Virus record (IMG/VR): IMGVR_UViG_3300046642_000365
Coordinates: 1-45,332 of that record
DNA length: 45,332 nt
Direction: 5' to 3' (one strand)
Source: a virus
The translations under genes were made by a program, and so were the position numbers. The notes under the pieces were generated by a model. The model saw nothing but the letters and a program-made list of their open reading frames with translations. It did not search any database and was not told the origin of the DNA. The stretch's first letter is position 1. The number at the start of each line of letters is the position of its first letter. Shown here piece after piece: positions 1 to 45,332 of the stretch.

Positions 1-124
1 TCGTGAACATCCTGAAGGCGGCGGGCGCCAAGGGACTCACGCGAGCGGAGCTCGTCCAGAAGATGGATGGGGTGGTTGTCACGCGACAGCCGCTCGGGCG
101 CATCCTGTCCTATTACCAGAAGGA
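1..124. repeat. 124-bp direct repeat of the two contig ends (left copy)
   Basis: Bases 1-124 are identical to 45208-45331; the next base differs (c at 125, g at 45332, the last base of the window). The repeat lies inside a reading frame that continues without interruption across the junction. This fits an assembly overlap on a circular or terminally redundant genome better than a physical end in non-coding DNA. A true short terminal repeat, as in T7-like phages, cannot be excluded. Confidence 0.9.
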
Positions 125-170
125 CCTGCACGAGGCCGGCGCGATCGAGTGGGGTCGGGCAGCGGCATAG
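1..170 (+). CDS. 3' part of small winged-helix-like protein (gene starts at 45051)
   Basis: Position 1 is the second base of codon 53 of the gene that begins at 45051. This part encodes the C-terminal half, ending in the tail GAIEWGRAAA with a TAG stop at 168-170. It contains a helix-rich segment (ILKAAGAKGLTRAELVQ) followed by RILSYYQKDL, which looks like a winged helix-turn-helix and resembles the C-terminal motif of two other proteins of this arm (43309-43608 and 44271-44942). A DNA-binding role is an inference from this pattern. Confidence 0.8.
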   Translation, partial: VNILKAAGAKGLTRAELVQKMDGVVVTRQPLGRILSYYQKDLHEAGAIEWGRAAA

Positions 171-314
171 CACCAGCTCTCCTTCCTGCTAGGGCCATGA
201 CCATCCAGCCTTAGTCGGAGGGAGATCTGGGACTATGCCGCCCGATGAGGGCTCTGCATAGGTCAAGCTGATCACTTGACTTGATGGTTTGATCACCACC
301 AATCCCAACAATTT
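171..314. other. intergenic spacer before DNA ligase
   Basis: No gene is visible. The spacer contains a short dyad, TCAAG-N7-CTTGA (263-279), partly overlapping a TTGACT hexamer at 277-282; it could be an operator or a -35 box, but no convincing -10 lies at 17 bp. The TNTACG promoter pattern seen elsewhere in this window is absent here. The ligase start at 315 has no clear Shine-Dalgarno sequence. Confidence 0.4.
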
Positions 315-1301
315 ATGCTGCGACCAATGCTAGCCCTGAAGTGCCCTCGGTCCATGACGATGGACGAGTTCCTATCTCGCATACAGTATCCCGTCCTTGC
401 CACGCCCAAGGTGGATGGGATCAGGTGCATCACCACCCTAGACGAGGTTCCCCCGCCCGGGTATCTGTCCGTCCCACGGACCCGATCGATGCGCCCAGTG
501 CCGAACATGCACGTGGACAGGATGGTCGCCCAGTGTCCACCGTGGCTCGACGGGGAGCTGACGTGCGGAGACACCTTCCAGGCGGTCACTTCCGGGATCA
601 TGTCCATCCACGGCACCCCAGCATTCACGTACCACGTGTTCGACGCGCATATACTCGAGGCGCAGGACAATAAGATGCTGGCGACTAGGAGATCATACGG
701 GTCCCGCATCGACGATCTCAAGGAGTTGGACCTCCCACCGTTCTGCAATAAGCTTGTTCCAGTCCTCATAGGTTCCATTGGTGAGTTGATGATCTATGAG
801 GAGTGGTGCCTAGGCAATGGCGCCGAGGGCGTGATGATACGCCCGCCAGACTCCCCGTATCTGATGTCTCGATCCTCATTCAGGCGCCCGTACCTCGTGG
901 CCATCAAGCGGTTCGAAGATTCCGAGGCCCTGGTCCTTGGAGTGGAGCCGCTCATGCACAACGCGAACACGCCCGAGGTCAATGAGCTGGGATACCAGGA
1001 ACGATCGACTCGACGAGCCATGATGATGGAACAACCCCTCGTCGGCGCTCTGTTGGTGCGAGACATCCACACGAACGTGGCATTCAAGATCGGAACAGGA
1101 TTCACGACCGACCAGCGCTATATTTGGTGGGAAGATCGATCCCTCATCATCGGTAAGTTCGTCAAGTACCGCTATCAGGCACATGGGGCGAAGGACAAGC
1201 CCAGGATCCCATCGTTCGTGGGAATTCGGGACACATCCGACATGTCTGCGGGACAAATTAAGACTAGTGAAGACACACAATTATTATTCCCGCATGACTG
1301 A
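315..1301 (+). CDS. ATP-dependent DNA ligase
   Basis: A 328-residue nucleotidyltransferase that seals nicks in DNA, probably joining lagging-strand fragments during phage replication. Motif I KVDGIR is at residues 32-37, with Lys32 as the predicted AMP-accepting lysine. LDGEL is at 78-82, FTYHVFD at 104-110, EGVMIR at 171-176 and AIKRF (motif V) at about 196-200, followed by a C-terminal OB-fold-sized region. The length suits small phage ligases of the T7 type (T7 ligase is about 359 residues). It is the first gene of the plus-strand replication arm. ATG at 315 lacks a good ribosome site, and ATG at 327 is an alternative. Confidence 0.93.
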   Translation: MLRPMLALKCPRSMTMDEFLSRIQYPVLATPKVDGIRCITTLDEVPPPGYLSVPRTRSMRPVPNMHVDRMVAQCPPWLDGELTCGDTFQAVTSGIMSIHGTPAFTYHVFDAHILEAQDNKMLATRRSYGSRIDDLKELDLPPFCNKLVPVLIGSIGELMIYEEWCLGNGAEGVMIRPPDSPYLMSRSSFRRPYLVAIKRFEDSEALVLGVEPLMHNANTPEVNELGYQERSTRRAMMMEQPLVGALLVRDIHTNVAFKIGTGFTTDQRYIWWEDRSLIIGKFVKYRYQAHGAKDKPRIPSFVGIRDTSDMSAGQIKTSEDTQLLFPHD

Positions 1302-1324
1302 GATGAATTGCGTAATGATGCGTT

Positions 1325-1522
1325 ATGCCTATGAATGTATTAGATGATTTGAGCCCAATGCCATTTGGAAAGCACAGGGGAGAGCCAATGCAGGATGTTC
1401 CTGCACAATACCTCCATTGGTTGTGGACGAATGGATTGGACAGGAAGAGTGAAGTTGCTGACTACATTCGTCGAAACATGTCATCGCTTAAGCAGGAATA
1501 CCACGATGGAGTGTGGTCATGA
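1325..1522 (+). CDS. DUF3820-like small protein
   Basis: A 65-residue protein containing the pattern MPFGKHRGEPMQDVPAQYL followed by HWLW, typical of DUF3820, a small domain widespread in phages and bacteria. Its biochemical function is not established; an exonuclease or nucleic-acid association has been suggested for related proteins because of frequent fusion, but nothing here proves that. The stop codon overlaps the next start (ATGA at 1519-1522), so the two genes are probably translationally coupled. Confidence 0.8.
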   Translation: MPMNVLDDLSPMPFGKHRGEPMQDVPAQYLHWLWTNGLDRKSEVADYIRRNMSSLKQEYHDGVWS

Positions 1523-1719
1523 GCAACCTCCCACCATCAGACTATAACATGCCTCCCGGGGTGAGGACGTCCGACATCCCCGGGAATCGTCCAGGCGATG
1601 ACGAGTGCATCTGTGAGCACTGCTTAGAAGTGATGTCCGCGAGGGACGTGATGCTATACGACAACGACCCAGAGTGCGCGTGCCTGTGCTCCGCGTGTAG
1701 GGATAAGATACTCGGGTAA
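1519..1719 (+). CDS. small Cys-rich (zinc-ribbon-like) protein
   Basis: A 66-residue protein starting at the ATG of the ATGA overlap; a GTG at 1513 is also in frame. Cysteines are arranged as CICEHC about 25 residues after the start region, and CACLCSAC near the C-terminus. This CxxC/CxxC spacing suggests one zinc-binding ribbon. No enzymatic motif is seen, so a DNA- or protein-binding accessory role is the most that can be inferred. A promoter-like sequence begins 12 bases after its stop. Confidence 0.65.
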   Translation: MSNLPPSDYNMPPGVRTSDIPGNRPGDDECICEHCLEVMSARDVMLYDNDPECACLCSACRDKILG

Positions 1720-1731
1720 AGAATTTTCAAG

Positions 1732-1766
1732 TGTACGGGAATTATTATGCTTAGTATGATGTCAAT
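1732..1766 (+). promoter_or_regulatory. predicted leaderless promoter P1 (TGTACG-N17-TATGAT-N6-ATG)
   Basis: TGTACG at 1732-1737, a 17-bp spacer, TATGAT at 1755-1760, then six bases to the ATG at 1767. A start six bases after the -10 hexamer puts +1 at the A of the start codon. The same arrangement occurs at 7784, 43917 and (minus strand) 42279. The upstream bases ATTTTCAAG are shared with the copy at 44964. Assignment as a promoter is an inference from the repeated pattern. Confidence 0.65.
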
Positions 1767-1916
1767 ATGCCAGCGAAACTTGAGCATCAATTAGAGGCCG
1801 AAGCCAACAAGAAGCACCTGAAGGGTAAGCATCGCGCCGCATACATCTATGGGACGATGCGTAAAACCGGGTGGAAGCCAAAGCGTGAGCGCGGACATAC
1901 CGCGCTAACGGACTAA
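1767..1916 (+). CDS. small basic conserved phage protein
   Basis: A 49-residue basic protein, MPAKLEHQLEAEANKK followed by HLKGKHRAAYIYGTMRKTGWKP. The combination of a helix rich in Lys and Glu and the AYIYGTxRKxGWKP ending resembles tiny conserved proteins found in many phage genomes. I know of no assigned function; the positive charge would fit nucleic-acid binding. It directly follows a promoter-like element with no room for a leader, so its mRNA is predicted to be leaderless. It is too short for many gene callers. Confidence 0.7.
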   Translation: MPAKLEHQLEAEANKKHLKGKHRAAYIYGTMRKTGWKPKRERGHTALTD

Positions 1917-1919
1917 TCC

Positions 1920-2345
1920 GTGAGTGACCTGAAAATAGTCGCATTCATGCTGTCTCCATCGAGGGCAGTCGATCTGGACATATCGCTATACGCCCAAGAT
2001 CAAGAATACCATAGGATGGTGATGAGGCAGTCAATGTCAGGACGACGACTGGCCCAAGCATTCGGTGACATGTTTGATCAGATCCACTGGGATAACGTGA
2101 ATCCTATGTCAGGAGCTGTTGATGCTGACATGAGTCACGTCAAGAAGATCATTAAGAATATTCAGCCAGACCTAATCATCGGGATTGGTGGAGTTGCGCG
2201 TAAGGCAGTTCACTTGATTGATCCAGATGCCTTCTCATGTCACCACCCCAATGCGAGGTACCGGACCCAGGACGACCTCAATGCATTCGCCCATCGGGTG
2301 AGGTGCTGGGTGCACGCGAGGACCACCAACAACGGACTATTATGA
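1920..2345 (+). CDS. putative uracil-DNA-glycosylase-superfamily protein
   Basis: A 141-residue protein starting with GTG three bases after the previous stop. The segment LIIGIGGVARKAV (about 85-97) followed by CHHPNARYRTQDDLNAF (about 108-124) resembles the beta-strand/G-x-x-A and HPS/HPN motifs of small phage UDG-fold proteins. The N-terminal catalytic loop typical of active UDGs is not evident, so it may be a sensor or an inactive homologue rather than a repair enzyme. A base-recognition role would fit the neighbouring nucleotide-modification genes, but this is speculative. Its stop overlaps the methyltransferase start (ATGA). Confidence 0.4.
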   Translation: MSDLKIVAFMLSPSRAVDLDISLYAQDQEYHRMVMRQSMSGRRLAQAFGDMFDQIHWDNVNPMSGAVDADMSHVKKIIKNIQPDLIIGIGGVARKAVHLIDPDAFSCHHPNARYRTQDDLNAFAHRVRCWVHARTTNNGLL

Positions 2346-3226
2346 ATGCCCGAGGCAAGTCCCTGGACACCACGTTCTTGTCACTCGACCAGGCCGAGGA
2401 TCGCATGTTCATCCACAGGGACTATATCGCGCACTGCCTCAGGTGGACTCACGTGGTGAAGCGACTCTTTCAGCAGGGCACCTACAAGACCGCCGTAGTT
2501 CTGGACGTGGGCTGTGGCAGGGAGCTCCCGCTGGCTAAGCTCATGTATACGTCCAGGATCGCCCCGCTGATGTATTTTGGCGTGGATGCGGGTCCCATCA
2601 ATGACGAGGACTCTGACATTCTCAGCAATGCGCGACACTTCAGGCACAAGGTGTGGGAGAGGACGAACATACTGGAAATAGGGACCCTGGACCTCACTGC
2701 CCCAGGATGCGATGAGAAGCTTAAGCCCAACTTCGTGACGTGCTTCGAGGTGCTAGAGCACGTTGAGCCCAGGATGATGATCGCGATGCTAGAACACGTC
2801 AAGTCCCTGGCAACGGACGATGCTGAGTTCTACTTCTCAACCCCGTGTTGGAATCGAGTGGATTGCGCGGACAATCACGTGAACGAGATGCTCTACCAGT
2901 CCCTCGGGTCCTTGTTCGAGAGGCGTGGGTTCGACATAGTGAGGGTCAGCGGGACATTTGCGTCGATACGGGACTACCAGCACTTATTGAGGAACACTCC
3001 TTGGGGAGACCTGAACCACCTGTTCGACGCGCTGAGGGGACATTACGACTCGAACTTTTTGTCGTGCATCTTCGCCCCGCTGTTCCCAGCCAATAGCAGG
3101 AACTGCCTGTGGGAGCTGAGGAAGCACGATCCCATAGATAGTGCATATACTCCAAAGTTTCCCAAGATCCACGAAATTGAGCGCCCGTGGTCGTCATCGG
3201 CGCTCTGGACGGAGATGGAATTATGA
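2342..3226 (+). CDS. class I SAM-dependent methyltransferase
   Basis: A 294-residue protein from the ATG in the ATGA overlap at 2342-2345. Motif I VLDVGCGRELPL is at residues 53-64; YFGVDAG corresponds to the acidic ribose-binding strand, and VTCFEVLEHVEP to motif IV of UbiG/Methyltransf_11-type enzymes. No DPPY/NPPY motif of amino-methylating DNA methylases and no PC-ENV motif of C5-cytosine methylases is visible, so DNA bases are not the obvious target; a nucleotide, small molecule or protein is equally possible. It lies upstream of the nucleotide-metabolism cassette and overlaps the next gene. Confidence 0.8.
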   Translation: MNARGKSLDTTFLSLDQAEDRMFIHRDYIAHCLRWTHVVKRLFQQGTYKTAVVLDVGCGRELPLAKLMYTSRIAPLMYFGVDAGPINDEDSDILSNARHFRHKVWERTNILEIGTLDLTAPGCDEKLKPNFVTCFEVLEHVEPRMMIAMLEHVKSLATDDAEFYFSTPCWNRVDCADNHVNEMLYQSLGSLFERRGFDIVRVSGTFASIRDYQHLLRNTPWGDLNHLFDALRGHYDSNFLSCIFAPLFPANSRNCLWELRKHDPIDSAYTPKFPKIHEIERPWSSSALWTEMEL

Positions 3227-3396
3227 CTGAGAAGCAAGAAACATTAAGCATGCTCAACGAGCAAGTATTCATAGCGGTGAAGTTGATTCCGCTAAGTGAG
3301 AAACAAGCGCACATGATAGACTTCTCGACATTGCAGGAGGCACTCAGGACGGCTCTCGCACTGTCGACGAGGCTGGAAAGCATGGTGAAGTCATGA
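3223..3396 (+). CDS. small hypothetical protein
   Basis: A 57-residue protein beginning at the ATG of an ATGA overlap with the methyltransferase stop. It is predicted largely helical (MLNEQVFIAVKLIPLSEKQAHM, then a helix ending ALSTRLESMVKS, shown here in fragments) with no recognisable domain. It overlaps the next start by four bases, so it lies in an uninterrupted chain of coupled genes. Function unknown. Confidence 0.6.
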   Translation: MTEKQETLSMLNEQVFIAVKLIPLSEKQAHMIDFSTLQEALRTALALSTRLESMVKS

Positions 3397-3887
3397 GCGA
3401 GAATGAGAAGTTACTTCGTGAGAAACTTAAAGAGGCACTAAGTTATGATCCTAAAGACTTGAGTGATACTGGATTAATCGCTTGTGGACTCGCCCTCCTG
3501 CTTAAGAATGAATTTCCCGAGCGAACCATCTTCGACGATGTGTGTGACTTCCACGAGAAGTTCAAGATCAACTACTCTGGTCCACCACGGGACCTCCCAT
3601 CGGCAGATCTATTCTTCAGGCAGGCGCGCCTGGAAGAGGAGTTCACTGAATACATGGATGCCACCACTCGGGCCGAGATGTTCGACGCGCTGATCGACCT
3701 GATCTACATCGCGCTTGGGACGATACACTTGCATGGGTGGAACTTCAATGAGGGATGGCGACGAGTGCACGATGCCAACATGAGAAAAGTTCTTTCCTCC
3801 AAGGAAAATCCTGGGAAGTATGGCGCGAAAATTGACGTGGTGAAGCCAGCGAACTGGATCGCCCCAGACCTCAAGGACCTCGCGTGA
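3393..3887 (+). CDS. MazG/PRA-PH-like NTP pyrophosphohydrolase
   Basis: A 164-residue all-alpha NTP pyrophosphatase. The metal-binding pattern is visible as EEFTE at residues 82-86 and, one helix later, EMFDALID with Glu95, Asp98 and Asp102, matching the EExxE...ExxD signature of the MazG/dCTPase/phosphoribosyl-ATP pyrophosphohydrolase superfamily. These enzymes cleave (d)NTPs to (d)NMPs and PPi. In this cassette it precedes a dNMP kinase and a TS-family enzyme with a cytosine-type active site, so a dCTPase that supplies dCMP and removes unmodified dCTP (the role of T4 gp56) is a reasonable inference. Substrate is unproven. Both ends overlap neighbours by four bases. Confidence 0.78.
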   Translation: MSENEKLLREKLKEALSYDPKDLSDTGLIACGLALLLKNEFPERTIFDDVCDFHEKFKINYSGPPRDLPSADLFFRQARLEEEFTEYMDATTRAEMFDALIDLIYIALGTIHLHGWNFNEGWRRVHDANMRKVLSSKENPGKYGAKIDVVKPANWIAPDLKDLA

Positions 3888-4504
3888 TCCCCACGATCTT
3901 CATAGTCGAGGGACTAGACTGCACGGGAAAGACCACGCTCGCCCGACACATGGCTGACAGACTCAGGGCATCATACTTCCACGCGTCTGGGTCCAAGTCA
4001 CTGCACCTAGGAATGATGGCGTATCACAAGAGCATACTCGAGCACGCCCTAGTCACCTGCAATAATGGAGTGAGCGTGGTGCTTGACAGGCACTGGCCAT
4101 CCGAATGGTGCTATGGGAGGATCCTCAGGTCGCACGTGACTGAACGACACTACAACTTCAACAGTATCGTGTCCGTGATGGAGAAGATCGACCCAGTATA
4201 CGTGCACTGTAAGTCAGAGCACTCATATCAGGCGCAGACTAAGTCCCTGGAGAATCATTGCGGTGATCGCAAATATACGGAACAGGAATTTTCCATGATT
4301 GGGGCTGAGTACCGCACGATGTTCTTAGCCATGAGGATGGCGAAGAGGGTCAAGGTCGTGGATTACGTGCTTGAGGATGACGGCAAGAACATGGATGAGT
4401 GGATAACGAATAAGCTAATTCCAGCGATATACTATGAGTGCGAACAACGAATTTCTGCACCTCCTGAGGGACGTGATGCTCAGGGGAGTCAACTCAACTC
4501 CTGA
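3884..4504 (+). CDS. deoxynucleoside monophosphate (thymidylate-type) kinase
   Basis: A 206-residue P-loop kinase starting with GTG in a GTGA overlap. The P-loop GLDCTGKTT is at residues 10-18; VVLDRHWPSEW (about 65-75) matches the DR-x-x-x-S region of thymidylate kinases. It phosphorylates a dNMP to the dNDP with ATP. In the context of a putative dCTPase upstream and a putative dCMP hydroxymethylase downstream, it may act on hydroxymethyl-dCMP as T4 gp1 does, although the fold here looks like thymidylate kinase rather than T4 gp1. Its last 71 bases overlap the next gene in another frame, a long overlap that supports tight coupling. Confidence 0.8.
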   Translation: MIPTIFIVEGLDCTGKTTLARHMADRLRASYFHASGSKSLHLGMMAYHKSILEHALVTCNNGVSVVLDRHWPSEWCYGRILRSHVTERHYNFNSIVSVMEKIDPVYVHCKSEHSYQAQTKSLENHCGDRKYTEQEFSMIGAEYRTMFLAMRMAKRVKVVDYVLEDDGKNMDEWITNKLIPAIYYECEQRISAPPEGRDAQGSQLNS

Positions 4505-5225
4505 TGGCAAGATGTGTCGTGAATTGCTCGGCCACGTCACCAGGGTCCCGATGTGGTCCCCGCTCGTCACTCTGCACGACAGGGCCCTGAATTATGGGTT
4601 CGCCGCAGCTGAGGCCGTGTGGTATCTTACTGGGAATAATAGATCTGACGTCCTCGCCAAGCACATCAAGTGCTACGACAAGTATGCCAAGGGCGGGATC
4701 ATCACGTGGGCATATGGTCCAAAGATAGTGGACCAGCTCGCGTACGTCATTGAGTCCCTGAACAAGGACCGCGCGACGAGGAGATCCGTGCTATCCACCT
4801 GGAGGGAAAATCCGAGGTGGGATGATCCCCCGTGCACGCTCACCATGCAATTCATGATCAGGGATGACATACTGGAGTGCATGGTCACGATGAGGTCGTC
4901 AGATTCGTGGCTCGGGTGGCCATATGATGTGTTCTCATTCTCAATGATCGCGATGTACGTAGGACTCTCGCTTGAAGTGAGGCCAAAGCATCTCGGGGAA
5001 TTGACGATCTTCGCTGGGTCACAGCACATCTATGAGACCGACGTGGAGAAGGTAGACGCACTCATAGCACAAGACAAGCCAAATTATCTTCTTTGTAGTA
5101 CCGACTGGTGGCCACAGCTCAAGTCTCCAGGACACTTGATAGCGGAGCTTGAGTGCATTAGGGATGAGGCATGGGGCGCGAAGAACACGCAGTTCATGGA
5201 GGAGCTCAGCCATGACCCTCTCTGA
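4434..5225 (+). CDS. thymidylate-synthase-family enzyme, predicted dCMP hydroxymethylase
   Basis: A 263-residue ThyA-fold protein. Residues aligned by eye with E. coli ThyA: Glu60 (Glu58), Arg116-Arg117 (Arg126-127), catalytic Cys134 in PPC (Cys146), RSSD at 154-157 (Arg166 to Asp169), and His198/Tyr200 (His207/Tyr209). The position of ThyA Asn177, which reads the uracil ring, is Asp165 (GWPYD instead of G-PFN). Asn-to-Asp here is the known switch to dCMP in T4 dCMP hydroxymethylase and in engineered TS. The Trp80 position (YGKQW in E. coli) appears to be Ile97, which could admit water as needed for hydroxymethylation. The likely reaction is dCMP plus methylene-THF to 5-hydroxymethyl-dCMP. 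An ordinary thymidylate synthase or a dCMP methylase are the alternatives. Confidence 0.75.
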   Translation: MSANNEFLHLLRDVMLRGVNSTPDGKMCRELLGHVTRVPMWSPLVTLHDRALNYGFAAAEAVWYLTGNNRSDVLAKHIKCYDKYAKGGIITWAYGPKIVDQLAYVIESLNKDRATRRSVLSTWRENPRWDDPPCTLTMQFMIRDDILECMVTMRSSDSWLGWPYDVFSFSMIAMYVGLSLEVRPKHLGELTIFAGSQHIYETDVEKVDALIAQDKPNYLLCSTDWWPQLKSPGHLIAELECIRDEAWGAKNTQFMEELSHDPL

Positions 5226-5508
5226 GGCCAGGCACTTCATACTGACGAACTCCCACGACATCGTTGGGAGGCGATCAGGTCAGTGGGACGAGAAGAGACT
5301 CAAGAAGTGGAATGAGGCACATGTCATAGTCCACGATGAGATGACTCTCCAGGAACGACTAACCATCAGGGAAGATAAGGATCGAAAGCACGAGATTAGA
5401 ACCAGGATGTCATGCGTAAAAGAGACAACAGCGGAGGGCTCAACGAGCTCCTCCCAGGATTCCAGCCAAACTCAGACTGGAAACCTCCCACCAATTTCCC
5501 CAAGATAG
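5212..5508 (+). CDS. small hypothetical protein overlapping the polymerase start
   Basis: A 98-residue frame with a strong ribosome site (GGAGG about 12 bases upstream) and an ATG inside the end of the previous gene. The first 65 residues are charged and helical; the tail is Ser/Thr/Gln-rich and is read in the 97-base overlap with the polymerase gene, so the C-terminus may be under little selection. No domain recognised. It could be a replication accessory protein because it directly precedes the DNA polymerase. Confidence 0.55.
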   Translation: MTLSEARHFILTNSHDIVGRRSGQWDEKRLKKWNEAHVIVHDEMTLQERLTIREDKDRKHEIRTRMSCVKETTAEGSTSSSQDSSQTQTGNLPPISPR

Positions 5509-7328
5509 GTCCTAAGGAGACCATCTGCGTGGATGTTGAGACCAGGGACCCATCCCTGACCACCAGAGGTCCTGGATTCATCAGGAAGGACGCGGAAGTA
5601 GTGGGCATATCGCTCGCAGTACGTGACGAGGGATGGTATTTCCCAATAAGGCACCTAGGCGGGGGTAATTTAGATGAGAGTAATGTCATCTCATTCATCA
5701 CCGATGTCCTATCGCATGACGAGAGAACGACAGTGGCTGCCAACATATCATATGACTTGGAGGCACTAAGATCACTGGGGATAAGGGCCCATGGAAAATT
5801 CATGGACGTGCAGGTCGTGGAGTCACTAATTGATGAGGAATCTGACGCTGGGTATTCATTAGACGCGATTTGCCACAAGTATCTGGGGAATGGCAAGGAC
5901 GAGTCCTTACTTAAGAGCGCCGCGGACGCGTACGGAGTGGATGTCAAGGGCGGATTGTGGAAATTACCATCCAGGTACGTTGGACCATACGCTGAGTTCG
6001 ATGCCATCGCCCCATTGAGGATTCTGCGAGAGCAACTGAAGGTCGTCAAGTCTGAGAATCTTGAGCAGGTACTGACGCTCGAGTGCGAGATGATACCAGT
6101 GCTGCACGAGATGAGGCACTTAGGAATACCAGTGGACATGAGTGGAGCTGAGAAACTATCAGCAGACCTGCGCGACGCAGAAGCTGTGGCACAGACTGAG
6201 CTCAACAAGTTGGCTGGCAGGCCAATAGACGCGTGGTCAGGCAAGCAAATAGAGGGATTGTGCAGGGACCGTGGAATAAACGTGCCCAGGACACTGCTCG
6301 GGAACCCATCATTCGCAGGTAAGTGGCTTGAGGAGTTCACTGATGATGCGATGAACATGATCCACGAGGTGCGAGAAATCAACAGGATATGCACGTTCGT
6401 GAATGACTGGGTCCTGAAGAATGCTATCTGTGGTCGCATCCACCCGAATTGGATTCAGCTCGCATCTGAGGATGGCGGGACACGCAGCGGGAGACTCGCG
6501 TGCAGCAATCCTAACATGCAGCAGATCCCAGCCATCAATAAGAGGAACGGCAAGCCAAGTCCGTGGGGTCAGCGCATTAGGTCCCTGTTCATCTCAGACT
6601 CTAGTATGTGGGGAAAGTTCGACTACTCTCAGCAGGAGCCTCGCATACTCACGCACTTCGCGAACGTGTGCGGATACACCGGGGCGAACCTCGCGGCCAT
6701 AGCATACAAGAGTGATCCCAACATGGACTTCTACAAGTTCATGATGGATGCCGCAGGAATCAACAGGCGCACGGCCAAGGATATGTATCTGGGACGGTGC
6801 TATGGCATGGGCAAGGAGAAACTATCCTACACGCTCAACAAGCCCATCGACGAGTGTGAGAAGATCCTCAAGAATTTCGACGAGTGCGTTCCATTCGTGA
6901 AGGAGATCGCCGAGAAGTGCACTCAATTGGCATCGTCCCGGGGCTACATCAAGACCCTGTGCGGGCGAAGGCGTCACTTTAATAAGTGGGAGCCAGTTGA
7001 TGCATACAAGATGCGTAAACAGGGTCATGACGTGAGGCCGGTCACTCTGGAAGCGTCCAAGGCGAAGTGGCCCAAGTTAATGACGCGCAGGTCGGAGACC
7101 CACAAGGGACTCAACGCGCTCATCCAGGGATCGGCCGCAGACATGATGAAGTCTGCCCTCGTCATGGCATACAAGGCCGGAAAAGTTCCATACATATCGG
7201 TGCATGACGAGATAGGATGTCCGATACTTGGGAATGATGCTAAGGAGTGGCAGGAGATCATGGAGGCGTGCGTGGAGACGACGGTTCCGATCAAGGTGGA
7301 CGTATCTACTGGGAGGAGCTGGTCATGA
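5412..7328 (+). CDS. family A DNA polymerase with 3'-5' exonuclease
   Basis: A 638-residue replicative polymerase. The proofreading site is intact: Exo I VDVET (Asp41, Glu43), Exo II NISYDLEAL (Asp115), Exo III YAEFDAI (Asp197). The polymerase site shows motif A DYSQQEPR (Asp404), motif B RRTAKDMYLGRCYG (452-465) and motif C VHDE (about 597-600). The residue aligned with E. coli Phe762 is Leu460; Phe, Tyr or Leu at this site is a much-used marker in phage ecology. There is no 5'-3' exonuclease domain, as in T7 gp5. The N-terminal segment LLPGFQPNSDWKPP is typical for such phage polymerases and supports the start at 5412. It runs directly into the nuclease gene (ATGATG). Confidence 0.96.
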   Translation: MRKRDNSGGLNELLPGFQPNSDWKPPTNFPKIGPKETICVDVETRDPSLTTRGPGFIRKDAEVVGISLAVRDEGWYFPIRHLGGGNLDESNVISFITDVLSHDERTTVAANISYDLEALRSLGIRAHGKFMDVQVVESLIDEESDAGYSLDAICHKYLGNGKDESLLKSAADAYGVDVKGGLWKLPSRYVGPYAEFDAIAPLRILREQLKVVKSENLEQVLTLECEMIPVLHEMRHLGIPVDMSGAEKLSADLRDAEAVAQTELNKLAGRPIDAWSGKQIEGLCRDRGINVPRTLLGNPSFAGKWLEEFTDDAMNMIHEVREINRICTFVNDWVLKNAICGRIHPNWIQLASEDGGTRSGRLACSNPNMQQIPAINKRNGKPSPWGQRIRSLFISDSSMWGKFDYSQQEPRILTHFANVCGYTGANLAAIAYKSDPNMDFYKFMMDAAGINRRTAKDMYLGRCYGMGKEKLSYTLNKPIDECEKILKNFDECVPFVKEIAEKCTQLASSRGYIKTLCGRRRHFNKWEPVDAYKMRKQGHDVRPVTLEASKAKWPKLMTRRSETHKGLNALIQGSAADMMKSALVMAYKAGKVPYISVHDEIGCPILGNDAKEWQEIMEACVETTVPIKVDVSTGRSWS

Positions 7329-7771
7329 TGTTTGAGCAGGGAATTAGTGACCATGGTCCCAAGAAGAGGGAACGAGACTTTTATCGTTACCTCACACAGT
7401 ATTTTCCCGGACACGTGACTCGCATAGAGACCAGGACAACCTGTGGAGTTCCTGACATCGTGATATGTCATGTGGGAATCACGGTCTGGGTAGAATTAAA
7501 GTCAACGTTCACTGGGTCGTATACCCTCCTAAGGAAGGAGCAATATGCTTGGGGCATGGGACATGCCACGAAGGGCGGGAAGGTGTTCGTGATCTCTAGA
7601 CTCGAGGATCGAATAGTTGGAAATGATGAGGTTCAGGTGTGGAAGTATCCATTCAATGTTAAGGCGTATGGAATAGCAGCTAGGTATGTTTCCCCATCAC
7701 TGAAGAGCACCATATTTAGGGGCAGTAAGTCCTCGTTCGTGCAGTCATTGGAATCTTTACTATTCACGTGA
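7325..7771 (+). CDS. VRR-NUC / endonuclease I-like nuclease (Holliday resolvase type)
   Basis: A 148-residue PD-(D/E)xK nuclease. GVPDIVI followed by VWVELKST gives the metal-binding D...ExK core, and RKEQYAWGMGHATKGGKVFVI is the typical following helix-strand unit of VRR-NUC and phage endonuclease I-type enzymes. In T7 the equivalent enzyme resolves branched DNA before packaging and degrades host DNA. The start is the ATG at 7325 (ATGA overlap with the polymerase stop); an immediately following ATG is also possible. The gene is last before a promoter-like element at 7784. Confidence 0.85.
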   Translation: MMFEQGISDHGPKKRERDFYRYLTQYFPGHVTRIETRTTCGVPDIVICHVGITVWVELKSTFTGSYTLLRKEQYAWGMGHATKGGKVFVISRLEDRIVGNDEVQVWKYPFNVKAYGIAARYVSPSLKSTIFRGSKSSFVQSLESLLFT

Positions 7772-7783
7772 GTGATTGTTCTG

Positions 7784-7818
7784 TATACGAGAAAAATTTC
7801 GCATGATACGATAACGAT
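7784..7818 (+). promoter_or_regulatory. predicted leaderless promoter P2 (TATACG-N17-TACGAT-N6-ATG)
   Basis: TATACG at 7784-7789, a 17-bp spacer, TACGAT at 7807-7812, then six bases (aacgat) to the ATG at 7819. It shares GCATGATACGAT-like sequence around the -10 with the copy at 43917 (CATGATACGAT). There is no Shine-Dalgarno sequence, so the transcript would begin at or next to the start codon. Promoter activity is inferred. Confidence 0.65.
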
Positions 7819-8370
7819 ATGATAGTAACAAATCCATTAACTCAGCAGCCGCTGACTGACAGTGACCTGGAGGCACTGTCTGCGCTAGCGAATAAGCTGT
7901 TAGCCGTACAGGCAGAGATGGGCACGTTGGAGGTCCAGCTCAAGAATCGGGCCGAGATGGCCAAGAACCTAGAATTCACCCTCATTCCGGAGGCGATGTC
8001 ACGCATAGGCATGACGAAGTTCGTCCTGAGCAATGGGGTCGTTGTGGAGGTGGCACCATATTACGCGTGCTATCTCAGCGAGGAAGAGCCAGAACTAAAG
8101 ACGCGAGGAATTGCGTGGCTCAGGGCGAATAAGTATGCTTCACTCGTCAAGAATGAGATCAAGGTGAATCTTGACAGTGACAGCAACAAGGAATCATTGA
8201 TGATCCAGAAGTATCTGGACAAGCACGGCATCCAGTATGCCAAGAAGGAGATGGTTCACCCATCCACGCTGAAGAGCCTGATGAGGGAACTGATCGAGTC
8301 TGGCAAGAATTTCCCGATGGATATATTCAGGGCCATCACCGGGAAGAGAGCAAAACTAACAAACAACTAG
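7819..8370 (+). CDS. conserved phage protein of unknown function
   Basis: A 183-residue protein with an N-terminal helical region (about residues 10-60, heptad-like, LSALANKLLAVQAEMGTLEV) and a C-terminal half ending in helices (SLMRELIESGKNFPMDIF). It is the first gene after predicted promoter P2 and is followed by the putative ssDNA-binding protein; that pairing is common in phages with this type of replication module. A role as a DNA-binding or recombination partner is possible, but I see no catalytic motif. Confidence 0.6.
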   Translation: MIVTNPLTQQPLTDSDLEALSALANKLLAVQAEMGTLEVQLKNRAEMAKNLEFTLIPEAMSRIGMTKFVLSNGVVVEVAPYYACYLSEEEPELKTRGIAWLRANKYASLVKNEIKVNLDSDSNKESLMIQKYLDKHGIQYAKKEMVHPSTLKSLMRELIESGKNFPMDIFRAITGKRAKLTNN

Positions 8371-8391
8371 GCCCTGTTGAGAGGAAAACAA

Positions 8392-9186
8392 ATGGCTAAA
8401 ACAACAAAGGTGTCAACAGCCGCGGCACCACAAACTGCGGCTATAGACTGGTCCCAGTACGGGAATGACCAGCCCACAGGATTCGAGAGAGTATCCAGGG
8501 AGGACCTGGGGATACCATTCCTCTGCATCGTGCAGAAGGGAAGTCCCGAATATGACAAGACCCACAAGGACTACGACGAGAAGCAGATCGATGACTGCAA
8601 TGTTGGCGACATCTTCAACTCACTGTCCAGGGAGATAGTTCATCGGCAGGGAGGTAATGAGCTCGCGTTCGTCCCGTGCGGATATGACAAGATGTACGTG
8701 GAGTGGAAGACCAGGGAATCTGGCGGTGGGATGGTTAAGTCACACCGTGATCCAGCCATCATGGAGGAGGTCGTGTCTCGCAATGACAAGGGACAGAACG
8801 TCCTCAGGAATGGGAATGTCCTCGTGGACACTGCCTACTTCTTTGGACTTATTCCAAACAATGGGGATAACACGATGGCCGTCATCGGGATGGCATCCAC
8901 GCAACTCAAGCATGCGAGGTTCTGGCTGAACCTCATGACTGGCCTGAAGGTTGGTCCGAATCGCAGGACTCCCCCGATGTTCAGCCACAAGTATGCCATC
9001 AGTACCGTCCCAGAGCGCAACGAGAAGGGATCATGGTTCGGGTGGAAGATCGAGTGTGCCGAGATGATCTCTGATGCTGGGCTCGTGGCTGAGGGCGCGA
9101 AGGTGTGCGCCAGGGTCACGAACATATCTAGGCCAATGCTCGGAGCGGGCGCACCAGCCCCGACGAGTGACGATGTCCCGATGTGA
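8392..9186 (+). CDS. putative ssDNA-binding / DNA-metabolism protein
   Basis: A 264-residue protein that starts at ATG 8392, six bases after a GAGGAAAA ribosome site that is repeated before the gene at 45051. The N-terminal tail is Ala/Thr-rich, followed by a region with GIPFLCIVQKGSPEYDK and a later stretch HARFWLNLMTG. The C-terminus is flexible and acidic (APTSDDVPM), as in many ssDNA-binding proteins that recruit replication partners. Position between the polymerase/nuclease and primase genes fits an SSB-like role, as does an expected high expression level. No OB-fold signature can be confirmed by eye, so the name is tentative. Confidence 0.55.
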   Translation: MAKTTKVSTAAAPQTAAIDWSQYGNDQPTGFERVSREDLGIPFLCIVQKGSPEYDKTHKDYDEKQIDDCNVGDIFNSLSREIVHRQGGNELAFVPCGYDKMYVEWKTRESGGGMVKSHRDPAIMEEVVSRNDKGQNVLRNGNVLVDTAYFFGLIPNNGDNTMAVIGMASTQLKHARFWLNLMTGLKVGPNRRTPPMFSHKYAISTVPERNEKGSWFGWKIECAEMISDAGLVAEGAKVCARVTNISRPMLGAGAPAPTSDDVPM

Positions 9187-9202
9187 TGAATAGAGGATAC
9201 AC

Positions 9203-10738
9203 ATGCATGAACTCGCACAAGAGTTCATGGACCTATTCACGGGACACGACAAGGTCCATGGAGTCTACACGATCGGCCAGGACGCCAAGGCGGGAAGCAA
9301 TGGTAAGATCGTTGGGCGAGCAGCCACCGTAAGTAAGCCACTAACGCTTGGCCAGTGGGACTTGCACCTTCGTGGAGTCCAGGGACTTGGGGTGGTCCCG
9401 ATCATGGCAGATCAATCGTGCCTATTTGGTGCCATCGACGTGGATGTGTATCCAATAGACATGAAGGTGCTGGCCAAGAAATTGTTTGATGAGAAGCTCC
9501 CCCTGATTCCGTGCAAGACGAAATCGGGGGGAGCTCACTTATACTTGTTCCTCTCAGAGAGGACTGAGGCAAGAGTCCTGATAAACAAGCTCAGGGAATT
9601 CGCCTCAGTCCTTGGATACGGGGAGTGTGAGATCTATCCAAGGCAATCGCAAGTGATTGAGTCTCGTGGAGACATGGGCAACTGGATCAACATGCCATAC
9701 TTCCGCGCGAGTGAGACGGACAGGTACGCGCTAGGGGATGCGCTCAATCCACTGACTCCCGAATTATTCCTACAAGTCGCCAAGTCGAGGAAGATCACGA
9801 GGGATCAGCTGGTGAACTGGAGGGTGGTAGTTCCAGACCTTCTCCCAGGAGGACCGCCGTGCTTACAGCGACTGATCTCGCAAGGTTTTCCGCAAGGGAC
9901 TCGCAACAATGGGCTGTTCAACCTTGGAGTGTATTTCATGAAGGCACATCCAGAGGGATGGGAGAAGCACGTGGAGGAGGCGAACCAGAAGCATATGACT
10001 CCACCGCTCTCATCTGAGGAGACCTTGGCGGTGATCAGGTCAGTCAGGAAGAAGGAATATACTTATACATGTAAGGCACAGCCAATACAGTCATTCTGTG
10101 ACTCAGCGAAGTGTAGACTGTGCGCGCATGGGATCGGTGGTGGAGACATAGGGATGCCACGCATGGGATCGTTAAGCAAGCTCAACACTTCCCCAGCGAT
10201 CTGGTTCATTGACGTGGAGACTGACGACGGCGGTAGGAGGCTGGAACTCACCACTGAGGACCTGCAGTCCCCACTCAGGTTCCAGACGAGGTGCATGGAA
10301 TCACTCAACATGATGCCACAACTCATCAAGAGGGAACAGTGGCATTCGATCGTGTCTAAGATGATGGAGGGAGTCACGGTACTTGATGTTCCAGCAGAGA
10401 TGCGACCCGCAGGAAATCTATACGTGTATCTCGAGGAGTTCTGCACGAGCAGAGTTCAGGCCAAGACGGCGGATGAGATCATGCTCGGGAAACCATACTG
10501 CCACAATGGTGAGATCAACTTCAGGATGACGGACTTCATGCGATACTTGGATAGGGTTCGGTACAGGGACCTGAGCATGAGCCAGGTGGCGATGCATATC
10601 AGGGACATCGCTGGGTCGAGGAGGGGATTCATGAGGATCAGGGGACGTGGAGTGACCACTTTCTGCATACCAGAGAACACGTTCATCAGGCAGACTGAGA
10701 AGTTCGAGACTCCAGCACAACCACACCCGCCGATATGA
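9203..10738 (+). CDS. archaeo-eukaryotic-type primase (AEP/prim-pol)
   Basis: A 511-residue protein starting at ATG 9203 behind a GAGGA ribosome site. The AEP catalytic core is visible: IDVDVY with Asp79 and Asp81, then SGGAHLYLF with His112, and GNWINMPYF at about 168-176. A cysteine cluster (FCDSAKCRLCAHGIGG) after residue 290 resembles the zinc-binding element that follows the catalytic domain in TOTE-type and phage prim-pols. It synthesises primers for the family A polymerase and stands in for the TOPRIM primase-helicase (gp4) of T7. Its last bases overlap the helicase start (ATGA). Confidence 0.85.
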   Translation: MHELAQEFMDLFTGHDKVHGVYTIGQDAKAGSNGKIVGRAATVSKPLTLGQWDLHLRGVQGLGVVPIMADQSCLFGAIDVDVYPIDMKVLAKKLFDEKLPLIPCKTKSGGAHLYLFLSERTEARVLINKLREFASVLGYGECEIYPRQSQVIESRGDMGNWINMPYFRASETDRYALGDALNPLTPELFLQVAKSRKITRDQLVNWRVVVPDLLPGGPPCLQRLISQGFPQGTRNNGLFNLGVYFMKAHPEGWEKHVEEANQKHMTPPLSSEETLAVIRSVRKKEYTYTCKAQPIQSFCDSAKCRLCAHGIGGGDIGMPRMGSLSKLNTSPAIWFIDVETDDGGRRLELTTEDLQSPLRFQTRCMESLNMMPQLIKREQWHSIVSKMMEGVTVLDVPAEMRPAGNLYVYLEEFCTSRVQAKTADEIMLGKPYCHNGEINFRMTDFMRYLDRVRYRDLSMSQVAMHIRDIAGSRRGFMRIRGRGVTTFCIPENTFIRQTEKFETPAQPHPPI

Positions 10739-12249
10739 ACCCTGACACGACCAGCCTAATATTCGGACCCCCAGGAACTGGCAAGACCCATGAACTCATA
10801 AGGATCGTGGAGTCCTTGCTAGAATCCGGACATGCCCCTGATGAGGTGTGTTATGTGGCATTCACTAGGAAGGCCGCGAATGAGGCTCGGGACAGGGCCA
10901 TGGAAAAGTTTAAGTTTACTCGGGACCAGCTCCCATACTTCAGGACTCTCCACGCCCTAGCATTCATGCAACTCGGACTCTCGAAGACACAAGTCATGGG
11001 GTACGGAGACTATGTGAAGCTCGCACAGATGCTAGGGATCTACATCACCTTTAAGGGAGTCAGTGAGGATGGGACCGTGCTAGGACTGTCCCGAGGTGAT
11101 CGATTATTCTTCATGGAGAATATGGCGAGGGCCCAGATGATCGACCTGAAAGAGTTCTGGGAGAGTAGGCCCGATGAGGACGTTTACTGGTATGAGCTGC
11201 TCAGGTTACACGAGACCGTGGTCGAGTACAAGGCGATCAATGGCAAGATGGACTTCACGGACATGATCACGAAGTTCTGTGAGATCGACGTGGTGCCCCA
11301 GGTAAAGTCGCTCCTATTAGATGAGGCGCAAGATCTCACGCCACTACAGTGGAAGATGATTGATAAGCTCAGCGTGGACGTTGAGGAGACATACATCGCT
11401 GGTGATGACGATCAGGCGATCTTCAGGTGGGCAGGCGCGGATCCATCCAGGTTCATGGGATTACCAGGGTCTCGGAGAGTGCTCCCGCTAAGCTACCGTG
11501 TTCCCACGCAGGTGCAACAGGTCGCCGAGGTCATCGTGAAGAGGATTTCGTCGCGCGTGGAGAAGGAGTGGTCTCCCGCCAAGCACGAAGGATCCGTGGA
11601 GTACGTGAACTCAATTGACCAGGTGGACATGTCCGAGGGGACGTGGCTGCTCTTGGCGAGGAACGTATATTTGCTGAAGCAGTTCAATGACCACTGCCTG
11701 AGTTCTGGATTAGTGTTCAGCTCTCACTTGGGATCGCCGATGAGTGGAGCTACTCTCAGGGCGATCAAGTCCTGGGAAATGCTCAGGAGGGAGGAACCCA
11801 TCACCAAGGCTGCCGCCATGGAGGTGTATGATCACATGTCATCCAGGAGGGGAGTCTCACATGGTGGGAAGTCCTCTCTCGAGAGGGTTCCTGAGAATCA
11901 GGAGATCACCGTGGAGTATTTGCGACTCCACCACGGACTACTGGTCAACAGCATCTGGCACGAGGCACTTGACAAGATACCTCCACAGGAGTGCGAATAC
12001 TTCCTAGCGGCCCTGAGGCGTGGTGAGAAGCTCCTCAAGGAGCCCCGCATAAGGATTGAGACGATACACGGGGTCAAGGGCGGTGAGGCGGATAGCATCG
12101 TGGTGTGCACGGACATGGCTGATCGCACGTGGAGGGAGTATGAGCAGTCCCCAGATGATGAGCACAGGGTGTGGTATGTCGCAGTCACTCGCGCCAGACG
12201 AAGACTATTCATAATGTCACCACAGACCAACATGTCATATGTCATATAG
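10735..12249 (+). CDS. SF1 DNA helicase, UvrD/Rep-like
   Basis: A 504-residue helicase. Walker A GPPGTGKT is at residues 11-18, motif Ia VAFTRKAANEA at about 41-51, DEAQD (motif II) at 196-200, GDDDQAIFRW (motif III) at about 223-232, LSYRVP (motif IV) near 247-252, TIHGVKGGEAD (motif V) near 445 and VAVTRARRRLF (motif VI) near the end. It unwinds DNA with ATP and probably serves as the replicative or recombination helicase, as Dda/UvrD-type enzymes do. It lies between the primase and a second helicase. Confidence 0.93.
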   Translation: MNPDTTSLIFGPPGTGKTHELIRIVESLLESGHAPDEVCYVAFTRKAANEARDRAMEKFKFTRDQLPYFRTLHALAFMQLGLSKTQVMGYGDYVKLAQMLGIYITFKGVSEDGTVLGLSRGDRLFFMENMARAQMIDLKEFWESRPDEDVYWYELLRLHETVVEYKAINGKMDFTDMITKFCEIDVVPQVKSLLLDEAQDLTPLQWKMIDKLSVDVEETYIAGDDDQAIFRWAGADPSRFMGLPGSRRVLPLSYRVPTQVQQVAEVIVKRISSRVEKEWSPAKHEGSVEYVNSIDQVDMSEGTWLLLARNVYLLKQFNDHCLSSGLVFSSHLGSPMSGATLRAIKSWEMLRREEPITKAAAMEVYDHMSSRRGVSHGGKSSLERVPENQEITVEYLRLHHGLLVNSIWHEALDKIPPQECEYFLAALRRGEKLLKEPRIRIETIHGVKGGEADSIVVCTDMADRTWREYEQSPDDEHRVWYVAVTRARRRLFIMSPQTNMSYVI

Positions 12250-12301
12250 GATGTTACGCGTCGCAACGCAATCAATCCTATGATATGCGGGATATAATTA
12301 T
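12250..12301 (+). promoter_or_regulatory. AT-rich spacer with TATAAT before SNF2-like helicase
   Basis: The 52-base spacer has TATAAT at 12293-12298, only three bases before the ATG at 12302, and TATGAT at 12279-12284. A GTTACG sequence at 12253 recalls the -35 element of the other predicted promoters, but its spacing to TATGAT is 20 bp. It is therefore only a weak promoter candidate. Confidence 0.3.
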
Positions 12302-13759
12302 ATGATAAAAGACACATCTAAATTTCCCCCGCATACACACGTGATGCCTCCATATGGTCACCAAGCGAAGATCCTGGGTGAGACCTGGAATAGGAAGCAA
12401 TTCGCGCTCTTCTGGGAAATGGGCGCTGGGAAGTCGAAGCCCATCATAGATACTGCGGCGATGCTCTTCCTCGCTGGGGAAATCGATGGGTTATGGATCG
12501 TGTGCGACAATGGGGCGTATAGGAACTGGACTGACTACGAGATCCCCAGGCATATGCCCCCGCACGTCCCAACCAGGACTGCTTACTGGGCATCCACGAT
12601 GAAGTCCGCTGAGAAGAGGAAGGTGGAGCAACTGCTAGTGGCAGTTGATGATGTCCTCGACATACTCGTCATGCCCGTTGAGGCGTTCAGTGCCACACGC
12701 GCGCCCATATTTGCCGAGGCATTCCTCAGGTCCCACTACCCAATGGGAGTGATCGATGAGTCCTCGAGCATCAAGAACCTCAAGGCCAACAGGACTGGGA
12801 AGATACTGTCACTGAGGAACTTCTGCGAGTACAGGAGGATCATGTCAGGAACTCCCATAACCAACAGTCCAATAGACCTGTTTTCCCAGTTCGAATTCCT
12901 TGAATCTGGCCTATTAGGATTCACGTCATACGTGGCATTCAGGAACCACTACTGTAAGTTGATGCTCATGGATGCTGGACGAGGCAAATTCCTCCAGATC
13001 GTCGGATACAAGAACCTGGAAGAGCTCACACAGAACATCCAACCCCACAGTTCCAGAGTTCTGAAGGTGGATTGCCTAGATCTTCCAGACAAGATCTATG
13101 AGCGATGCTTCGTGGAGCATACGGCGGAGCAACGGCTCGCCTACGAGACCCTGAGATCGACGGCAGTCATGGAGATGGAATCTGGGCAAGTGACCGTGAC
13201 ATCCGCACTGACCATGCTTGGGAAACTTCACCAGATCAACTGTGGTCACGTCAAGGACGATGATGGGATGACCCGAGACATTCCCAATAACAGGGTCTCT
13301 GAGCTATTGCGGCTCATCGAATTAGTCGACGGCAAAGTGATAGTGTGGGCATACTTCGTCAGGGACATTGAGTTGATAAGATTGGCACTGACCGCGGGGA
13401 ATATTAGGCACGTGCATTACTATGGTGCCACATCTCCCGATGACCGAGTGAAGGCGATAAATGACTTTAGGAATGATCCAGGGATCAAGGTGTTTTTGTC
13501 AAATCAGCAGACTGGTGGTAAGGGAATATCTCTCACTGAGGCATCTGACGTGGTATACTACTCGCAGTCGTTTTCATTAACGTCCAGGCTCCAGTCGGAG
13601 GACAGGTGCCATAGGCCTGGACAACACAGGAATGTCACGTACACGGACCTCGTCACGGCTAATACGGTGGACATCAAGATATGTGACGCACTGCGGGACA
13701 AGAAAGACCTGGCATCGAGCGTGCTCGACGTCTACAGGGAATGCCTCATTGGTTCATGA
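12302..13759 (+). CDS. SF2 helicase/translocase, SNF2-like
   Basis: A 485-residue ATPase. Motif I EMGAGKS is at residues 39-45; motif II reads IDESS at 151-155 instead of DEAH/DExH; motif III SGTPITNSPIDLFSQ follows; the C-terminal RecA lobe has SNQQTGGKGISLTEA and QSEDRCHRPGQ, the arginine-finger motif typical of SNF2 and phage DarB-like helicases. It probably remodels protein-DNA complexes or forks. The 3' end overlaps, in the opposite direction, the last 14 bases of the late lipoprotein gene, so the two transcription arms collide here. Confidence 0.9.
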   Translation: MIKDTSKFPPHTHVMPPYGHQAKILGETWNRKQFALFWEMGAGKSKPIIDTAAMLFLAGEIDGLWIVCDNGAYRNWTDYEIPRHMPPHVPTRTAYWASTMKSAEKRKVEQLLVAVDDVLDILVMPVEAFSATRAPIFAEAFLRSHYPMGVIDESSSIKNLKANRTGKILSLRNFCEYRRIMSGTPITNSPIDLFSQFEFLESGLLGFTSYVAFRNHYCKLMLMDAGRGKFLQIVGYKNLEELTQNIQPHSSRVLKVDCLDLPDKIYERCFVEHTAEQRLAYETLRSTAVMEMESGQVTVTSALTMLGKLHQINCGHVKDDDGMTRDIPNNRVSELLRLIELVDGKVIVWAYFVRDIELIRLALTAGNIRHVHYYGATSPDDRVKAINDFRNDPGIKVFLSNQQTGGKGISLTEASDVVYYSQSFSLTSRLQSEDRCHRPGQHRNVTYTDLVTANTVDIKICDALRDKKDLASSVLDVYRECLIGS

Positions 13760-15299
13760 TGACGAAGACGTGACCGTTGGGAGCGGTTCCAACAGCATCA
13801 CTATAGACTCTATGGTGACAGGCATTTTGATACCCGCTAAGTTCACCGATGAAAGTAGATGCGGTGCCAGTGAACTTAGTCAAGGGGCAATAGAAAGGAT
13901 ACGTCTGGTCTGCTGACTGTGTGAGTGGCACGTATTGTAACGCTAGAGGACTGAGGCCAAGGTTGTAGAAGCCATACACCCGCTCCGTCGCTCCTGGGTT
14001 AATTGCCAAGGACCAGCCAGTAGAGTTCGTAGCGCCGGGGACTGTTGGGTCGGGACTCAACAATGCGATGCCCGACGAATTATCAGCATTCCATGCCATA
14101 GTCACAACCCTAGCCATTGACAACCGAAGATCGGGGTCGGAGTTAGTTGTGTAGCATAGGTCTTGGTTTACATAGGTAAACAACACTCTATTGTTCTCTC
14201 CATCAACTGTGCCAATCATCGAGTATGGAATCTCACCGTGAATAGCAGCGTGCCCATACTGACTAATTTGACTATTCACCAGATCAAAGTTCGTTGAAAC
14301 ATTGCTGCCCTTCGCAAGAAGTTCAAGCTTACTGATTCTCAAGAACCCGCCAGAGTCTTTCAGACCCACCGTGTAAACACCACCAGAGGGTCGCTCAAAC
14401 AGTCTAATCACCGCTGTAACTTCTCCAGCAGACGTGCTACCTAAGTCCAACGGACCATCATCAAACCACGTCCCGCTTGGATCACGGTGCAAGAACCACG
14501 CAAACAGGCCACCGCCCTGCTCGGCAAAGGACACGACGATCGTTCCATCACGCATCTTAAGAATGTCGGGGGTGCGAGAGTCAACGTCGCCAGTGAGGAT
14601 GTTGTTGGTCAAGGTGAGTCCAGAATCACTCATACTATACTCGATAATCCTCGCTTGAGCAGTAAGTGTGTTTACTGTAGTTATGAGCACTTCACCACCG
14701 AGCAACGCAACCTCCGCGCCAGAGTATAGATCGTTCGGAACCACGCCAGGAATCACGTAGCGATGAACAACTCCTTGACGGTCATACGTTACAAGGTAGG
14801 GAATTGCTTGTAGAATGTCGTGAGCGATGAATGCTGAAACTCCGTTGCTGGCATCTACGAATTGACTATCAAGGAATAGTCCACCGAAGTCCAGCGCGTT
14901 CGTAGCTGCCGCTGAACCTACTACTCTGAACGACGCGACGGAAGCAGGCTGTGGAAGAGTGACCGTGTGTGATGTAGTAGGGAATCCAAACGGCAGCCAA
15001 GACTTCGCATCCTGACTCCAAAGGACTTGGTTGGTCTTCGTGCCTGTCCAGCCAAGAGTGACGTTTCCGTTGAACACAGTCAGGTTCGTGATCGTTAGCT
15101 TTCCAGGAACTGGTAGTCGAGTCCATGATTTTGGAGTTACGATTAGAGGCAGTTTAGTAACTGCGCTTGCCCTAGCTCTTATCGCCACTTTCGGCGGCGT
15201 TGGTGGGGCTTGAACCGGCTTTGACGGCTTCACCACCGTCTTACAGCCCATCACGATGATCAACAGGACTAGGCTCATGCATATAGTTCTTGCTCTCAT
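13746..15299 (-). CDS. predicted lipoprotein with beta-rich, propeller-like body
   Basis: A 517-residue protein with a lipoprotein signal: basic start MRARTICM, hydrophobic core, and lipobox IVMGC with Cys19 as predicted lipidation site, followed by a Pro-rich linker (VKPSKPVQAPPTPP). A short Ig-like segment (NVTLGWTG) precedes a long beta-rich region with recurring strands such as TPDILKMRDGTIVVSFAEQG, resembling sialidase or beta-propeller blades. It is the last gene of the late arm. A surface-anchored adhesin or receptor-blocking protein made in the infected cell is plausible; a tail component is the alternative. It abuts the next gene exactly. Confidence 0.7.
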   Translation of the reverse strand: MRARTICMSLVLLIIVMGCKTVVKPSKPVQAPPTPPKVAIRARASAVTKLPLIVTPKSWTRLPVPGKLTITNLTVFNGNVTLGWTGTKTNQVLWSQDAKSWLPFGFPTTSHTVTLPQPASVASFRVVGSAAATNALDFGGLFLDSQFVDASNGVSAFIAHDILQAIPYLVTYDRQGVVHRYVIPGVVPNDLYSGAEVALLGGEVLITTVNTLTAQARIIEYSMSDSGLTLTNNILTGDVDSRTPDILKMRDGTIVVSFAEQGGGLFAWFLHRDPSGTWFDDGPLDLGSTSAGEVTAVIRLFERPSGGVYTVGLKDSGGFLRISKLELLAKGSNVSTNFDLVNSQISQYGHAAIHGEIPYSMIGTVDGENNRVLFTYVNQDLCYTTNSDPDLRLSMARVVTMAWNADNSSGIALLSPDPTVPGATNSTGWSLAINPGATERVYGFYNLGLSPLALQYVPLTQSADQTYPFYCPLTKFTGTASTFIGELSGYQNACHHRVYSDAVGTAPNGHVFVIMNQ

Positions 15300-15476
15300 T
15301 TAGTTCTTTTCCGCCGTGTAGAGCGCGATCACTTCATTCACTTGTTCTCCGATATGCTCACACAAAGCGATGGCATCAGCGGCCTGACCCGCACCATGTG
15401 CGATGCTCAACTGCGCCACGTCCCTGGCCATCTGCTCTATTGCTTCACGACCCGCGATTTGTTGGTCGGCGGTCAT
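15300..15476 (-). CDS. small helical protein (58 residues)
   Basis: A 58-residue frame from ATG at 15476 to TAA at 15300-15302, fitting exactly between its neighbours: its stop is adjacent to the next ATG at 15299. The sequence starts MTADQQIAGREAIEQMA and is predicted entirely alpha-helical and amphipathic, with one Cys. No family is recognised. The tight fit in the operon is the main support for it. Confidence 0.6.
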   Translation of the reverse strand: MTADQQIAGREAIEQMARDVAQLSIAHGAGQAADAIALCEHIGEQVNEVIALYTAEKN

Positions 15477-15478
15477 GG

Positions 15479-16096
15479 CTAGAAGTGGATAGTGGTAGAG
15501 ATCGCCGTGATGAACTCGTGGTCAATGTTGGCGGCGTTCTTCTCGATGAATCGAACATACCTAGTTCCTACCTCAAGGCCTATCCCCGTCTTATACCTGA
15601 ACTGTATCCCCCCGCCAAACTCAGCGGCCCATTCGTTCAGCACCTTGTCCCTGCCACCGCCAAGTATGAAGAACGCCGCGACGTTGCCGCTCGCCTTACG
15701 TCCCATGAAATAAGCGTGTCCACTATCGAGGTCGCTGTTACCTGACCCACTCCCAAACGTGAGCATATCACCGCCAAAGCCCCAATTCTTAGTGAGCCAG
15801 TAGCGTGCGCTCACGTCAATGAACGGGGTATTGCCAGAGGCGGTCGCGGACTTCCAAGCCGGTCCCACGGCAAGCTCCAGCTCATTCTTGTTCGTAAAGG
15901 CCAGGAAGTTCTTGTCCCAATACGGCAAGAGAGACAAGCCGAACGATGCGACCGCTGACCCGCCAGCCGCCTGGGTCAAGGCGTTGGTGTCGAAGGCTGG
16001 CGGATTCGTGGGGAATCCTCCCGCTATTGGATTTGTGCCTTGTGCCTGCACGCTGACCATGAAGGCCAGCCCAATTACTGCTATTAAGTTTCTCAT
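15479..16096 (-). CDS. outer-membrane beta-barrel-like protein with signal peptide
   Basis: A 205-residue protein; the start at 16096 is chosen because it gives a clean Sec signal peptide (MRNLIAVIGLAFMVSVQAQ). The mature part has alternating beta-strands with Gly and aromatic residues (ARYWLTKNWGFGGDM, FFILGGG, GIGLEVGTRYVRF) and ends in IHF with a terminal Phe, the usual signal for outer-membrane insertion. Phages seldom carry such genes; known cases alter receptors or exclude other phages. It overlaps the holin gene by four bases. Function inferred only from fold-like features. Confidence 0.68.
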   Translation of the reverse strand: MRNLIAVIGLAFMVSVQAQGTNPIAGGFPTNPPAFDTNALTQAAGGSAVASFGLSLLPYWDKNFLAFTNKNELELAVGPAWKSATASGNTPFIDVSARYWLTKNWGFGGDMLTFGSGSGNSDLDSGHAYFMGRKASGNVAAFFILGGGRDKVLNEWAAEFGGGIQFRYKTGIGLEVGTRYVRFIEKNAANIDHEFITAISTTIHF

Positions 16097-16365
16097 GTTG
16101 TTTTTGTTTCTGTTTGCTGTTTCGTGATTATGTCTGTATTCCCTGTGCTCTCTGGTGGCACTGGACTCTGCTTCAGATAGCTCATCACTCCAACGATACC
16201 GCCAGCTAAGCACATTGTACCAAGTTGCTTAAGGTCGAGTTGAGCTACCTTAATGCCGATCACCTGTGCACCAACAATACCTAGGGCCGACAACCCACTT
16301 GAACTTGCCCCAGTAATTGCTGCTGCGATTAGTGCCCGTAACCAGATTTCAGTCTTTGTCCTCAA
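16093..16365 (-). CDS. holin
   Basis: A 90-residue protein with a charged N-terminus (MRTKTEIWLR), two hydrophobic segments (about residues 9-33 and 46-64) joined by a short loop, and the ending YLKQSPVPPE that is common in phage holins of T7-like and siphovirus genomes. It would form the membrane lesion that times lysis. It lies in the late operon, as expected. No endolysin gene is recognisable beside it. Confidence 0.8.
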   Translation of the reverse strand: MRTKTEIWLRALIAAAITGASSSGLSALGIVGAQVIGIKVAQLDLKQLGTMCLAGGIVGVMSYLKQSPVPPESTGNTDIITKQQTETKTT

Positions 16366-16531
16366 TGTTGTGTTCTTTCTTGAACCATTGCCACATGAGG
16401 TTTATCTTCATGTCCATGCGGTTAATGCGACCGATGATCTTCCACGCGGCGATGCCGATGGCGCCTACCGTTGAGACTACGCTGATGATGTTTCCGGTCG
16501 TGATCGTTGGGTCTATTGTCATTAACATCAT
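16349..16531 (-). CDS. small membrane protein of the lysis region
   Basis: A 60-residue protein with one transmembrane segment (NIISVVSTVGAIGIAAWKI) and a charged amphipathic tail (MDMKINLMWQWFKKEHNI). Such single-span proteins are often found next to holins in phage lysis cassettes and may act as a second holin, pinholin or holin regulator. It overlaps the holin start by 17 bases. Function is inferred from size, topology and position. Confidence 0.65.
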   Translation of the reverse strand: MMLMTIDPTITTGNIISVVSTVGAIGIAAWKIIGRINRMDMKINLMWQWFKKEHNIEDKD

Positions 16532-16554
16532 AGTTTTCCCTAGTACAAGTCCCG

Positions 16555-17820
16555 TTATTGTGCGATGATTTTAATGCCGTTCAAAAATATTATATTCCCA
16601 CTCATTATTACCTGACTCGCACCGTACTCATAAACCCCAACACTCGGAGGATTCGCCACTACATGATCGTCAAGGTCAAGACTTAGCCCAATGTTCAATC
16701 CTGTTCTGATGGCTGGCGAAGTTGACTGTAAGTGAAAGTCACTACTAGTTGGTGCCACAAACTTAGGGTCCGCAGTGCTTACCATGTTCGCCACAGTGGT
16801 TTGGGTCCCTGTCGTGATAGTGTTTGTGATGCAATGATCGAGCGTGAACGTGCCGGGCGCAGTGATGAAAGCGGCTCGCCACCAACTAGAAATGATCGAG
16901 TTCGTCATTGCCAGAGTGCCACCAGCGTCCACCGTCAAAGCTCCATCACCGTTCCCGTAAAGCACGCAATTGTTCATGATTGTCGCACTATCAATCGTAA
17001 TTTGTGGAGATGCCTGGGCCGTGATCCGAGATGCGTCGAACAGACAATAATCCATTGTAACAGGTTGTATGCTTCCCTTGATAAACGCATAGGCGGCGCT
17101 CGTGGCTTTCCCCTTGAACCAGCATCGCTCGAACGTCCCGGTGCAGCCATCAAGTCCTTCAATATCTCCTGTGCCATTATCCACCATCACCGTATCTAGA
17201 ACCTTTAGCTGTAGGCCAGTGCAACTATTTACAAACGCCTCCAGACAATTACTAATCGTGCATCCAGACACAATCATGCCTCCTCCATCAGTGCCGTGCA
17301 TGGTGAAGCCCTGATCTGCCATGTTCATGACGACGCAATTTGTAACCATTAACCACCCGTTGTTTCTAGCCACTCCGTCGTCAACCGTGTGATAGTTCAA
17401 GACGCATCCCACAATCGCATTCGTGCCCGCGCCGTCACTCTCCACAACCGCCCCAGTGTCGCTGCCTCCGTTCGTGCCTGCGTTACGAAGATAAAGATTC
17501 CTGACCATGCCACCACTTGTCGTCACCCACCATATCATCCACCGATTAGTAAATCCTCCATCGAATATTGGTAAAGCTCCTGAACCGTAAGCATCCAGCG
17601 TCAGACCATTAACCAGATTTGTCCAATTCTCATACCAGAGGTCACCACGATTGAAGTTCACCGTGTCGTTGGCAGCAACGGTTGTTTGCGCGTGAACCAA
17701 AGTTTTCCATGGCGTTCCTGTCGTCGTGCCGTTGTTCGAGTCGTTGCCTGCGTTGGCTACGTAGTAAGTCGCACCGTCGGCACACAGGCAGAGCGCCAGA
17801 AATGGAATCAGAAATCTCAT
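16555..17820 (-). CDS. exported right-handed beta-helix protein
   Basis: A 421-residue protein. The start at 17820 forms an ATGA overlap with the preceding gene and gives a signal peptide (MRFLIPFLALCLCADGA). The following YYVANAGNDSNNGTT and PWKTL are the standard opening of DUF1565-type parallel beta-helix proteins. Repeated rungs are visible (GGMIVSGCTISNCLEAF, MTNSIIS). Such domains bind or cleave polysaccharides. In a phage tail region this could be a host-recognition protein, but the signal peptide is unusual because virions assemble in the cytoplasm. Confidence 0.72.
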   Translation of the reverse strand: MRFLIPFLALCLCADGATYYVANAGNDSNNGTTTGTPWKTLVHAQTTVAANDTVNFNRGDLWYENWTNLVNGLTLDAYGSGALPIFDGGFTNRWMIWWVTTSGGMVRNLYLRNAGTNGGSDTGAVVESDGAGTNAIVGCVLNYHTVDDGVARNNGWLMVTNCVVMNMADQGFTMHGTDGGGMIVSGCTISNCLEAFVNSCTGLQLKVLDTVMVDNGTGDIEGLDGCTGTFERCWFKGKATSAAYAFIKGSIQPVTMDYCLFDASRITAQASPQITIDSATIMNNCVLYGNGDGALTVDAGGTLAMTNSIISSWWRAAFITAPGTFTLDHCITNTITTGTQTTVANMVSTADPKFVAPTSSDFHLQSTSPAIRTGLNIGLSLDLDDHVVANPPSVGVYEYGASQVIMSGNIIFLNGIKIIAQ

Positions 17821-18632
17821 GGTGCGGTGCATCCCGATAGTGCTCCATTATGCAAAGTTAGGTTCCCACCAGACCCGGCGTTGGTTCCATCGTAAACGTG
17901 CATATATAGAGTCGGGGCGCTTCCTGTAGGAGTTGAACCATCCGTCCCCAGGTTTACCGGCTTCCCTCCCGATGTGCGAAACTTCTGCACGTTGGTAGAG
18001 TTGGTTAGGTCTAACCATTGGCCTGCCGCAAAATACAACTCACTGATACAACATGATACTGGGAGAGCGCCTCCTGCCAGTGCCATTACGCCCCAATCCG
18101 TAACTCCAGTATAGAGTATATTTACATTTGCCTGAGTTCCAGCATTAGCGTCGCTTGAACCATTCACGTATGTCTTGGACTTATTTATATCAGAGGAATC
18201 CCAAGCCATGATAACATGAGTCCATCCCGATGCAGAGGTCCAAGTGGACACACCCTGCAAACTTACAGCAGCACTGCCATTTACGAAATCAACGTATAAT
18301 TTATCATCGGAAGATTTGTAAATGCGGTTATTGCTGTCCCCATAAAGTATAGGATTAAACTGAGCATCACTAGCAGCACCCCATTTCACCCAAAAAGAGA
18401 TAATCCCCGTTTTGCTGTCCGCGATGCTGGTGAATGCGGCACCACGATTAAAGTATTGATTGGAGCCGTTCATGGTCGCAGCCGTATATGAGAAAGATGA
18501 TCCTGCTACTGGATTCACGTTTCCAACCAACCCTTGATCCCTCAAGGTGAACCCCTGCGCTCGAATCAACTTCGGCACAAAGATCGTCGGGACAAAGAGC
18601 AGCCCCTTCTTGATAAAATCACGCCTTACCAT
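17817..18632 (-). CDS. Tat-signal protein with LamG/ConA-like lectin domain
   Basis: A 271-residue protein. The N-terminus MVRRDFIKKGLLF has the twin-arginine motif RRxFIKK followed by a moderately hydrophobic stretch and IRAQG, a likely Tat signal with cleavage. The body matches a LamG/concanavalin A-like jelly roll: SFSYTAATMNGSNQYFNRG, then FWVKW, GWTHVIMAWD and KTYVNGS. Carbohydrate binding is the usual role. A Tat signal in a phage late gene is very unusual and suggests export as a folded protein. It overlaps the upstream tail-fibre gene by seven bases. Confidence 0.72.
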   Translation of the reverse strand: MVRRDFIKKGLLFVPTIFVPKLIRAQGFTLRDQGLVGNVNPVAGSSFSYTAATMNGSNQYFNRGAAFTSIADSKTGIISFWVKWGAASDAQFNPILYGDSNNRIYKSSDDKLYVDFVNGSAAVSLQGVSTWTSASGWTHVIMAWDSSDINKSKTYVNGSSDANAGTQANVNILYTGVTDWGVMALAGGALPVSCCISELYFAAGQWLDLTNSTNVQKFRTSGGKPVNLGTDGSTPTGSAPTLYMHVYDGTNAGSGGNLTLHNGALSGCTAP

Positions 18633-21600
18633 AAAGGTAACGCCACCGCGTTAGTGAACACCTGGGCATACTGGAACACCGTGATAGAGCTTACGTTCGT
18701 CACATACCATGTTCCTTGTATATGCCAAGCAACTTGAGGAGTCATTACAACCGCTGCCGCTGTGCTATTCGTGATGAATACCACGGCTGTCTGTGCCAAT
18801 GTCTTTGTCGTATCTACACCAATCGGAGCCAAGAAGGTAAATGCCGCGTTTGTCGTAATCATCTGGTATCCCTTACGCATGTCAGGAATTATTCCACCTG
18901 TGTTAGTTGAGTAATTGATATTGCTATTTATGTTGATGTAAGCTACATTCGTCAATCCAAAATTACCCACATTCGTGTCTGCATTCAACGGAAAAGGTGC
19001 TGGTCCTGTTGCCCCAGTAGCTCCAGTCGCCCCGGTCAATGTCACGGTATACCCTTGATTTCCAAAGATAGCATTCGCCCCAGTTCCAACAGATTCATTA
19101 GTGATATAAAATGTCGCACCAGCTTTTAGTACCCCCTCCAGGAGCACAGCTACTGTTGGCTGTAACGCAACTCCATTAGTGACTGAGGCAATCTGCACGA
19201 AGGTGCTCCCGCCCGCTTGGTCTGCGTAAATAGACATGATACCTCCCGCACCTGCGGCTGCCGTAGCTGGTCCTTGTAACGAGACATACGCAAGTGCAAG
19301 GATCGGCGCGGCTCCTACAGTATAGACATTGTTTATGAGCCAATTCGTCTGTGTGATCGTCGGTGCTCCACCCGCACCACCACTACTAGCGGCCCACTTC
19401 GTATTGCCAGCCGTTCCTACGGCAGTCATCACGTAGGTGTCCGTGGGCGTGTTTGTTGGCATCTGCGTGTAGTGAGATGAATCACTAGAGTATCCTACGG
19501 AAGTATTACCTATCGGCACGATGCTCATATTCGACGACGTGAGCGTATTCGTCCCCTGCGTGTTCGTGATCTGAAATCGCCCTCGTTCGTAAACGTCGTC
19601 AATGACTAGTGGAAAGTTCTTAGTAGCGTTAGTGAGCCAATGCCCGTCAGAACCACTAAAACCATTTCCTGACGAGTTAATACCGTTTCCACCATTACCG
19701 ATGAGTAGCGCACCTGAAGTTAGTAAGAATGCATTCGTCGCTGCTTCCCTAAATGCCGTCGCACCAGACGCTCCTGTTGCCATCACTACCGCGCCACTAA
19801 ATGCAGCATTCGTCGGCGGTCGCATGAAATTCACGAAGTCAGATGAGAAGCCGTTCGTGTCGGTAGTCTGTGCATTAGGACCGTCAATGAAGATTTGTCG
19901 TGCTGTCCCTGCGCTGTTGCTGAATGTGATAGTTCCAGGACTTGCACCTGTAACACTCAATCCATTCGCAGTAGGATTAATCAGCACTACACCCTTCAAG
20001 GTGTTACTACTAACTGTGAGTCCAATGTTAGCTTGACCACTAGAAACTGCGCCAGTTACAGTAATATCGTTACCAATCAAGTTCAGATTCGATTCTATCA
20101 CTCCTGATGCCGCTATGCTCACAGAGTTAGTAAGTATTGCCGACACTGCATTACTAGCCGATCCACTCCCTCCACCACCCGTTGCTGTAAGTGTCGTCCC
20201 ATCCGAGCTTAGCCCGCTACCTATCACCAGCGTCTTTAAGTGTGCTCCTAGCCTATCACCTCCGTCTGTCCCAACAATCGCATTCACCCCGCCATTGAAC
20301 ATTATCGGTGCGTTAGTCTTTAATATCGTCCCCGCATTGGTAATCGTCGAAGCCATGTTCGTGCTAAGCACTAGGTTATCCAACGAGAGATTATTAATGA
20401 TCCCGCCCACATCGTTAAACACGATAAAGTCCCTGTTCCCCACTGCTGAGTTCGTGCTCCTAGTCCACATCACGTCGGAAATCATTAGGTTCGTGAAGAT
20501 CACTCCATTTGGACAATACACCAACGCACGATTAGTCAGTGTCGAGGTCACCCCTACATTTGTCTCAAGCACTGAGATGCCTGAAATCTGCATCTGCTCG
20601 ATCACGGCGTTCGTGTGGTTGTTGTTGACCGGTGGACCAATGATAAACGCGCCACCGTAGTCCCTCCAACGACAATTCTTGATTTGAACATTCTTTACGT
20701 GCAATGGCGCATTATCAAACTCCATCAAGGAAATAGTGGGAAAGTTTCCCCACAGATTCCCTCGATTACCCGTCGCGTTGATGTTCTCTAAAAGAACACC
20801 GTCAATGATCCCGCCCTGCCCGCCAGTGGAGATGGACCAAAAAGTCCACAGCCGTATAACATGGTTCGCCGTGCTGCCAGAAACATTGCGAATGGTCACA
20901 TCTGTGATGTTATTCTTTTGCGCTAGGAGTGATATGCCCTCCGTAGTGTTATCGTCAAAGTAAACACCATCAATGAGCACATGACTAATGTCGCCATGCT
21001 GTAATGCCCAAGTAGTCACTTCACCTGCAAGATAGGCATCCGCATCCACAGCAATGAAATCAGTCGAATCCGAACCACGAATATTGTGCAAATAAGCATT
21101 GTTCCCCCCGAACAGGTCAATGCCGTCGGCGCCAATCACTATCGGTTGAAAGGTCAGATTCTCGACCACAATATCCTGCCAGTCACTTATGACGGCGTGA
21201 AAGAAGGCTGGATCACGGATAGTCACGTCCTGTATCCATATATTACTCACGCCGTAAAAACCAATCCCGTTGTTATACGCGTCCCCATTTTGAGGACCAG
21301 CGACAGCGGCTTGCTGTGTGCCATTGCCAAAGTAGAATCCCCCAATCAGCCGAATGTTGTAATCTAGGTAAGTGTGATTCGTGGACGGGTGTGCATTGTG
21401 CACAATGATCTGGTTAGAGTTGTCCTTCAAGTAGAGTCCACCCCTGCCTGAGCATCTGATCGTCGTATTCGCATAAACAAATAGTCCCGTCACCACGCAC
21501 GGAACATCAATGACAAGCTCAAATCCGTGATGGTTAGTGGCACTATCCAAGATGCTCTGCAACAACTTCGTGTCATCAGTTCCGCCGGTCGCTTGATCTA

Positions 21601-22009
21601 GACCCTGTCCATCATTCAAGATTCTAGCATCACCATGCACACCCATCTGCGAGGCAATCGCCATGTTGGTCCCAATGGTATTGGTCAAGTAGCGCGCATC
21701 CCCATTATAGTTGCTCGATGTTATCGTGCTCACCACCAAGGTCCCAACATAATTGCTCCCAAGAAATACCACGTTGCTGAACGTGTTGCCACTAACGATA
21801 TTTGTCGCGAAATAGCTTCGATCAGCAATGATGATGTAGTTCTGGCCATTGACGTTCGTTGAAATGATGATCCCAGCGCCTGGACTGAGGAATGCCCCGC
21901 CATTGGTCCCGCCACCTCCACCACCTCCCCCGGGCGGGAGCACGATGATCTGCTGGGCAAACCCAGAGCACGCCAGCAACAGCAGGAATAGTCGAATGAT
22001 CGTCCTCAT
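18626..22009 (-). CDS. large fibre/tailspike-like protein, pectate-lyase superfamily beta-helix
   Basis: A 1127-residue protein. Residues 1-19 (MRTIIRLFLLLLACSGFAQ) look like a Sec signal, followed by a Gly-rich linker (PPGGGGGGGG). From about residue 130 the DGQGLDQATGGTDDTKLLQ motif begins a pectate-lyase/GH28-type beta-helix with many rungs to about residue 560. A long Ser/Thr/Asn-rich beta region follows, and a collagen-like GATGATGATGP run is near residue 993. The C-terminal part is beta-rich. It probably binds or degrades a surface polysaccharide. The leader peptide raises the question of whether it is a virion fibre or an exported surface protein. Confidence 0.75.
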   Translation of the reverse strand: MRTIIRLFLLLLACSGFAQQIIVLPPGGGGGGGGTNGGAFLSPGAGIIISTNVNGQNYIIIADRSYFATNIVSGNTFSNVVFLGSNYVGTLVVSTITSSNYNGDARYLTNTIGTNMAIASQMGVHGDARILNDGQGLDQATGGTDDTKLLQSILDSATNHHGFELVIDVPCVVTGLFVYANTTIRCSGRGGLYLKDNSNQIIVHNAHPSTNHTYLDYNIRLIGGFYFGNGTQQAAVAGPQNGDAYNNGIGFYGVSNIWIQDVTIRDPAFFHAVISDWQDIVVENLTFQPIVIGADGIDLFGGNNAYLHNIRGSDSTDFIAVDADAYLAGEVTTWALQHGDISHVLIDGVYFDDNTTEGISLLAQKNNITDVTIRNVSGSTANHVIRLWTFWSISTGGQGGIIDGVLLENINATGNRGNLWGNFPTISLMEFDNAPLHVKNVQIKNCRWRDYGGAFIIGPPVNNNHTNAVIEQMQISGISVLETNVGVTSTLTNRALVYCPNGVIFTNLMISDVMWTRSTNSAVGNRDFIVFNDVGGIINNLSLDNLVLSTNMASTITNAGTILKTNAPIMFNGGVNAIVGTDGGDRLGAHLKTLVIGSGLSSDGTTLTATGGGGSGSASNAVSAILTNSVSIAASGVIESNLNLIGNDITVTGAVSSGQANIGLTVSSNTLKGVVLINPTANGLSVTGASPGTITFSNSAGTARQIFIDGPNAQTTDTNGFSSDFVNFMRPPTNAAFSGAVVMATGASGATAFREAATNAFLLTSGALLIGNGGNGINSSGNGFSGSDGHWLTNATKNFPLVIDDVYERGRFQITNTQGTNTLTSSNMSIVPIGNTSVGYSSDSSHYTQMPTNTPTDTYVMTAVGTAGNTKWAASSGGAGGAPTITQTNWLINNVYTVGAAPILALAYVSLQGPATAAAGAGGIMSIYADQAGGSTFVQIASVTNGVALQPTVAVLLEGVLKAGATFYITNESVGTGANAIFGNQGYTVTLTGATGATGATGPAPFPLNADTNVGNFGLTNVAYININSNINYSTNTGGIIPDMRKGYQMITTNAAFTFLAPIGVDTTKTLAQTAVVFITNSTAAAVVMTPQVAWHIQGTWYVTNVSSITVFQYAQVFTNAVALPLW

Positions 22010-22290
22010 GCTCCCTGGATCCTCACTTCCTTATTATCAGCAAAAGCGATCGCATAGATCGCGTGAATGGCCAAGTTCCTGTTGGTGTCATTGCTGAGCA
22101 TCAGGAGTCCCCCGGCAACGATCGGCATCCCAATGGCCGTCGTCACCACCTTCCTGGTCCCGTCAACATTCGTGTCCCCGTCATACCCGATGTAGATGGT
22201 GGAGTCAGAGTTGTTGTAGATATGCACGGCGTCCCGATTTCCAGGATCACATATCTTCGTCTCGGTCGACATCACGTTAAGAGCTCTCAT
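22006..22290 (-). CDS. small beta-rich structural-like protein
   Basis: A 94-residue protein starting at the ATG of an ATGA overlap (22290). The segment VHIYNNSDSTIYIGYDGD followed by the strand-rich PIVAGGLLML is typical of small head- or tail-decoration proteins that form beta-sandwiches. Unlike its neighbours it lacks a signal peptide. Probably a virion component; exact role unknown. Confidence 0.6.
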   Translation of the reverse strand: MRALNVMSTETKICDPGNRDAVHIYNNSDSTIYIGYDGDTNVDGTRKVVTTAIGMPIVAGGLLMLSNDTNRNLAIHAIYAIAFADNKEVRIQGA

Positions 22291-22727
22291 TGGTTGTTTG
22301 TGTGCTTGTACCACGTCGCCACGGCATTGAAGTTACTCCCACCGCCATCTGTCGTGGTCCACACGACGGTAGTCACATCATCATCGATGTAGTATAAAGT
22401 GCCAGATCCCAGGTTCTGCCGATTTGTCAGGACGATTTGCTGAGTCCCGTGCGGCGCTATCACATACGTCCCATTGTTCCAGAAGATGACATTCGTAGCA
22501 TCGCTCGTCGATGGAGCCCAGTTCGTCAGCACCAGGGTCATTGGGACGCTATTGGCATTGGATGCGAGCGCCACGATGTTCGTCCTGTGGAATCCCCATG
22601 AGTAGCTGAAGTTCCCCTGTGGTGGGATGGCTGAGACACTCGCCTGATCAACGAAGACCATGTTGTGGAATGCACAGCACAGTCCTAGGATGATCAGGCT
22701 AATAATAGTTGAGGCTATACGAGCCAT
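22287..22727 (-). CDS. hypothetical protein with N-terminal membrane/signal segment
   Basis: A 146-residue protein from ATG 22727. The N-terminus MARIASTIISLIILGLCCAF is either a signal peptide or a membrane anchor; the CC pair could form a lipobox-like site, but the flanking residues fit poorly. The rest is beta-rich with Asn/Thr (VIFWNNGTYVIAPHGTQQ). It belongs to the run of exported-looking proteins after the tail-fibre adaptor. Function unknown. Confidence 0.55.
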   Translation of the reverse strand: MARIASTIISLIILGLCCAFHNMVFVDQASVSAIPPQGNFSYSWGFHRTNIVALASNANSVPMTLVLTNWAPSTSDATNVIFWNNGTYVIAPHGTQQIVLTNRQNLGSGTLYYIDDDVTTVVWTTTDGGGSNFNAVATWYKHTNNQ

Positions 22728-23370
22728 AATTTGTCCCGCGAACATTAAGGAATCCTATCAGGTCAGACTTGTTGGCATTGGTGGTCAGCACGGGAGGAGA
22801 ATTGCCCCTCCACACCACGTTGGACCACGTCACTCCCCTGGATCCCACCCCATCTTGACGAACTAGAAGCATCACGCTCTCGCCCTCCACCATGTTGGTC
22901 ACGGTGATCCATGACGCATTGGTCAGGGTCACTGACGCAGTCAGGTTAGTCGAGCAGTCGAGGAATATGTTGGTCCCCGCCAATATGGCAGATCCCCAGC
23001 GCAAAATGTTAGGGAACACGCCGTTCGTGGCGAGCGCAGCGACGGTCCCATTGTTGGTGATCCCCACCGCGTCCACCAGGAGCCTGGTGAAGTTAGTCAC
23101 GCTATTCGTGTAGTTCACGAAGTTAGTGTAACTCACCACGTTGGTGGTGACATTGTTCGTCACGTTGAGCACATTGGTCACGCTCAGGTAGACGTACTGC
23201 GTGGTCGCCGGACTGGTGGCAGAGATGGTGATCCCAAAAATGGACCCAGTGATCCCGTTCTGGACGTACTGGTTCGACGTGGACACGAGGGTGATCCCCT
23301 GACCGGCAGTGAAGAGCGTCTGGGCGTCCAGGGTCACGCGCAGCAGTAGGAGCAATAGTAAGTATCTCAT
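22699..23370 (-). CDS. exported Asn/Thr-rich beta protein
   Basis: A 223-residue protein; ATG at 23370 gives an ATGA overlap with the upstream gene and a leucine-rich signal peptide (MRYLLLLLLLRVTLDAQ). The middle is very rich in TN and VTN units (VLNVTNNVTTNVVSYTN), low-complexity beta sequence seen in fibre shafts. The C-terminal half (ESVMLLVRQDG, NKSDLIGFLNVRGTNY) resembles tail-fibre tip or neck repeats. It follows the T7-type adaptor directly and could be the next piece of the fibre. Confidence 0.6.
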   Translation of the reverse strand: MRYLLLLLLLRVTLDAQTLFTAGQGITLVSTSNQYVQNGITGSIFGITISATSPATTQYVYLSVTNVLNVTNNVTTNVVSYTNFVNYTNSVTNFTRLLVDAVGITNNGTVAALATNGVFPNILRWGSAILAGTNIFLDCSTNLTASVTLTNASWITVTNMVEGESVMLLVRQDGVGSRGVTWSNVVWRGNSPPVLTTNANKSDLIGFLNVRGTNYGSYSLNYY

Positions 23371-23861
23371 GCCGGGATGATCAGGACTAAGTTGCCCGCA
23401 TTGTCGAAGCCCAGGAGCTTGTTCGCCCTCGCAGCAGCACTCCCCACCCCGCCATCCAGGATGGACCCGGGCACCTGGACACACCTGCTGATCTCGTCCT
23501 GGAGCTGCTGGATGGCCATGATCGCTAGGTCGAGAGCCATCTCGTGAGTCTTCGCTGGGAAGGCATCATTGGGCACGTACGTCGCGAGCTGTGTCAGCGG
23601 GACGACTCGCCTGATGGTGATGATCGTCCCAGCGATCGTGAGTCCCGTCAGCGTGACGGTCTGATCGTGCACGTTCGCGATCCACGTGCCTATGAAGAGT
23701 GGACCATACACCATGAGCGCCTGTGACCCATCCAGGTTGGTCTGCATCACCTGAAGGTGCGTGACGTCATAGAATGGGAATGGTATCGCGATGACCTGGG
23801 TATTGGGTGCCCCTCCGGTCGAGACGTACTGGACTTGGATCTGTGCAGTGACGACACTCAT
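23367..23861 (-). CDS. T7-type tail-fibre N-terminal adaptor
   Basis: A 164-residue protein matching the N-terminal attachment domain of T7 gp17 fibres: QVQYVSTGGAPNTQVIAIPFPFYD with strands DVTHLQVMQT, then RVVPLTQ and the helix MALDLAIMAIQQLQDEI (given here in fragments under twenty). In T7 this domain fixes the fibre to the tail. Here it is a separate gene, so the receptor-binding parts are supplied by downstream proteins, a modular arrangement also known in Klebsiella and other podoviruses. ATGA overlaps occur on both sides. Confidence 0.85.
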   Translation of the reverse strand: MSVVTAQIQVQYVSTGGAPNTQVIAIPFPFYDVTHLQVMQTNLDGSQALMVYGPLFIGTWIANVHDQTVTLTGLTIAGTIITIRRVVPLTQLATYVPNDAFPAKTHEMALDLAIMAIQQLQDEISRCVQVPGSILDGGVGSAAARANKLLGFDNAGNLVLIIPA

Positions 23862-26305
23862 CTGGCGGCAGGTCCCATGAAGTACTGCTCGTGCTGCATC
23901 TCTGCTGAATGTCTCATGCGCTCTATCCTGTTCGGATCCATCATCTGTTGTATGTTCCAGAGGACATAGTAATTAAGGGCTGGTCGGACGTAAAACAAAT
24001 TGATGAATGGCATGTTGTCGGTTATCATTTTCCCGACTTGTGGACCAATGGGTTCACCGTGACGTGCGCGCGTCAGCGTCGTGGCGAGCAGGTCAGCCTG
24101 TCCCAGGACTGGACCACCTATATTCTCGAGCAATGACGACGTCTGATGCTCATAGTCCTTCAAGATCAGGTCTCCCATGAGTCCCAGTCCGCCGCCTCTG
24201 ATCGCCGCCTCACCGAGCACATCAGCATTGATCTTCCCATCAGATGCGAGCTCGGGAGGAGTCTTCCCATTGAGCATCGCCCTCATGCTATTCCCCAGGT
24301 ATCCAGCTATGGTCGTCATGGCTATCAGGGACGCCATGTGGAACTTTCCCTGGTGGTCATTCATGAGCCAGTCCATCGCGCTGGTTGCCCCCCTCCCATA
24401 CACGTCCCTGGTCATGATCTTGTTGGCCACGGTCGCTGGGAACGCCTTGAAGATCATCATGAGCCTGATCGCCTCGCCCAGGGGAGTCCCCGCCCTGGTG
24501 TCGCCCAATAGGATCCGCCTCTCAGACGCTCCCGGTGTCGGAACCGCGAAGTCCACCCTGTCCTGGAAATAGGTCCGCAGCGACGTTTCGAGCTGATCAC
24601 GATCGCGCTTGCCCAGGTTGAGCTGATCCAGCCCGTCCGGGGTGATCCTCCCGTCAGTCGCCGTCTTCCTGATCAGGTCCCACTGCGGAGCATTGATCCC
24701 ATACATCCCCAGGACCCTGGAGAGCTCTGGCGGGAGGTCTGCGTGTGTCACGTCGGCGTGCTCTCCCAGGTGAGCCGACATGAGCTCAGCCGCGGCGGAC
24801 TTCGTATTGTCCGTCCAGTAGTTGTGGAAATTCAGGTCAAAGAACTTTCGGTTCACCTTATCCAGGACCCCGCCTATGTTCTCACCTGGGCTGAACCGCG
24901 AGAGCGCATTTCCCAGTAGCCCGTCCATCCCAATGCCCATCAGGCGCAACGCTTGCCGCTCATCCGGGGTCCTCTTGGCGAGTGAGCCAAGCTGCTTAGC
25001 CAGGGTCGTCATGTTCGATATTCCCTGGTACGCCATCTCGGACTGCAGGAACGCCCTGTCAGAGAACAAGTTAGTCATCAGGACCGAACCCATCTTGCTG
25101 AGCTGCGCGACGGCCCTGAACCCCTGAGAGATCCTGGCGAGCGTGGGATTCGCCGGGATGGAGTTCACCCCAGTGAGCTGGTGGAACGCGGACCAGACCT
25201 TGTGATCGTTGATGGAGTCGAGCTGCTTGGCCGCGTCATCCCGCGCTCGTGCGAGCTCCTTGACCTCCCTGAGTCCTCGGATGAGGTTATCCTCAGGCAC
25301 CGGTCCCAGGTTCTCCATAAGTCCGATGGACCTCGCGCGCGTGTGGATGTCCGTCAGGACCTGCTCACGCAGGTCGCGTGATCCGAAACGCTCATTATAC
25401 ACGAACGCGGAGTCAGCGTCCCTGAAGTGCAGGACCCTGGACCTGGAGACTCGTCCTGCGATGTCTCCCCTCGCCGCGAATCCTCCAGTGCTCTCATAGT
25501 CCGAAGTTCCCCCGTGCACTCCCGTATAGATCCCCTCGTGCACATTCCTCATGAACTTCCCAGGGTCATCGCCCAGGAATGTCTGTGCCTGATCAAGGAG
25601 CGGGAGCGTGAACTTGGACCACTCATCGAGGGACGCCGCCTTAGAGGGCTGCCCGTCAGGTCCTCGCCCCAGGTCCCTGATGGCAGTCACGTCGTGCGTC
25701 TGCCTAACCACGTACCCGGGGAGGTTGCCGATGTACGCGCCCGCGCGGTTCTGCCTGGACACCATGTCCTTGGTGACCCCGTCGAGGATTTTCGCGATCT
25801 GCTGAGCCTCAGGGGACTTGCTGATCCCGGGATGTCCCCCGTCCTTGATCTCACCCATCTCCTGATAGATCTCCCGCATCAGCGAGTTGTCCCTGAACTG
25901 TCGGAGCAGCCCGGCGGACTCGAGCTCCGCCACCAACTTCCCAGTGTACTTGCCCTGGATCGCCTTCTGCTGGTAATCAACGGACCGGCGAGCGCCCTCA
26001 ACGTCCCTATTGCGACCCTCCAGGAACGCCATGATGCCTTCGCCGGCCGTCCGGAACTTCGACACGAAGTCCCTGAAATTCTGTCGAGTGAGCACGCTGA
26101 GCGCGGCATTGCGCTCATTGACAGCGGCGAGCATCTCGTCGTGCGCCTTGAGCTGCCCAGTGACGTTCTTGGTGGCCTGGTCGAGCGGCTCACCAGTCAT
26201 CTGGGAGCGCTGCCTCGCCATGTTAGCGACCCTCTTCAGGATCTCCTCGGCCTGAGACTTGGTCACCTCGCCCTTTGCCGCAATTATGTCTCCGCACTCG
26301 CTCAT
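23858..26305 (-). CDS. internal virion protein (gp16-like, C-terminal part)
   Basis: An 815-residue, mostly helical protein in the position of the T7 gp16 ejection protein. The N-terminal half has long helices with coiled-coil character (QAEEILKRVANMARQ), the middle contains FRAVAQLSKMGSVLMTNLF, and the C-terminal region has a hydrophobic FPATVANKIM segment. T7 gp16 has about 1318 residues; here the 670- and 815-residue neighbours together give a similar mass, suggesting a split gene. Role: DNA ejection channel across the envelope (family knowledge). No transglycosylase motif is certain. Confidence 0.72.
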   Translation of the reverse strand: MSECGDIIAAKGEVTKSQAEEILKRVANMARQRSQMTGEPLDQATKNVTGQLKAHDEMLAAVNERNAALSVLTRQNFRDFVSKFRTAGEGIMAFLEGRNRDVEGARRSVDYQQKAIQGKYTGKLVAELESAGLLRQFRDNSLMREIYQEMGEIKDGGHPGISKSPEAQQIAKILDGVTKDMVSRQNRAGAYIGNLPGYVVRQTHDVTAIRDLGRGPDGQPSKAASLDEWSKFTLPLLDQAQTFLGDDPGKFMRNVHEGIYTGVHGGTSDYESTGGFAARGDIAGRVSRSRVLHFRDADSAFVYNERFGSRDLREQVLTDIHTRARSIGLMENLGPVPEDNLIRGLREVKELARARDDAAKQLDSINDHKVWSAFHQLTGVNSIPANPTLARISQGFRAVAQLSKMGSVLMTNLFSDRAFLQSEMAYQGISNMTTLAKQLGSLAKRTPDERQALRLMGIGMDGLLGNALSRFSPGENIGGVLDKVNRKFFDLNFHNYWTDNTKSAAAELMSAHLGEHADVTHADLPPELSRVLGMYGINAPQWDLIRKTATDGRITPDGLDQLNLGKRDRDQLETSLRTYFQDRVDFAVPTPGASERRILLGDTRAGTPLGEAIRLMMIFKAFPATVANKIMTRDVYGRGATSAMDWLMNDHQGKFHMASLIAMTTIAGYLGNSMRAMLNGKTPPELASDGKINADVLGEAAIRGGGLGLMGDLILKDYEHQTSSLLENIGGPVLGQADLLATTLTRARHGEPIGPQVGKMITDNMPFINLFYVRPALNYYVLWNIQQMMDPNRIERMRHSAEMQHEQYFMGPAAR

Positions 26306-28314
26306 GATGGGTTGTGCTTCAAGAAGCAGTTCGCAGCGTCCTCAATAGTCTTGGCGGAGGAGCCCTTCGCATAGTCATCCCCAAGTTCCTCAGTTAATGA
26401 CTCATTTAGCTTCTTTTGCTCAACAATCTTATTAAATTCTTCATCAGCTGCCTTATTGAGTTGCTTGACTATGTCCTCGTGTCCAGGAGTTAAGTTATGC
26501 CACTCAGATGCAGATAATTCTCCAAGATCTGGCTCCCCGACAAGATTAGCCGCTTCTTCCCTATCAACGAATCGTCCACTACTCGTAGTAAATCCCATCT
26601 CAACATCAGGAGCAGGTATTCCTGCCTCCTTATTCTCATACCAAGAATCTGGAACATCAATCATTGGATGAATAACGCCAGTTCTAACATCTGTTCCCTT
26701 TCGCATAGCAGCAGCAACGATCTTCTCAGGCTCCTCAGCGGCAGCAACCTTCTCCTTCTTCAAGAACCTCCCAGTCTTGGGATCACGTGCAGGAACTACT
26801 TTCCCGCTAGGAATAACAGGCTCCACTTGTTTTTTTCCTGCCTCATATTCTTCTTGACTAAAAATTTCTTCTGACCCGCCCGTTTTACCAGTTAAAGCAG
26901 CAGCTTCTTCACCACTAATAAATCTACCTTCCTTCGTCACAAACCCAGCTTCAGCAAAATCATCATCTGGATTATCACGAATTCCAAAATCATCAGGTAG
27001 TCCTTCAACATCACCATGCATTCCACCAGGAGGAGATTTTAAGATAGTTCCATCTTTAAGTTTTATTGCTGAAGCAACAATTTTTTCAGGTTCCTTCTTA
27101 CTGGTCTCCACCCCCGCCTCGGCGAGGTGCTGGTTCATCTCATCCCTGGAGATGATCTGCCGCCTCAGGTCCGCCACGTCGTTCTTAACATCGGAAATGT
27201 CCGCGCTCGACGGGGTCGCGTCGTGCATCTTTGGCTCCGTCTTGGGCGTCTCGGCGACGGCCTTCCTGTTCTCCGCCTGCTGATCAGCGGATGGCTCCCC
27301 AGACTTCTGCCGCCTGAAGTCGTCAACGACCTCCTGGATCGCCACTTCTCGCTCCGCCTTGGTCTCGAAGCGTCCGTCCTTCGTGATGAATCCAGACTCC
27401 CACTCGTCTGGACTCTTCTCAAATTGTGCGTGAATACCCATCGGAGACTTAACGATCTCCCCGGTCTCCCGATTCCTCATCGCGATGGCGGACTGGTCCG
27501 TGGCGAGCTCCACCTTGGCGATGGGATCGACCGCCGGTGCGTCCCCCTTCACGAAGTCATCCAGCGCCTTCCTACCCATCGCCTCGTGTGCCTCAGGTGA
27601 CAGGGACCTGAAGAGTCGCCCAAGAGCTGAGATCCCCAGGTGCATCGCCCCGGCGAACGCTCCCCCGATACCTATGGATTCCAAGTCCTCGATCCCTGGC
27701 TTTCCTCCCTCGGCGACACGATTAGCGATGACTGGGGTCTGGGCCATCCCCTGGTATGCCATGCCCTGGATGAGGGACTTTGCCAGGCCAGGAGTCCTAG
27801 GAAACATCTCGGCGACCGCCTCGTGCGAGATGAGTCCCCGCGAGATGGCCGTCCGCAATGCCCCACGTCCCATCACGTTCGCCCCAACTTCGGCCTCCCC
27901 CACGAACGGTATGAACAATGATCCCAGGTCTAGCGGGTTCGACAATGACCCAAGCATCTGCGCGCCCATCCCTACGATCCCAGCCACCAAGGTGTGGTTG
28001 TCCTGCCCAAGGAAGAACTGACGGTTCAGCTCCGCCTGGCGACGCGTCTGCATGATGGAGGCAACATTCTCCTTCACGGGATGATCCCACTTGAGGCCCG
28101 GGAGGGCGAAGCGATTATTCGCCTCCTCCGGGGAGAGGACCCTCGAAGTGGGATCAGAATCCACCAGGGATGTTTCCCTCCACTTCTGTATCGAGGAGAA
28201 CATCGAGTTGTCCCTCCCCTCCTCGAATGACGCGCCAAGGTATCGTGAGATCGGAACCTCCATGTCGGTCACCTGGCCGCTGATCCTCGGATCTATCTGT
28301 GAGAATGCGAACAC
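26302..28314 (-). CDS. internal virion protein (gp16-like, N-terminal part) with three repeated domains
   Basis: A 670-residue protein, GTG start one base after the upstream stop. The first ~250 residues (with GIVGMGAQMLGSLSNPLDL) match the N-terminal region of podovirus ejection proteins. After it come three copies of a motif of the form IxxxA-DG-I-SP...GF-T--GRF---E-A at about residues 275-318, 410-471 and 530-591. Copies 2 and 3 lie in a strongly AT-rich stretch (about 26370-27105), unlike the flanking GC-rich DNA, with different codon use, which points to later insertion. The C-terminus is charged. Confidence 0.75.
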   Translation of the reverse strand: MFAFSQIDPRISGQVTDMEVPISRYLGASFEEGRDNSMFSSIQKWRETSLVDSDPTSRVLSPEEANNRFALPGLKWDHPVKENVASIMQTRRQAELNRQFFLGQDNHTLVAGIVGMGAQMLGSLSNPLDLGSLFIPFVGEAEVGANVMGRGALRTAISRGLISHEAVAEMFPRTPGLAKSLIQGMAYQGMAQTPVIANRVAEGGKPGIEDLESIGIGGAFAGAMHLGISALGRLFRSLSPEAHEAMGRKALDDFVKGDAPAVDPIAKVELATDQSAIAMRNRETGEIVKSPMGIHAQFEKSPDEWESGFITKDGRFETKAEREVAIQEVVDDFRRQKSGEPSADQQAENRKAVAETPKTEPKMHDATPSSADISDVKNDVADLRRQIISRDEMNQHLAEAGVETSKKEPEKIVASAIKLKDGTILKSPPGGMHGDVEGLPDDFGIRDNPDDDFAEAGFVTKEGRFISGEEAAALTGKTGGSEEIFSQEEYEAGKKQVEPVIPSGKVVPARDPKTGRFLKKEKVAAAEEPEKIVAAAMRKGTDVRTGVIHPMIDVPDSWYENKEAGIPAPDVEMGFTTSSGRFVDREEAANLVGEPDLGELSASEWHNLTPGHEDIVKQLNKAADEEFNKIVEQKKLNESLTEELGDDYAKGSSAKTIEDAANCFLKHNPS

Positions 28315-28315
28315 G

Positions 28316-30640
28316 TTATTTACTGTGCAGCCACGCAGGATCGCCTGGCCAGTTCGTCACGTTCCCGCTGAACATCAGGTCAGGACGAGCCTTCTGAACC
28401 AGGTCATAGTGCTTGGCGGGCAATCCCGCCGGGAAGGTCTCAGGCATCCCCAAGACCATCCTCCCACCCAGCGTCCCCACTTGCGCTGCCTCGAACTTGG
28501 GCAGGTCCTGAAAGCTAATGTTGAACGGTTGATTCTTATGGTCCCGCACCTGGAATGGCATGTTGTTGTCGTCCATCATGTAGAGTGACGCGGACTTTCC
28601 ATCAGGTCCAGTCTGGAAGAACCCTCTCGCCGTCACGTGGTCCCTCAGCGCCTGCATCCTCTCGATGGAGTGCTGGTCCTTGCCCATCAGCTGGAGCGCG
28701 GTGAAGTTGCCCTGGTCTATCTCCCGTGGATCAACGAACCTGAGAGCGAGACCCAGTCTGCGCCCGAGGTCCTGAACCTCAGGATCCTGCATCCTCCCGC
28801 CCTCCTGGTCTCGAGCCACGGCGAGTGGCTTCCCATTCACTTTCGTGATTCCCAGGGTCTCGGAGATCAGCATGTTCACCGCCCGGGCGGACGCGTCCTT
28901 GGGCGACATGCCCTGGGCTATGAGCGCGTGGGAGTACTGCTGAATGCCCTCCCTGAATCCAGCGATCTGATCGGCCCTACCAAAATTGTCCCCCACCATG
29001 GCCCCGCGGAACTGGAGCCACGTGGAGTTGTTGTCGATGAATTGCCTGGCGTCCTTGGAGTCCTTCTCAGGAACCTGGATGCTCTTGCCAGCCTGGATGG
29101 CGCCCAGATAAGTGTCGAGCCACCAGGCTCCCCGGTTCTGCCAGGCGAGCTGATACTCCTGCTTTAGCGCGTCGCCCCTGCTCGGAACGGTCACCATGTC
29201 GTTGAACGCGATATACTGGTGATCCTTGTCGGGGTATCGCGCCAGTACCTCACCCATCTTCTTAATGAACTCACGTGGATTGGAGGCGTTGAGGTCCGAG
29301 GCGCTCTTATTGGCCTCGTCGAGTGACATGAGGTGTCGGTCACTGATCGGCTTGTCGAGGTATTGTTTGCGCTCATCTTGTGATGCTCCCACTGGTGGGG
29401 GTCCCTGGAACTTCAGGACCGCGTCGTTGAGTGACTTTATAGCGCCCGCCTGGGACTTCTCATCGGCCGTTGATGCCGTCTCTGCCAGGGACTTGACGAC
29501 TGGGTTGTGCTGCGATAGCCACCCAGCAGGATCCTTCTCCTGGACCTGGATCCCCCTGCTGATCTCCTGATGCATTCTCTGGAAGGCCTGCTGATCTTCG
29601 GTCCCTCGTATGTTCCGCTGAAAGTCGTTGAGCTCCTTGGCCTGGTACTTCCCATCCCACGACGATACCCTGTTGATGAATCCATTGGCCTTATCCATCG
29701 AGTCGATGTAGGCATCATCTCGCATCTTCTGAACAGTCGCCTGGTCCTCGGGATAAAATTTCTTATATGAAGATATGTCCAATTTTGTCCCGCCAGTCCC
29801 ACGCTCAGACATGACGAGGTTGTCCGCCCTGAAGTTGTTGAACGACTCACGCTCCACGATGTTCCTGGCCGTGAGCTGAGTGTCGATCTCATCACCAAGG
29901 CGCTTCCTAAGCTTCTCATCGATGTGCTCCGCATTGTCTAGGATGACCCGCGCCAGCTCTGGGTGGTCCTTCATGGAAGATGTCACAGTCTGAGTGATCA
30001 GCTCATCGTGCATCTTGTCGGCGATGTTAGGCGACAGCTTCCTGAAATTGTCCTCAATGTTCGACCCAATGTGTGCCACGCTATCCAACAGCCCTCCCCT
30101 GGCGGCATCCATGGAGAATGACTTCATGGACCTATACGATGACACGGCGTCACTGACCTGGGTCCCAATGGAGTTGACCCCGTTGGTCACCCTGTTCTGG
30201 TATCCCGTCGTCAGGGCCCTGTCATACATGTTCGTCGAAAAGCTTGACATGGCCTCCTTGAACATGCTGAGCGCCTTGGGCGTTGGCGATGAATCCCCAT
30301 TGTACTGGACCATCCTGCCCTGGATGAACTTGTCAAGGTCCTGGGCGAACGTCTCCTTCTGGTGGTTCTCAGGATTGGCCATGAACTCAGAGACCGTGCG
30401 CTTCTCCTGCTCATACGCCTGACCTGCCCACCTGGCATCGTCGAAGTGCTGTCTGGCCCTCTCGTCCTGCTGCATCCGGTTTATAGCCCTAGCAGTGTAT
30501 CTCGCGCCGGACTCGAGCTCATTACCGAACTGTGCAGCTGCGAGCCCAGCCTCGGACCCAAATTCCTGTGGGGAGGCCGTCGGACCAGTGGACCCAGTCT
30601 TAGAAGACCCGGCGAATTGATATGAGGGTATGTCTGCCAT
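28316..30640 (-). CDS. internal virion protein (gp15-like)
   Basis: A 774-residue helical protein in the gp15 position (T7 gp15 has 747 residues). The start at 30640 (MADIPSYQFAGSS) overlaps the upstream stop by one base (TAATG). Helical blocks dominate and the composition is polar (KPISDRHLMSLDEANK; NKSASDLNASNPREF), with no membrane segments. The family forms the tubular part of the ejection machine that carries DNA through the periplasm. The assignment rests on size, order and composition. Confidence 0.75.
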   Translation of the reverse strand: MADIPSYQFAGSSKTGSTGPTASPQEFGSEAGLAAAQFGNELESGARYTARAINRMQQDERARQHFDDARWAGQAYEQEKRTVSEFMANPENHQKETFAQDLDKFIQGRMVQYNGDSSPTPKALSMFKEAMSSFSTNMYDRALTTGYQNRVTNGVNSIGTQVSDAVSSYRSMKSFSMDAARGGLLDSVAHIGSNIEDNFRKLSPNIADKMHDELITQTVTSSMKDHPELARVILDNAEHIDEKLRKRLGDEIDTQLTARNIVERESFNNFRADNLVMSERGTGGTKLDISSYKKFYPEDQATVQKMRDDAYIDSMDKANGFINRVSSWDGKYQAKELNDFQRNIRGTEDQQAFQRMHQEISRGIQVQEKDPAGWLSQHNPVVKSLAETASTADEKSQAGAIKSLNDAVLKFQGPPPVGASQDERKQYLDKPISDRHLMSLDEANKSASDLNASNPREFIKKMGEVLARYPDKDHQYIAFNDMVTVPSRGDALKQEYQLAWQNRGAWWLDTYLGAIQAGKSIQVPEKDSKDARQFIDNNSTWLQFRGAMVGDNFGRADQIAGFREGIQQYSHALIAQGMSPKDASARAVNMLISETLGITKVNGKPLAVARDQEGGRMQDPEVQDLGRRLGLALRFVDPREIDQGNFTALQLMGKDQHSIERMQALRDHVTARGFFQTGPDGKSASLYMMDDNNMPFQVRDHKNQPFNISFQDLPKFEAAQVGTLGGRMVLGMPETFPAGLPAKHYDLVQKARPDLMFSGNVTNWPGDPAWLHSK

Positions 30641-31170
30641 TAGTATCCGAAATCCGGCTGATTGTTCCGTATCGCTGAGTATGTGTAGAGGCTCCTGCCT
30701 GCCCCGCTCAGCAATGACCCACTGGCAGAGAGCCACCCGGCAGTTCCTGCCGCTGAGGCCTGGGACTTGTAGAGCTCCGACTGTGACCTGTAGTTGGCGC
30801 CCTCGACCCTGCCCTTGTAGAGCGTCGTCAACCTGTCCAATTCTCCCTGGATGGAGGAGTCATACATCACGTCCCCGCCCCCAGACACTCCCGCCTTGGC
30901 CATCGCGGCTGACTGAGCTCCACGGAGCCTGTCGGTCCTCGCCTTAACCTGGAGAGCGTCCTGGGCGGACTGCTGTTGAGCCGCCTGAGCATTATTCTGC
31001 GCGACCTTTGAGTTGAAGTTGGCTGCCTCCTTCTGGGACTGTGCTGAGGAGTACGATCCCACGGCTCCCACGGCCGCGCCAGCCAGGGATGCCACTCCCA
31101 GGATGATGGCAGTGGTAGTCGCCGCAAACCCATCCTCACGCTCCCACCAGTTCATTGTCTTCAGTATCAT
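30640..31170 (-). CDS. internal virion protein (gp14-like)
   Basis: A 176-residue protein in the gp14 position. It opens with a hydrophobic small-residue segment (AIILGVASLAGAAVGAVG), followed by an Ala/Gln-rich helix (NNAQAAQQQSAQDALQ) and a Gly/Ser-rich tail. This layout is typical of gp14-type ejection proteins that form the outer-membrane part of the channel. It is linked to the acetyltransferase gene by an ATGA overlap. Confidence 0.82.
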   Translation of the reverse strand: MILKTMNWWEREDGFAATTTAIILGVASLAGAAVGAVGSYSSAQSQKEAANFNSKVAQNNAQAAQQQSAQDALQVKARTDRLRGAQSAAMAKAGVSGGGDVMYDSSIQGELDRLTTLYKGRVEGANYRSQSELYKSQASAAGTAGWLSASGSLLSGAGRSLYTYSAIRNNQPDFGY

Positions 31171-31616
31171 AGGTCCTTGAAGTAGCTAATATCCACCGGC
31201 CGATAACCCAGGGATTCATAGAGGTGCCTGAGCTTCGCGACATACTTATTGAGTGTGCACGACATCACCATCCTTGATGCTCCGCTATGACGGGCCCAGT
31301 TCTCAAGTTCCCTGTAGAGTCGTATCGCAGTCAATCCCCCGCGATAGTCCTCGTGCACGAACCAGAACGCCTCCTGAACGACGATCCTCCCATCATACGG
31401 ATCTGGGTGGACGAGTCCACCGATCGCCCCAGTAATCATGTCCTCCTGAAAGTTTGCCCAGATCTTCCCGAGTCCCAGGTTCATGATCTTCGTCCACGTG
31501 TCGACGAATATGTGCGCCTCAAACTTCCCAGGAAGGTTAGACTCCTTAAAGAACTGATCGCCCAGGATAGTCAGGCTCGAGTTCGTCAGCTCTGTGACCT
31601 GTAATTCCTTCGTCAT
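31167..31616 (-). CDS. GNAT-family acetyltransferase
   Basis: A 149-residue protein with the GNAT fold: strands GAIGGLVHP and QEAFWFV, the acyl-CoA loop and helix YRGGLTAIRLYRELENWA, then SRMVMSC and LYESLGYRPVDISYFKDL at the end. In T7-like genomes an acetyltransferase-like protein often occupies this site between tail tube B and gp14 (the gp13/DUF2833 position). Substrate unknown; it may modify virion or host proteins. Confidence 0.82.
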   Translation of the reverse strand: MTKELQVTELTNSSLTILGDQFFKESNLPGKFEAHIFVDTWTKIMNLGLGKIWANFQEDMITGAIGGLVHPDPYDGRIVVQEAFWFVHEDYRGGLTAIRLYRELENWARHSGASRMVMSCTLNKYVAKLRHLYESLGYRPVDISYFKDL

Positions 31617-34414
31617 TGCTCGTACAGTCCCTCCTGTGGGACGATGGCTAGCAAATTGAGCGGATACGGGTGATCCTGAACTATGTAGAACTGACCTGTC
31701 CGTGAGTACTCCATCGATGTATTCACGGTCCTGTCGCCAGTGAAGAATGGCGGGGATGCATCCATCGGGCCAGTGGGAATGTCCCTGAACGACTCAACGT
31801 CAAGCTTATTCAAGTCGTACCCGTGCTTGAACTCGAGCGAGTTCCACAGCCTGAGCGTTAACTTGTTGATCCGCTTGATCTTGCCCTGCTGTGTCCCTGA
31901 CGGGGACTGCCCCTCGACTGGGAGCACCCTCATGGTCCCAGTGTATGAGTATCCCACGATCACGTTCGACGCTGGCTCGGGGAGCGTGATGACTCCGGCG
32001 ACTATCACTGCCGATGGAAGCACCGCCCCATCAGCGACCACAGTCACTGGATCCACAGCGAGGTGTCCCACAGCAACAGTCTGCACCGGGACGCCCACGT
32101 ATTGTAGAGCACAATCGAGGTGCCACATTCCTGACCTATCCGTCGAACTGGATGGGAAGAAGTCCGGGGTGAGGCGCTCGATCGTCCTGCACTGGACACC
32201 ACCAATACTCCTGAGGACGACCATGTATAGTATGTCCACATTGCCCTCAGATACGGAGCAGATCGACTCAACATGGGCGATCCCACCAAGCGCGTGCTCT
32301 TGCCACGCCGCGACTTGCTGTTCTCTCTCATAAGTGACGGAGGCCAAGGTTCCGTCATTGAGGCAGATCCAGATGATGGAGTTTGGCTCCTGAGCGTAAG
32401 CAGTCCTGTGAGCTCCCCCATCCTGCCTCATGATGTGATCGCTCGTGATCGAGAGGTCCTTCCCCACGTACGAATCGAGCGTGAACTCATAGGTCAATTC
32501 GATGAGCTTGTTCCCCGCGCGCTGCACGAAGACCACGGCGTAGCCAATCCTGAATGGCTCACACTCCAGCAGCGACCCATGGTTCGTCTGCGGAAGTATA
32601 GTGATATTGGTCGGAGTGATCGGGGCACCTAGCGTCGATGCCTTGACCTGATATTCGGCGCCCAGGGTCCCGATGAGCATGGTGGGCCCGGATACCATCC
32701 ACAGGATCGGATTGGCCCTGGTCGACGCGAGCGTGTACGTGACTCCGCTATCGTCAGTGACCACCGAGTCATATGTCGTCGGGGCAAAGTTCTGAAAGTC
32801 AGCGGACTTGGAACCATTGATCGTCTGTGGCTCCGAGCGGGTGTTGGCGAGCCAGAGCCTCTGCTCGTGGAAGGCCCCGACCGATGGCCACCCGGACGTG
32901 TCAGAGAAAGCTCCGATCCTCCAGAGCTGCGTAACACCGTTATTCCACAGCGTCATCACGTTGGTTGGGTCTGGCGGTATCTGGGCGTACAGCTGGATGC
33001 TCACGTGCTGATCATCGGTGAACACAGTAATGATCGCCCATGGCTGCTTCCCACCAAAATTGAACCGCAGGTGCCTGCCAACATCAGTGGCTGCGAAGGT
33101 CCCCGGCGTGTCGGACTGGACGTCTGCGGACGCGAGGTACGTGACCTCGGACGTGTTCATCCCCGGTGGAGTCGTCGTGAGGTCATAGCTCACAGTCACG
33201 AACTTTGGCAGCACGACCGATACCACAGAAACCAGCGCCGCGACCACCACCGTATCTGACGTGTACGCCGTGATGTGGTACCAGTTCCCATCAGTCCTGC
33301 TCTTGACGAACGCTCCCACGTCGTCATACGTGAAGATCCCGGAATTGCTCGCCGTCAATGTATTTCCGCCAGTGAACGTGAGCTTCGTCCCACTGGGGAC
33401 ATCAGACTTGATGTTCGCCACCGGACAGACCGTGGCGTGCGTCGCATCTATGATCACCAGGATCTGGGCGAGCTTATAGACGTTGTCCTGGCGATACTCG
33501 ACGTACTGCCCAACGCCAGCCGCGAAGATCAACGCCCCAGCGAACCTGTAGTCATAGTTGTGCGTGGGATTCACTGTGGGCATCACCGACCCCTGGAGGA
33601 CCACGTGGTCGTTGTCAATCTTCGTGACCTTATAGTTGCCATTTCCGAACGGAAAATTTGCCGGGACGAACGTGCCGCCAGTATTGGGGATGCTGTACGT
33701 GAGTCCCTCCACCGTCACGTTATCGTTCGTGTTGAACCCGTGAGCCACCACGTGGAGGCTGATGCTCCCGCCGATACCACCCGGTCCAGTTCCCGTGACT
33801 CCAGTGATGGACTTGACCGTGCCTGGGGTGAAGACGTCCCCGTTGAAGGCCACAGCGTTCGCCGTGCAGCTAACATTGCTCACGGTGAGCTGACCAACCT
33901 GTGGGGTGGACAAGTATGGGCCATCGAAAGTGACCAGCGGAACGAGCGCCCAGCTGTTCGCCCCAAGCCTCTCAAGCTTCTGGGACTGGTGATCATGGTG
34001 GAAGATGTAGAGTATGTCCGCGGACTGGGTGAAGGTCAGTCCCTCAAGGTCCGCCTCCGCGTACGGAGTCACGACCTCCAGTGGCACGCCACTTCCCGGG
34101 GCAGTCTCAACGAACCCGCCATCGAACCAGACACGCACGTAGAACTCCCCCAGCTCTATGACGTACTCCTGGTTGTCGCTGAACGCGAACTTGTGGATGA
34201 TCGTCCGCTTGAGTGCGGCACTCCTCCCGCCAAACTTCGCGTCACTAACGTACTGAGTCCCCGGACGATAAGAGATCGGTCCCTGCTTACGAACTAGAAA
34301 GTTCTTCAGTAACTCCGCGCCGTTCTGATACTTCTGGACATCCACCCTCCCGCGCATGTACGGCGAGAGCTCTCCCGCCGTGAAGTTGGTCTGTATGAAG
34401 TTCGAGCGTGGCAT
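31613..34414 (-). CDS. tail tubular protein B-like (gp12-like)
   Basis: A 933-residue protein starting at MPRSNFIQTNFTAGELSP, the standard opening of gp12-type tail nozzle proteins (FTAGELSPYMRGRVDVQKY, then NFLVRKQGPISYRPGT). Typical internal landmarks: DNQEYVIELG with YVRVW, and WPSVGAFHEQRLWLANT in the middle. It forms the distal tail tube that carries fibres. It is longer than T7 gp12 (794 residues), with extra beta domains at about residues 180-450. One base separates it from the gp11-like gene. Confidence 0.92.
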   Translation of the reverse strand: MPRSNFIQTNFTAGELSPYMRGRVDVQKYQNGAELLKNFLVRKQGPISYRPGTQYVSDAKFGGRSAALKRTIIHKFAFSDNQEYVIELGEFYVRVWFDGGFVETAPGSGVPLEVVTPYAEADLEGLTFTQSADILYIFHHDHQSQKLERLGANSWALVPLVTFDGPYLSTPQVGQLTVSNVSCTANAVAFNGDVFTPGTVKSITGVTGTGPGGIGGSISLHVVAHGFNTNDNVTVEGLTYSIPNTGGTFVPANFPFGNGNYKVTKIDNDHVVLQGSVMPTVNPTHNYDYRFAGALIFAAGVGQYVEYRQDNVYKLAQILVIIDATHATVCPVANIKSDVPSGTKLTFTGGNTLTASNSGIFTYDDVGAFVKSRTDGNWYHITAYTSDTVVVAALVSVVSVVLPKFVTVSYDLTTTPPGMNTSEVTYLASADVQSDTPGTFAATDVGRHLRFNFGGKQPWAIITVFTDDQHVSIQLYAQIPPDPTNVMTLWNNGVTQLWRIGAFSDTSGWPSVGAFHEQRLWLANTRSEPQTINGSKSADFQNFAPTTYDSVVTDDSGVTYTLASTRANPILWMVSGPTMLIGTLGAEYQVKASTLGAPITPTNITILPQTNHGSLLECEPFRIGYAVVFVQRAGNKLIELTYEFTLDSYVGKDLSITSDHIMRQDGGAHRTAYAQEPNSIIWICLNDGTLASVTYEREQQVAAWQEHALGGIAHVESICSVSEGNVDILYMVVLRSIGGVQCRTIERLTPDFFPSSSTDRSGMWHLDCALQYVGVPVQTVAVGHLAVDPVTVVADGAVLPSAVIVAGVITLPEPASNVIVGYSYTGTMRVLPVEGQSPSGTQQGKIKRINKLTLRLWNSLEFKHGYDLNKLDVESFRDIPTGPMDASPPFFTGDRTVNTSMEYSRTGQFYIVQDHPYPLNLLAIVPQEGLYEQ

Positions 34415-34415
34415 G

Positions 34416-35015
34416 TCATGTCTGTGGGTCCCTGACCCACCCACGGTTCGGTCCTATCCTGACATTCACGAACTCGTCCGCGATCAGGGATGGCGGATAA
34501 TCCTCGGTGGCATCCACGTGGCGCGCCTTCGGCATGAGCAACTTAAATTCCTCCATGAGTGAGGTCTTCAGGTCCGCCGATTGTGTCAGTGGGAATGCGA
34601 TCTTCATCGCAACGTGGAGCGAGAGCACCTGCACGAACATCGAGTCGAACAGGGCGGTGTCCTGAATATCGGCGACATACTTGAGGTTCAGCACTGCCTC
34701 ATCGGTGAGTACTCTGCCATTCTCCACCTTGTAGATCTTGTCAGCGTCATCCGTCCCAAGGACCCTGATATAGTCCGCTGGGAGGGCGTACGCGAGAGTG
34801 TTGCCCCAGAGCGGGGGATTATTGTTCGGTCCCAGGATGACCCTCTTGATCGCGAAGTTCCACGGATGCATCCTGAGGACCGCGCGCCTGGAGAAGTCGT
34901 AGTGCTGTCGGCAGAGCCTCCCCTCCTTGGTGGGATCATCCAGCGTGACGAGGACGCCCTCAGCGCCAACGCAACTGAGGGCGAGGTTCGCAATATCTGT
35001 GCTCGTCACTGGCAT
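34416..35015 (-). CDS. tail tubular protein A-like (gp11-like)
   Basis: A 199-residue adaptor with the characteristic gp11 pattern: DIANLALSCVGAEG, CRQHYDFSRRAVLRMHPWNF and the AxRVILGPNNNPP loop in similar positions to T7 gp11 (196 residues). It forms the ring between portal and nozzle and opens with portal binding. Length and order match the family closely. Confidence 0.92.
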   Translation of the reverse strand: MPVTSTDIANLALSCVGAEGVLVTLDDPTKEGRLCRQHYDFSRRAVLRMHPWNFAIKRVILGPNNNPPLWGNTLAYALPADYIRVLGTDDADKIYKVENGRVLTDEAVLNLKYVADIQDTALFDSMFVQVLSLHVAMKIAFPLTQSADLKTSLMEEFKLLMPKARHVDATEDYPPSLIADEFVNVRIGPNRGWVRDPQT

Positions 35016-35064
35016 CTGTTCCCCCGCGAGTCACCCATGAAACTCACGGGGGTGTCAGGTGCCA

Positions 35065-35634
35065 CTAATCGACCACGTAGTTGACGTAGCCGAAGATGTT
35101 GGCCGCGATCGTCACGTTGGCGGTCTTCACCGTCGCAATGAGAATGCAGTCCCTCTTCACCACGTAACCCACATAGTGAGCTATGGTATCTGCGAAGTTT
35201 CCAGACGCCGCAGCACCAGCCGGGGCGAATGACCCCAGCAAGTTGCCCGTATCGGCCAGTGCGGCCTGTCCCGAGAGTCCCTCATAGAGCTCCTTCTCGT
35301 ACAGTGCCGCCTCGGCCTCGAGGGCGTTCGTTGCCGCGTTCTGGTCCAGTACTCCCAGGCCATCACGCGCCGCTAACCCAATATCGAATGTTGACGTGGC
35401 CGATGGACTCCCATCGATCCAGATGTCAGATTTCGCGATTCGGGCGTTTTTTGGAACGATGCACAGTCCGATGATCGTGGTGTTCGCCGCCTCCGTGCCC
35501 GCGAGGGCATAGAAGAACGTCGAGCGCCGAGCTCGGCCATAGTGCGCTTGTGGTGCCACGGGACGATACTCCTGTGTCTGTGGAGACATCTGATTCATCT
35601 CCACGCTAAACACCGTTGGTACAATTACTGCCAT
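35065..35634 (-). CDS. putative head/decoration protein
   Basis: A 189-residue protein between capsid and tail tube A. It is beta-rich with two domains: STFFYALAGTEAANTTIIGL and the closing VKRDCILIATVKTANVTIAANI, both in the style of small virion proteins that form beta-barrels. Related podoviruses often encode such a protein here; it may decorate the capsid or form the neck. No enzymatic motif. Confidence 0.6.
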   Translation of the reverse strand: MAVIVPTVFSVEMNQMSPQTQEYRPVAPQAHYGRARRSTFFYALAGTEAANTTIIGLCIVPKNARIAKSDIWIDGSPSATSTFDIGLAARDGLGVLDQNAATNALEAEAALYEKELYEGLSGQAALADTGNLLGSFAPAGAAASGNFADTIAHYVGYVVKRDCILIATVKTANVTIAANIFGYVNYVVD

Positions 35635-35650
35635 AATGTTTTACCTTTCG

Positions 35651-35899
35651 TTATACCAGTGCCGCGATCGCGGTCTCTGCCGACGCAGTATTGGTCCCGT
35701 CACGAATGATCGCGATGTAAGCCATCAGCCCCTGTATCTGGGCATCTGTTGGCTGAATCACGGTAGACGTGGGAACTTCCTGGTTGGGCCTGAATGCGTT
35801 AGCATTCGCGCCACCGCCCACGTTGACGTGAGTGATGGCGGCGCCCTCCTCGGTAGTTCCGGGAGATAGTGCGTCAATCCTGATCCTGAACGCGTGCAT
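35651..35899 (-). CDS. small hypothetical virion-region protein
   Basis: An 82-residue protein just downstream of the major capsid protein gene (three bases after its stop). It starts MHAFRIRIDALSPGTTEEG and ends with a hydrophobic AYIAIIRDGTNTASAETAIAAL segment. The position suggests a capsid-associated protein. No family recognised. Confidence 0.55.
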   Translation of the reverse strand: MHAFRIRIDALSPGTTEEGAAITHVNVGGGANANAFRPNQEVPTSTVIQPTDAQIQGLMAYIAIIRDGTNTASAETAIAALV

Positions 35900-35902
35900 A
35901 AG

Positions 35903-36799
35903 TTATACGGTTTCGTCGCACTTGACCTCGATCACCTTCTCCTCCCACATGCGAGTCGCGCCGAAGGAAGCACACACGTACACCTGTATGCTATTCCGCT
36001 TGTCTCGCCGTGGGCCGACATCGACCGCGATCTCTTGCGCGGACGCGAGCAGCAGCCCCTGACGCTCAAAGAAGAGGGCTCGACGATAGCTATTGGTGTC
36101 AAGCAGGAGTCGATTACTCCTCACCCACTTGAAGCCCATGAACGTGTCGATCTCTCCAGCAACCAGCGCCTTGACGGTGTTGTAGTTGCTGTTGGTAACT
36201 TCGGTCGTTCGGAGCAGTGCCTGAATCTGCGACGGATCGATCACGGCCACCAGGTCGTGCTCTCCCTCGTTCGCAGCCTCAGCCTTATCCAGAAGATACC
36301 TGACCTTGCGAAGCTTGCCAATGGTCAGGTTCGAGTTAGCAGCCACGCCAGACTCCACGTAATTCACGGCGACCTGCTGAGTGGATGGGAAGGTGATGTT
36401 CACCTCACCCGTCTTACCAGCATAGGACGTCGCGTACGCGGCCTGGATCATGACGTCGTCCATCTTGCGCCCGAGGGCGTAGATGGCGTTCATCGTGTAA
36501 CTCGAGGTAGGATCCGCGAGCATGCGCAAGCGGTCCTTGTTGTCGATCAGGTCCGCCCAGTCAAAGTCCCTGAGCGCCACCCTACGCCTATCGTGATCCG
36601 TCCCGACCAGGGGCGTGTCACTGTGCCGATTGACGACCTCCACGGCATCCGTGGGGCCGATGCGATCATAGAACTCAAATTCAGCGTGCTGGGACTCCGT
36701 CCTGACGTGTGGCCGGATGCGGGACCCCATCTGCTGGAACTTGATCTCAATGTTGCTCCGGTACGCATTAACCAGGGCAATGTCGATTGAGAAAGCCAT
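35903..36799 (-). CDS. major capsid protein
   Basis: A 298-residue protein recognised as a phage capsid of the PF19821/phage_capsid_2 type: DRRRVALRDFDWADLIDNKD followed by RLRMLADPTSSYTMNAIY and GRKMDDVMIQAA. It probably adopts the HK97 fold like all tailed-phage capsids. It lies between scaffold and tail genes, as gp10 does in T7. A 188-bp hairpin-rich spacer precedes it, which could adjust its mRNA level or stability. Confidence 0.9.
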   Translation of the reverse strand: MAFSIDIALVNAYRSNIEIKFQQMGSRIRPHVRTESQHAEFEFYDRIGPTDAVEVVNRHSDTPLVGTDHDRRRVALRDFDWADLIDNKDRLRMLADPTSSYTMNAIYALGRKMDDVMIQAAYATSYAGKTGEVNITFPSTQQVAVNYVESGVAANSNLTIGKLRKVRYLLDKAEAANEGEHDLVAVIDPSQIQALLRTTEVTNSNYNTVKALVAGEIDTFMGFKWVRSNRLLLDTNSYRRALFFERQGLLLASAQEIAVDVGPRRDKRNSIQVYVCASFGATRMWEEKVIEVKCDETV

Positions 36800-36829
36800 A
36801 TAATCAGATCCGTCTTAACTCTGCCGGTG

Positions 36830-36945
36830 TGAGTTCCCCGCAAGAGCGGACTCTGACCTCTGTGGGACTCGCCCCACTATCGCCGAGATCGGGACTCGGA
36901 CCCTGCCAGGCCTGTGAGGTTATCTGGCGCTCTGACCAGACAATA
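36830..36945 (-). ncRNA. hairpin-rich, tRNA-like spacer before the capsid gene
   Basis: On the minus strand four stems can be drawn: 36905-36928 (GCCAG/CTGGC), 36883-36899 (CCGAG/CTCGG), 36862-36877 (GTGGG/CCCAC) and 36831-36853 (GAGT-CCGC with an AAGA loop on plus). GGGTCCGAGTCCC (36891-36903 region) resembles a T-arm, and GGTCAGAGCGCCAG upstream a D-arm, with a CTCACAG segment like a Val(CAC) anticodon loop; but no acceptor stem pairs and the anticodon stem fails. So it may be a decayed tRNA or a processing/stability element, not a working tRNA. Confidence 0.35.
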
Positions 36946-36987
36946 ATGCCACATGGATTATGAGTAAACATTGATGTTCCAGGACAA

Positions 36988-37800
36988 TTATGTCTGGACC
37001 CCAGGGAATGCCCTGCGGTGCAGATCCAACCATCGCTCGACGGCCTGCTTATGTCCAACCTCCCTCTCTCCGTTGAGAGCCTTCTGGAACTCAGAGTCCA
37101 TCTTCAAGGTCTCGATCTCCTGGACGGCCTGCGTTGATCCCTTCAATCCTCCCATCCCCGGACCACCGTCCCGCGTCCTGCCCTCAGAGATCCTGGTCCC
37201 GATCGTGTGAAGCATCCGGATCAAGCCCACGTGATTGCCCAGCCCCGACTCCAATTCCTGGAACACGTCATCTCCCCCGAACGTCCTAAGCGCAGTCTTC
37301 GCCACATCCATGTTCGCGTCAAACTTATCGCCCCAGTCCCTCCTGAGCGCCTCAGTCGCGGATGCCCTGGCAGTCTCCATGCTCCCCATGATGGACTTGT
37401 GGTTCTGGTTAAGTCCCCCAATGTAGAAGTCCATGACCCCGCGGAACTGTGAATCCGTCAATCCGAGCTTGTGCGCCTGACTCCTGAAGTTGTCCACGTT
37501 CGCCTGATCCATGACGAGTCCATCCGCCGGGACTGCCGTTGGCTTCCCATACTTATCGTGCGTCTCCGGGCGCCCAAGAGCATTCCACACTCCGTCCCAC
37601 TCGGACGGCTGCGCGTTCTGCCCAGGAACCGCGATCCTCTTCGCCCCGATCATCTTCTCGGCATTGATGTAGTTCTTGGCCAGGGTCGCAACGTCAGGCA
37701 CGCTCGCCAACACCGGGCTCGACCTGATGTCCTCCGGGAGCGTGTCCGACCACCTCCCGCCATTTCCCCCAGCTCCACCTCCCCCATCCGCCGGCGCCAT
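36988..37800 (-). CDS. capsid scaffolding protein
   Basis: A 270-residue protein; ATG 37800 gives the Gly-rich start MAPADGGGGAGGNGGRW and lies eight bases after the upstream stop. It is hydrophilic and helical (SEWDGVWNALGRPETHDKYG; NVDNFRSQAHKLGLTDSQF) and ends in a basic region (HKQAVERWLDLHRRAFPG), as in T7 gp9-type scaffolds whose C-terminus binds the capsid. The site between portal/Bbp19 and capsid supports this. Confidence 0.85.
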   Translation of the reverse strand: MAPADGGGGAGGNGGRWSDTLPEDIRSSPVLASVPDVATLAKNYINAEKMIGAKRIAVPGQNAQPSEWDGVWNALGRPETHDKYGKPTAVPADGLVMDQANVDNFRSQAHKLGLTDSQFRGVMDFYIGGLNQNHKSIMGSMETARASATEALRRDWGDKFDANMDVAKTALRTFGGDDVFQELESGLGNHVGLIRMLHTIGTRISEGRTRDGGPGMGGLKGSTQAVQEIETLKMDSEFQKALNGEREVGHKQAVERWLDLHRRAFPGVQT

Positions 37801-37807
37801 GCATATG

Positions 37808-38101
37808 TTATGTGATCTCACCTTCCACCAATCCTCTCTCCACCTGCTTAATGATCTCCTCGTGATCGCGTCGTGCGAAACGCAGGATGCTGAGGGCGAG
37901 GTGTCGCTGACCCTCATGGAAACTCGTCATGTGCGGATCACCAGCCACGAACGTGGGCCTAGTGACCATTCCCGCCCTGATGATGTGCCTGAGCACTACC
38001 TCCCCATCCGGGGTGTCAAACACCCTCCTATATGAGGCATGCATGCTCACCCTGTCCCGGGCCATGGACCTCACCCGCTGGTATGTCTCCTTCAGGCTCA
38101 T
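37808..38101 (-). CDS. Bbp19-like small structural protein
   Basis: A 97-residue protein resembling the Bbp19 family of podoviruses: YRRVFDTPDGEVVLRHII, then TRPTFVAGDPHMTSFHEG and RHLALSILRFA. Bbp19-type proteins are encoded between portal and scaffold genes, as here; their exact role is not settled. ATGA overlap with the portal gene. Confidence 0.82.
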   Translation of the reverse strand: MSLKETYQRVRSMARDRVSMHASYRRVFDTPDGEVVLRHIIRAGMVTRPTFVAGDPHMTSFHEGQRHLALSILRFARRDHEEIIKQVERGLVEGEIT

Positions 38102-39783
38102 TGCCGCTGCATCTGCTGCGCCTGGGCCACATTCTTCAGCGCGTTGCTGGCTGGCTCGGCGGCCTGGGCGAACTGCTGCATCTCCTGGAGCTTCTGCTTA
38201 CGTTCCCTTATCGCAGCCACATCCCGGCTGTTCCTGATGATCTCGCGCGGGACTCCCCTGATCAGGGCATACTTCTTCACCATCTGGTCCATGTCGAGCG
38301 TGTCCATGACGTTCGGATCCACCTGGGCTAGCGGGATCATGTCCTGCATGAACTGAGACATCGACTGACCCTTGACTCCGAGCTGTGCCCTGGCCGCCGG
38401 AGAGATGTATCCAACGTTCAACTTCCTCCGCTGAATCATGGCCGGGGCGGGCGGAACCCTCCCGTGCGCCAGGAGGAGTCTGTAAGTCCTCTGGATGGTG
38501 GGACCGAGTAGCTCAGTCTGCTGACGCGCCAACATCGGGGCAAGCAGTCGCAGCTTCTCGTCTCGTCGGTCCGCGACCTCGTATGCCGTCATCTCCTTGT
38601 TCTCCTTCTGCATCTTGAGCCACTCGGAATAGAAGCACCTCCTGATGTAGTCCCTCTTCTGGTTGGGATACTCGATGCTGAGCTGTATGTTCCCCTTGAA
38701 CTCGAGCGCCTCAATCTTCTCAGCGCTCGGCTCCTTGAAGATGAGTGACCCAGGCGCCGTCTTGATCGGGAGGAGGTACCCGTCATCAGGGACCATCAGG
38801 GGAGGATCTATCGCCTTCTGCGCGGCCTTCAATATGACCTTCTCCATCTGATTCAGGGACTTGATGTCGGGCAGGCACTTCATCGCGGGTCCACGGCCAT
38901 AGACCTCCCCGGCGATCTTCAGCCACCTGGACACGTGGTAGCAGAACTGGTCGTACCCCTCCTCGAGTAGCAGCTCCCTGGTCGTCTCCGCCACGTACAC
39001 GGACGCGAACCTCTTGTTCTTGGAGTCCAGCATCGACACGTCCCTGTCCTCCCTCGGATAGACCGCATGAACGACCCTGAACTCCTTGTCGATCCCGGAC
39101 GGTGCCTCGATGATCTTCATCAGCTTCGGCGCCACGTCACGTCCGAACTCCTGGAGGATCTGCCTCCCGGTCCACGTGAAGTACCTAAAGATCGTATCCA
39201 CTACCCCGTCCTTATTCTCCAAGTAGTAGCAATCCGCCAAGGGGAACGACTTGAAGATCACGTGTCCCCCAAGTTCGTCGCTCCACTCCTGCGAGATCAC
39301 CAATGATCCGAAAGCCCCAAGGTCCAGATACCCCTCGTGGTACGTGGGATTCATCCTCGACCGCGGGTCCGCGTACGTCGTGTAGATCAAGTCACTCACG
39401 TGCTCCAGCCACAGGAGCGACTCGTCATCGTCCATCCACTCGTTGGTCCCCTCGATCCCCAGCTCGAACCACCTCTCGATGGGACTCGTCAGGTACGAGT
39501 GCAGTCCCGACGCCAGCTCCTCATTCGCGTCGATCGCCGTCCCGTCATAGATCAGGTCGTACCTCCGGTATCCCGGGACCATCTGCCTGTTGAAGTCCAG
39601 CGTGTCTGGGCGCACCAGCTCCTTCAGGTCCTGCAGGTGCCCATCCCACGTGGCCCTCTTGCTCCTCGCGATGAGGAACCTGTTAAAGACGTAGATCGCG
39701 AGGTCCGGCACACCGCTGCCACGAGCCCCGTCCGAGTCCAGCGTCATCGCTGGATTAACTATCCCTGAAGTTCCAGTAAACAC
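38098..39783 (-). CDS. portal (head-tail connector) protein, gp8-like
   Basis: A 561-residue portal. It starts with GTG behind a strong GGAGGA ribosome site. Diagnostic segments: FLIARSKRATWDGHLQDL, YDGTAIDANEELASGLHSYL, SPIERWFELG and the C-terminal helix-rich QMVKKYALIRGVP region followed by a Gln/Met-rich tail. The length is close to T7 gp8 (536 residues). It forms the dodecameric packaging vertex and binds terminase. No HNH or protease fusion is seen. Confidence 0.93.
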   Translation of the reverse strand: MFTGTSGIVNPAMTLDSDGARGSGVPDLAIYVFNRFLIARSKRATWDGHLQDLKELVRPDTLDFNRQMVPGYRRYDLIYDGTAIDANEELASGLHSYLTSPIERWFELGIEGTNEWMDDDESLLWLEHVSDLIYTTYADPRSRMNPTYHEGYLDLGAFGSLVISQEWSDELGGHVIFKSFPLADCYYLENKDGVVDTIFRYFTWTGRQILQEFGRDVAPKLMKIIEAPSGIDKEFRVVHAVYPREDRDVSMLDSKNKRFASVYVAETTRELLLEEGYDQFCYHVSRWLKIAGEVYGRGPAMKCLPDIKSLNQMEKVILKAAQKAIDPPLMVPDDGYLLPIKTAPGSLIFKEPSAEKIEALEFKGNIQLSIEYPNQKRDYIRRCFYSEWLKMQKENKEMTAYEVADRRDEKLRLLAPMLARQQTELLGPTIQRTYRLLLAHGRVPPAPAMIQRRKLNVGYISPAARAQLGVKGQSMSQFMQDMIPLAQVDPNVMDTLDMDQMVKKYALIRGVPREIIRNSRDVAAIRERKQKLQEMQQFAQAAEPASNALKNVAQAQQMQRQ

Positions 39784-39784
39784 G

Positions 39785-40015
39785 TCATCCTCCTAATAGC
39801 GACTTCTTACTAGAAGTCTGATTACCAACGCCCAGCCCCCCGGTCAGCATCGTCGACCCAATGCCCTGGCGTCGATTCCACGCGGCCTGGGCAGCTGTGG
39901 CTCCCACTGACGCGTCCGCCAATGCTGGCGGCTTCGGCGGCGGAGGAGGCGCCGCGGGACCTCCCCCGAACCTACAATCTATCATGTCAGCAATATTCCT
40001 GCACAAGTTTCTCAT
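39785..40015 (-). CDS. small Pro-rich conserved phage protein
   Basis: A 76-residue protein with a central proline run (AAPPPPPKPPALADASVG), then RRQGIGSTMLTGGLGV and a terminal KSLLGG. This pattern (proline block, then STxLTGxxGV...LLG) is common for a small protein between terminase and portal genes in podoviruses. Its role in the virion is unknown. It overlaps the previous gene by 29 bases. Confidence 0.75.
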   Translation of the reverse strand: MRNLCRNIADMIDCRFGGGPAAPPPPPKPPALADASVGATAAQAAWNRRQGIGSTMLTGGLGVGNQTSSKKSLLGG

Positions 40016-40340
40016 GTCTCACCTTTCGTAGTATTCTCTCCAATTCATACTTCCTAAGTTTCCCGCGCCGCACGAATGTGACGTACCGCATGGGATATGG
40101 CATCACCACTAACAGGGTCTTGATCGCGTCACGTCCAATCGCCAGGAAGACGTGCCAAGCGTGCTCCTCGGGCCACACCTCAGCCATCACGATAGTCTCC
40201 GCGCTCATGAATAAGTACCCGTATTCCCCAAAATGCACCATGTCGCTTCCCAGCTCTCCGGTCTTGGACAGTCCCGGATACTCGTCATAGAGCCGCTGTG
40301 CTATCGCGAGGGCACTATTGGAATGAATTTGACAAATCAT
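39987..40340 (-). CDS. conserved phage protein, possibly GNAT-like
   Basis: A 117-residue protein encoded between large terminase and the Pro-rich protein. GYLFMSAETIVMAEVW, WHVFLAIGRDAIKTLL and RYVTFVRRGKLRKYELERIL form an alternating strand-helix pattern that resembles DUF2833-like or degenerate GNAT-like phage proteins. No active-site residues can be named. ATGA overlap with the terminase stop. Confidence 0.6.
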   Translation of the reverse strand: MICQIHSNSALAIAQRLYDEYPGLSKTGELGSDMVHFGEYGYLFMSAETIVMAEVWPEEHAWHVFLAIGRDAIKTLLVVMPYPMRYVTFVRRGKLRKYELERILRKVRHEKLVQEYC

Positions 40341-41710
40341 CGGTCCTGCCTCATGGCTATCGCCTCCTCCGGGGCGTCCCTCCCAGTGAGGTAGTCGTGC
40401 CCGTCCTCCGTCCTCTCCTGGGGAGGCTTCTTATGCTTCGGCCTCGACCGGTATCCCCACGCGAAGATCCTCATCGCATCCGCGGGATGGCTCGCCCAGT
40501 TGTGCAGCGGGGTTGCCCTGAACACCTTCCTGTCGTCGTCCCACTCCTTGCGGTACTCCCTCAGCCCATTGATCGCCCTCTCGCACTTCCCGGCATCCAT
40601 CCAGAAGCTCGGCAGCAGGTTCCTGACCGCCTCGATCCCGTCCTCGACCTCGTGGCGCTGCACGGTCGTGAACTTGATCCCCATCGATCGTCCGGCCTCT
40701 ATCCGCGATCTCCCAGACGAGAACTCCCTCACCTCGATGTCGTGCGGTGCGTGGTGCCTCCCATAAGCATAAGGCCTCTCCTTGAGCACCTTCGCGTAGT
40801 GTGCGAGTCCCTCCCCACTATTCTCATAATAGTCGATCGCCCTGAACTCCATCCCGTATCGCTGAATGAACCAGATGCTCGTCGCGTCATCCACCCCGAG
40901 GTCCCACGCGGTCTCCACCGGGAGTCGAGGCTCCCACGGGACACTGCAGATCCTGTCCTGCGCGAGCATGTCGCTCATCTGCTTCGAATAGTATGCCCCA
41001 ACCATCGGCGCCTCAAATGAGCAGAAGAACTCTTGCTGGATCATTTCCTCCGGCATGTTGCTGTCCCGCTCCGCCTGGATGATCTCGTCAGTCACGACCG
41101 GGGACCCATCTGGACGCCTCGTCGATGTCGGCCCGCTGCCCGCCACCAGCACCTCGCTGAACCATGCCCGATTCTTCCGCGCCATCTCCAGGAGGTGCCA
41201 CCCGTGGTTCTTCCCCCTGGCCGTATAGATGAACAGCGCCCATCCCCCGTTCTCCGCCAGTATCGGGCGGATGTAGTCCCACGCGCCAGGGTCATGCAGG
41301 GAGTACTCGCTGAAGACCACGCCGACCGGGTTCGTCCCGACCAGCAAATTTATGTTGTCCGTCCCCACCACCTGGTATATGCTCCCGTTCTTGAACGTGA
41401 CCCGCATCTCCGTCTGGTTCTCGCTCGCCACCAGCTCCCTCGGAAAATGGGAGAGGAACTTCCTCCCGTCCCTCGTGACGCCATTCCACACGATCGCCCG
41501 TCCCTGCTTGTACGTGGGAAGCATGTGCCAGTACAGTCCCACCCTCTCGTGCGCCTTGCACGCGCACAGATTCATCGCGGTCAGGTCCTTCCCCGCCCGT
41601 CGGTGCCACACGCAGACCGCCCGCAATCCCTCCTGGTTTCCCTGCATGTGCCTCCAGACGGACTCCTGGTACGTCCTCGGCGTCCACTTGTATGGGAGCT
41701 CGATCGTCAC
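40337..41710 (-). CDS. terL: terminase large subunit
   Basis: A 457-residue packaging motor. The ATPase has a Walker A variant WHRRAGKD (residues 35-42), Walker B VVFSEY (131-136) with the catalytic Glu135, and the coupling motif YTARGKNHG (about 162-170). The nuclease domain begins with AWDLGVDDATSIW (Asp270, Asp274/275). It cleaves concatemers and drives DNA into the prohead. The GTG start lies in a GTGA overlap with the small subunit. Length is somewhat below T7 gp19 (586). Confidence 0.95.
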   Translation of the reverse strand: MTIELPYKWTPRTYQESVWRHMQGNQEGLRAVCVWHRRAGKDLTAMNLCACKAHERVGLYWHMLPTYKQGRAIVWNGVTRDGRKFLSHFPRELVASENQTEMRVTFKNGSIYQVVGTDNINLLVGTNPVGVVFSEYSLHDPGAWDYIRPILAENGGWALFIYTARGKNHGWHLLEMARKNRAWFSEVLVAGSGPTSTRRPDGSPVVTDEIIQAERDSNMPEEMIQQEFFCSFEAPMVGAYYSKQMSDMLAQDRICSVPWEPRLPVETAWDLGVDDATSIWFIQRYGMEFRAIDYYENSGEGLAHYAKVLKERPYAYGRHHAPHDIEVREFSSGRSRIEAGRSMGIKFTTVQRHEVEDGIEAVRNLLPSFWMDAGKCERAINGLREYRKEWDDDRKVFRATPLHNWASHPADAMRIFAWGYRSRPKHKKPPQERTEDGHDYLTGRDAPEEAIAMRQDR

Positions 41711-42243
41711 TCGCCCTCCCCGATCTTCTTGATCTCAACGTCTATCGGCGCGCCCAGGGACTTGGAGGCGTCCCTCTCAATGATCACGTCCTCCCCGAAC
41801 TTCCTCACTATGACCGTGAGTGAGTGATCCACCTCGCCCCGGACCTCCATGCTGCGCAACTTCGGCATGCGGTACCCCAGCAGCTCCGACCACACCCTGA
41901 TCCTCTGCTCATCACTGAGGCGGTGCTGTCCGTCCTCCCCCCGCTCCATGGCCATCATGATCAGCTCCTCCGCGGGCTCCACGCCGTGCCTAGCGAACAA
42001 GTCGTCCAGCTTCTTGGACAGGTCCTGCCTCGGCGTCGGGGAGTGCTTGTCCTCCCGCCGGGTCGACATGACCGTGGGAGACCTACCACCAGCTGCACGC
42101 CCCACGGATCGGCCCTCCTCCAGCACCCTGTCAGTTACAGGGTCATAACGATAACCCTCGGGCAGTGGCCAGGGGTGTCCTAGCTCCTCAACCCTCCACT
42201 TCTGCTGGATCTCCTCGGCGCTCAGTGTCTTCTTTCGTGGCAC
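41707..42243 (-). CDS. terS: putative terminase small subunit
   Basis: A 178-residue charged protein located directly upstream of terL. The GTG start gives MPRKKTLSAEEIQQKW, and a helical region (DLSKKLDDLFARHGVEP) may form a DNA-binding or oligomerisation element. No classic HTH is evident, so the assignment is by position and size. It is the first gene of the minus-strand late operon and has a predicted leaderless promoter ending six bases before its start. Confidence 0.72.
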   Translation of the reverse strand: MPRKKTLSAEEIQQKWRVEELGHPWPLPEGYRYDPVTDRVLEEGRSVGRAAGGRSPTVMSTRREDKHSPTPRQDLSKKLDDLFARHGVEPAEELIMMAMERGEDGQHRLSDEQRIRVWSELLGYRMPKLRSMEVRGEVDHSLTVIVRKFGEDVIIERDASKSLGAPIDVEIKKIGEGE

Positions 42244-42279
42244 GACGAGACTATAGACGCGCGCGTGGGCGCACGTACA
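42244..42279 (-). promoter_or_regulatory. predicted late promoter (TGTACG-N18-TATAGT-N6-GTG)
   Basis: On the minus strand TGTACG (42279-42274), an 18-bp spacer, TATAGT (42255-42250) and six bases lead to the GTG start at 42243. This is the same arrangement as the plus-strand copies at 1732, 7784 and 43917, so early and late arms may use one promoter class. The spacer contains alternating GC (GCGCGCG), which may form a stem. It is the only promoter candidate seen for the 28-kb late operon. Confidence 0.62.
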
Positions 42280-42287
42280 CGGGATAG

Positions 42288-42563
42288 TTAATCACCTGTC
42301 ACTTTGCTGAATCTTGGCACTCTCCTCAATCGCAACTTGCCTGGGTGGGAGGCCAGGGATTGGAGGATGGTGTCAATCCGTGCGCTCACAGAAAAGGCCC
42401 CCATGGCCATGTCCAATACTATATAGCCATTTCTCTCGATACAGAAATGTCTGAACACGGGGAAATTAACAAAGGTTATAGTGGCAATAATGAAGAGTAA
42501 TAGATACTGTAAAACTATTTTACACTTGTGACCTAAGTCCTTACCACTCAACACTTTAGGCAT
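42288..42563 (-). CDS. possible small membrane protein (doubtful)
   Basis: A 91-residue frame with one hydrophobic segment (YLLLFIIATITFVNFPVF) upstream of the late promoter. It has no good ribosome site, overlaps a degenerate copy of the repeat core (about 42533-42560) and has a composition unlike its neighbours. It may be a chance frame in AT-rich control DNA. Confidence 0.25.
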   Translation of the reverse strand: MPKVLSGKDLGHKCKIVLQYLLLFIIATITFVNFPVFRHFCIERNGYIVLDMAMGAFSVSARIDTILQSLASHPGKLRLRRVPRFSKVTGD

Positions 42564-42631
42564 CCCAATGTGAATGTTTGGTATTAAGAAAGAATACCCT
42601 AAAAGCTCAAGCTTTTGTTACATTTAATTGT

Positions 42632-42700
42632 CCCGTAATACACCTTAAGTCATTCTCTATCAATAGTTTATGAATGAGATGTGGTCATGTTATTATCAAA
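42632..42700 (+). repeat. 65-bp repeat R1
   Basis: First forward copy. Conserved flanks are CCGTAATACACCTTAA at the left and GAGATGTGGTCATGTTATTA at the right; the centre (TCTCTATCAATAG) is the most diverged of the four copies. R1 and R2 are about 87 bp apart in the same orientation. Confidence 0.9.
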
Positions 42701-42719
42701 TTTTTTTCGGTTCTTCCCA

Positions 42720-42787
42720 CCGTAATACACCTTAAATACTTGACTATCAATGGTTTAGGAGTGAGATGTGGTCATGTTATTATCAAA
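42720..42787 (+). repeat. 65-bp repeat R2
   Basis: Second forward copy, sharing with R1 both flanks and the ending GTTATTATCAAA. The centre can fold weakly: CAC/GTG, TAAA/TTTA and TTG/CAA around ACTAT (42728-42763). Bases differ from R3 and R4 but pairing is partly kept, which suggests that the dyad shape is selected. Confidence 0.9.
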
Positions 42788-42880
42788 AGTGAGTTTTACA
42801 AGTTTTGATAACTTAGTCTTACTAATACTCATTATTAGATAAGTTAATGGATAACAATTGAATTTTTCAATTCTGATAAT

Positions 42881-42941
42881 ACATAGACCACATCTCACCT
42901 CTAAGTCCTTGAATACCAAGGGTTTAAGGTGTATTACGAGG
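42881..42941 (-). repeat. 65-bp repeat R3 (inverted)
   Basis: Inverted copy relative to R1 and R2. Its central dyad is clear: CACCT-c-TAA-gt-CCTTG-aatac-CAAGG-gt-TTA-AGGTG (42896-42931), a 13-pair symmetrical hairpin or protein-binding palindrome. Confidence 0.9.
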
Positions 42942-42957
42942 AAAATTCATTATTTTG

Positions 42958-43018
42958 ATACATGACCACATCTCACCTCTAAGTCCTTGAATACCAAGGG
43001 CTTAAGGTGTATTACGGG
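42958..43018 (-). repeat. 65-bp repeat R4 (inverted)
   Basis: Second inverted copy, nearly identical to R3 (one change, GGGT to GGGC, in the dyad at 42974-43009) and spaced 78 bp from it. It ends in GGTGTATTACGGG, the complement of the start of R1. Confidence 0.9.
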
Positions 43019-43308
43019 AAATATCAATCAAAAACCCCTGTTTGTATAAAATTATACAGCATGATCATGAAGATACAGCACTCTCTAAGAACAACTTAAG
43101 TGTGTGATCTGCTCATAAGCCCTTGATACTTAACAGTTTAACTGCTGTATCTTTTCATACACGTGAGTAAAGTTAAGTAGTTGATAGAGAACAACTTAGA
43201 CTTGGCACAGTTTCTTCTTACCATAATTCAGTTCTTTGAGATTATTATGGAATCTGTTCTGTGTGTGGAATGATCTTCCCAGTAAGAAGATTGTTCCAAC
43301 CACAGAAT

Positions 43309-43608
43309 ATGAAACTAAATCGAGAAATCACAATCAGTGGAACTGAACCATTGAGCAAAACTCCACAAGTGAATCAGCTCATAGTTGCCATCAAGGCAAT
43401 TAAGAAGCACAAGTTCACTGAGGAAGAATTGCGGAAACACTTGGAAGCAGGTAAGTTCCTCACAACCAAGCAAGACAAGTTCCTGATCTTCCAATACTAC
43501 AGGAAGGAACTGCAGCCATGGTTGAGTATTGCGGGTGCCAAGTCCAGCAGGGTAGTGAAATCCGCAGAACAGATCCAGGCAGAATATAACCAGCTCATGG
43601 GAAAGTAA
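43309..43608 (+). CDS. small regulator-like protein with IFQYYR motif
   Basis: A 99-residue protein from ATG 43309; in-frame ATG at 43270 and GTG at 43261 are alternatives, and none has a clear ribosome site. Helices QLIVAIKAIKKHKFTEEEL and LTTKQDKFLIFQYYRKEL form a winged-helix-like unit; the second motif recurs in the proteins at 44271 and, more loosely, 45051. It is the first plus-strand gene beside the repeat region, where a repeat-binding replication or transcription factor could be expected. Function inferred only. Confidence 0.65.
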   Translation: MKLNREITISGTEPLSKTPQVNQLIVAIKAIKKHKFTEEELRKHLEAGKFLTTKQDKFLIFQYYRKELQPWLSIAGAKSSRVVKSAEQIQAEYNQLMGK

Positions 43609-43612
43609 TAAT

Positions 43613-43656
43613 CGGGGCAAATTGGATTGACATAACACTCAGTCCAATTCTCCCCG
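43613..43656 (+). terminator. strong stem-loop after the first early gene
   Basis: CGGGG (43613-43617) pairs with CCCCG (43652-43656), and after a CA/CT internal loop AATTGGATTGA (43620-43630) pairs with TCAGTCCAATT (43639-43649; one G-U) around an eight-base loop. There is no T-run, so it is either a weak terminator or an RNA regulatory stem. Its 3' CCCCG can alternatively pair with GCGGG at 43663-43667. Confidence 0.6.
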
Positions 43657-43693
43657 CATATTGCGGGCAATCACTGGATGTCCCTGTGATTGC
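43653..43693 (+). promoter_or_regulatory. structured 5' leader: competing stem and ribosome-proximal hairpin
   Basis: CCCGCA-TAT-TGCGGG (43653-43667) excludes the larger stem at 43613-43656. Next to it GCAATCAC (43667-43674) pairs perfectly with GTGATTGC (43686-43693) just before the AAAGGTAG ribosome site of the gene at 43711. The layout resembles an attenuator or riboswitch expression platform; no known riboswitch class is recognised. Confidence 0.5.
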
Positions 43694-43710
43694 AGCTGAA
43701 AGGTAGAACA

Positions 43711-43893
43711 ATGAAACAGTTAAGTGTCCTAGTTCAGGTGCTTGCAAGTCATGCTTCTGAGCAGGACATATATGCAACAACCCTCGCGTTCCATGCGGCA
43801 TTTCACATGGCACAAGAACAACCAGCAAAATTCAAGGAACTATACGGAACTGTTGGTTACGATGTCATCATGGATTACATGACTTCCGAATAG
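43711..43893 (+). CDS. small hypothetical early protein (60 residues)
   Basis: Starts at ATG 43711 with an AAGGTAG ribosome site seven bases upstream. The 60 residues are helical (MKQLSVLVQVLASHASEQD; TTLAFHAAFHMAQEQP) without a recognised domain. The preceding RNA leader contains three strong stems, so expression may be controlled post-initiation. Early-region location suggests a host-takeover or regulatory peptide, but there is no direct evidence. Confidence 0.6.
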   Translation: MKQLSVLVQVLASHASEQDIYATTLAFHAAFHMAQEQPAKFKELYGTVGYDVIMDYMTSE

Positions 43894-43916
43894 CACGACA
43901 TCGGGTAAAATAGCAG

Positions 43917-43952
43917 TTTACGAGCAATAGTAACTCATGATACGATACTAAT
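43917..43952 (+). promoter_or_regulatory. predicted leaderless promoter P3 (TTTACG-N18-TACGAT-N6-ATG)
   Basis: TTTACG at 43917-43922, an 18-bp spacer, TACGAT at 43941-43946, then six bases (actaat) to the ATG at 43953. No ribosome site is present. TTTACGAG is shared with the element at 44964, and CATGATACGAT with that at 7784. Confidence 0.65.
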
Positions 43953-44192
43953 ATGAAAGCTACAACTAGGCGAGAATATACCATAGCAGAGATGCGAAAA
44001 ATCTTATTCGTGTGGGAGTTCAATACCGCCATGGATGACCCACGATACTTCATATGGGACACATTATGGAATGGGAATCAATTCTCAGGATATGCTAATG
44101 CTCCCAATGAGGAAATCCTGAAGGAGTGGAATGCATCCACTGATGGGTTCTCTGATGAGGACTGGAACGCGATGGCAGACGACCTCGACTAG
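43953..44192 (+). CDS. small acidic hypothetical protein (79 residues)
   Basis: Basic N-terminus (MKATTRREYTIAEMRK), aromatic middle (FVWEFNTAMDDPRYFIWD) and a strongly acidic end (DGFSDEDWNAMADDLD). Acidic small early phage proteins often bind host enzymes or mimic DNA, but no family is recognised. Predicted to be translated from a leaderless mRNA. It is followed 12 bases later by a perfect 10-bp hairpin. Confidence 0.65.
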   Translation: MKATTRREYTIAEMRKILFVWEFNTAMDDPRYFIWDTLWNGNQFSGYANAPNEEILKEWNASTDGFSDEDWNAMADDLD

Positions 44193-44203
44193 TGACTTCG
44201 AGT

Positions 44204-44228
44204 TCCAGGGTCACTGAGTGACCCTGGA
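44204..44228 (+). terminator. 10-bp perfect hairpin between early genes
   Basis: TCCAGGGTCA (44204-44213) pairs with TGACCCTGGA (44219-44228) around a CTGAG loop. No T-run follows, so it may be an RNA processing or stability stem, or a terminator that needs a factor. Confidence 0.55.
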
Positions 44229-44270
44229 CCTCCACGTCATGAAGATGTGGTAACAACAAAAAGATAAACT

Positions 44271-44942
44271 ATGAAGAAACGAGCGCAGAAAGTCCCGGCA
44301 CACTATGCGGGACTCGATGCGAGCAAGGAGGGAACCACCCTCTGCCTCGTGATCGACGAGCACGGTGACGTGTTCAAGTTCGATGATGGTTCGTCAGTGA
44401 CCATCATAACGGAAGCCATCGCCCATAAGTTCGTGGGCTTTGACATGTTCGACACTTACATGGAGCGGCACCACGATGAGTTCGCGAGGCTGCACGAGCG
44501 AGTGTTCCACCGGCCTTGCACCCGCGATGATGACCTGATCATGGGCAGACTGTTCCTGTGGAAGAAGCTTGTCCAGATCGCCAAGGATCGCACGGCCAAG
44601 AAGGAGCTGAAGAATGAGCAGGGGCGCAAGTATACGATCGGAACTCGGTGCTACTTCGCGGGACCGCGGAGCAACGACAAGGAGCAGGTCTCCCTCATAA
44701 AGACTCCTCAGGCGAAGGCATGCTTCAGGATCCTCATGGAGACCCTGGCATCGCGTAAGGAGCAATACGAGAAATTCCGCGTTGATCCAACCGAGGTCAT
44801 TGTCCCATCAGTGACAGAACTAGAGCTCCGCAAGATCATCGAGTCACGCGCGGCGGAACTCAACACGAAGCAGGACCCGTGGCGCATCTTCCAGTACTAC
44901 CGACCCACGCTCCTGCAGGACCACCTCATAACCCATGATTGA
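44271..44942 (+). CDS. early protein with IFQYYR winged-helix-like C-terminus
   Basis: A 223-residue protein starting at ATG 44271 with a weak AAAAGATAA upstream. The N-terminal segment YAGLDASKEGTTLCLVIDE looks like a beta-hairpin domain, the middle is charged and helical, and the C-terminal LNTKQDPWRIFQYYRPTL motif is the phage wHTH-type motif shared with the protein at 43309. A DNA-binding regulator or replication protein is possible. No catalytic motif is seen. Confidence 0.65.
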   Translation: MKKRAQKVPAHYAGLDASKEGTTLCLVIDEHGDVFKFDDGSSVTIITEAIAHKFVGFDMFDTYMERHHDEFARLHERVFHRPCTRDDDLIMGRLFLWKKLVQIAKDRTAKKELKNEQGRKYTIGTRCYFAGPRSNDKEQVSLIKTPQAKACFRILMETLASRKEQYEKFRVDPTEVIVPSVTELELRKIIESRAAELNTKQDPWRIFQYYRPTLLQDHLITHD

Positions 44943-44963
44943 TCGGGAGAATACATTTTCAAG

Positions 44964-44998
44964 TTTACGAGAGTGTGTTCTCATGTTAGAGTAGTGAT
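44964..44998 (+). promoter_or_regulatory. predicted promoter P4 (TTTACG-N17-TAGAGT)
   Basis: TTTACG at 44964-44969, a 17-bp spacer and TAGAGT at 44987-44992. By analogy with the leaderless copies transcription would start at 44999. Here the gene begins 52 bases later, so the mRNA has a leader, unlike P1-P3. The upstream ATTTTCAAG is shared with P1. Confidence 0.55.
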
Positions 44999-45003
44999 GT
45001 AAC

Positions 45004-45015
45004 GCGCGAAAGCGC
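45004..45015 (+). promoter_or_regulatory. GNRA-capped hairpin near the 5' end of the leader
   Basis: GCGC-GAAA-GCGC forms a short, very stable stem with a GAAA tetraloop, five bases after the predicted start of transcription from P4. Such 5' stems commonly protect mRNA from decay. Confidence 0.5.
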
Positions 45016-45050
45016 AATAAACAAACGAACCAAGATCGAGAGGAAAACAT

Positions 45051-45332
45051 ATGGCGAAACAAACTAAGACAGAAACCACCCAGGGCGTACCAACGACCAC
45101 TGGAAAGACACTCGCAGAAACAGCAGCTGAACGGGCCAAGGTGTCCGCCAAGGACAGGTTCACCTTCAAGAAAGACCTGGAGAAGGGCGCACCGCAGGCG
45201 AAGAACATCGTGAACATCCTGAAGGCGGCGGGCGCCAAGGGACTCACGCGAGCGGAGCTCGTCCAGAAGATGGATGGGGTGGTTGTCACGCGACAGCCGC
45301 TCGGGCGCATCCTGTCCTATTACCAGAAGGAG
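45051..45332 (+). CDS. 5' part of small winged-helix-like protein (continues at position 1)
   Basis: Starts at ATG 45051 with a GAGGAAAAC ribosome site identical in core to that of the gene at 8392. The N-terminal 40 residues are Thr/Lys-rich and probably disordered (MAKQTKTETTQGVPTTTG); a helical domain then begins (KNIVNILKAAGAKGLTRAEL). Joined with 1-170 the protein has 108 residues. The good ribosome site and own promoter suggest abundant expression, fitting a nucleoid- or DNA-binding protein; this is inferred. Confidence 0.8.
   Translation, partial: MAKQTKTETTQGVPTTTGKTLAETAAERAKVSAKDRFTFKKDLEKGAPQAKNIVNILKAAGAKGLTRAELVQKMDGVVVTRQPLGRILSYYQKE
45208..45331. repeat. 124-bp direct repeat of the two contig ends (right copy)
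   Basis: Right-hand copy of the sequence at 1-124. Joining position 45207 to position 1 restores a complete 108-residue reading frame, which supports a circular map with a unit length of about 45,207 bp. The single mismatch at the final base is probably an edge error. Confidence 0.9.

Follow-up and report, generated by a model that had tools for sequence, protein, structure and literature searches.

Putative sigma70-type promoters placed six bases before start codons predict leaderless mRNAs in uncultured podovirus-like phages

The sequence analysed here is the IMG/VR virus contig IMGVR_UViG_3300046642_000365, 45,332 nt of environmental DNA, which we refer to in its whole length as the window. 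The two ends of the contig overlap by ca. 124 nt (positions 1-124 repeat 45208-45331). The contig is therefore circular or terminally redundant and probably represents almost all of a circularly permuted phage of ca. 45.2 kb, the gene beginning at 45051 running on across the contig end into position 1. Rightward genes code for DNA polymerase I, a primase, two helicases, a ligase and a thymidylate synthase, and leftward genes make up a podovirus-type structural block (terminase region, portal, capsid and tail tubular proteins). No lysogeny gene was seen in the window. The late block also contains an ORF of 1127 aa (18626-22009, minus strand) with no PHROGs or Pfam match. The same gene content was found in seven other IMG/VR contigs (G1 to G7, of which G1, G2 and G3 correspond to the contig labels L067, L065 and L061) and in MW202510 (Manatee Spring, "MS"), with identities to the window of 48-59% for the helicase and 67-76% for the capsid protein. 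These eight relatives and the window form the set of nine records used below. By portal protein, the nearest phages were MW202510 and Pelagibacter phages (35-47%), and a host search with the same protein over one genome per species gave distant matches only, in Rickettsiaceae genomes.

Four sites in the window share one promoter layout. On the plus strand, the site at 1732-1769 consists of TGTACG (1732-1737), 17 nt, TATGAT (1755-1760), GTCAAT and the ATG at 1767 of a 49-aa ORF (1767-1916); the one at 7784-7821 of TATACG, 17 nt, TGa-TACGAT, AACGAT and the ATG at 7819 of a DUF7307 (Pam3 gp33-like) gene (7819-8370); and the one at 43917-43955 of TTTACG, 18 nt, TGa-TACGAT, ACTAAT and the ATG at 43953 of a 79-aa ORF (43953-44192). 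The fourth, on the minus strand (42241-42279), has TGTACG (42279-42274), 18 nt, TATAGT, CTCGTC and a GTG at 42243, the only one of the four starts that is not ATG. It heads the leftward late operon, whose first gene sits just before the large terminase; from this GTG the product has 178 aa, against 159-192 aa in the relatives, and the next in-frame start would leave only 132 aa. Two more copies of the same promoter class lie further from their genes. At 44964-44992 (plus strand; TTTACG, 17 nt, TAGAGT) there are 58 nt from the -10 to the gene start at 45051, with a predicted 5' UTR of ca. 52 nt and GAGAGG before the ATG. At 36940-36968 (minus strand; TTTACT, 17 nt, TATTGT; score 12.8 with the weight matrix described below) the distance from the -10 to the ATG of the major capsid gene (35903-36799) is 140 nt, the leader being 36800-36939 on the minus strand. 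The initial annotation, which had listed the four sites with their hexamers and six-base gap, a fifth copy at 44964 with a leader and the absence of a Shine-Dalgarno sequence before the four starts, proved accurate on inspection of the sequence.

The pattern T.TACG-N17,18-TAnnnT-N6-RTG has four matches in the window; in 300 first-order Markov shuffles there were 0.03 on average and never more than one. To the question, raised by the initial annotation, of whether it is as frequent in shuffled sequence and inside genes the answer is therefore no: all four matches are intergenic, in front of ORFs, and none falls inside a gene. This pattern was written after the sites had been seen, a point in favour of a chance or compositional artefact. 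Against it, a fixed pattern, T(T/A/G)TAC(A/G/T)-16..18-TAnnnT-d-RTG followed by 20 or more open codons, found 17 sites at distance six in the nine records where 0.68 were expected (at most 3 in any of 60 shuffled sets), and a weight matrix trained on 17 sites from the relatives only, with none from the window, ranked the window sites independently. It gave six window hits scoring at least 12 (1.0 expected), among them 7784, 43917 and 44964; the sites at 1732 and 42279 score below this threshold because of the G at position 2 of their -35. With the shuffle counts and this independent ranking we have rejected a chance origin, whose probability we consider practically nil. Mid-scoring matrix hits inside a conserved tail-region gene, recurrent in most relatives, were set aside as probable coding conservation.

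The position of the -10 is what stands out in these comparisons. Generic -35/-10 scoring over distances of 0 to 30 in the nine phages gave 12 sites at distance six and 0-4 at any other, and in-frame start codons inside genes, a control with ca. 10 times as many codons, gave five at distance six. The 17 fixed-pattern sites at this distance are all intergenic, with the -10 six bases before an ATG (14 of 17) or GTG. None has a Shine-Dalgarno match of four or more, which 114 of 369 called genes have near a start. When we anchored on TAnnnT, six bases and RTG without any assumption about the -35, a gTTTAC block emerged: T.TAC at 16-18 bp was present in 12 of 19 anchored distance-six sites, in four at distance 8 and in 0-2 at distances 3-5, 7 and 9-12. 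The placement is not found everywhere: G5 lacks a distance-six site, and the 13-kb G6 lacks sites altogether. Among wider relatives sharing the capsid gene, the leaderless pattern occurred in two of 19 records, which is the control level, so that it belongs to the close clade, and the capsid promoter reaches further. In search of a host with a like promoter habit, we also counted TTTACR-N17-TAnnnT-N6-ATG across the sampled bacterial phylum. Only 68 of the 200 genomes had it, in most cases in one or two copies, its frequency was close to that of the reversed control, and no genome clearly stood out.

Gene by gene, the predicted leader length follows the gene. Before the DUF7307 gene, T.TAC(G/A/T)-16/17-TAnnnT-6-ATG is found in the window, G1, G2 and G3 with diverged spacers, and no such promoter was seen there in the remaining relatives. 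In the family of the gene at 45051, the distance from -10 to start is 58 nt in the window, 57 in G3 and G5 and 46 in MW202510, and the capsid gene has a promoter of this class ca. 140 nt upstream in the window, the relatives and a wider contig set, mostly at 135-148 nt. For the gene ahead of the terminase it is 6 nt in the window, 8 before an ATG in G4, G5 and MW202510 and 9 in G1. These last values could mean that the transcript 5' ends lie slightly off the first base (A or G) of the start codon. Since real promoters differ by one or two bases in where transcription begins after the -10, a leader of 1-2 nt is possible, as distances of 7 and 8 also occur; intergenic sites were found at distances 5, 7, 8 and 9 (1, 3, 5 and 2, respectively). 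On the other side, the peak at six is sharp, with no other distance from 0 to 20 having more than six fixed-pattern sites (0-6 each), and the six-base gap fits the usual start of sigma70-type promoters, ca. 7 bases after the -10, which puts +1 on the start codon. A start off the codon thus appears rather unlikely to us, with a real if modest chance.

Other arrangements accompany these promoters in the relatives. In the capsid promoters of several of them (L067, L065, L061, L062 and L024, the latter on the minus strand near 36355) the -10 forms part of an inverted repeat such as TCGAGGTCACTCTGGATTAGAGTGACCTCGA, possibly an operator or a hairpin. A second class of these promoters, at 12439 and 19920 in G4, 17617 and 23690 in G5, 21311 in G7 and 12956 in MW202510, has a downstream sequence resembling TATATT-AGTTCA-GAATTA and a short leader, and AGAATTA-like sequences recur before start codons.

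The motif in most relatives is TTTAC(A/G/T), 16-18 bp and TAnnnT, often with TGn. As is typical of sigma70-type promoters, the -10 is TAnnnT and the spacer 17 ± 1 bp. The most common -35 is TTTACA, which matches TTGACA in five of six positions; the TNTACG of the window, with three to four of six, is a weaker version of TTTACA. The lac promoter of E. coli needs CRP for full activity and its mRNA has a leader. Its -35 is the same TTTACA, with an 18-bp spacer, and is read by sigma70 (PMC2613000). The sigma factor of the phage's host, and its tolerance of leaderless mRNAs, may differ from those of E. coli. In the initial annotation the -35 was considered unlike TTGACA and suggestive of a special sigma factor or phage co-factor. 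The first part holds to the extent that all 17 training sites, which come from relatives, have T at position 3 and none has the consensus G, and it is weakened in that TTTACA is a natural sigma70 -35. The second we do not favour, given the normal spacing, the sigma70-like -10, the lac-type TTTACA and the lack of such a gene among the proteins scanned.

Two versions of a phage-specific reader were considered. One would be a phage-encoded or phage-modified factor (an alternative sigma, or a co-factor remodelling sigma region 4) that reads TTTAC where the housekeeping holoenzyme does not. The constant T at position 3 and the complete absence of TTGAC from the anchored sites, across genomes of 42-54% GC, would speak for it, as would the presence of the same element before early-arm, late-operon and capsid genes. 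But every gene block, even those necessarily read first, seems to rely on this single motif, and its two hexamers are 17 bp apart as in ordinary promoters, whereas a T4 MotA-type arrangement departs from this. Moreover, neither a sigma factor nor a sigma-binding activator or RNA polymerase was matched among the scanned window proteins (Pfam, PHROGs) or among 10 proteins of MW202510, in a scan that was not exhaustive, many small phage proteins having no assigned function. We therefore regard a dedicated factor of this kind as improbable. The other version is a T7-type single-subunit phage RNA polymerase reading the sites as contiguous phage promoters, in line with a tailed phage with podovirus-type structural genes and with the CATGATACGATA...ATATG that the sites at 43917 and 7784 have in common. 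We have rejected it as very improbable, since there is no polymerase match among the large ORFs and what is conserved is a pair of hexamers on either side of a free spacer instead of one block of ca. 20 nt.

The host holoenzyme would thus suffice as the simplest reader, the -10, the spacer and the TGn being ordinary and TTTACA being used by E. coli sigma70 at lac. The constant T at position 3 may reflect the sigma factor of the host. In our opinion, the sites are quite probably recognised as promoters by the host RNA polymerase and its sigma70-type factor, with transcription beginning at the start codon itself. This holoenzyme would bind TTTAC(A/G/T), a spacer of ca. 17 bp and TAnnnT, often with an upstream TG; where the start codon follows the -10 after six bases, transcription would begin on the first base of that codon and yield a leaderless mRNA, the ribosome then binding the 5'-terminal AUG directly (GUG for the late operon) and translating it. 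The same promoter class would also drive genes with leaders, of ca. 52 nt in the family of the gene at 45051 and ca. 135 nt for the capsid. That the constant distance from -10 to ATG implies leaderless mRNAs, as had been proposed initially, now has comparative evidence behind it, the start positions themselves still being predicted. The sharp six-base peak over nine records, the conservation before the DUF7307 gene in four phages and the missing Shine-Dalgarno sequences strongly support leaderless transcription as a prediction from sequence. The GTG of the late operon counts against it, since this start codon works poorly in leaderless mRNAs of E. coli and Caulobacter (PMC9031893). A more ambitious idea, that this clade or its host lineage combines a polymerase specificity dedicated to TTTAC with a fixed choice, for each gene, of no leader, one of ca. 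50 nt or a long structured one that sets translation, strikes us as unlikely.

The capsid-gene leader, of ca. 140 nt, contains in many related phages a conserved RNA with two bulged hairpins (mirrored GGRYAAC-bulge hairpins), a small hairpin and what is apparently an H-type pseudoknot. It was located, among others, at L024:36241-36335 (minus strand), L061:2777-2874, L067:2872-2966 and L079:1502-1590. Over 11 leaders, 40 cells had both sides of a pair changed, against 16 in shuffles and 2-13 when the partners were slid by 1-3 columns, a control that flatters the covariation because the structure was partly chosen on the same 11 sequences. A covariance model built from them gave matches in more contigs, directly before the capsid start (L077, L063, L076, L124, L069, L073, L115, L066 and L070; E-values from 4e-8 to 0.03). 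The window's own leader did not match the model; parts of it are similar by eye. The case for the pseudoknot comes from its shared position and covariation and not from a test on whole leaders, which we discarded as weak per sequence (25-39% of shuffles have a pseudoknot somewhere). The RNA has no Rfam match, and no earlier description was found in the published literature.

Two other non-coding elements were observed. The AT-rich non-coding region at 42622-43028 contains four related elements of ca. 60-70 nt, two in each orientation (CCGTAATACACCTTAAG...GAGATGTGGTCATG), which makes it a candidate origin of replication or control region. In G1, G3-G5, G7 and MW202510 a conserved AT-rich element (like GGGTATATTAACCAATATAATCACATGGCAAAATATCCCCG) directly precedes the helicase gene, and the corresponding sequence of the window (12250-12302) differs from it.

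Leaderless phage mRNAs are already known; the present case adds comparative support of unusual clarity and a -35 specific to the lineage, and a search of the published literature gave no earlier description of this promoter set. The cluster O mycobacteriophages (the Corndog group) have SigA-like promoters, PL1, PR2 and PL2, that are leaderless by prediction as in the window phage (PMC4351075), but these are long-tailed phages of an actinobacterial host, with ca. three such promoters and no test over diverged relatives. The prophage repressor promoters of lambda (cI) and PY54 (cI and cro, with leaderless mRNAs mapped by RACE) also give leaderless phage mRNAs (PMC4488713). Those are lysogeny switch genes, whereas the window phage would use leaderless starts for early-arm small ORFs, for the first gene of the late operon and for the DUF7307 gene. 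Among cellular genes, leaderless ones are described as common in mycobacteria (PMC4633059) and Caulobacter (PMC4117421) and as occurring in Sinorhizobium (PMC3616915), with the promoter directly before the start codon and no Shine-Dalgarno sequence, as here; the 5' ends there were mapped, and the sections of these reports drawn on here do not mention a TTTAC -35.

For this group of uncultured podovirus-like phages, the six-base placement provides a cheap rule, open to checking, by which promoters, transcription starts and start codons can be predicted. It also corrects gene annotation, in which a short ORF like 1767-1916 is easily missed. Comparing diverged environmental phages can place promoters at single-base precision without RNA data, and the constant T of the -35, together with the predicted leaderless starts, offers clues to the phage's host.

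What the first reader, a model, noticed from the sequence alone, without database searches (positions are those of the whole stretch)
3393..5225. Overlapping cassette that could make 5-hydroxymethyl-dCTP in a T7-like phage
Three genes with overlapping ends encode a MazG/dCTPase-like pyrophosphatase, a dNMP kinase and a TS-family enzyme. In the last, Cys134, RSSD, His198 and Tyr200 are kept, but the uracil-reading Asn (ThyA Asn177) is Asp165, the change that gives T4 gp42 its preference for dCMP. The Trp80 position also appears to be Ile. Together they give the T4-like route dCTP to dCMP to hmdCMP to hmdCDP. T4-type phages have it; a short T7-like genome with it would be unusual. The phage DNA may thus carry modified cytosine and resist restriction.
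Basis: partly seen in the sequence, partly recalled or inferred. Interest (0 to 1): 0.88.

Follow-up and report, generated by a model that had tools for sequence, protein, structure and literature searches.

The report
Phage cytosine-hydroxymethylation cassette with linked methyltransferase
A small environmental phage carries a compact set of genes that very probably replaces the cytosines of its DNA with 5-hydroxymethylcytosine, as phage T4 does but largely with unrelated helper enzymes, and the set comes with a dedicated methyltransferase that may add a further, still unknown decoration.

Summary
Three overlapping genes (3393-5225) encode a MazG-like NTP pyrophosphatase, a TMPK-like kinase and a thymidylate-synthase-family enzyme with Asp165 at the ThyA Asn177 position. 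One detail is wrong: the Trp80 position is Tyr81, not Ile. ThyA is Leu/Asn at these two positions, SPO1 dUMP hydroxymethylase Asp/Asn, an Xp12-type phage (5-methyl-C) Asn/Asp, and T4 gp42 and the window Asp/Asp. Fold and family profile match MilA (CMP 5-hydroxymethylase) best, and a tree excludes true thymidylate synthases. The likely product is 5-hydroxymethyl-dCMP. A cultured relative with the same cassette (AXL3) has DNA cut only by enzymes with A/T-only sites. It is not the first such small podovirus: MW202510 is collinear, and two T7-like pelagiphages carry the enzyme and kinase, annotated as thymidylate synthase. New here is a fourth gene, a class I methyltransferase (2342-3226): every methyltransferase locus with full flanks (47/47), and all 5 matching records among 50,697 phage records, also carry the hydroxymethylase. 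It may cap the hydroxymethyl group. The pyrophosphatase and kinase are not detectably T4 gp56/gp1 relatives.

The parts
2342..3226 (+). class I SAM-dependent methyltransferase (Methyltransf_23, UbiG-like fold), 294 aa from the ATG at 2342 (ORF open from 2237); cassette partner of the hydroxymethylase
   Evidence: Pfam PF13489 4e-14; 61.7% identical to MW202510; linkage to the hydroxymethylase in 47/47 full-flank loci and 5/5 phage records; model pLDDT 90, generic class I MTase matches
3393..3887 (+). MazG-like all-alpha NTP pyrophosphatase, predicted to clear dCTP to dCMP (substrate inferred from context)
   Evidence: PF01503 1.5e-10, phrog_671; metal-binding E82/E83/E86/D98/D102 invariant in 40/40; nearest solved relative DR2231, a MazG-like NTP pyrophosphohydrolase
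3884..4504 (+). P-loop nucleoside monophosphate kinase (thymidylate-kinase-like), predicted hmdCMP kinase
   Evidence: phrog_761 5e-13; Walker A and DRxxxSExxY conserved; nearest solved relatives YorR and thymidylate kinases; beside the hydroxymethylase in 86 of 92 loci
4434..5225 (+). thymidylate-synthase-superfamily deoxycytidylate 5-hydroxymethylase (predicted)
   Evidence: PF00303 6e-26; Asp165 at ThyA N177 and Asp131 at -3 from Cys134; profile and fold closest to MilA CMP 5-hydroxymethylase; tree
5412..7328 (+). family A DNA polymerase just downstream, the presumed incorporator of the modified nucleotide
   Evidence: PF00476 2.9e-47; 52% identical to MW202510 and in the same relative position there

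Best explanation
The cassette makes 5-hydroxymethyl-dCTP during infection so that the phage polymerase builds DNA in which cytosine is replaced by 5-hydroxymethylcytosine or a derivative of it. The MazG-like enzyme (3393-3887) removes dCTP and supplies dCMP; the TS-family enzyme (4434-5225) adds a hydroxymethyl group to C5 of dCMP with methylene-tetrahydrofolate and water (Asp165 reads cytosine, Asp131 activates the water, Cys134 is the nucleophile); the kinase (3884-4504) raises hmdCMP to hmdCDP; the host nucleoside diphosphate kinase and the phage PolA finish the route. Modified cytosine would hide G/C-containing sites from host restriction enzymes. Shown by sequence: the genes, their motifs and the two specificity residues. 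Inferred: substrate and product, the order of steps, incorporation into DNA and the benefit to the phage. The linked methyltransferase is probably part of the same pathway; its step is not established.
For: Two-position residue test: (-3 from Cys, ThyA 177) is L/N in ThyA, D/N in SPO1 dUMP hydroxymethylase, N/D in DLP4 (relative of 5-methyl-C phage Xp12), D/D in T4 gp42 and the window; 116 of 119 distinct family members are D/D. T4 Asp145 and Asp179 are each required for hydroxymethylation of dCMP (PMC6400193). In MetaGPA, Asp at 177 and co-occurring PF01503 mark environmental contigs with modified cytosine (PMC8670742). The family profile hits MilA at 1.5e-43 against about 1e-26 for the best TS, and the model's best folds are MilA. 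The tree separates window and hydroxymethylases from ThyA and DLP4 (100/99 support); grouping the window with TS is rejected, p-AU 0.019. D/D also occurs in Lactobacillus phage ATCCB beside a beta-glucosyltransferase gene and in Xp15 beside a carbamoyltransferase gene. AXL3, with the same cassette, has DNA cut only by enzymes with A/T-only sites, 2 of 37 (PMC7504290). No DHFR found, as expected if tetrahydrofolate is not oxidised.
Against: No chemistry: no virion DNA, host or reads. T4's second signature (Ser94, two residues before the catalytic Tyr) is not kept: the window has Trp92, relatives mostly Gly. Two family members, including one of the closest relatives of the window phage (L015 = L100), have Asn instead of Asp at -3, so the -3 rule is not absolute or the product varies within the family. 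The pyrophosphatase's nearest solved relative is MazG-like DR2231 and not T4 gp56, so dCTP as its substrate is context only. The window has no dCMP deaminase, which most full cassettes have. 5-methyl-C could also explain AXL3's restriction resistance. 4- and 6-base palindromes are still somewhat under-represented in the genome.
Confidence: 0.77

Rival explanations
1. The enzyme is a dCMP methylase of the Xp12 kind and the DNA carries 5-methylcytosine.
For: Asp165 alone only selects dCMP; Asn-to-Asp mutants of TS make 5-methyl-dCMP (cited in PMC8670742). Phage DLP4, relative of 5-methyl-C phage Xp12, has a pyrophosphatase-TS-deaminase cluster. One of the closest relatives of the window phage (L015) has Asn at -3 like DLP4.
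Against: The window has Asp131, the hydroxymethylase signature, where DLP4 has Asn and ThyA Leu. Reductive methylation makes dihydrofolate and DLP4 encodes DHFR next door; no DHFR was found in the window. DLP4 branches outside the hydroxymethylases (100/99).
Confidence: 0.12
2. It is a true thymidylate synthase, or a dUMP hydroxymethylase, of ordinary nucleotide metabolism.
For: Pfam and PHROG label it thymidylate synthase, as does the annotation of its relatives in pelagiphages and AXL3.
Against: Asp165 instead of Asn, Asp131 instead of Leu, Thr135 instead of His; grouping with TS rejected, p-AU 0.019; MilA is the best profile and fold match.
Confidence: 0.06
3. The cassette makes hmC but the final base is a further decorated one: the linked methyltransferase acts on the hydroxymethyl group or the modified nucleotide (for example 5-methoxymethyl-dC). 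This extends the best explanation rather than excluding it.
For: The methyltransferase was found with the hydroxymethylase in 47 of 47 full-flank loci from a search made independently of it and in 5 of 5 phage records (chance about 5e-8). It is not found together with the known hmC capping carbamoyltransferase in the two loci that have that enzyme. Its fold is a generic class I methyltransferase, nearest to small-molecule and cap enzymes.
Against: No substrate evidence. Many hydroxymethylase loci lack it (pelagiphage type). L015 and L099, with Asn at -3, keep it. One bacterial-genome contig (L179) carries a 38% relative without a hydroxymethylase within 6 kb.
Confidence: 0.3

Closest known systems
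Phage T4 hmC pathway (gp56 dCTPase, gp42 dCMP hydroxymethylase, gp1 dNMP kinase)
   Same: Same logical order of steps; gp42 shares the TS fold and both Asp residues.
   Different: Pyrophosphatase and kinase belong to other sequence families (MazG/DR2231-like and TMPK-like); genes form one overlapping cluster in a 45-kb genome; no carbamoyltransferase found and no glucosyltransferase recognised, a methyltransferase instead.
Podovirus MW202510 (ct3Et533, Manatee Spring)
   Same: Collinear methyltransferase, pyrophosphatase, kinase, hydroxymethylase, PolA, and the same virion genes.
   Different: Also encodes a dCMP deaminase between hydroxymethylase and PolA; 38% identity in the hydroxymethylase, 62% in the methyltransferase, 73% in the major head protein.
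Stenotrophomonas phage AXL3 and Pseudoxanthomonas phage PW916
   Same: Same gene set with D/D hydroxymethylase; AXL3 DNA resists G/C-site enzymes (PMC7504290).
   Different: Siphovirus (AXL3); has a dCMP deaminase; cassette annotated as thymidylate synthesis.
MetaGPA environmental cassettes / Xp15 (TS-family + PF01503 + dCMP deaminase + carbamoyltransferase making 5-carbamoyloxymethyl-dC)
   Same: Same core and the same Asp177 marker.
   Different: Carbamoyltransferase in place of the methyltransferase.
MilA, CMP 5-hydroxymethylase of mildiomycin synthesis
   Same: Best structural and profile match; cytosine-specific hydroxymethylase.
   Different: Acts on CMP for antibiotic synthesis, not on dCMP for DNA.
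Pelagibacter phages HTVC200P and HTVC119P (Autographiviridae)
   Same: True T7-like phages with a D/D family member and a linked kinase.
   Different: No pyrophosphatase, methyltransferase or deaminase found nearby; annotated as thymidylate synthase.

Membership tests
T4-type dCMP 5-hydroxymethylase | thymidylate-synthase fold with catalytic Cys, RS(S/N)D, His and Tyr | tested here: met
   Cys134, R154-D157, His198, Tyr200; model pLDDT 88, TS-fold matches
T4-type dCMP 5-hydroxymethylase | Asp at the ThyA Asn177 position (cytosine specificity; T4 Asp179) | tested here: met
   Asp165
T4-type dCMP 5-hydroxymethylase | Asp/Glu three residues before the catalytic Cys (water activation; T4 Asp145) | tested here: met
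   Asp131 before Cys134; criterion from PMC6400193
T4-type dCMP 5-hydroxymethylase | Ser/Thr two residues before the catalytic Tyr (T4 Ser94-x-Tyr96) | tested here: not met
   Window has Trp92-Ala93-Tyr94; most relatives Gly-Ala-Tyr. Hence it is called a hydroxymethylase that works like gp42, not a gp42 orthologue
T4-type dCMP 5-hydroxymethylase | conversion of dCMP to hmdCMP without oxidising tetrahydrofolate | not testable with these tools
   needs purified enzyme; only indirect support, no DHFR found
thymidylate synthase (ThyA) | Asn at position 177, Leu at 143 and grouping with TS | tested here: not met
   Asp165 and Asp131; p-AU 0.019 against a clade with TS
Xp12-type dCMP methylase | Asp at 177 without Asp at -3; DHFR nearby | tested here: not met
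   Asp131 present, no DHFR found; comparison rests on DLP4, Xp12 itself not held
T4 gp56 dCTPase | detectable sequence homology | tested here: not met
   profile comparison probability 2%; gp56 falls in PF08761, the window protein in PF01503
MazG-like NTP pyrophosphatase superfamily | ExxE...D..D metal site in an all-alpha domain | tested here: met
   PF01503 above cut-off; E82/E83/E86/D98/D102 invariant; DR2231 4e-19
T4 gp1 dNMP kinase (DNMK, PF21448) | homology beyond the P-loop | tested here: not met
   only the P-loop aligns, probability 6%; window kinase is phrog_761/TMPK-like
Autographiviridae (T7-like phages) | phage-encoded single-subunit RNA polymerase and unidirectional genome | tested here: inconclusive
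   no RNA polymerase match, but both searches lacked a positive control; most replication genes lie on + and virion genes on -

The most novel reading that the evidence does not exclude
The cassette ends not in hmC or glucosylated hmC but in a new cytosine hypermodification made by its dedicated class I methyltransferase, for example O-methylation of the 5-hydroxymethyl group to 5-methoxymethyl-dC, found in many environmental phages and in cultured AXL3 and PW916.
Probability: 0.25. Interest if true: 0.85.

Novelty: new variant of a known kind. Interest (0 to 1): 0.55.

Why it matters
It shows a T4-like cytosine-replacement strategy assembled largely from other parts in 40-45 kb podoviruses, and it gives a simple two-residue reading (residue 177 and the residue three before the catalytic Cys) for telling thymidylate synthases, dUMP hydroxymethylases, dCMP methylases and dCMP hydroxymethylases apart in genomes where they are annotated 'thymidylate synthase'. 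The tight link of an uncharacterised methyltransferase to this enzyme points to a cytosine modification that can be tested at once in cultured phages AXL3 and PW916. If right, 'thymidylate synthase' genes of this subfamily in pelagiphages and Stenotrophomonas phages are misnamed and mark DNA that many restriction enzymes cannot cut.

Tried and rejected
A viral-contig scan with the single protein found no relatives; the 7-sequence alignment then gave 224 matches. Xp12 itself is not in the collection, so DLP4 stood in for it. T4 gp56 and gp1 as homologues of the partner genes: rejected. Plain thymidylate synthase and dUMP hydroxymethylase: rejected on residues and tree. Carbamoyltransferase, DHFR and dCMP deaminase searched for in the window: none found. 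T7-type RNA polymerase: none found, but the searches had no positive control. Restriction-site counts show a mild shortage of several palindromes and do not decide for or against modification. A literature search for methoxymethyl cytosine in phages returned nothing.

Full report
What is there. The window is one virus record of 45,332 bases. Its first 124 bases recur exactly at 45,208-45,331, so it is probably a complete genome assembled with a short terminal overlap. Genes 315-13759 on the + strand are mainly replication and nucleotide genes: ligase, methyltransferase, pyrophosphatase, kinase, TS-family enzyme, PolA, AEP-type primase, UvrD and SNF2 helicases. The - strand from about 42 kb down to about 13.7 kb holds virion genes: terminase, T7-type portal, major head protein, tail tubular proteins A and B, internal virion proteins, fibres. 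The virion is podovirus-like, nearest to MW202510 and then to HTVC010P-type pelagiphages; the replication module is not T7-like.

The observation. The three ORFs are as stated, and their active-site motifs are intact and conserved in relatives. Asp165 aligns with ThyA Asn177. Just upstream lies a class I methyltransferase that belongs to the same cassette.

What the enzyme does. Two positions separate the known activities. Position 177 reads the base: Asn for uracil, Asp for cytosine. The residue three before the catalytic Cys decides between hydride transfer and hydration: Asp145 of T4 gp42 activates the water, and D145N abolishes activity (PMC6400193). On one alignment, ThyA is L/N, SPO1 gp29 (hm-dUMP) D/N, DLP4 (a relative of the 5-methyl-C phage Xp12, PMC9206674) N/D, and T4 gp42 D/D. 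The window is D/D, and so are 116 of 119 distinct relatives. D/D is also found in Lactobacillus phage ATCCB, next to a beta-glucosyltransferase gene, and in Xp15, next to a carbamoyltransferase gene, both hmC-capping contexts. The family profile matches MilA, a CMP 5-hydroxymethylase, at 1.5e-43 against about 1e-26 for the best thymidylate synthase; the AlphaFold model (mean pLDDT 88) has MilA as its top Foldseek matches. A careful tree places window and relatives apart from ThyA, phage E2 TS and DLP4 (100/99 support), and an AU test rejects joining the window to TS (p 0.019); some reference branches are long, so finer placement is unsure. Against full equivalence with gp42: the Ser94 signature is replaced by Trp92 here.

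The supply line. The MazG-like protein keeps the E82 E83 E86 D98 D102 site (40/40) and the kinase keeps Walker A and the DR motif. Neither is detectably related to its T4 counterpart beyond the P-loop: gp56 is PF08761 and gp1 is PF21448, while here they are PF01503/DR2231-like and TMPK-like. The route is T4-like by function, put together from other families. The substrates are inferred from context. In MetaGPA, PF01503 and Asp177 TS-family genes mark contigs with modified cytosine (PMC8670742), which is independent experimental support for cassettes of this composition.

How common. Among 92 loci first examined, a kinase of this family lies near the enzyme in 86. Of 71 loci with enough flank, 37 have methyltransferase, pyrophosphatase, kinase and dCMP deaminase, 21 have the kinase only (pelagiphage type), and 2 have a carbamoyltransferase and no methyltransferase. 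The window lacks a dCMP deaminase, as do its near relatives L094-L098 and L100 within the flanks held. Cultured or deposited phages with it include MW202510, AXL3, PW916, MW202621, HTVC200P and HTVC119P. AXL3 DNA was cut by 2 of 37 enzymes, both with A/T-only sites (PMC7504290), which fits complete cytosine modification, though it does not say which one.

The methyltransferase. Searching with it alone gave 80 loci; all 47 with at least 4 kb on both sides hold the hydroxymethylase. Those without it are cut by a contig end, and one of them (L170) shows a hydroxymethylase fragment at its edge. In 50,697 phage records it occurs in 5, all with the cassette (chance about 5e-8 against the 1,733 records with any family match). 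In 84,980 bacterial and archaeal genomes there were only 4 matches, two of them beside a hydroxymethylase, one cut by the contig end, and one (L179) without it nearby. The fold is a generic class I methyltransferase nearest to small-molecule and cap enzymes. The inference that it acts on the hydroxymethylated nucleotide or base is attractive but untested. The two relatives with Asn at -3 that keep the methyltransferase (L015/L100, L099) argue for caution, either about this inference or about the -3 rule.

Verdict. It overstated rarity in small podoviruses and took orthology with T4 for granted. The best reading is a dCMP hydroxymethylase pathway producing hmC DNA (0.77), in a variant with a dedicated methyltransferase whose product is unknown.

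Noticed in passing
window 1920-2345 (+): Small protein 42% identical to a MW202510 gene annotated as a G:T/U mismatch DNA glycosylase; Pfam UDG match is weak (0.029, below cut-off). If real, it could repair deaminated modified cytosine.
   Followed up: partly
L015 7986-8804 (same contig as L100) and L099 9848-10633: Relatives with Asn instead of Asp at -3 from the catalytic Cys but Asp at 177: a natural change at the water-activating residue, possibly a switch to 5-methyl-dCMP.
   Followed up: partly
L003 8354-9172, L010 2881-3729 (HTVC200P, HTVC119P): Genes annotated thymidylate synthase in cultured Autographiviridae pelagiphages are D/D hydroxymethylase-type with a linked P-loop kinase; probably misannotated.
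   Followed up: partly
L050 3880-6492: A hydroxymethylase locus without the methyltransferase carries instead an 870-aa protein with a C5-cytosine DNA methylase domain (PF00145, 4.7e-19) next to the pyrophosphatase.
   Followed up: no
window 1-124 and 45208-45331: Exact 124-base terminal repeat, so the record is probably complete.
   Followed up: yes
whole window: Six-base palindromes are about 20% rarer than a Markov expectation (539 against 677), GGCC and TGCA also low: some restriction-site avoidance remains.
   Followed up: no
window 13749-15299 (-): 517-aa protein beginning with a lipoprotein-like signal (MGC) between the helicase and the tail genes, without a family match.
   Followed up: no

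Follow-up and report, generated by a model that had tools for sequence, protein, structure and literature searches.

Genome organization around the divergence point

The window, by which we mean the whole 45,332-bp stretch of DNA analyzed here, is a single IMG/VR virus record. A 125-bp repeat occurs at both of its ends (positions 1–125 and 45207–45331, identical except for the last base), and an independent, 100% identical contig (L003) spans the end junction; the genome is therefore complete, and either circular or terminally redundant. The contig ends split one early gene. Head, portal, tail, and terminase genes occupy the minus strand between ∼13.7 kb and 42243, and the plus strand from 43309 through the junction encodes ligase, methyltransferase, thymidylate synthase, pol A, primase, and helicase genes. 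The first late gene (41707–42243, minus strand) encodes a putative small terminase (TerS), whose homologs adjoin the terminase large subunit (TerL) in relatives; TerL itself (40337–41710, minus strand) was assigned from homologs so named and from phrog_2472. The first early gene (43309–43608, plus strand) encodes a 99-amino acid protein of what is here termed the IFQYYR family. A 223-amino acid paralog is encoded at 44271–44942 (plus strand), and a third member, of RILSYYQ type, lies at 45051–45332 (plus strand) in a gene that crosses the contig junction within the 125-bp terminal repeat.

TerL, portal, and MCP are homologous to those of HTVC010P-related podophages and syntenic in order; the window phage is an uncultivated, tailed podophage of this group with a complete genome. 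The nearest named phage is the Manatee Spring podovirus (MW202510.1), which shares gene order, MCP (73%), TerL (64%), and IFQYYR-family genes with the window, followed by HTVC010P-type pelagiphages (NC_020481; TerL, MCP, and portal homologs, with an MCP identity of 43.8%). Phages of the HTVC010P type encode no RNA polymerase and depend on the host enzyme together with phage transcriptional regulators (PMC10504331). Likewise, no phage RNA polymerase was recognized among the window proteins scanned, and regulators acting on host RNA polymerase are what we propose for the window. Set against the HTVC010P type, the window phage has a 45-kb genome whose early strand encodes pol A, primase, and helicases. 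Among the gene models put through Pfam, no integrase or known repressor was recognized; no MCP relative that could name the host was confirmed in bacterial genome contigs, and a nucleotide search of the repeat region against known phages returned no match.

Four repeat units and a shared 25-bp palindrome

Between the late (minus strand) and early (plus strand) operons lie four units of ∼65 bp. A repeat search recovered 42633–42700 and 42720–42787 as one direct pair (68 nt, 88% identity) and 42886–42946 and 42964–43024 as a second (61 nt, 93%), the two pairs being mutually inverted (58–72 nt, 72–79%). The 15-base flank CGTAATACACCTTAA occurs exactly four times, at the four units, with no other occurrence in the window at three mismatches (shuffle mean of 0.37 at three or fewer). 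Both results bear out the two direct and two inverted 65-bp repeats described in an earlier, sequence-only reading of this DNA. Elsewhere in IMG/VR, this flank was found in the near-identical contig L003/L026 and otherwise as single matches only. Read outwards, a unit comprises GACCACATCTCA, approximately four variable bases, the palindrome described below, and then AGGTGTATTACG. The flanking boxes GACCACATC and GGTGTATTA are specific to the window phage, since they are absent from the 15 relatives examined. Units R1 and R2 (minus strand) read leftwards toward the late genes and R3 and R4 (plus strand) rightwards toward the early genes, on either side of an AT-rich center (42778–42885, 79% AT).

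A 25-bp palindrome with the pattern TAAN4TTN7AAN4TTA (extended consensus TAAryNNTTgaNNNtcAANNryTTA) is common to all four units and recurs at three other places. Exact matches number seven in 45,332 bp, starting at 42534, 42646, 42733, 42902, 42980, 43116, and 43174, and all fall within 665 bp (42534–43198). With two mismatches allowed, the extended consensus gave 15 strand-matches in the window, 14 of them at these seven sites, as compared to 0.25 expected. Four sites (O2–O5) belong to units R1–R4. The other three are solitary and without a promoter: the operator-like O1 on the late side (TAAGTCCTTACCACTCAACACTTTA, 42534–42558, 21.6 bits) and, in the early leader, O6 (TAAGCCCTTGATACTTAACAGTTTA, 43116–43140, 26.2 bits) and O7 (TAAGTAGTTGATAGAGAACAACTTA, 43174–43198, 22.8 bits). 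The sequence-only reading had placed a central dyad in each repeat and "degenerate cores" near 42533, 43110, and 43167. A shared palindrome is indeed present in every copy, but the CACCT...CCTTG/CAAGG...AGGTG dyad is strong in R3 and R4 only; the three additional sites exist as described, but they are exact matches to the palindrome (42534, 43116, and 43174) rather than degenerate ones.

Promoter-like elements within the units

Read outwards, each of R1–R4 contains TTGATA or TTGAAT at palindrome positions 8 to 13, followed 17 bp on by TATTAC, such that a −35-like hexamer lies within the palindrome. In R1, which begins with the box GACCACATCTCA, O2 (42646–42670) carries TTGATA at 42658–42663 with the −10-like TATTAC at 42635–42640; R2 has the same layout (O3, 42733–42757; TTGATA, 42745–42750; TATTAC, 42722–42727). 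On the opposite strand, R3 combines O4 (42902–42926), TTGAAT (42909–42914), and TATTAC (42932–42937), and R4 combines O5 (42980–43004), TTGAAT (42987–42992), and TATTAC (43010–43015). The outward −35/17/−10 arrangement is invariant across R1–R4, although these are duplicates whose agreement does not amount to four independent observations. By these motifs, each unit constitutes a plausible sigma70 promoter, with the −35 element in the operator and the operator center near −31. A generic promoter scan called none of the four, because TATTAC ends in C where the −10 hexamer has its final T.

Among relatives, a −10-like hexamer on the early-facing strand was observed at a spacing of 17 in L040, L006, L047, L005, and L043, at 16 in L068, and at 18 at both L117 sites. 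The peak at a spacing of 17 is modest over all sites (11 of 23), with a spacing of 39 likewise reaching 11, and no clear −10 element at 17 bp was found in L172, L174, L240, or L387. L117 and L006 each have one early-facing and one late-facing unit, and this arrangement is a simpler form of the 2 + 2 layout in the window.

The palindrome as DNA site or RNA hairpin

One reading of the dyads is that each of them folds in RNA transcribed from one strand or from both, as a regulatory RNA, an antisense RNA, or a terminator. R3 and R4 do fold well (z = −2.5 and −4.5 for R4), but R1 and R2 (z of about 0) and the site at 42534 fold no better than shuffled sequence, and no Rfam match was found. In a set of 20 sites drawn from the window and its relatives, only the TAA/TTA and TT/AA pairs are invariant, and the variable ones show no covariation beyond that of column shuffles, which equaled or exceeded the observed value in 387 of 500 cases for pairs changed on both sides, 386 of 500 for the covariation score, and 459 of 500 for the fraction paired. 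The compensatory base changes in the dyad that a comparison with relatives might have revealed were thus not found, and the earlier suggestion of an RNA made from both strands fails on the same test. The lack of covariation at variable positions argues that the palindromic element is a DNA–protein site and not an RNA hairpin. Given this result and the folding of individual copies, the hairpin reading was rejected as very improbable.

Structured leader RNAs were observed separately from the palindrome. The early leader of the window (43020–43330, plus strand) is more stably folded than its shuffles (z = −3.7) and is unrelated to an RNA found in relatives, which is absent from the window. That RNA is a conserved, structured element of ∼185 to 220 nt that separates the operator from the first early gene, with a closing stem that pairs across that gene's start codon (ATG); its loci, all on the minus strand, are L043:3643–3830, L004:4454–4637, L005:668–861, L040:396–611, L047:3640–3859, L057:4–195, L068:613–797, and L053:330–511. 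The L043 copy folds with z = −7.9, compensatory changes occur in 21 of 32 consensus pairs over seven sequences, and the L053 copy was picked up by the model (E = 1.5e-6). The loci tested matched no Rfam family, and the element is possibly a new phage RNA class.

Conservation of the palindrome in relatives

A weight matrix (PWM) was built from the seven window sites alone and applied at a threshold of 13 bits. In 53 kb of divergence regions from relatives it gave 14 matches, as compared to 0.35 expected from shuffles, and outside these regions a single match in 328 kb; the palindrome is thus kept at the same divergence point. Two position-blind scans were also made. A motif-only scan of IMG/VR recovered, among others, four independent phages belonging to the TerL family of the window (L143/L190/L195, L172, L174, and L240), each with the palindrome near TerS. 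A scan for IFQYYR proteins alone yielded 54 loci carrying 32 sites (1.8 expected), several of these relatives having no strong site. Copy number in relatives ranges from 1 to 7, with arrays of four to seven sites in L387, L240, L400/L410, L172, L174/L429, and L067. The closest parallel in layout is L387 (IMGVR_UViG_3300037408_001157), in which seven 25-bp palindromes fill the interval from TerS to the first early gene, a small one of IFQYYR type (92 amino acids), as in the window; unlike the window, L387 has neither the 65-bp duplicated promoter units nor a −10-like box at 17 bp. Also unlike the window, MW202510.1 contains no operator match that reaches 13 bits (the highest-scoring one, in coding DNA, has 11.6 bits), nor do HTVC010P, HTVC203P, and ZP6.

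The palindrome consensus was found in at least 120 viral stretches, as compared to 16 and 2 for scrambled control palindromes of like composition. Many of these stretches belong to large, unrelated PhoH/clamp-loader phages, where the sites occur as doublets 41 to 58 bp apart and no IFQYYR protein was recovered. The binder could therefore come from the host, for example a regulator or nucleoid protein that phages exploit. The distribution in other genomes fits this poorly: at least 119 matches were obtained in 257 Gb of bacterial genomes and, among the matches listed, these fall mostly one to a contig over many phyla, one Microscillaceae MAG being the exception. Moreover, in the clade of the window the palindrome tracks one locus, with multi-site arrays adjoining an IFQYYR first early gene. 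We regard a host binder as unlikely, and the likeness of the palindromes in the window clade and the large phages may be convergent.

The doublets of the large phages (L123–L202; e.g., L161:3313–3378, L134:3492–3566, and L175:970–2649) are interspersed and intergenic. Their center spacing is typical of each phage (41, 42, 48, 50, 53, or 58 bp), and their linkers are GC-rich and often self-complementary.

A possible replication origin at the AT-rich center

The palindromes might instead bind a replication initiator and surround an AT-rich stretch where the DNA unwinds, with bidirectional replication starting from ∼42.83 kb. The 79% AT content of the center, the inverted repeat arrays flanking it, and the AT-rich inverted repeats at this place in relatives are all consistent with such an origin, as is a cumulative GC-skew minimum at 43162; the skew switch, however, coincides with the switch of coding strand and thus carries no independent weight. 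In relatives, moreover, the sites vary from 1 to 7 copies, and several relatives have no strong site; an iteron cluster also fits poorly with sites that in some (L172, L174, L240, and L067) lie at a promoter −35 element or downstream in the early operon. With no initiator gene recognized, an origin built on these palindromes seems improbable.

Other elements were observed at the same center in relatives. Inward-facing inverted repeats of different sequence occupy it in L079:3526–3757 (TATTGACGGTATTA, as 2 + 2) and, as pairs of TTATTAAGGTTATTAG, in L040:772–887, L068:926–1005, L043:∼3985–4044, and L047:4023–4093; they may represent a second conserved element, or an origin. The 9- to 16-bp TTAAGG-TATTA element of L040, L043, L047, and L068 resembles AAGGTGTATTAC of the window, but homology is not claimed because the element points inwards in relatives and outwards in the window. 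Separately, a late-leader stretch lying about 150 to 200 bp upstream of TerS (CCAGGGGGCCC ... GACACCAACCCACG ... TCTGG) is conserved in L005, L004, L040, L043, L047, L057, and L068, and is a possible pac/cos site or late leader.

A candidate regulator encoded by the first early gene

A short IFQYYR-family member is the first early gene adjoining the array in the window, L067, L172, L174, L240, and L387, and in L067, L172, L174, and L240 sites flank this gene on both sides. AlphaFold (AF2) models (pLDDT of 84.6, for the 99-amino acid product, and 87.6) predict an H-S-H-H-S order of elements, as in a winged helix. Structural matches to winged-helix domains (MetAP2 insert, Pol III WH, Fur, BlaI, and Lrp) are weak (VIA Z of 4–7, up to 7.1); Foldseek searches of the models against the PDB gave no E below 0.5, and sequence profiles run against the PDB matched nothing of significance. 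From its position beside the sites, the small early IFQYYR protein probably binds the palindromes. In several phages the gene that opens the early operon next to the array encodes a family member, which makes these proteins well-aimed candidates for the gel shift suggested in the sequence-only reading.

Discussion

The repeated palindromic sites of the window are confined to the point at which the late and early operons diverge (seven of seven exact sites, 42534–43198), as in a multi-operator region. We consider it likely that this is an early/late control region, in which divergent promoters and palindromic operators under an early phage regulator act on host RNA polymerase. A multi-site operator was one of three options raised in the sequence-only reading, and it is the best supported of them, both by the seven palindromes, four of which contain a −35 hexamer with a −10-like hexamer 17 bp on, and by their retention at the same divergence point in relatives.

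In the model that we propose, two tandem promoter–operator units would direct transcription leftwards into the late operon and two rightwards into the early operon, each with its −35 hexamer inside a 25-bp operator centered near −31, and three promoterless operators would flank them. The phage would be of lytic type, with host sigma70 polymerase firing these promoters upon entry. An early phage protein acting as a dimer, for which the winged-helix-like IFQYYR product of the first early gene is the likeliest candidate, would then bind the palindromes and block the −35 elements, thereby shutting down or re-tuning its own operon and the late-facing promoters. The sites, their restriction to this region, their retention here in relatives, the lack of RNA-type covariation, and their proximity to the IFQYYR gene are established by the analysis; promoter activity, protein binding, the choice of repression over activation, and the identity of the binder are inferred.

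The predicted arrangement recalls lambda OL/OR and similar multi-operator regions, in which several palindromic operators overlap divergent promoters beside a gene for a small DNA-binding protein, the counterpart here being the candidate IFQYYR regulator. In contrast to lambda, the window has seven sites, of 25 rather than 17 bp, which part early (replication) from late (structural) genes and not lytic from lysogenic ones; it also has no integrase or repressor recognized in its Pfam-scanned gene models, and the candidate regulator belongs to a family without a name. What is new is thus an operator without a prior name and a candidate regulator family, within the known phage control type of divergent multi-operator regions. 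A broader proposal, which we put forward tentatively and think possible but doubtful, is that small winged-helix regulators of a new family, together with their 25-bp operator, could form a transcription switch across many uncultivated HTVC010P-like phages, and that large phages unrelated to them could read the same code, there present as interspersed doublets.

The HTVC010P-like group ranks among the most abundant marine phages known, and to our knowledge it is not known how its members time early versus late transcription without an RNA polymerase of their own. The conserved operator and its candidate regulator provide a concrete, testable switch for these phages, and the operator code finds new members of the group from raw sequence, as it did here.
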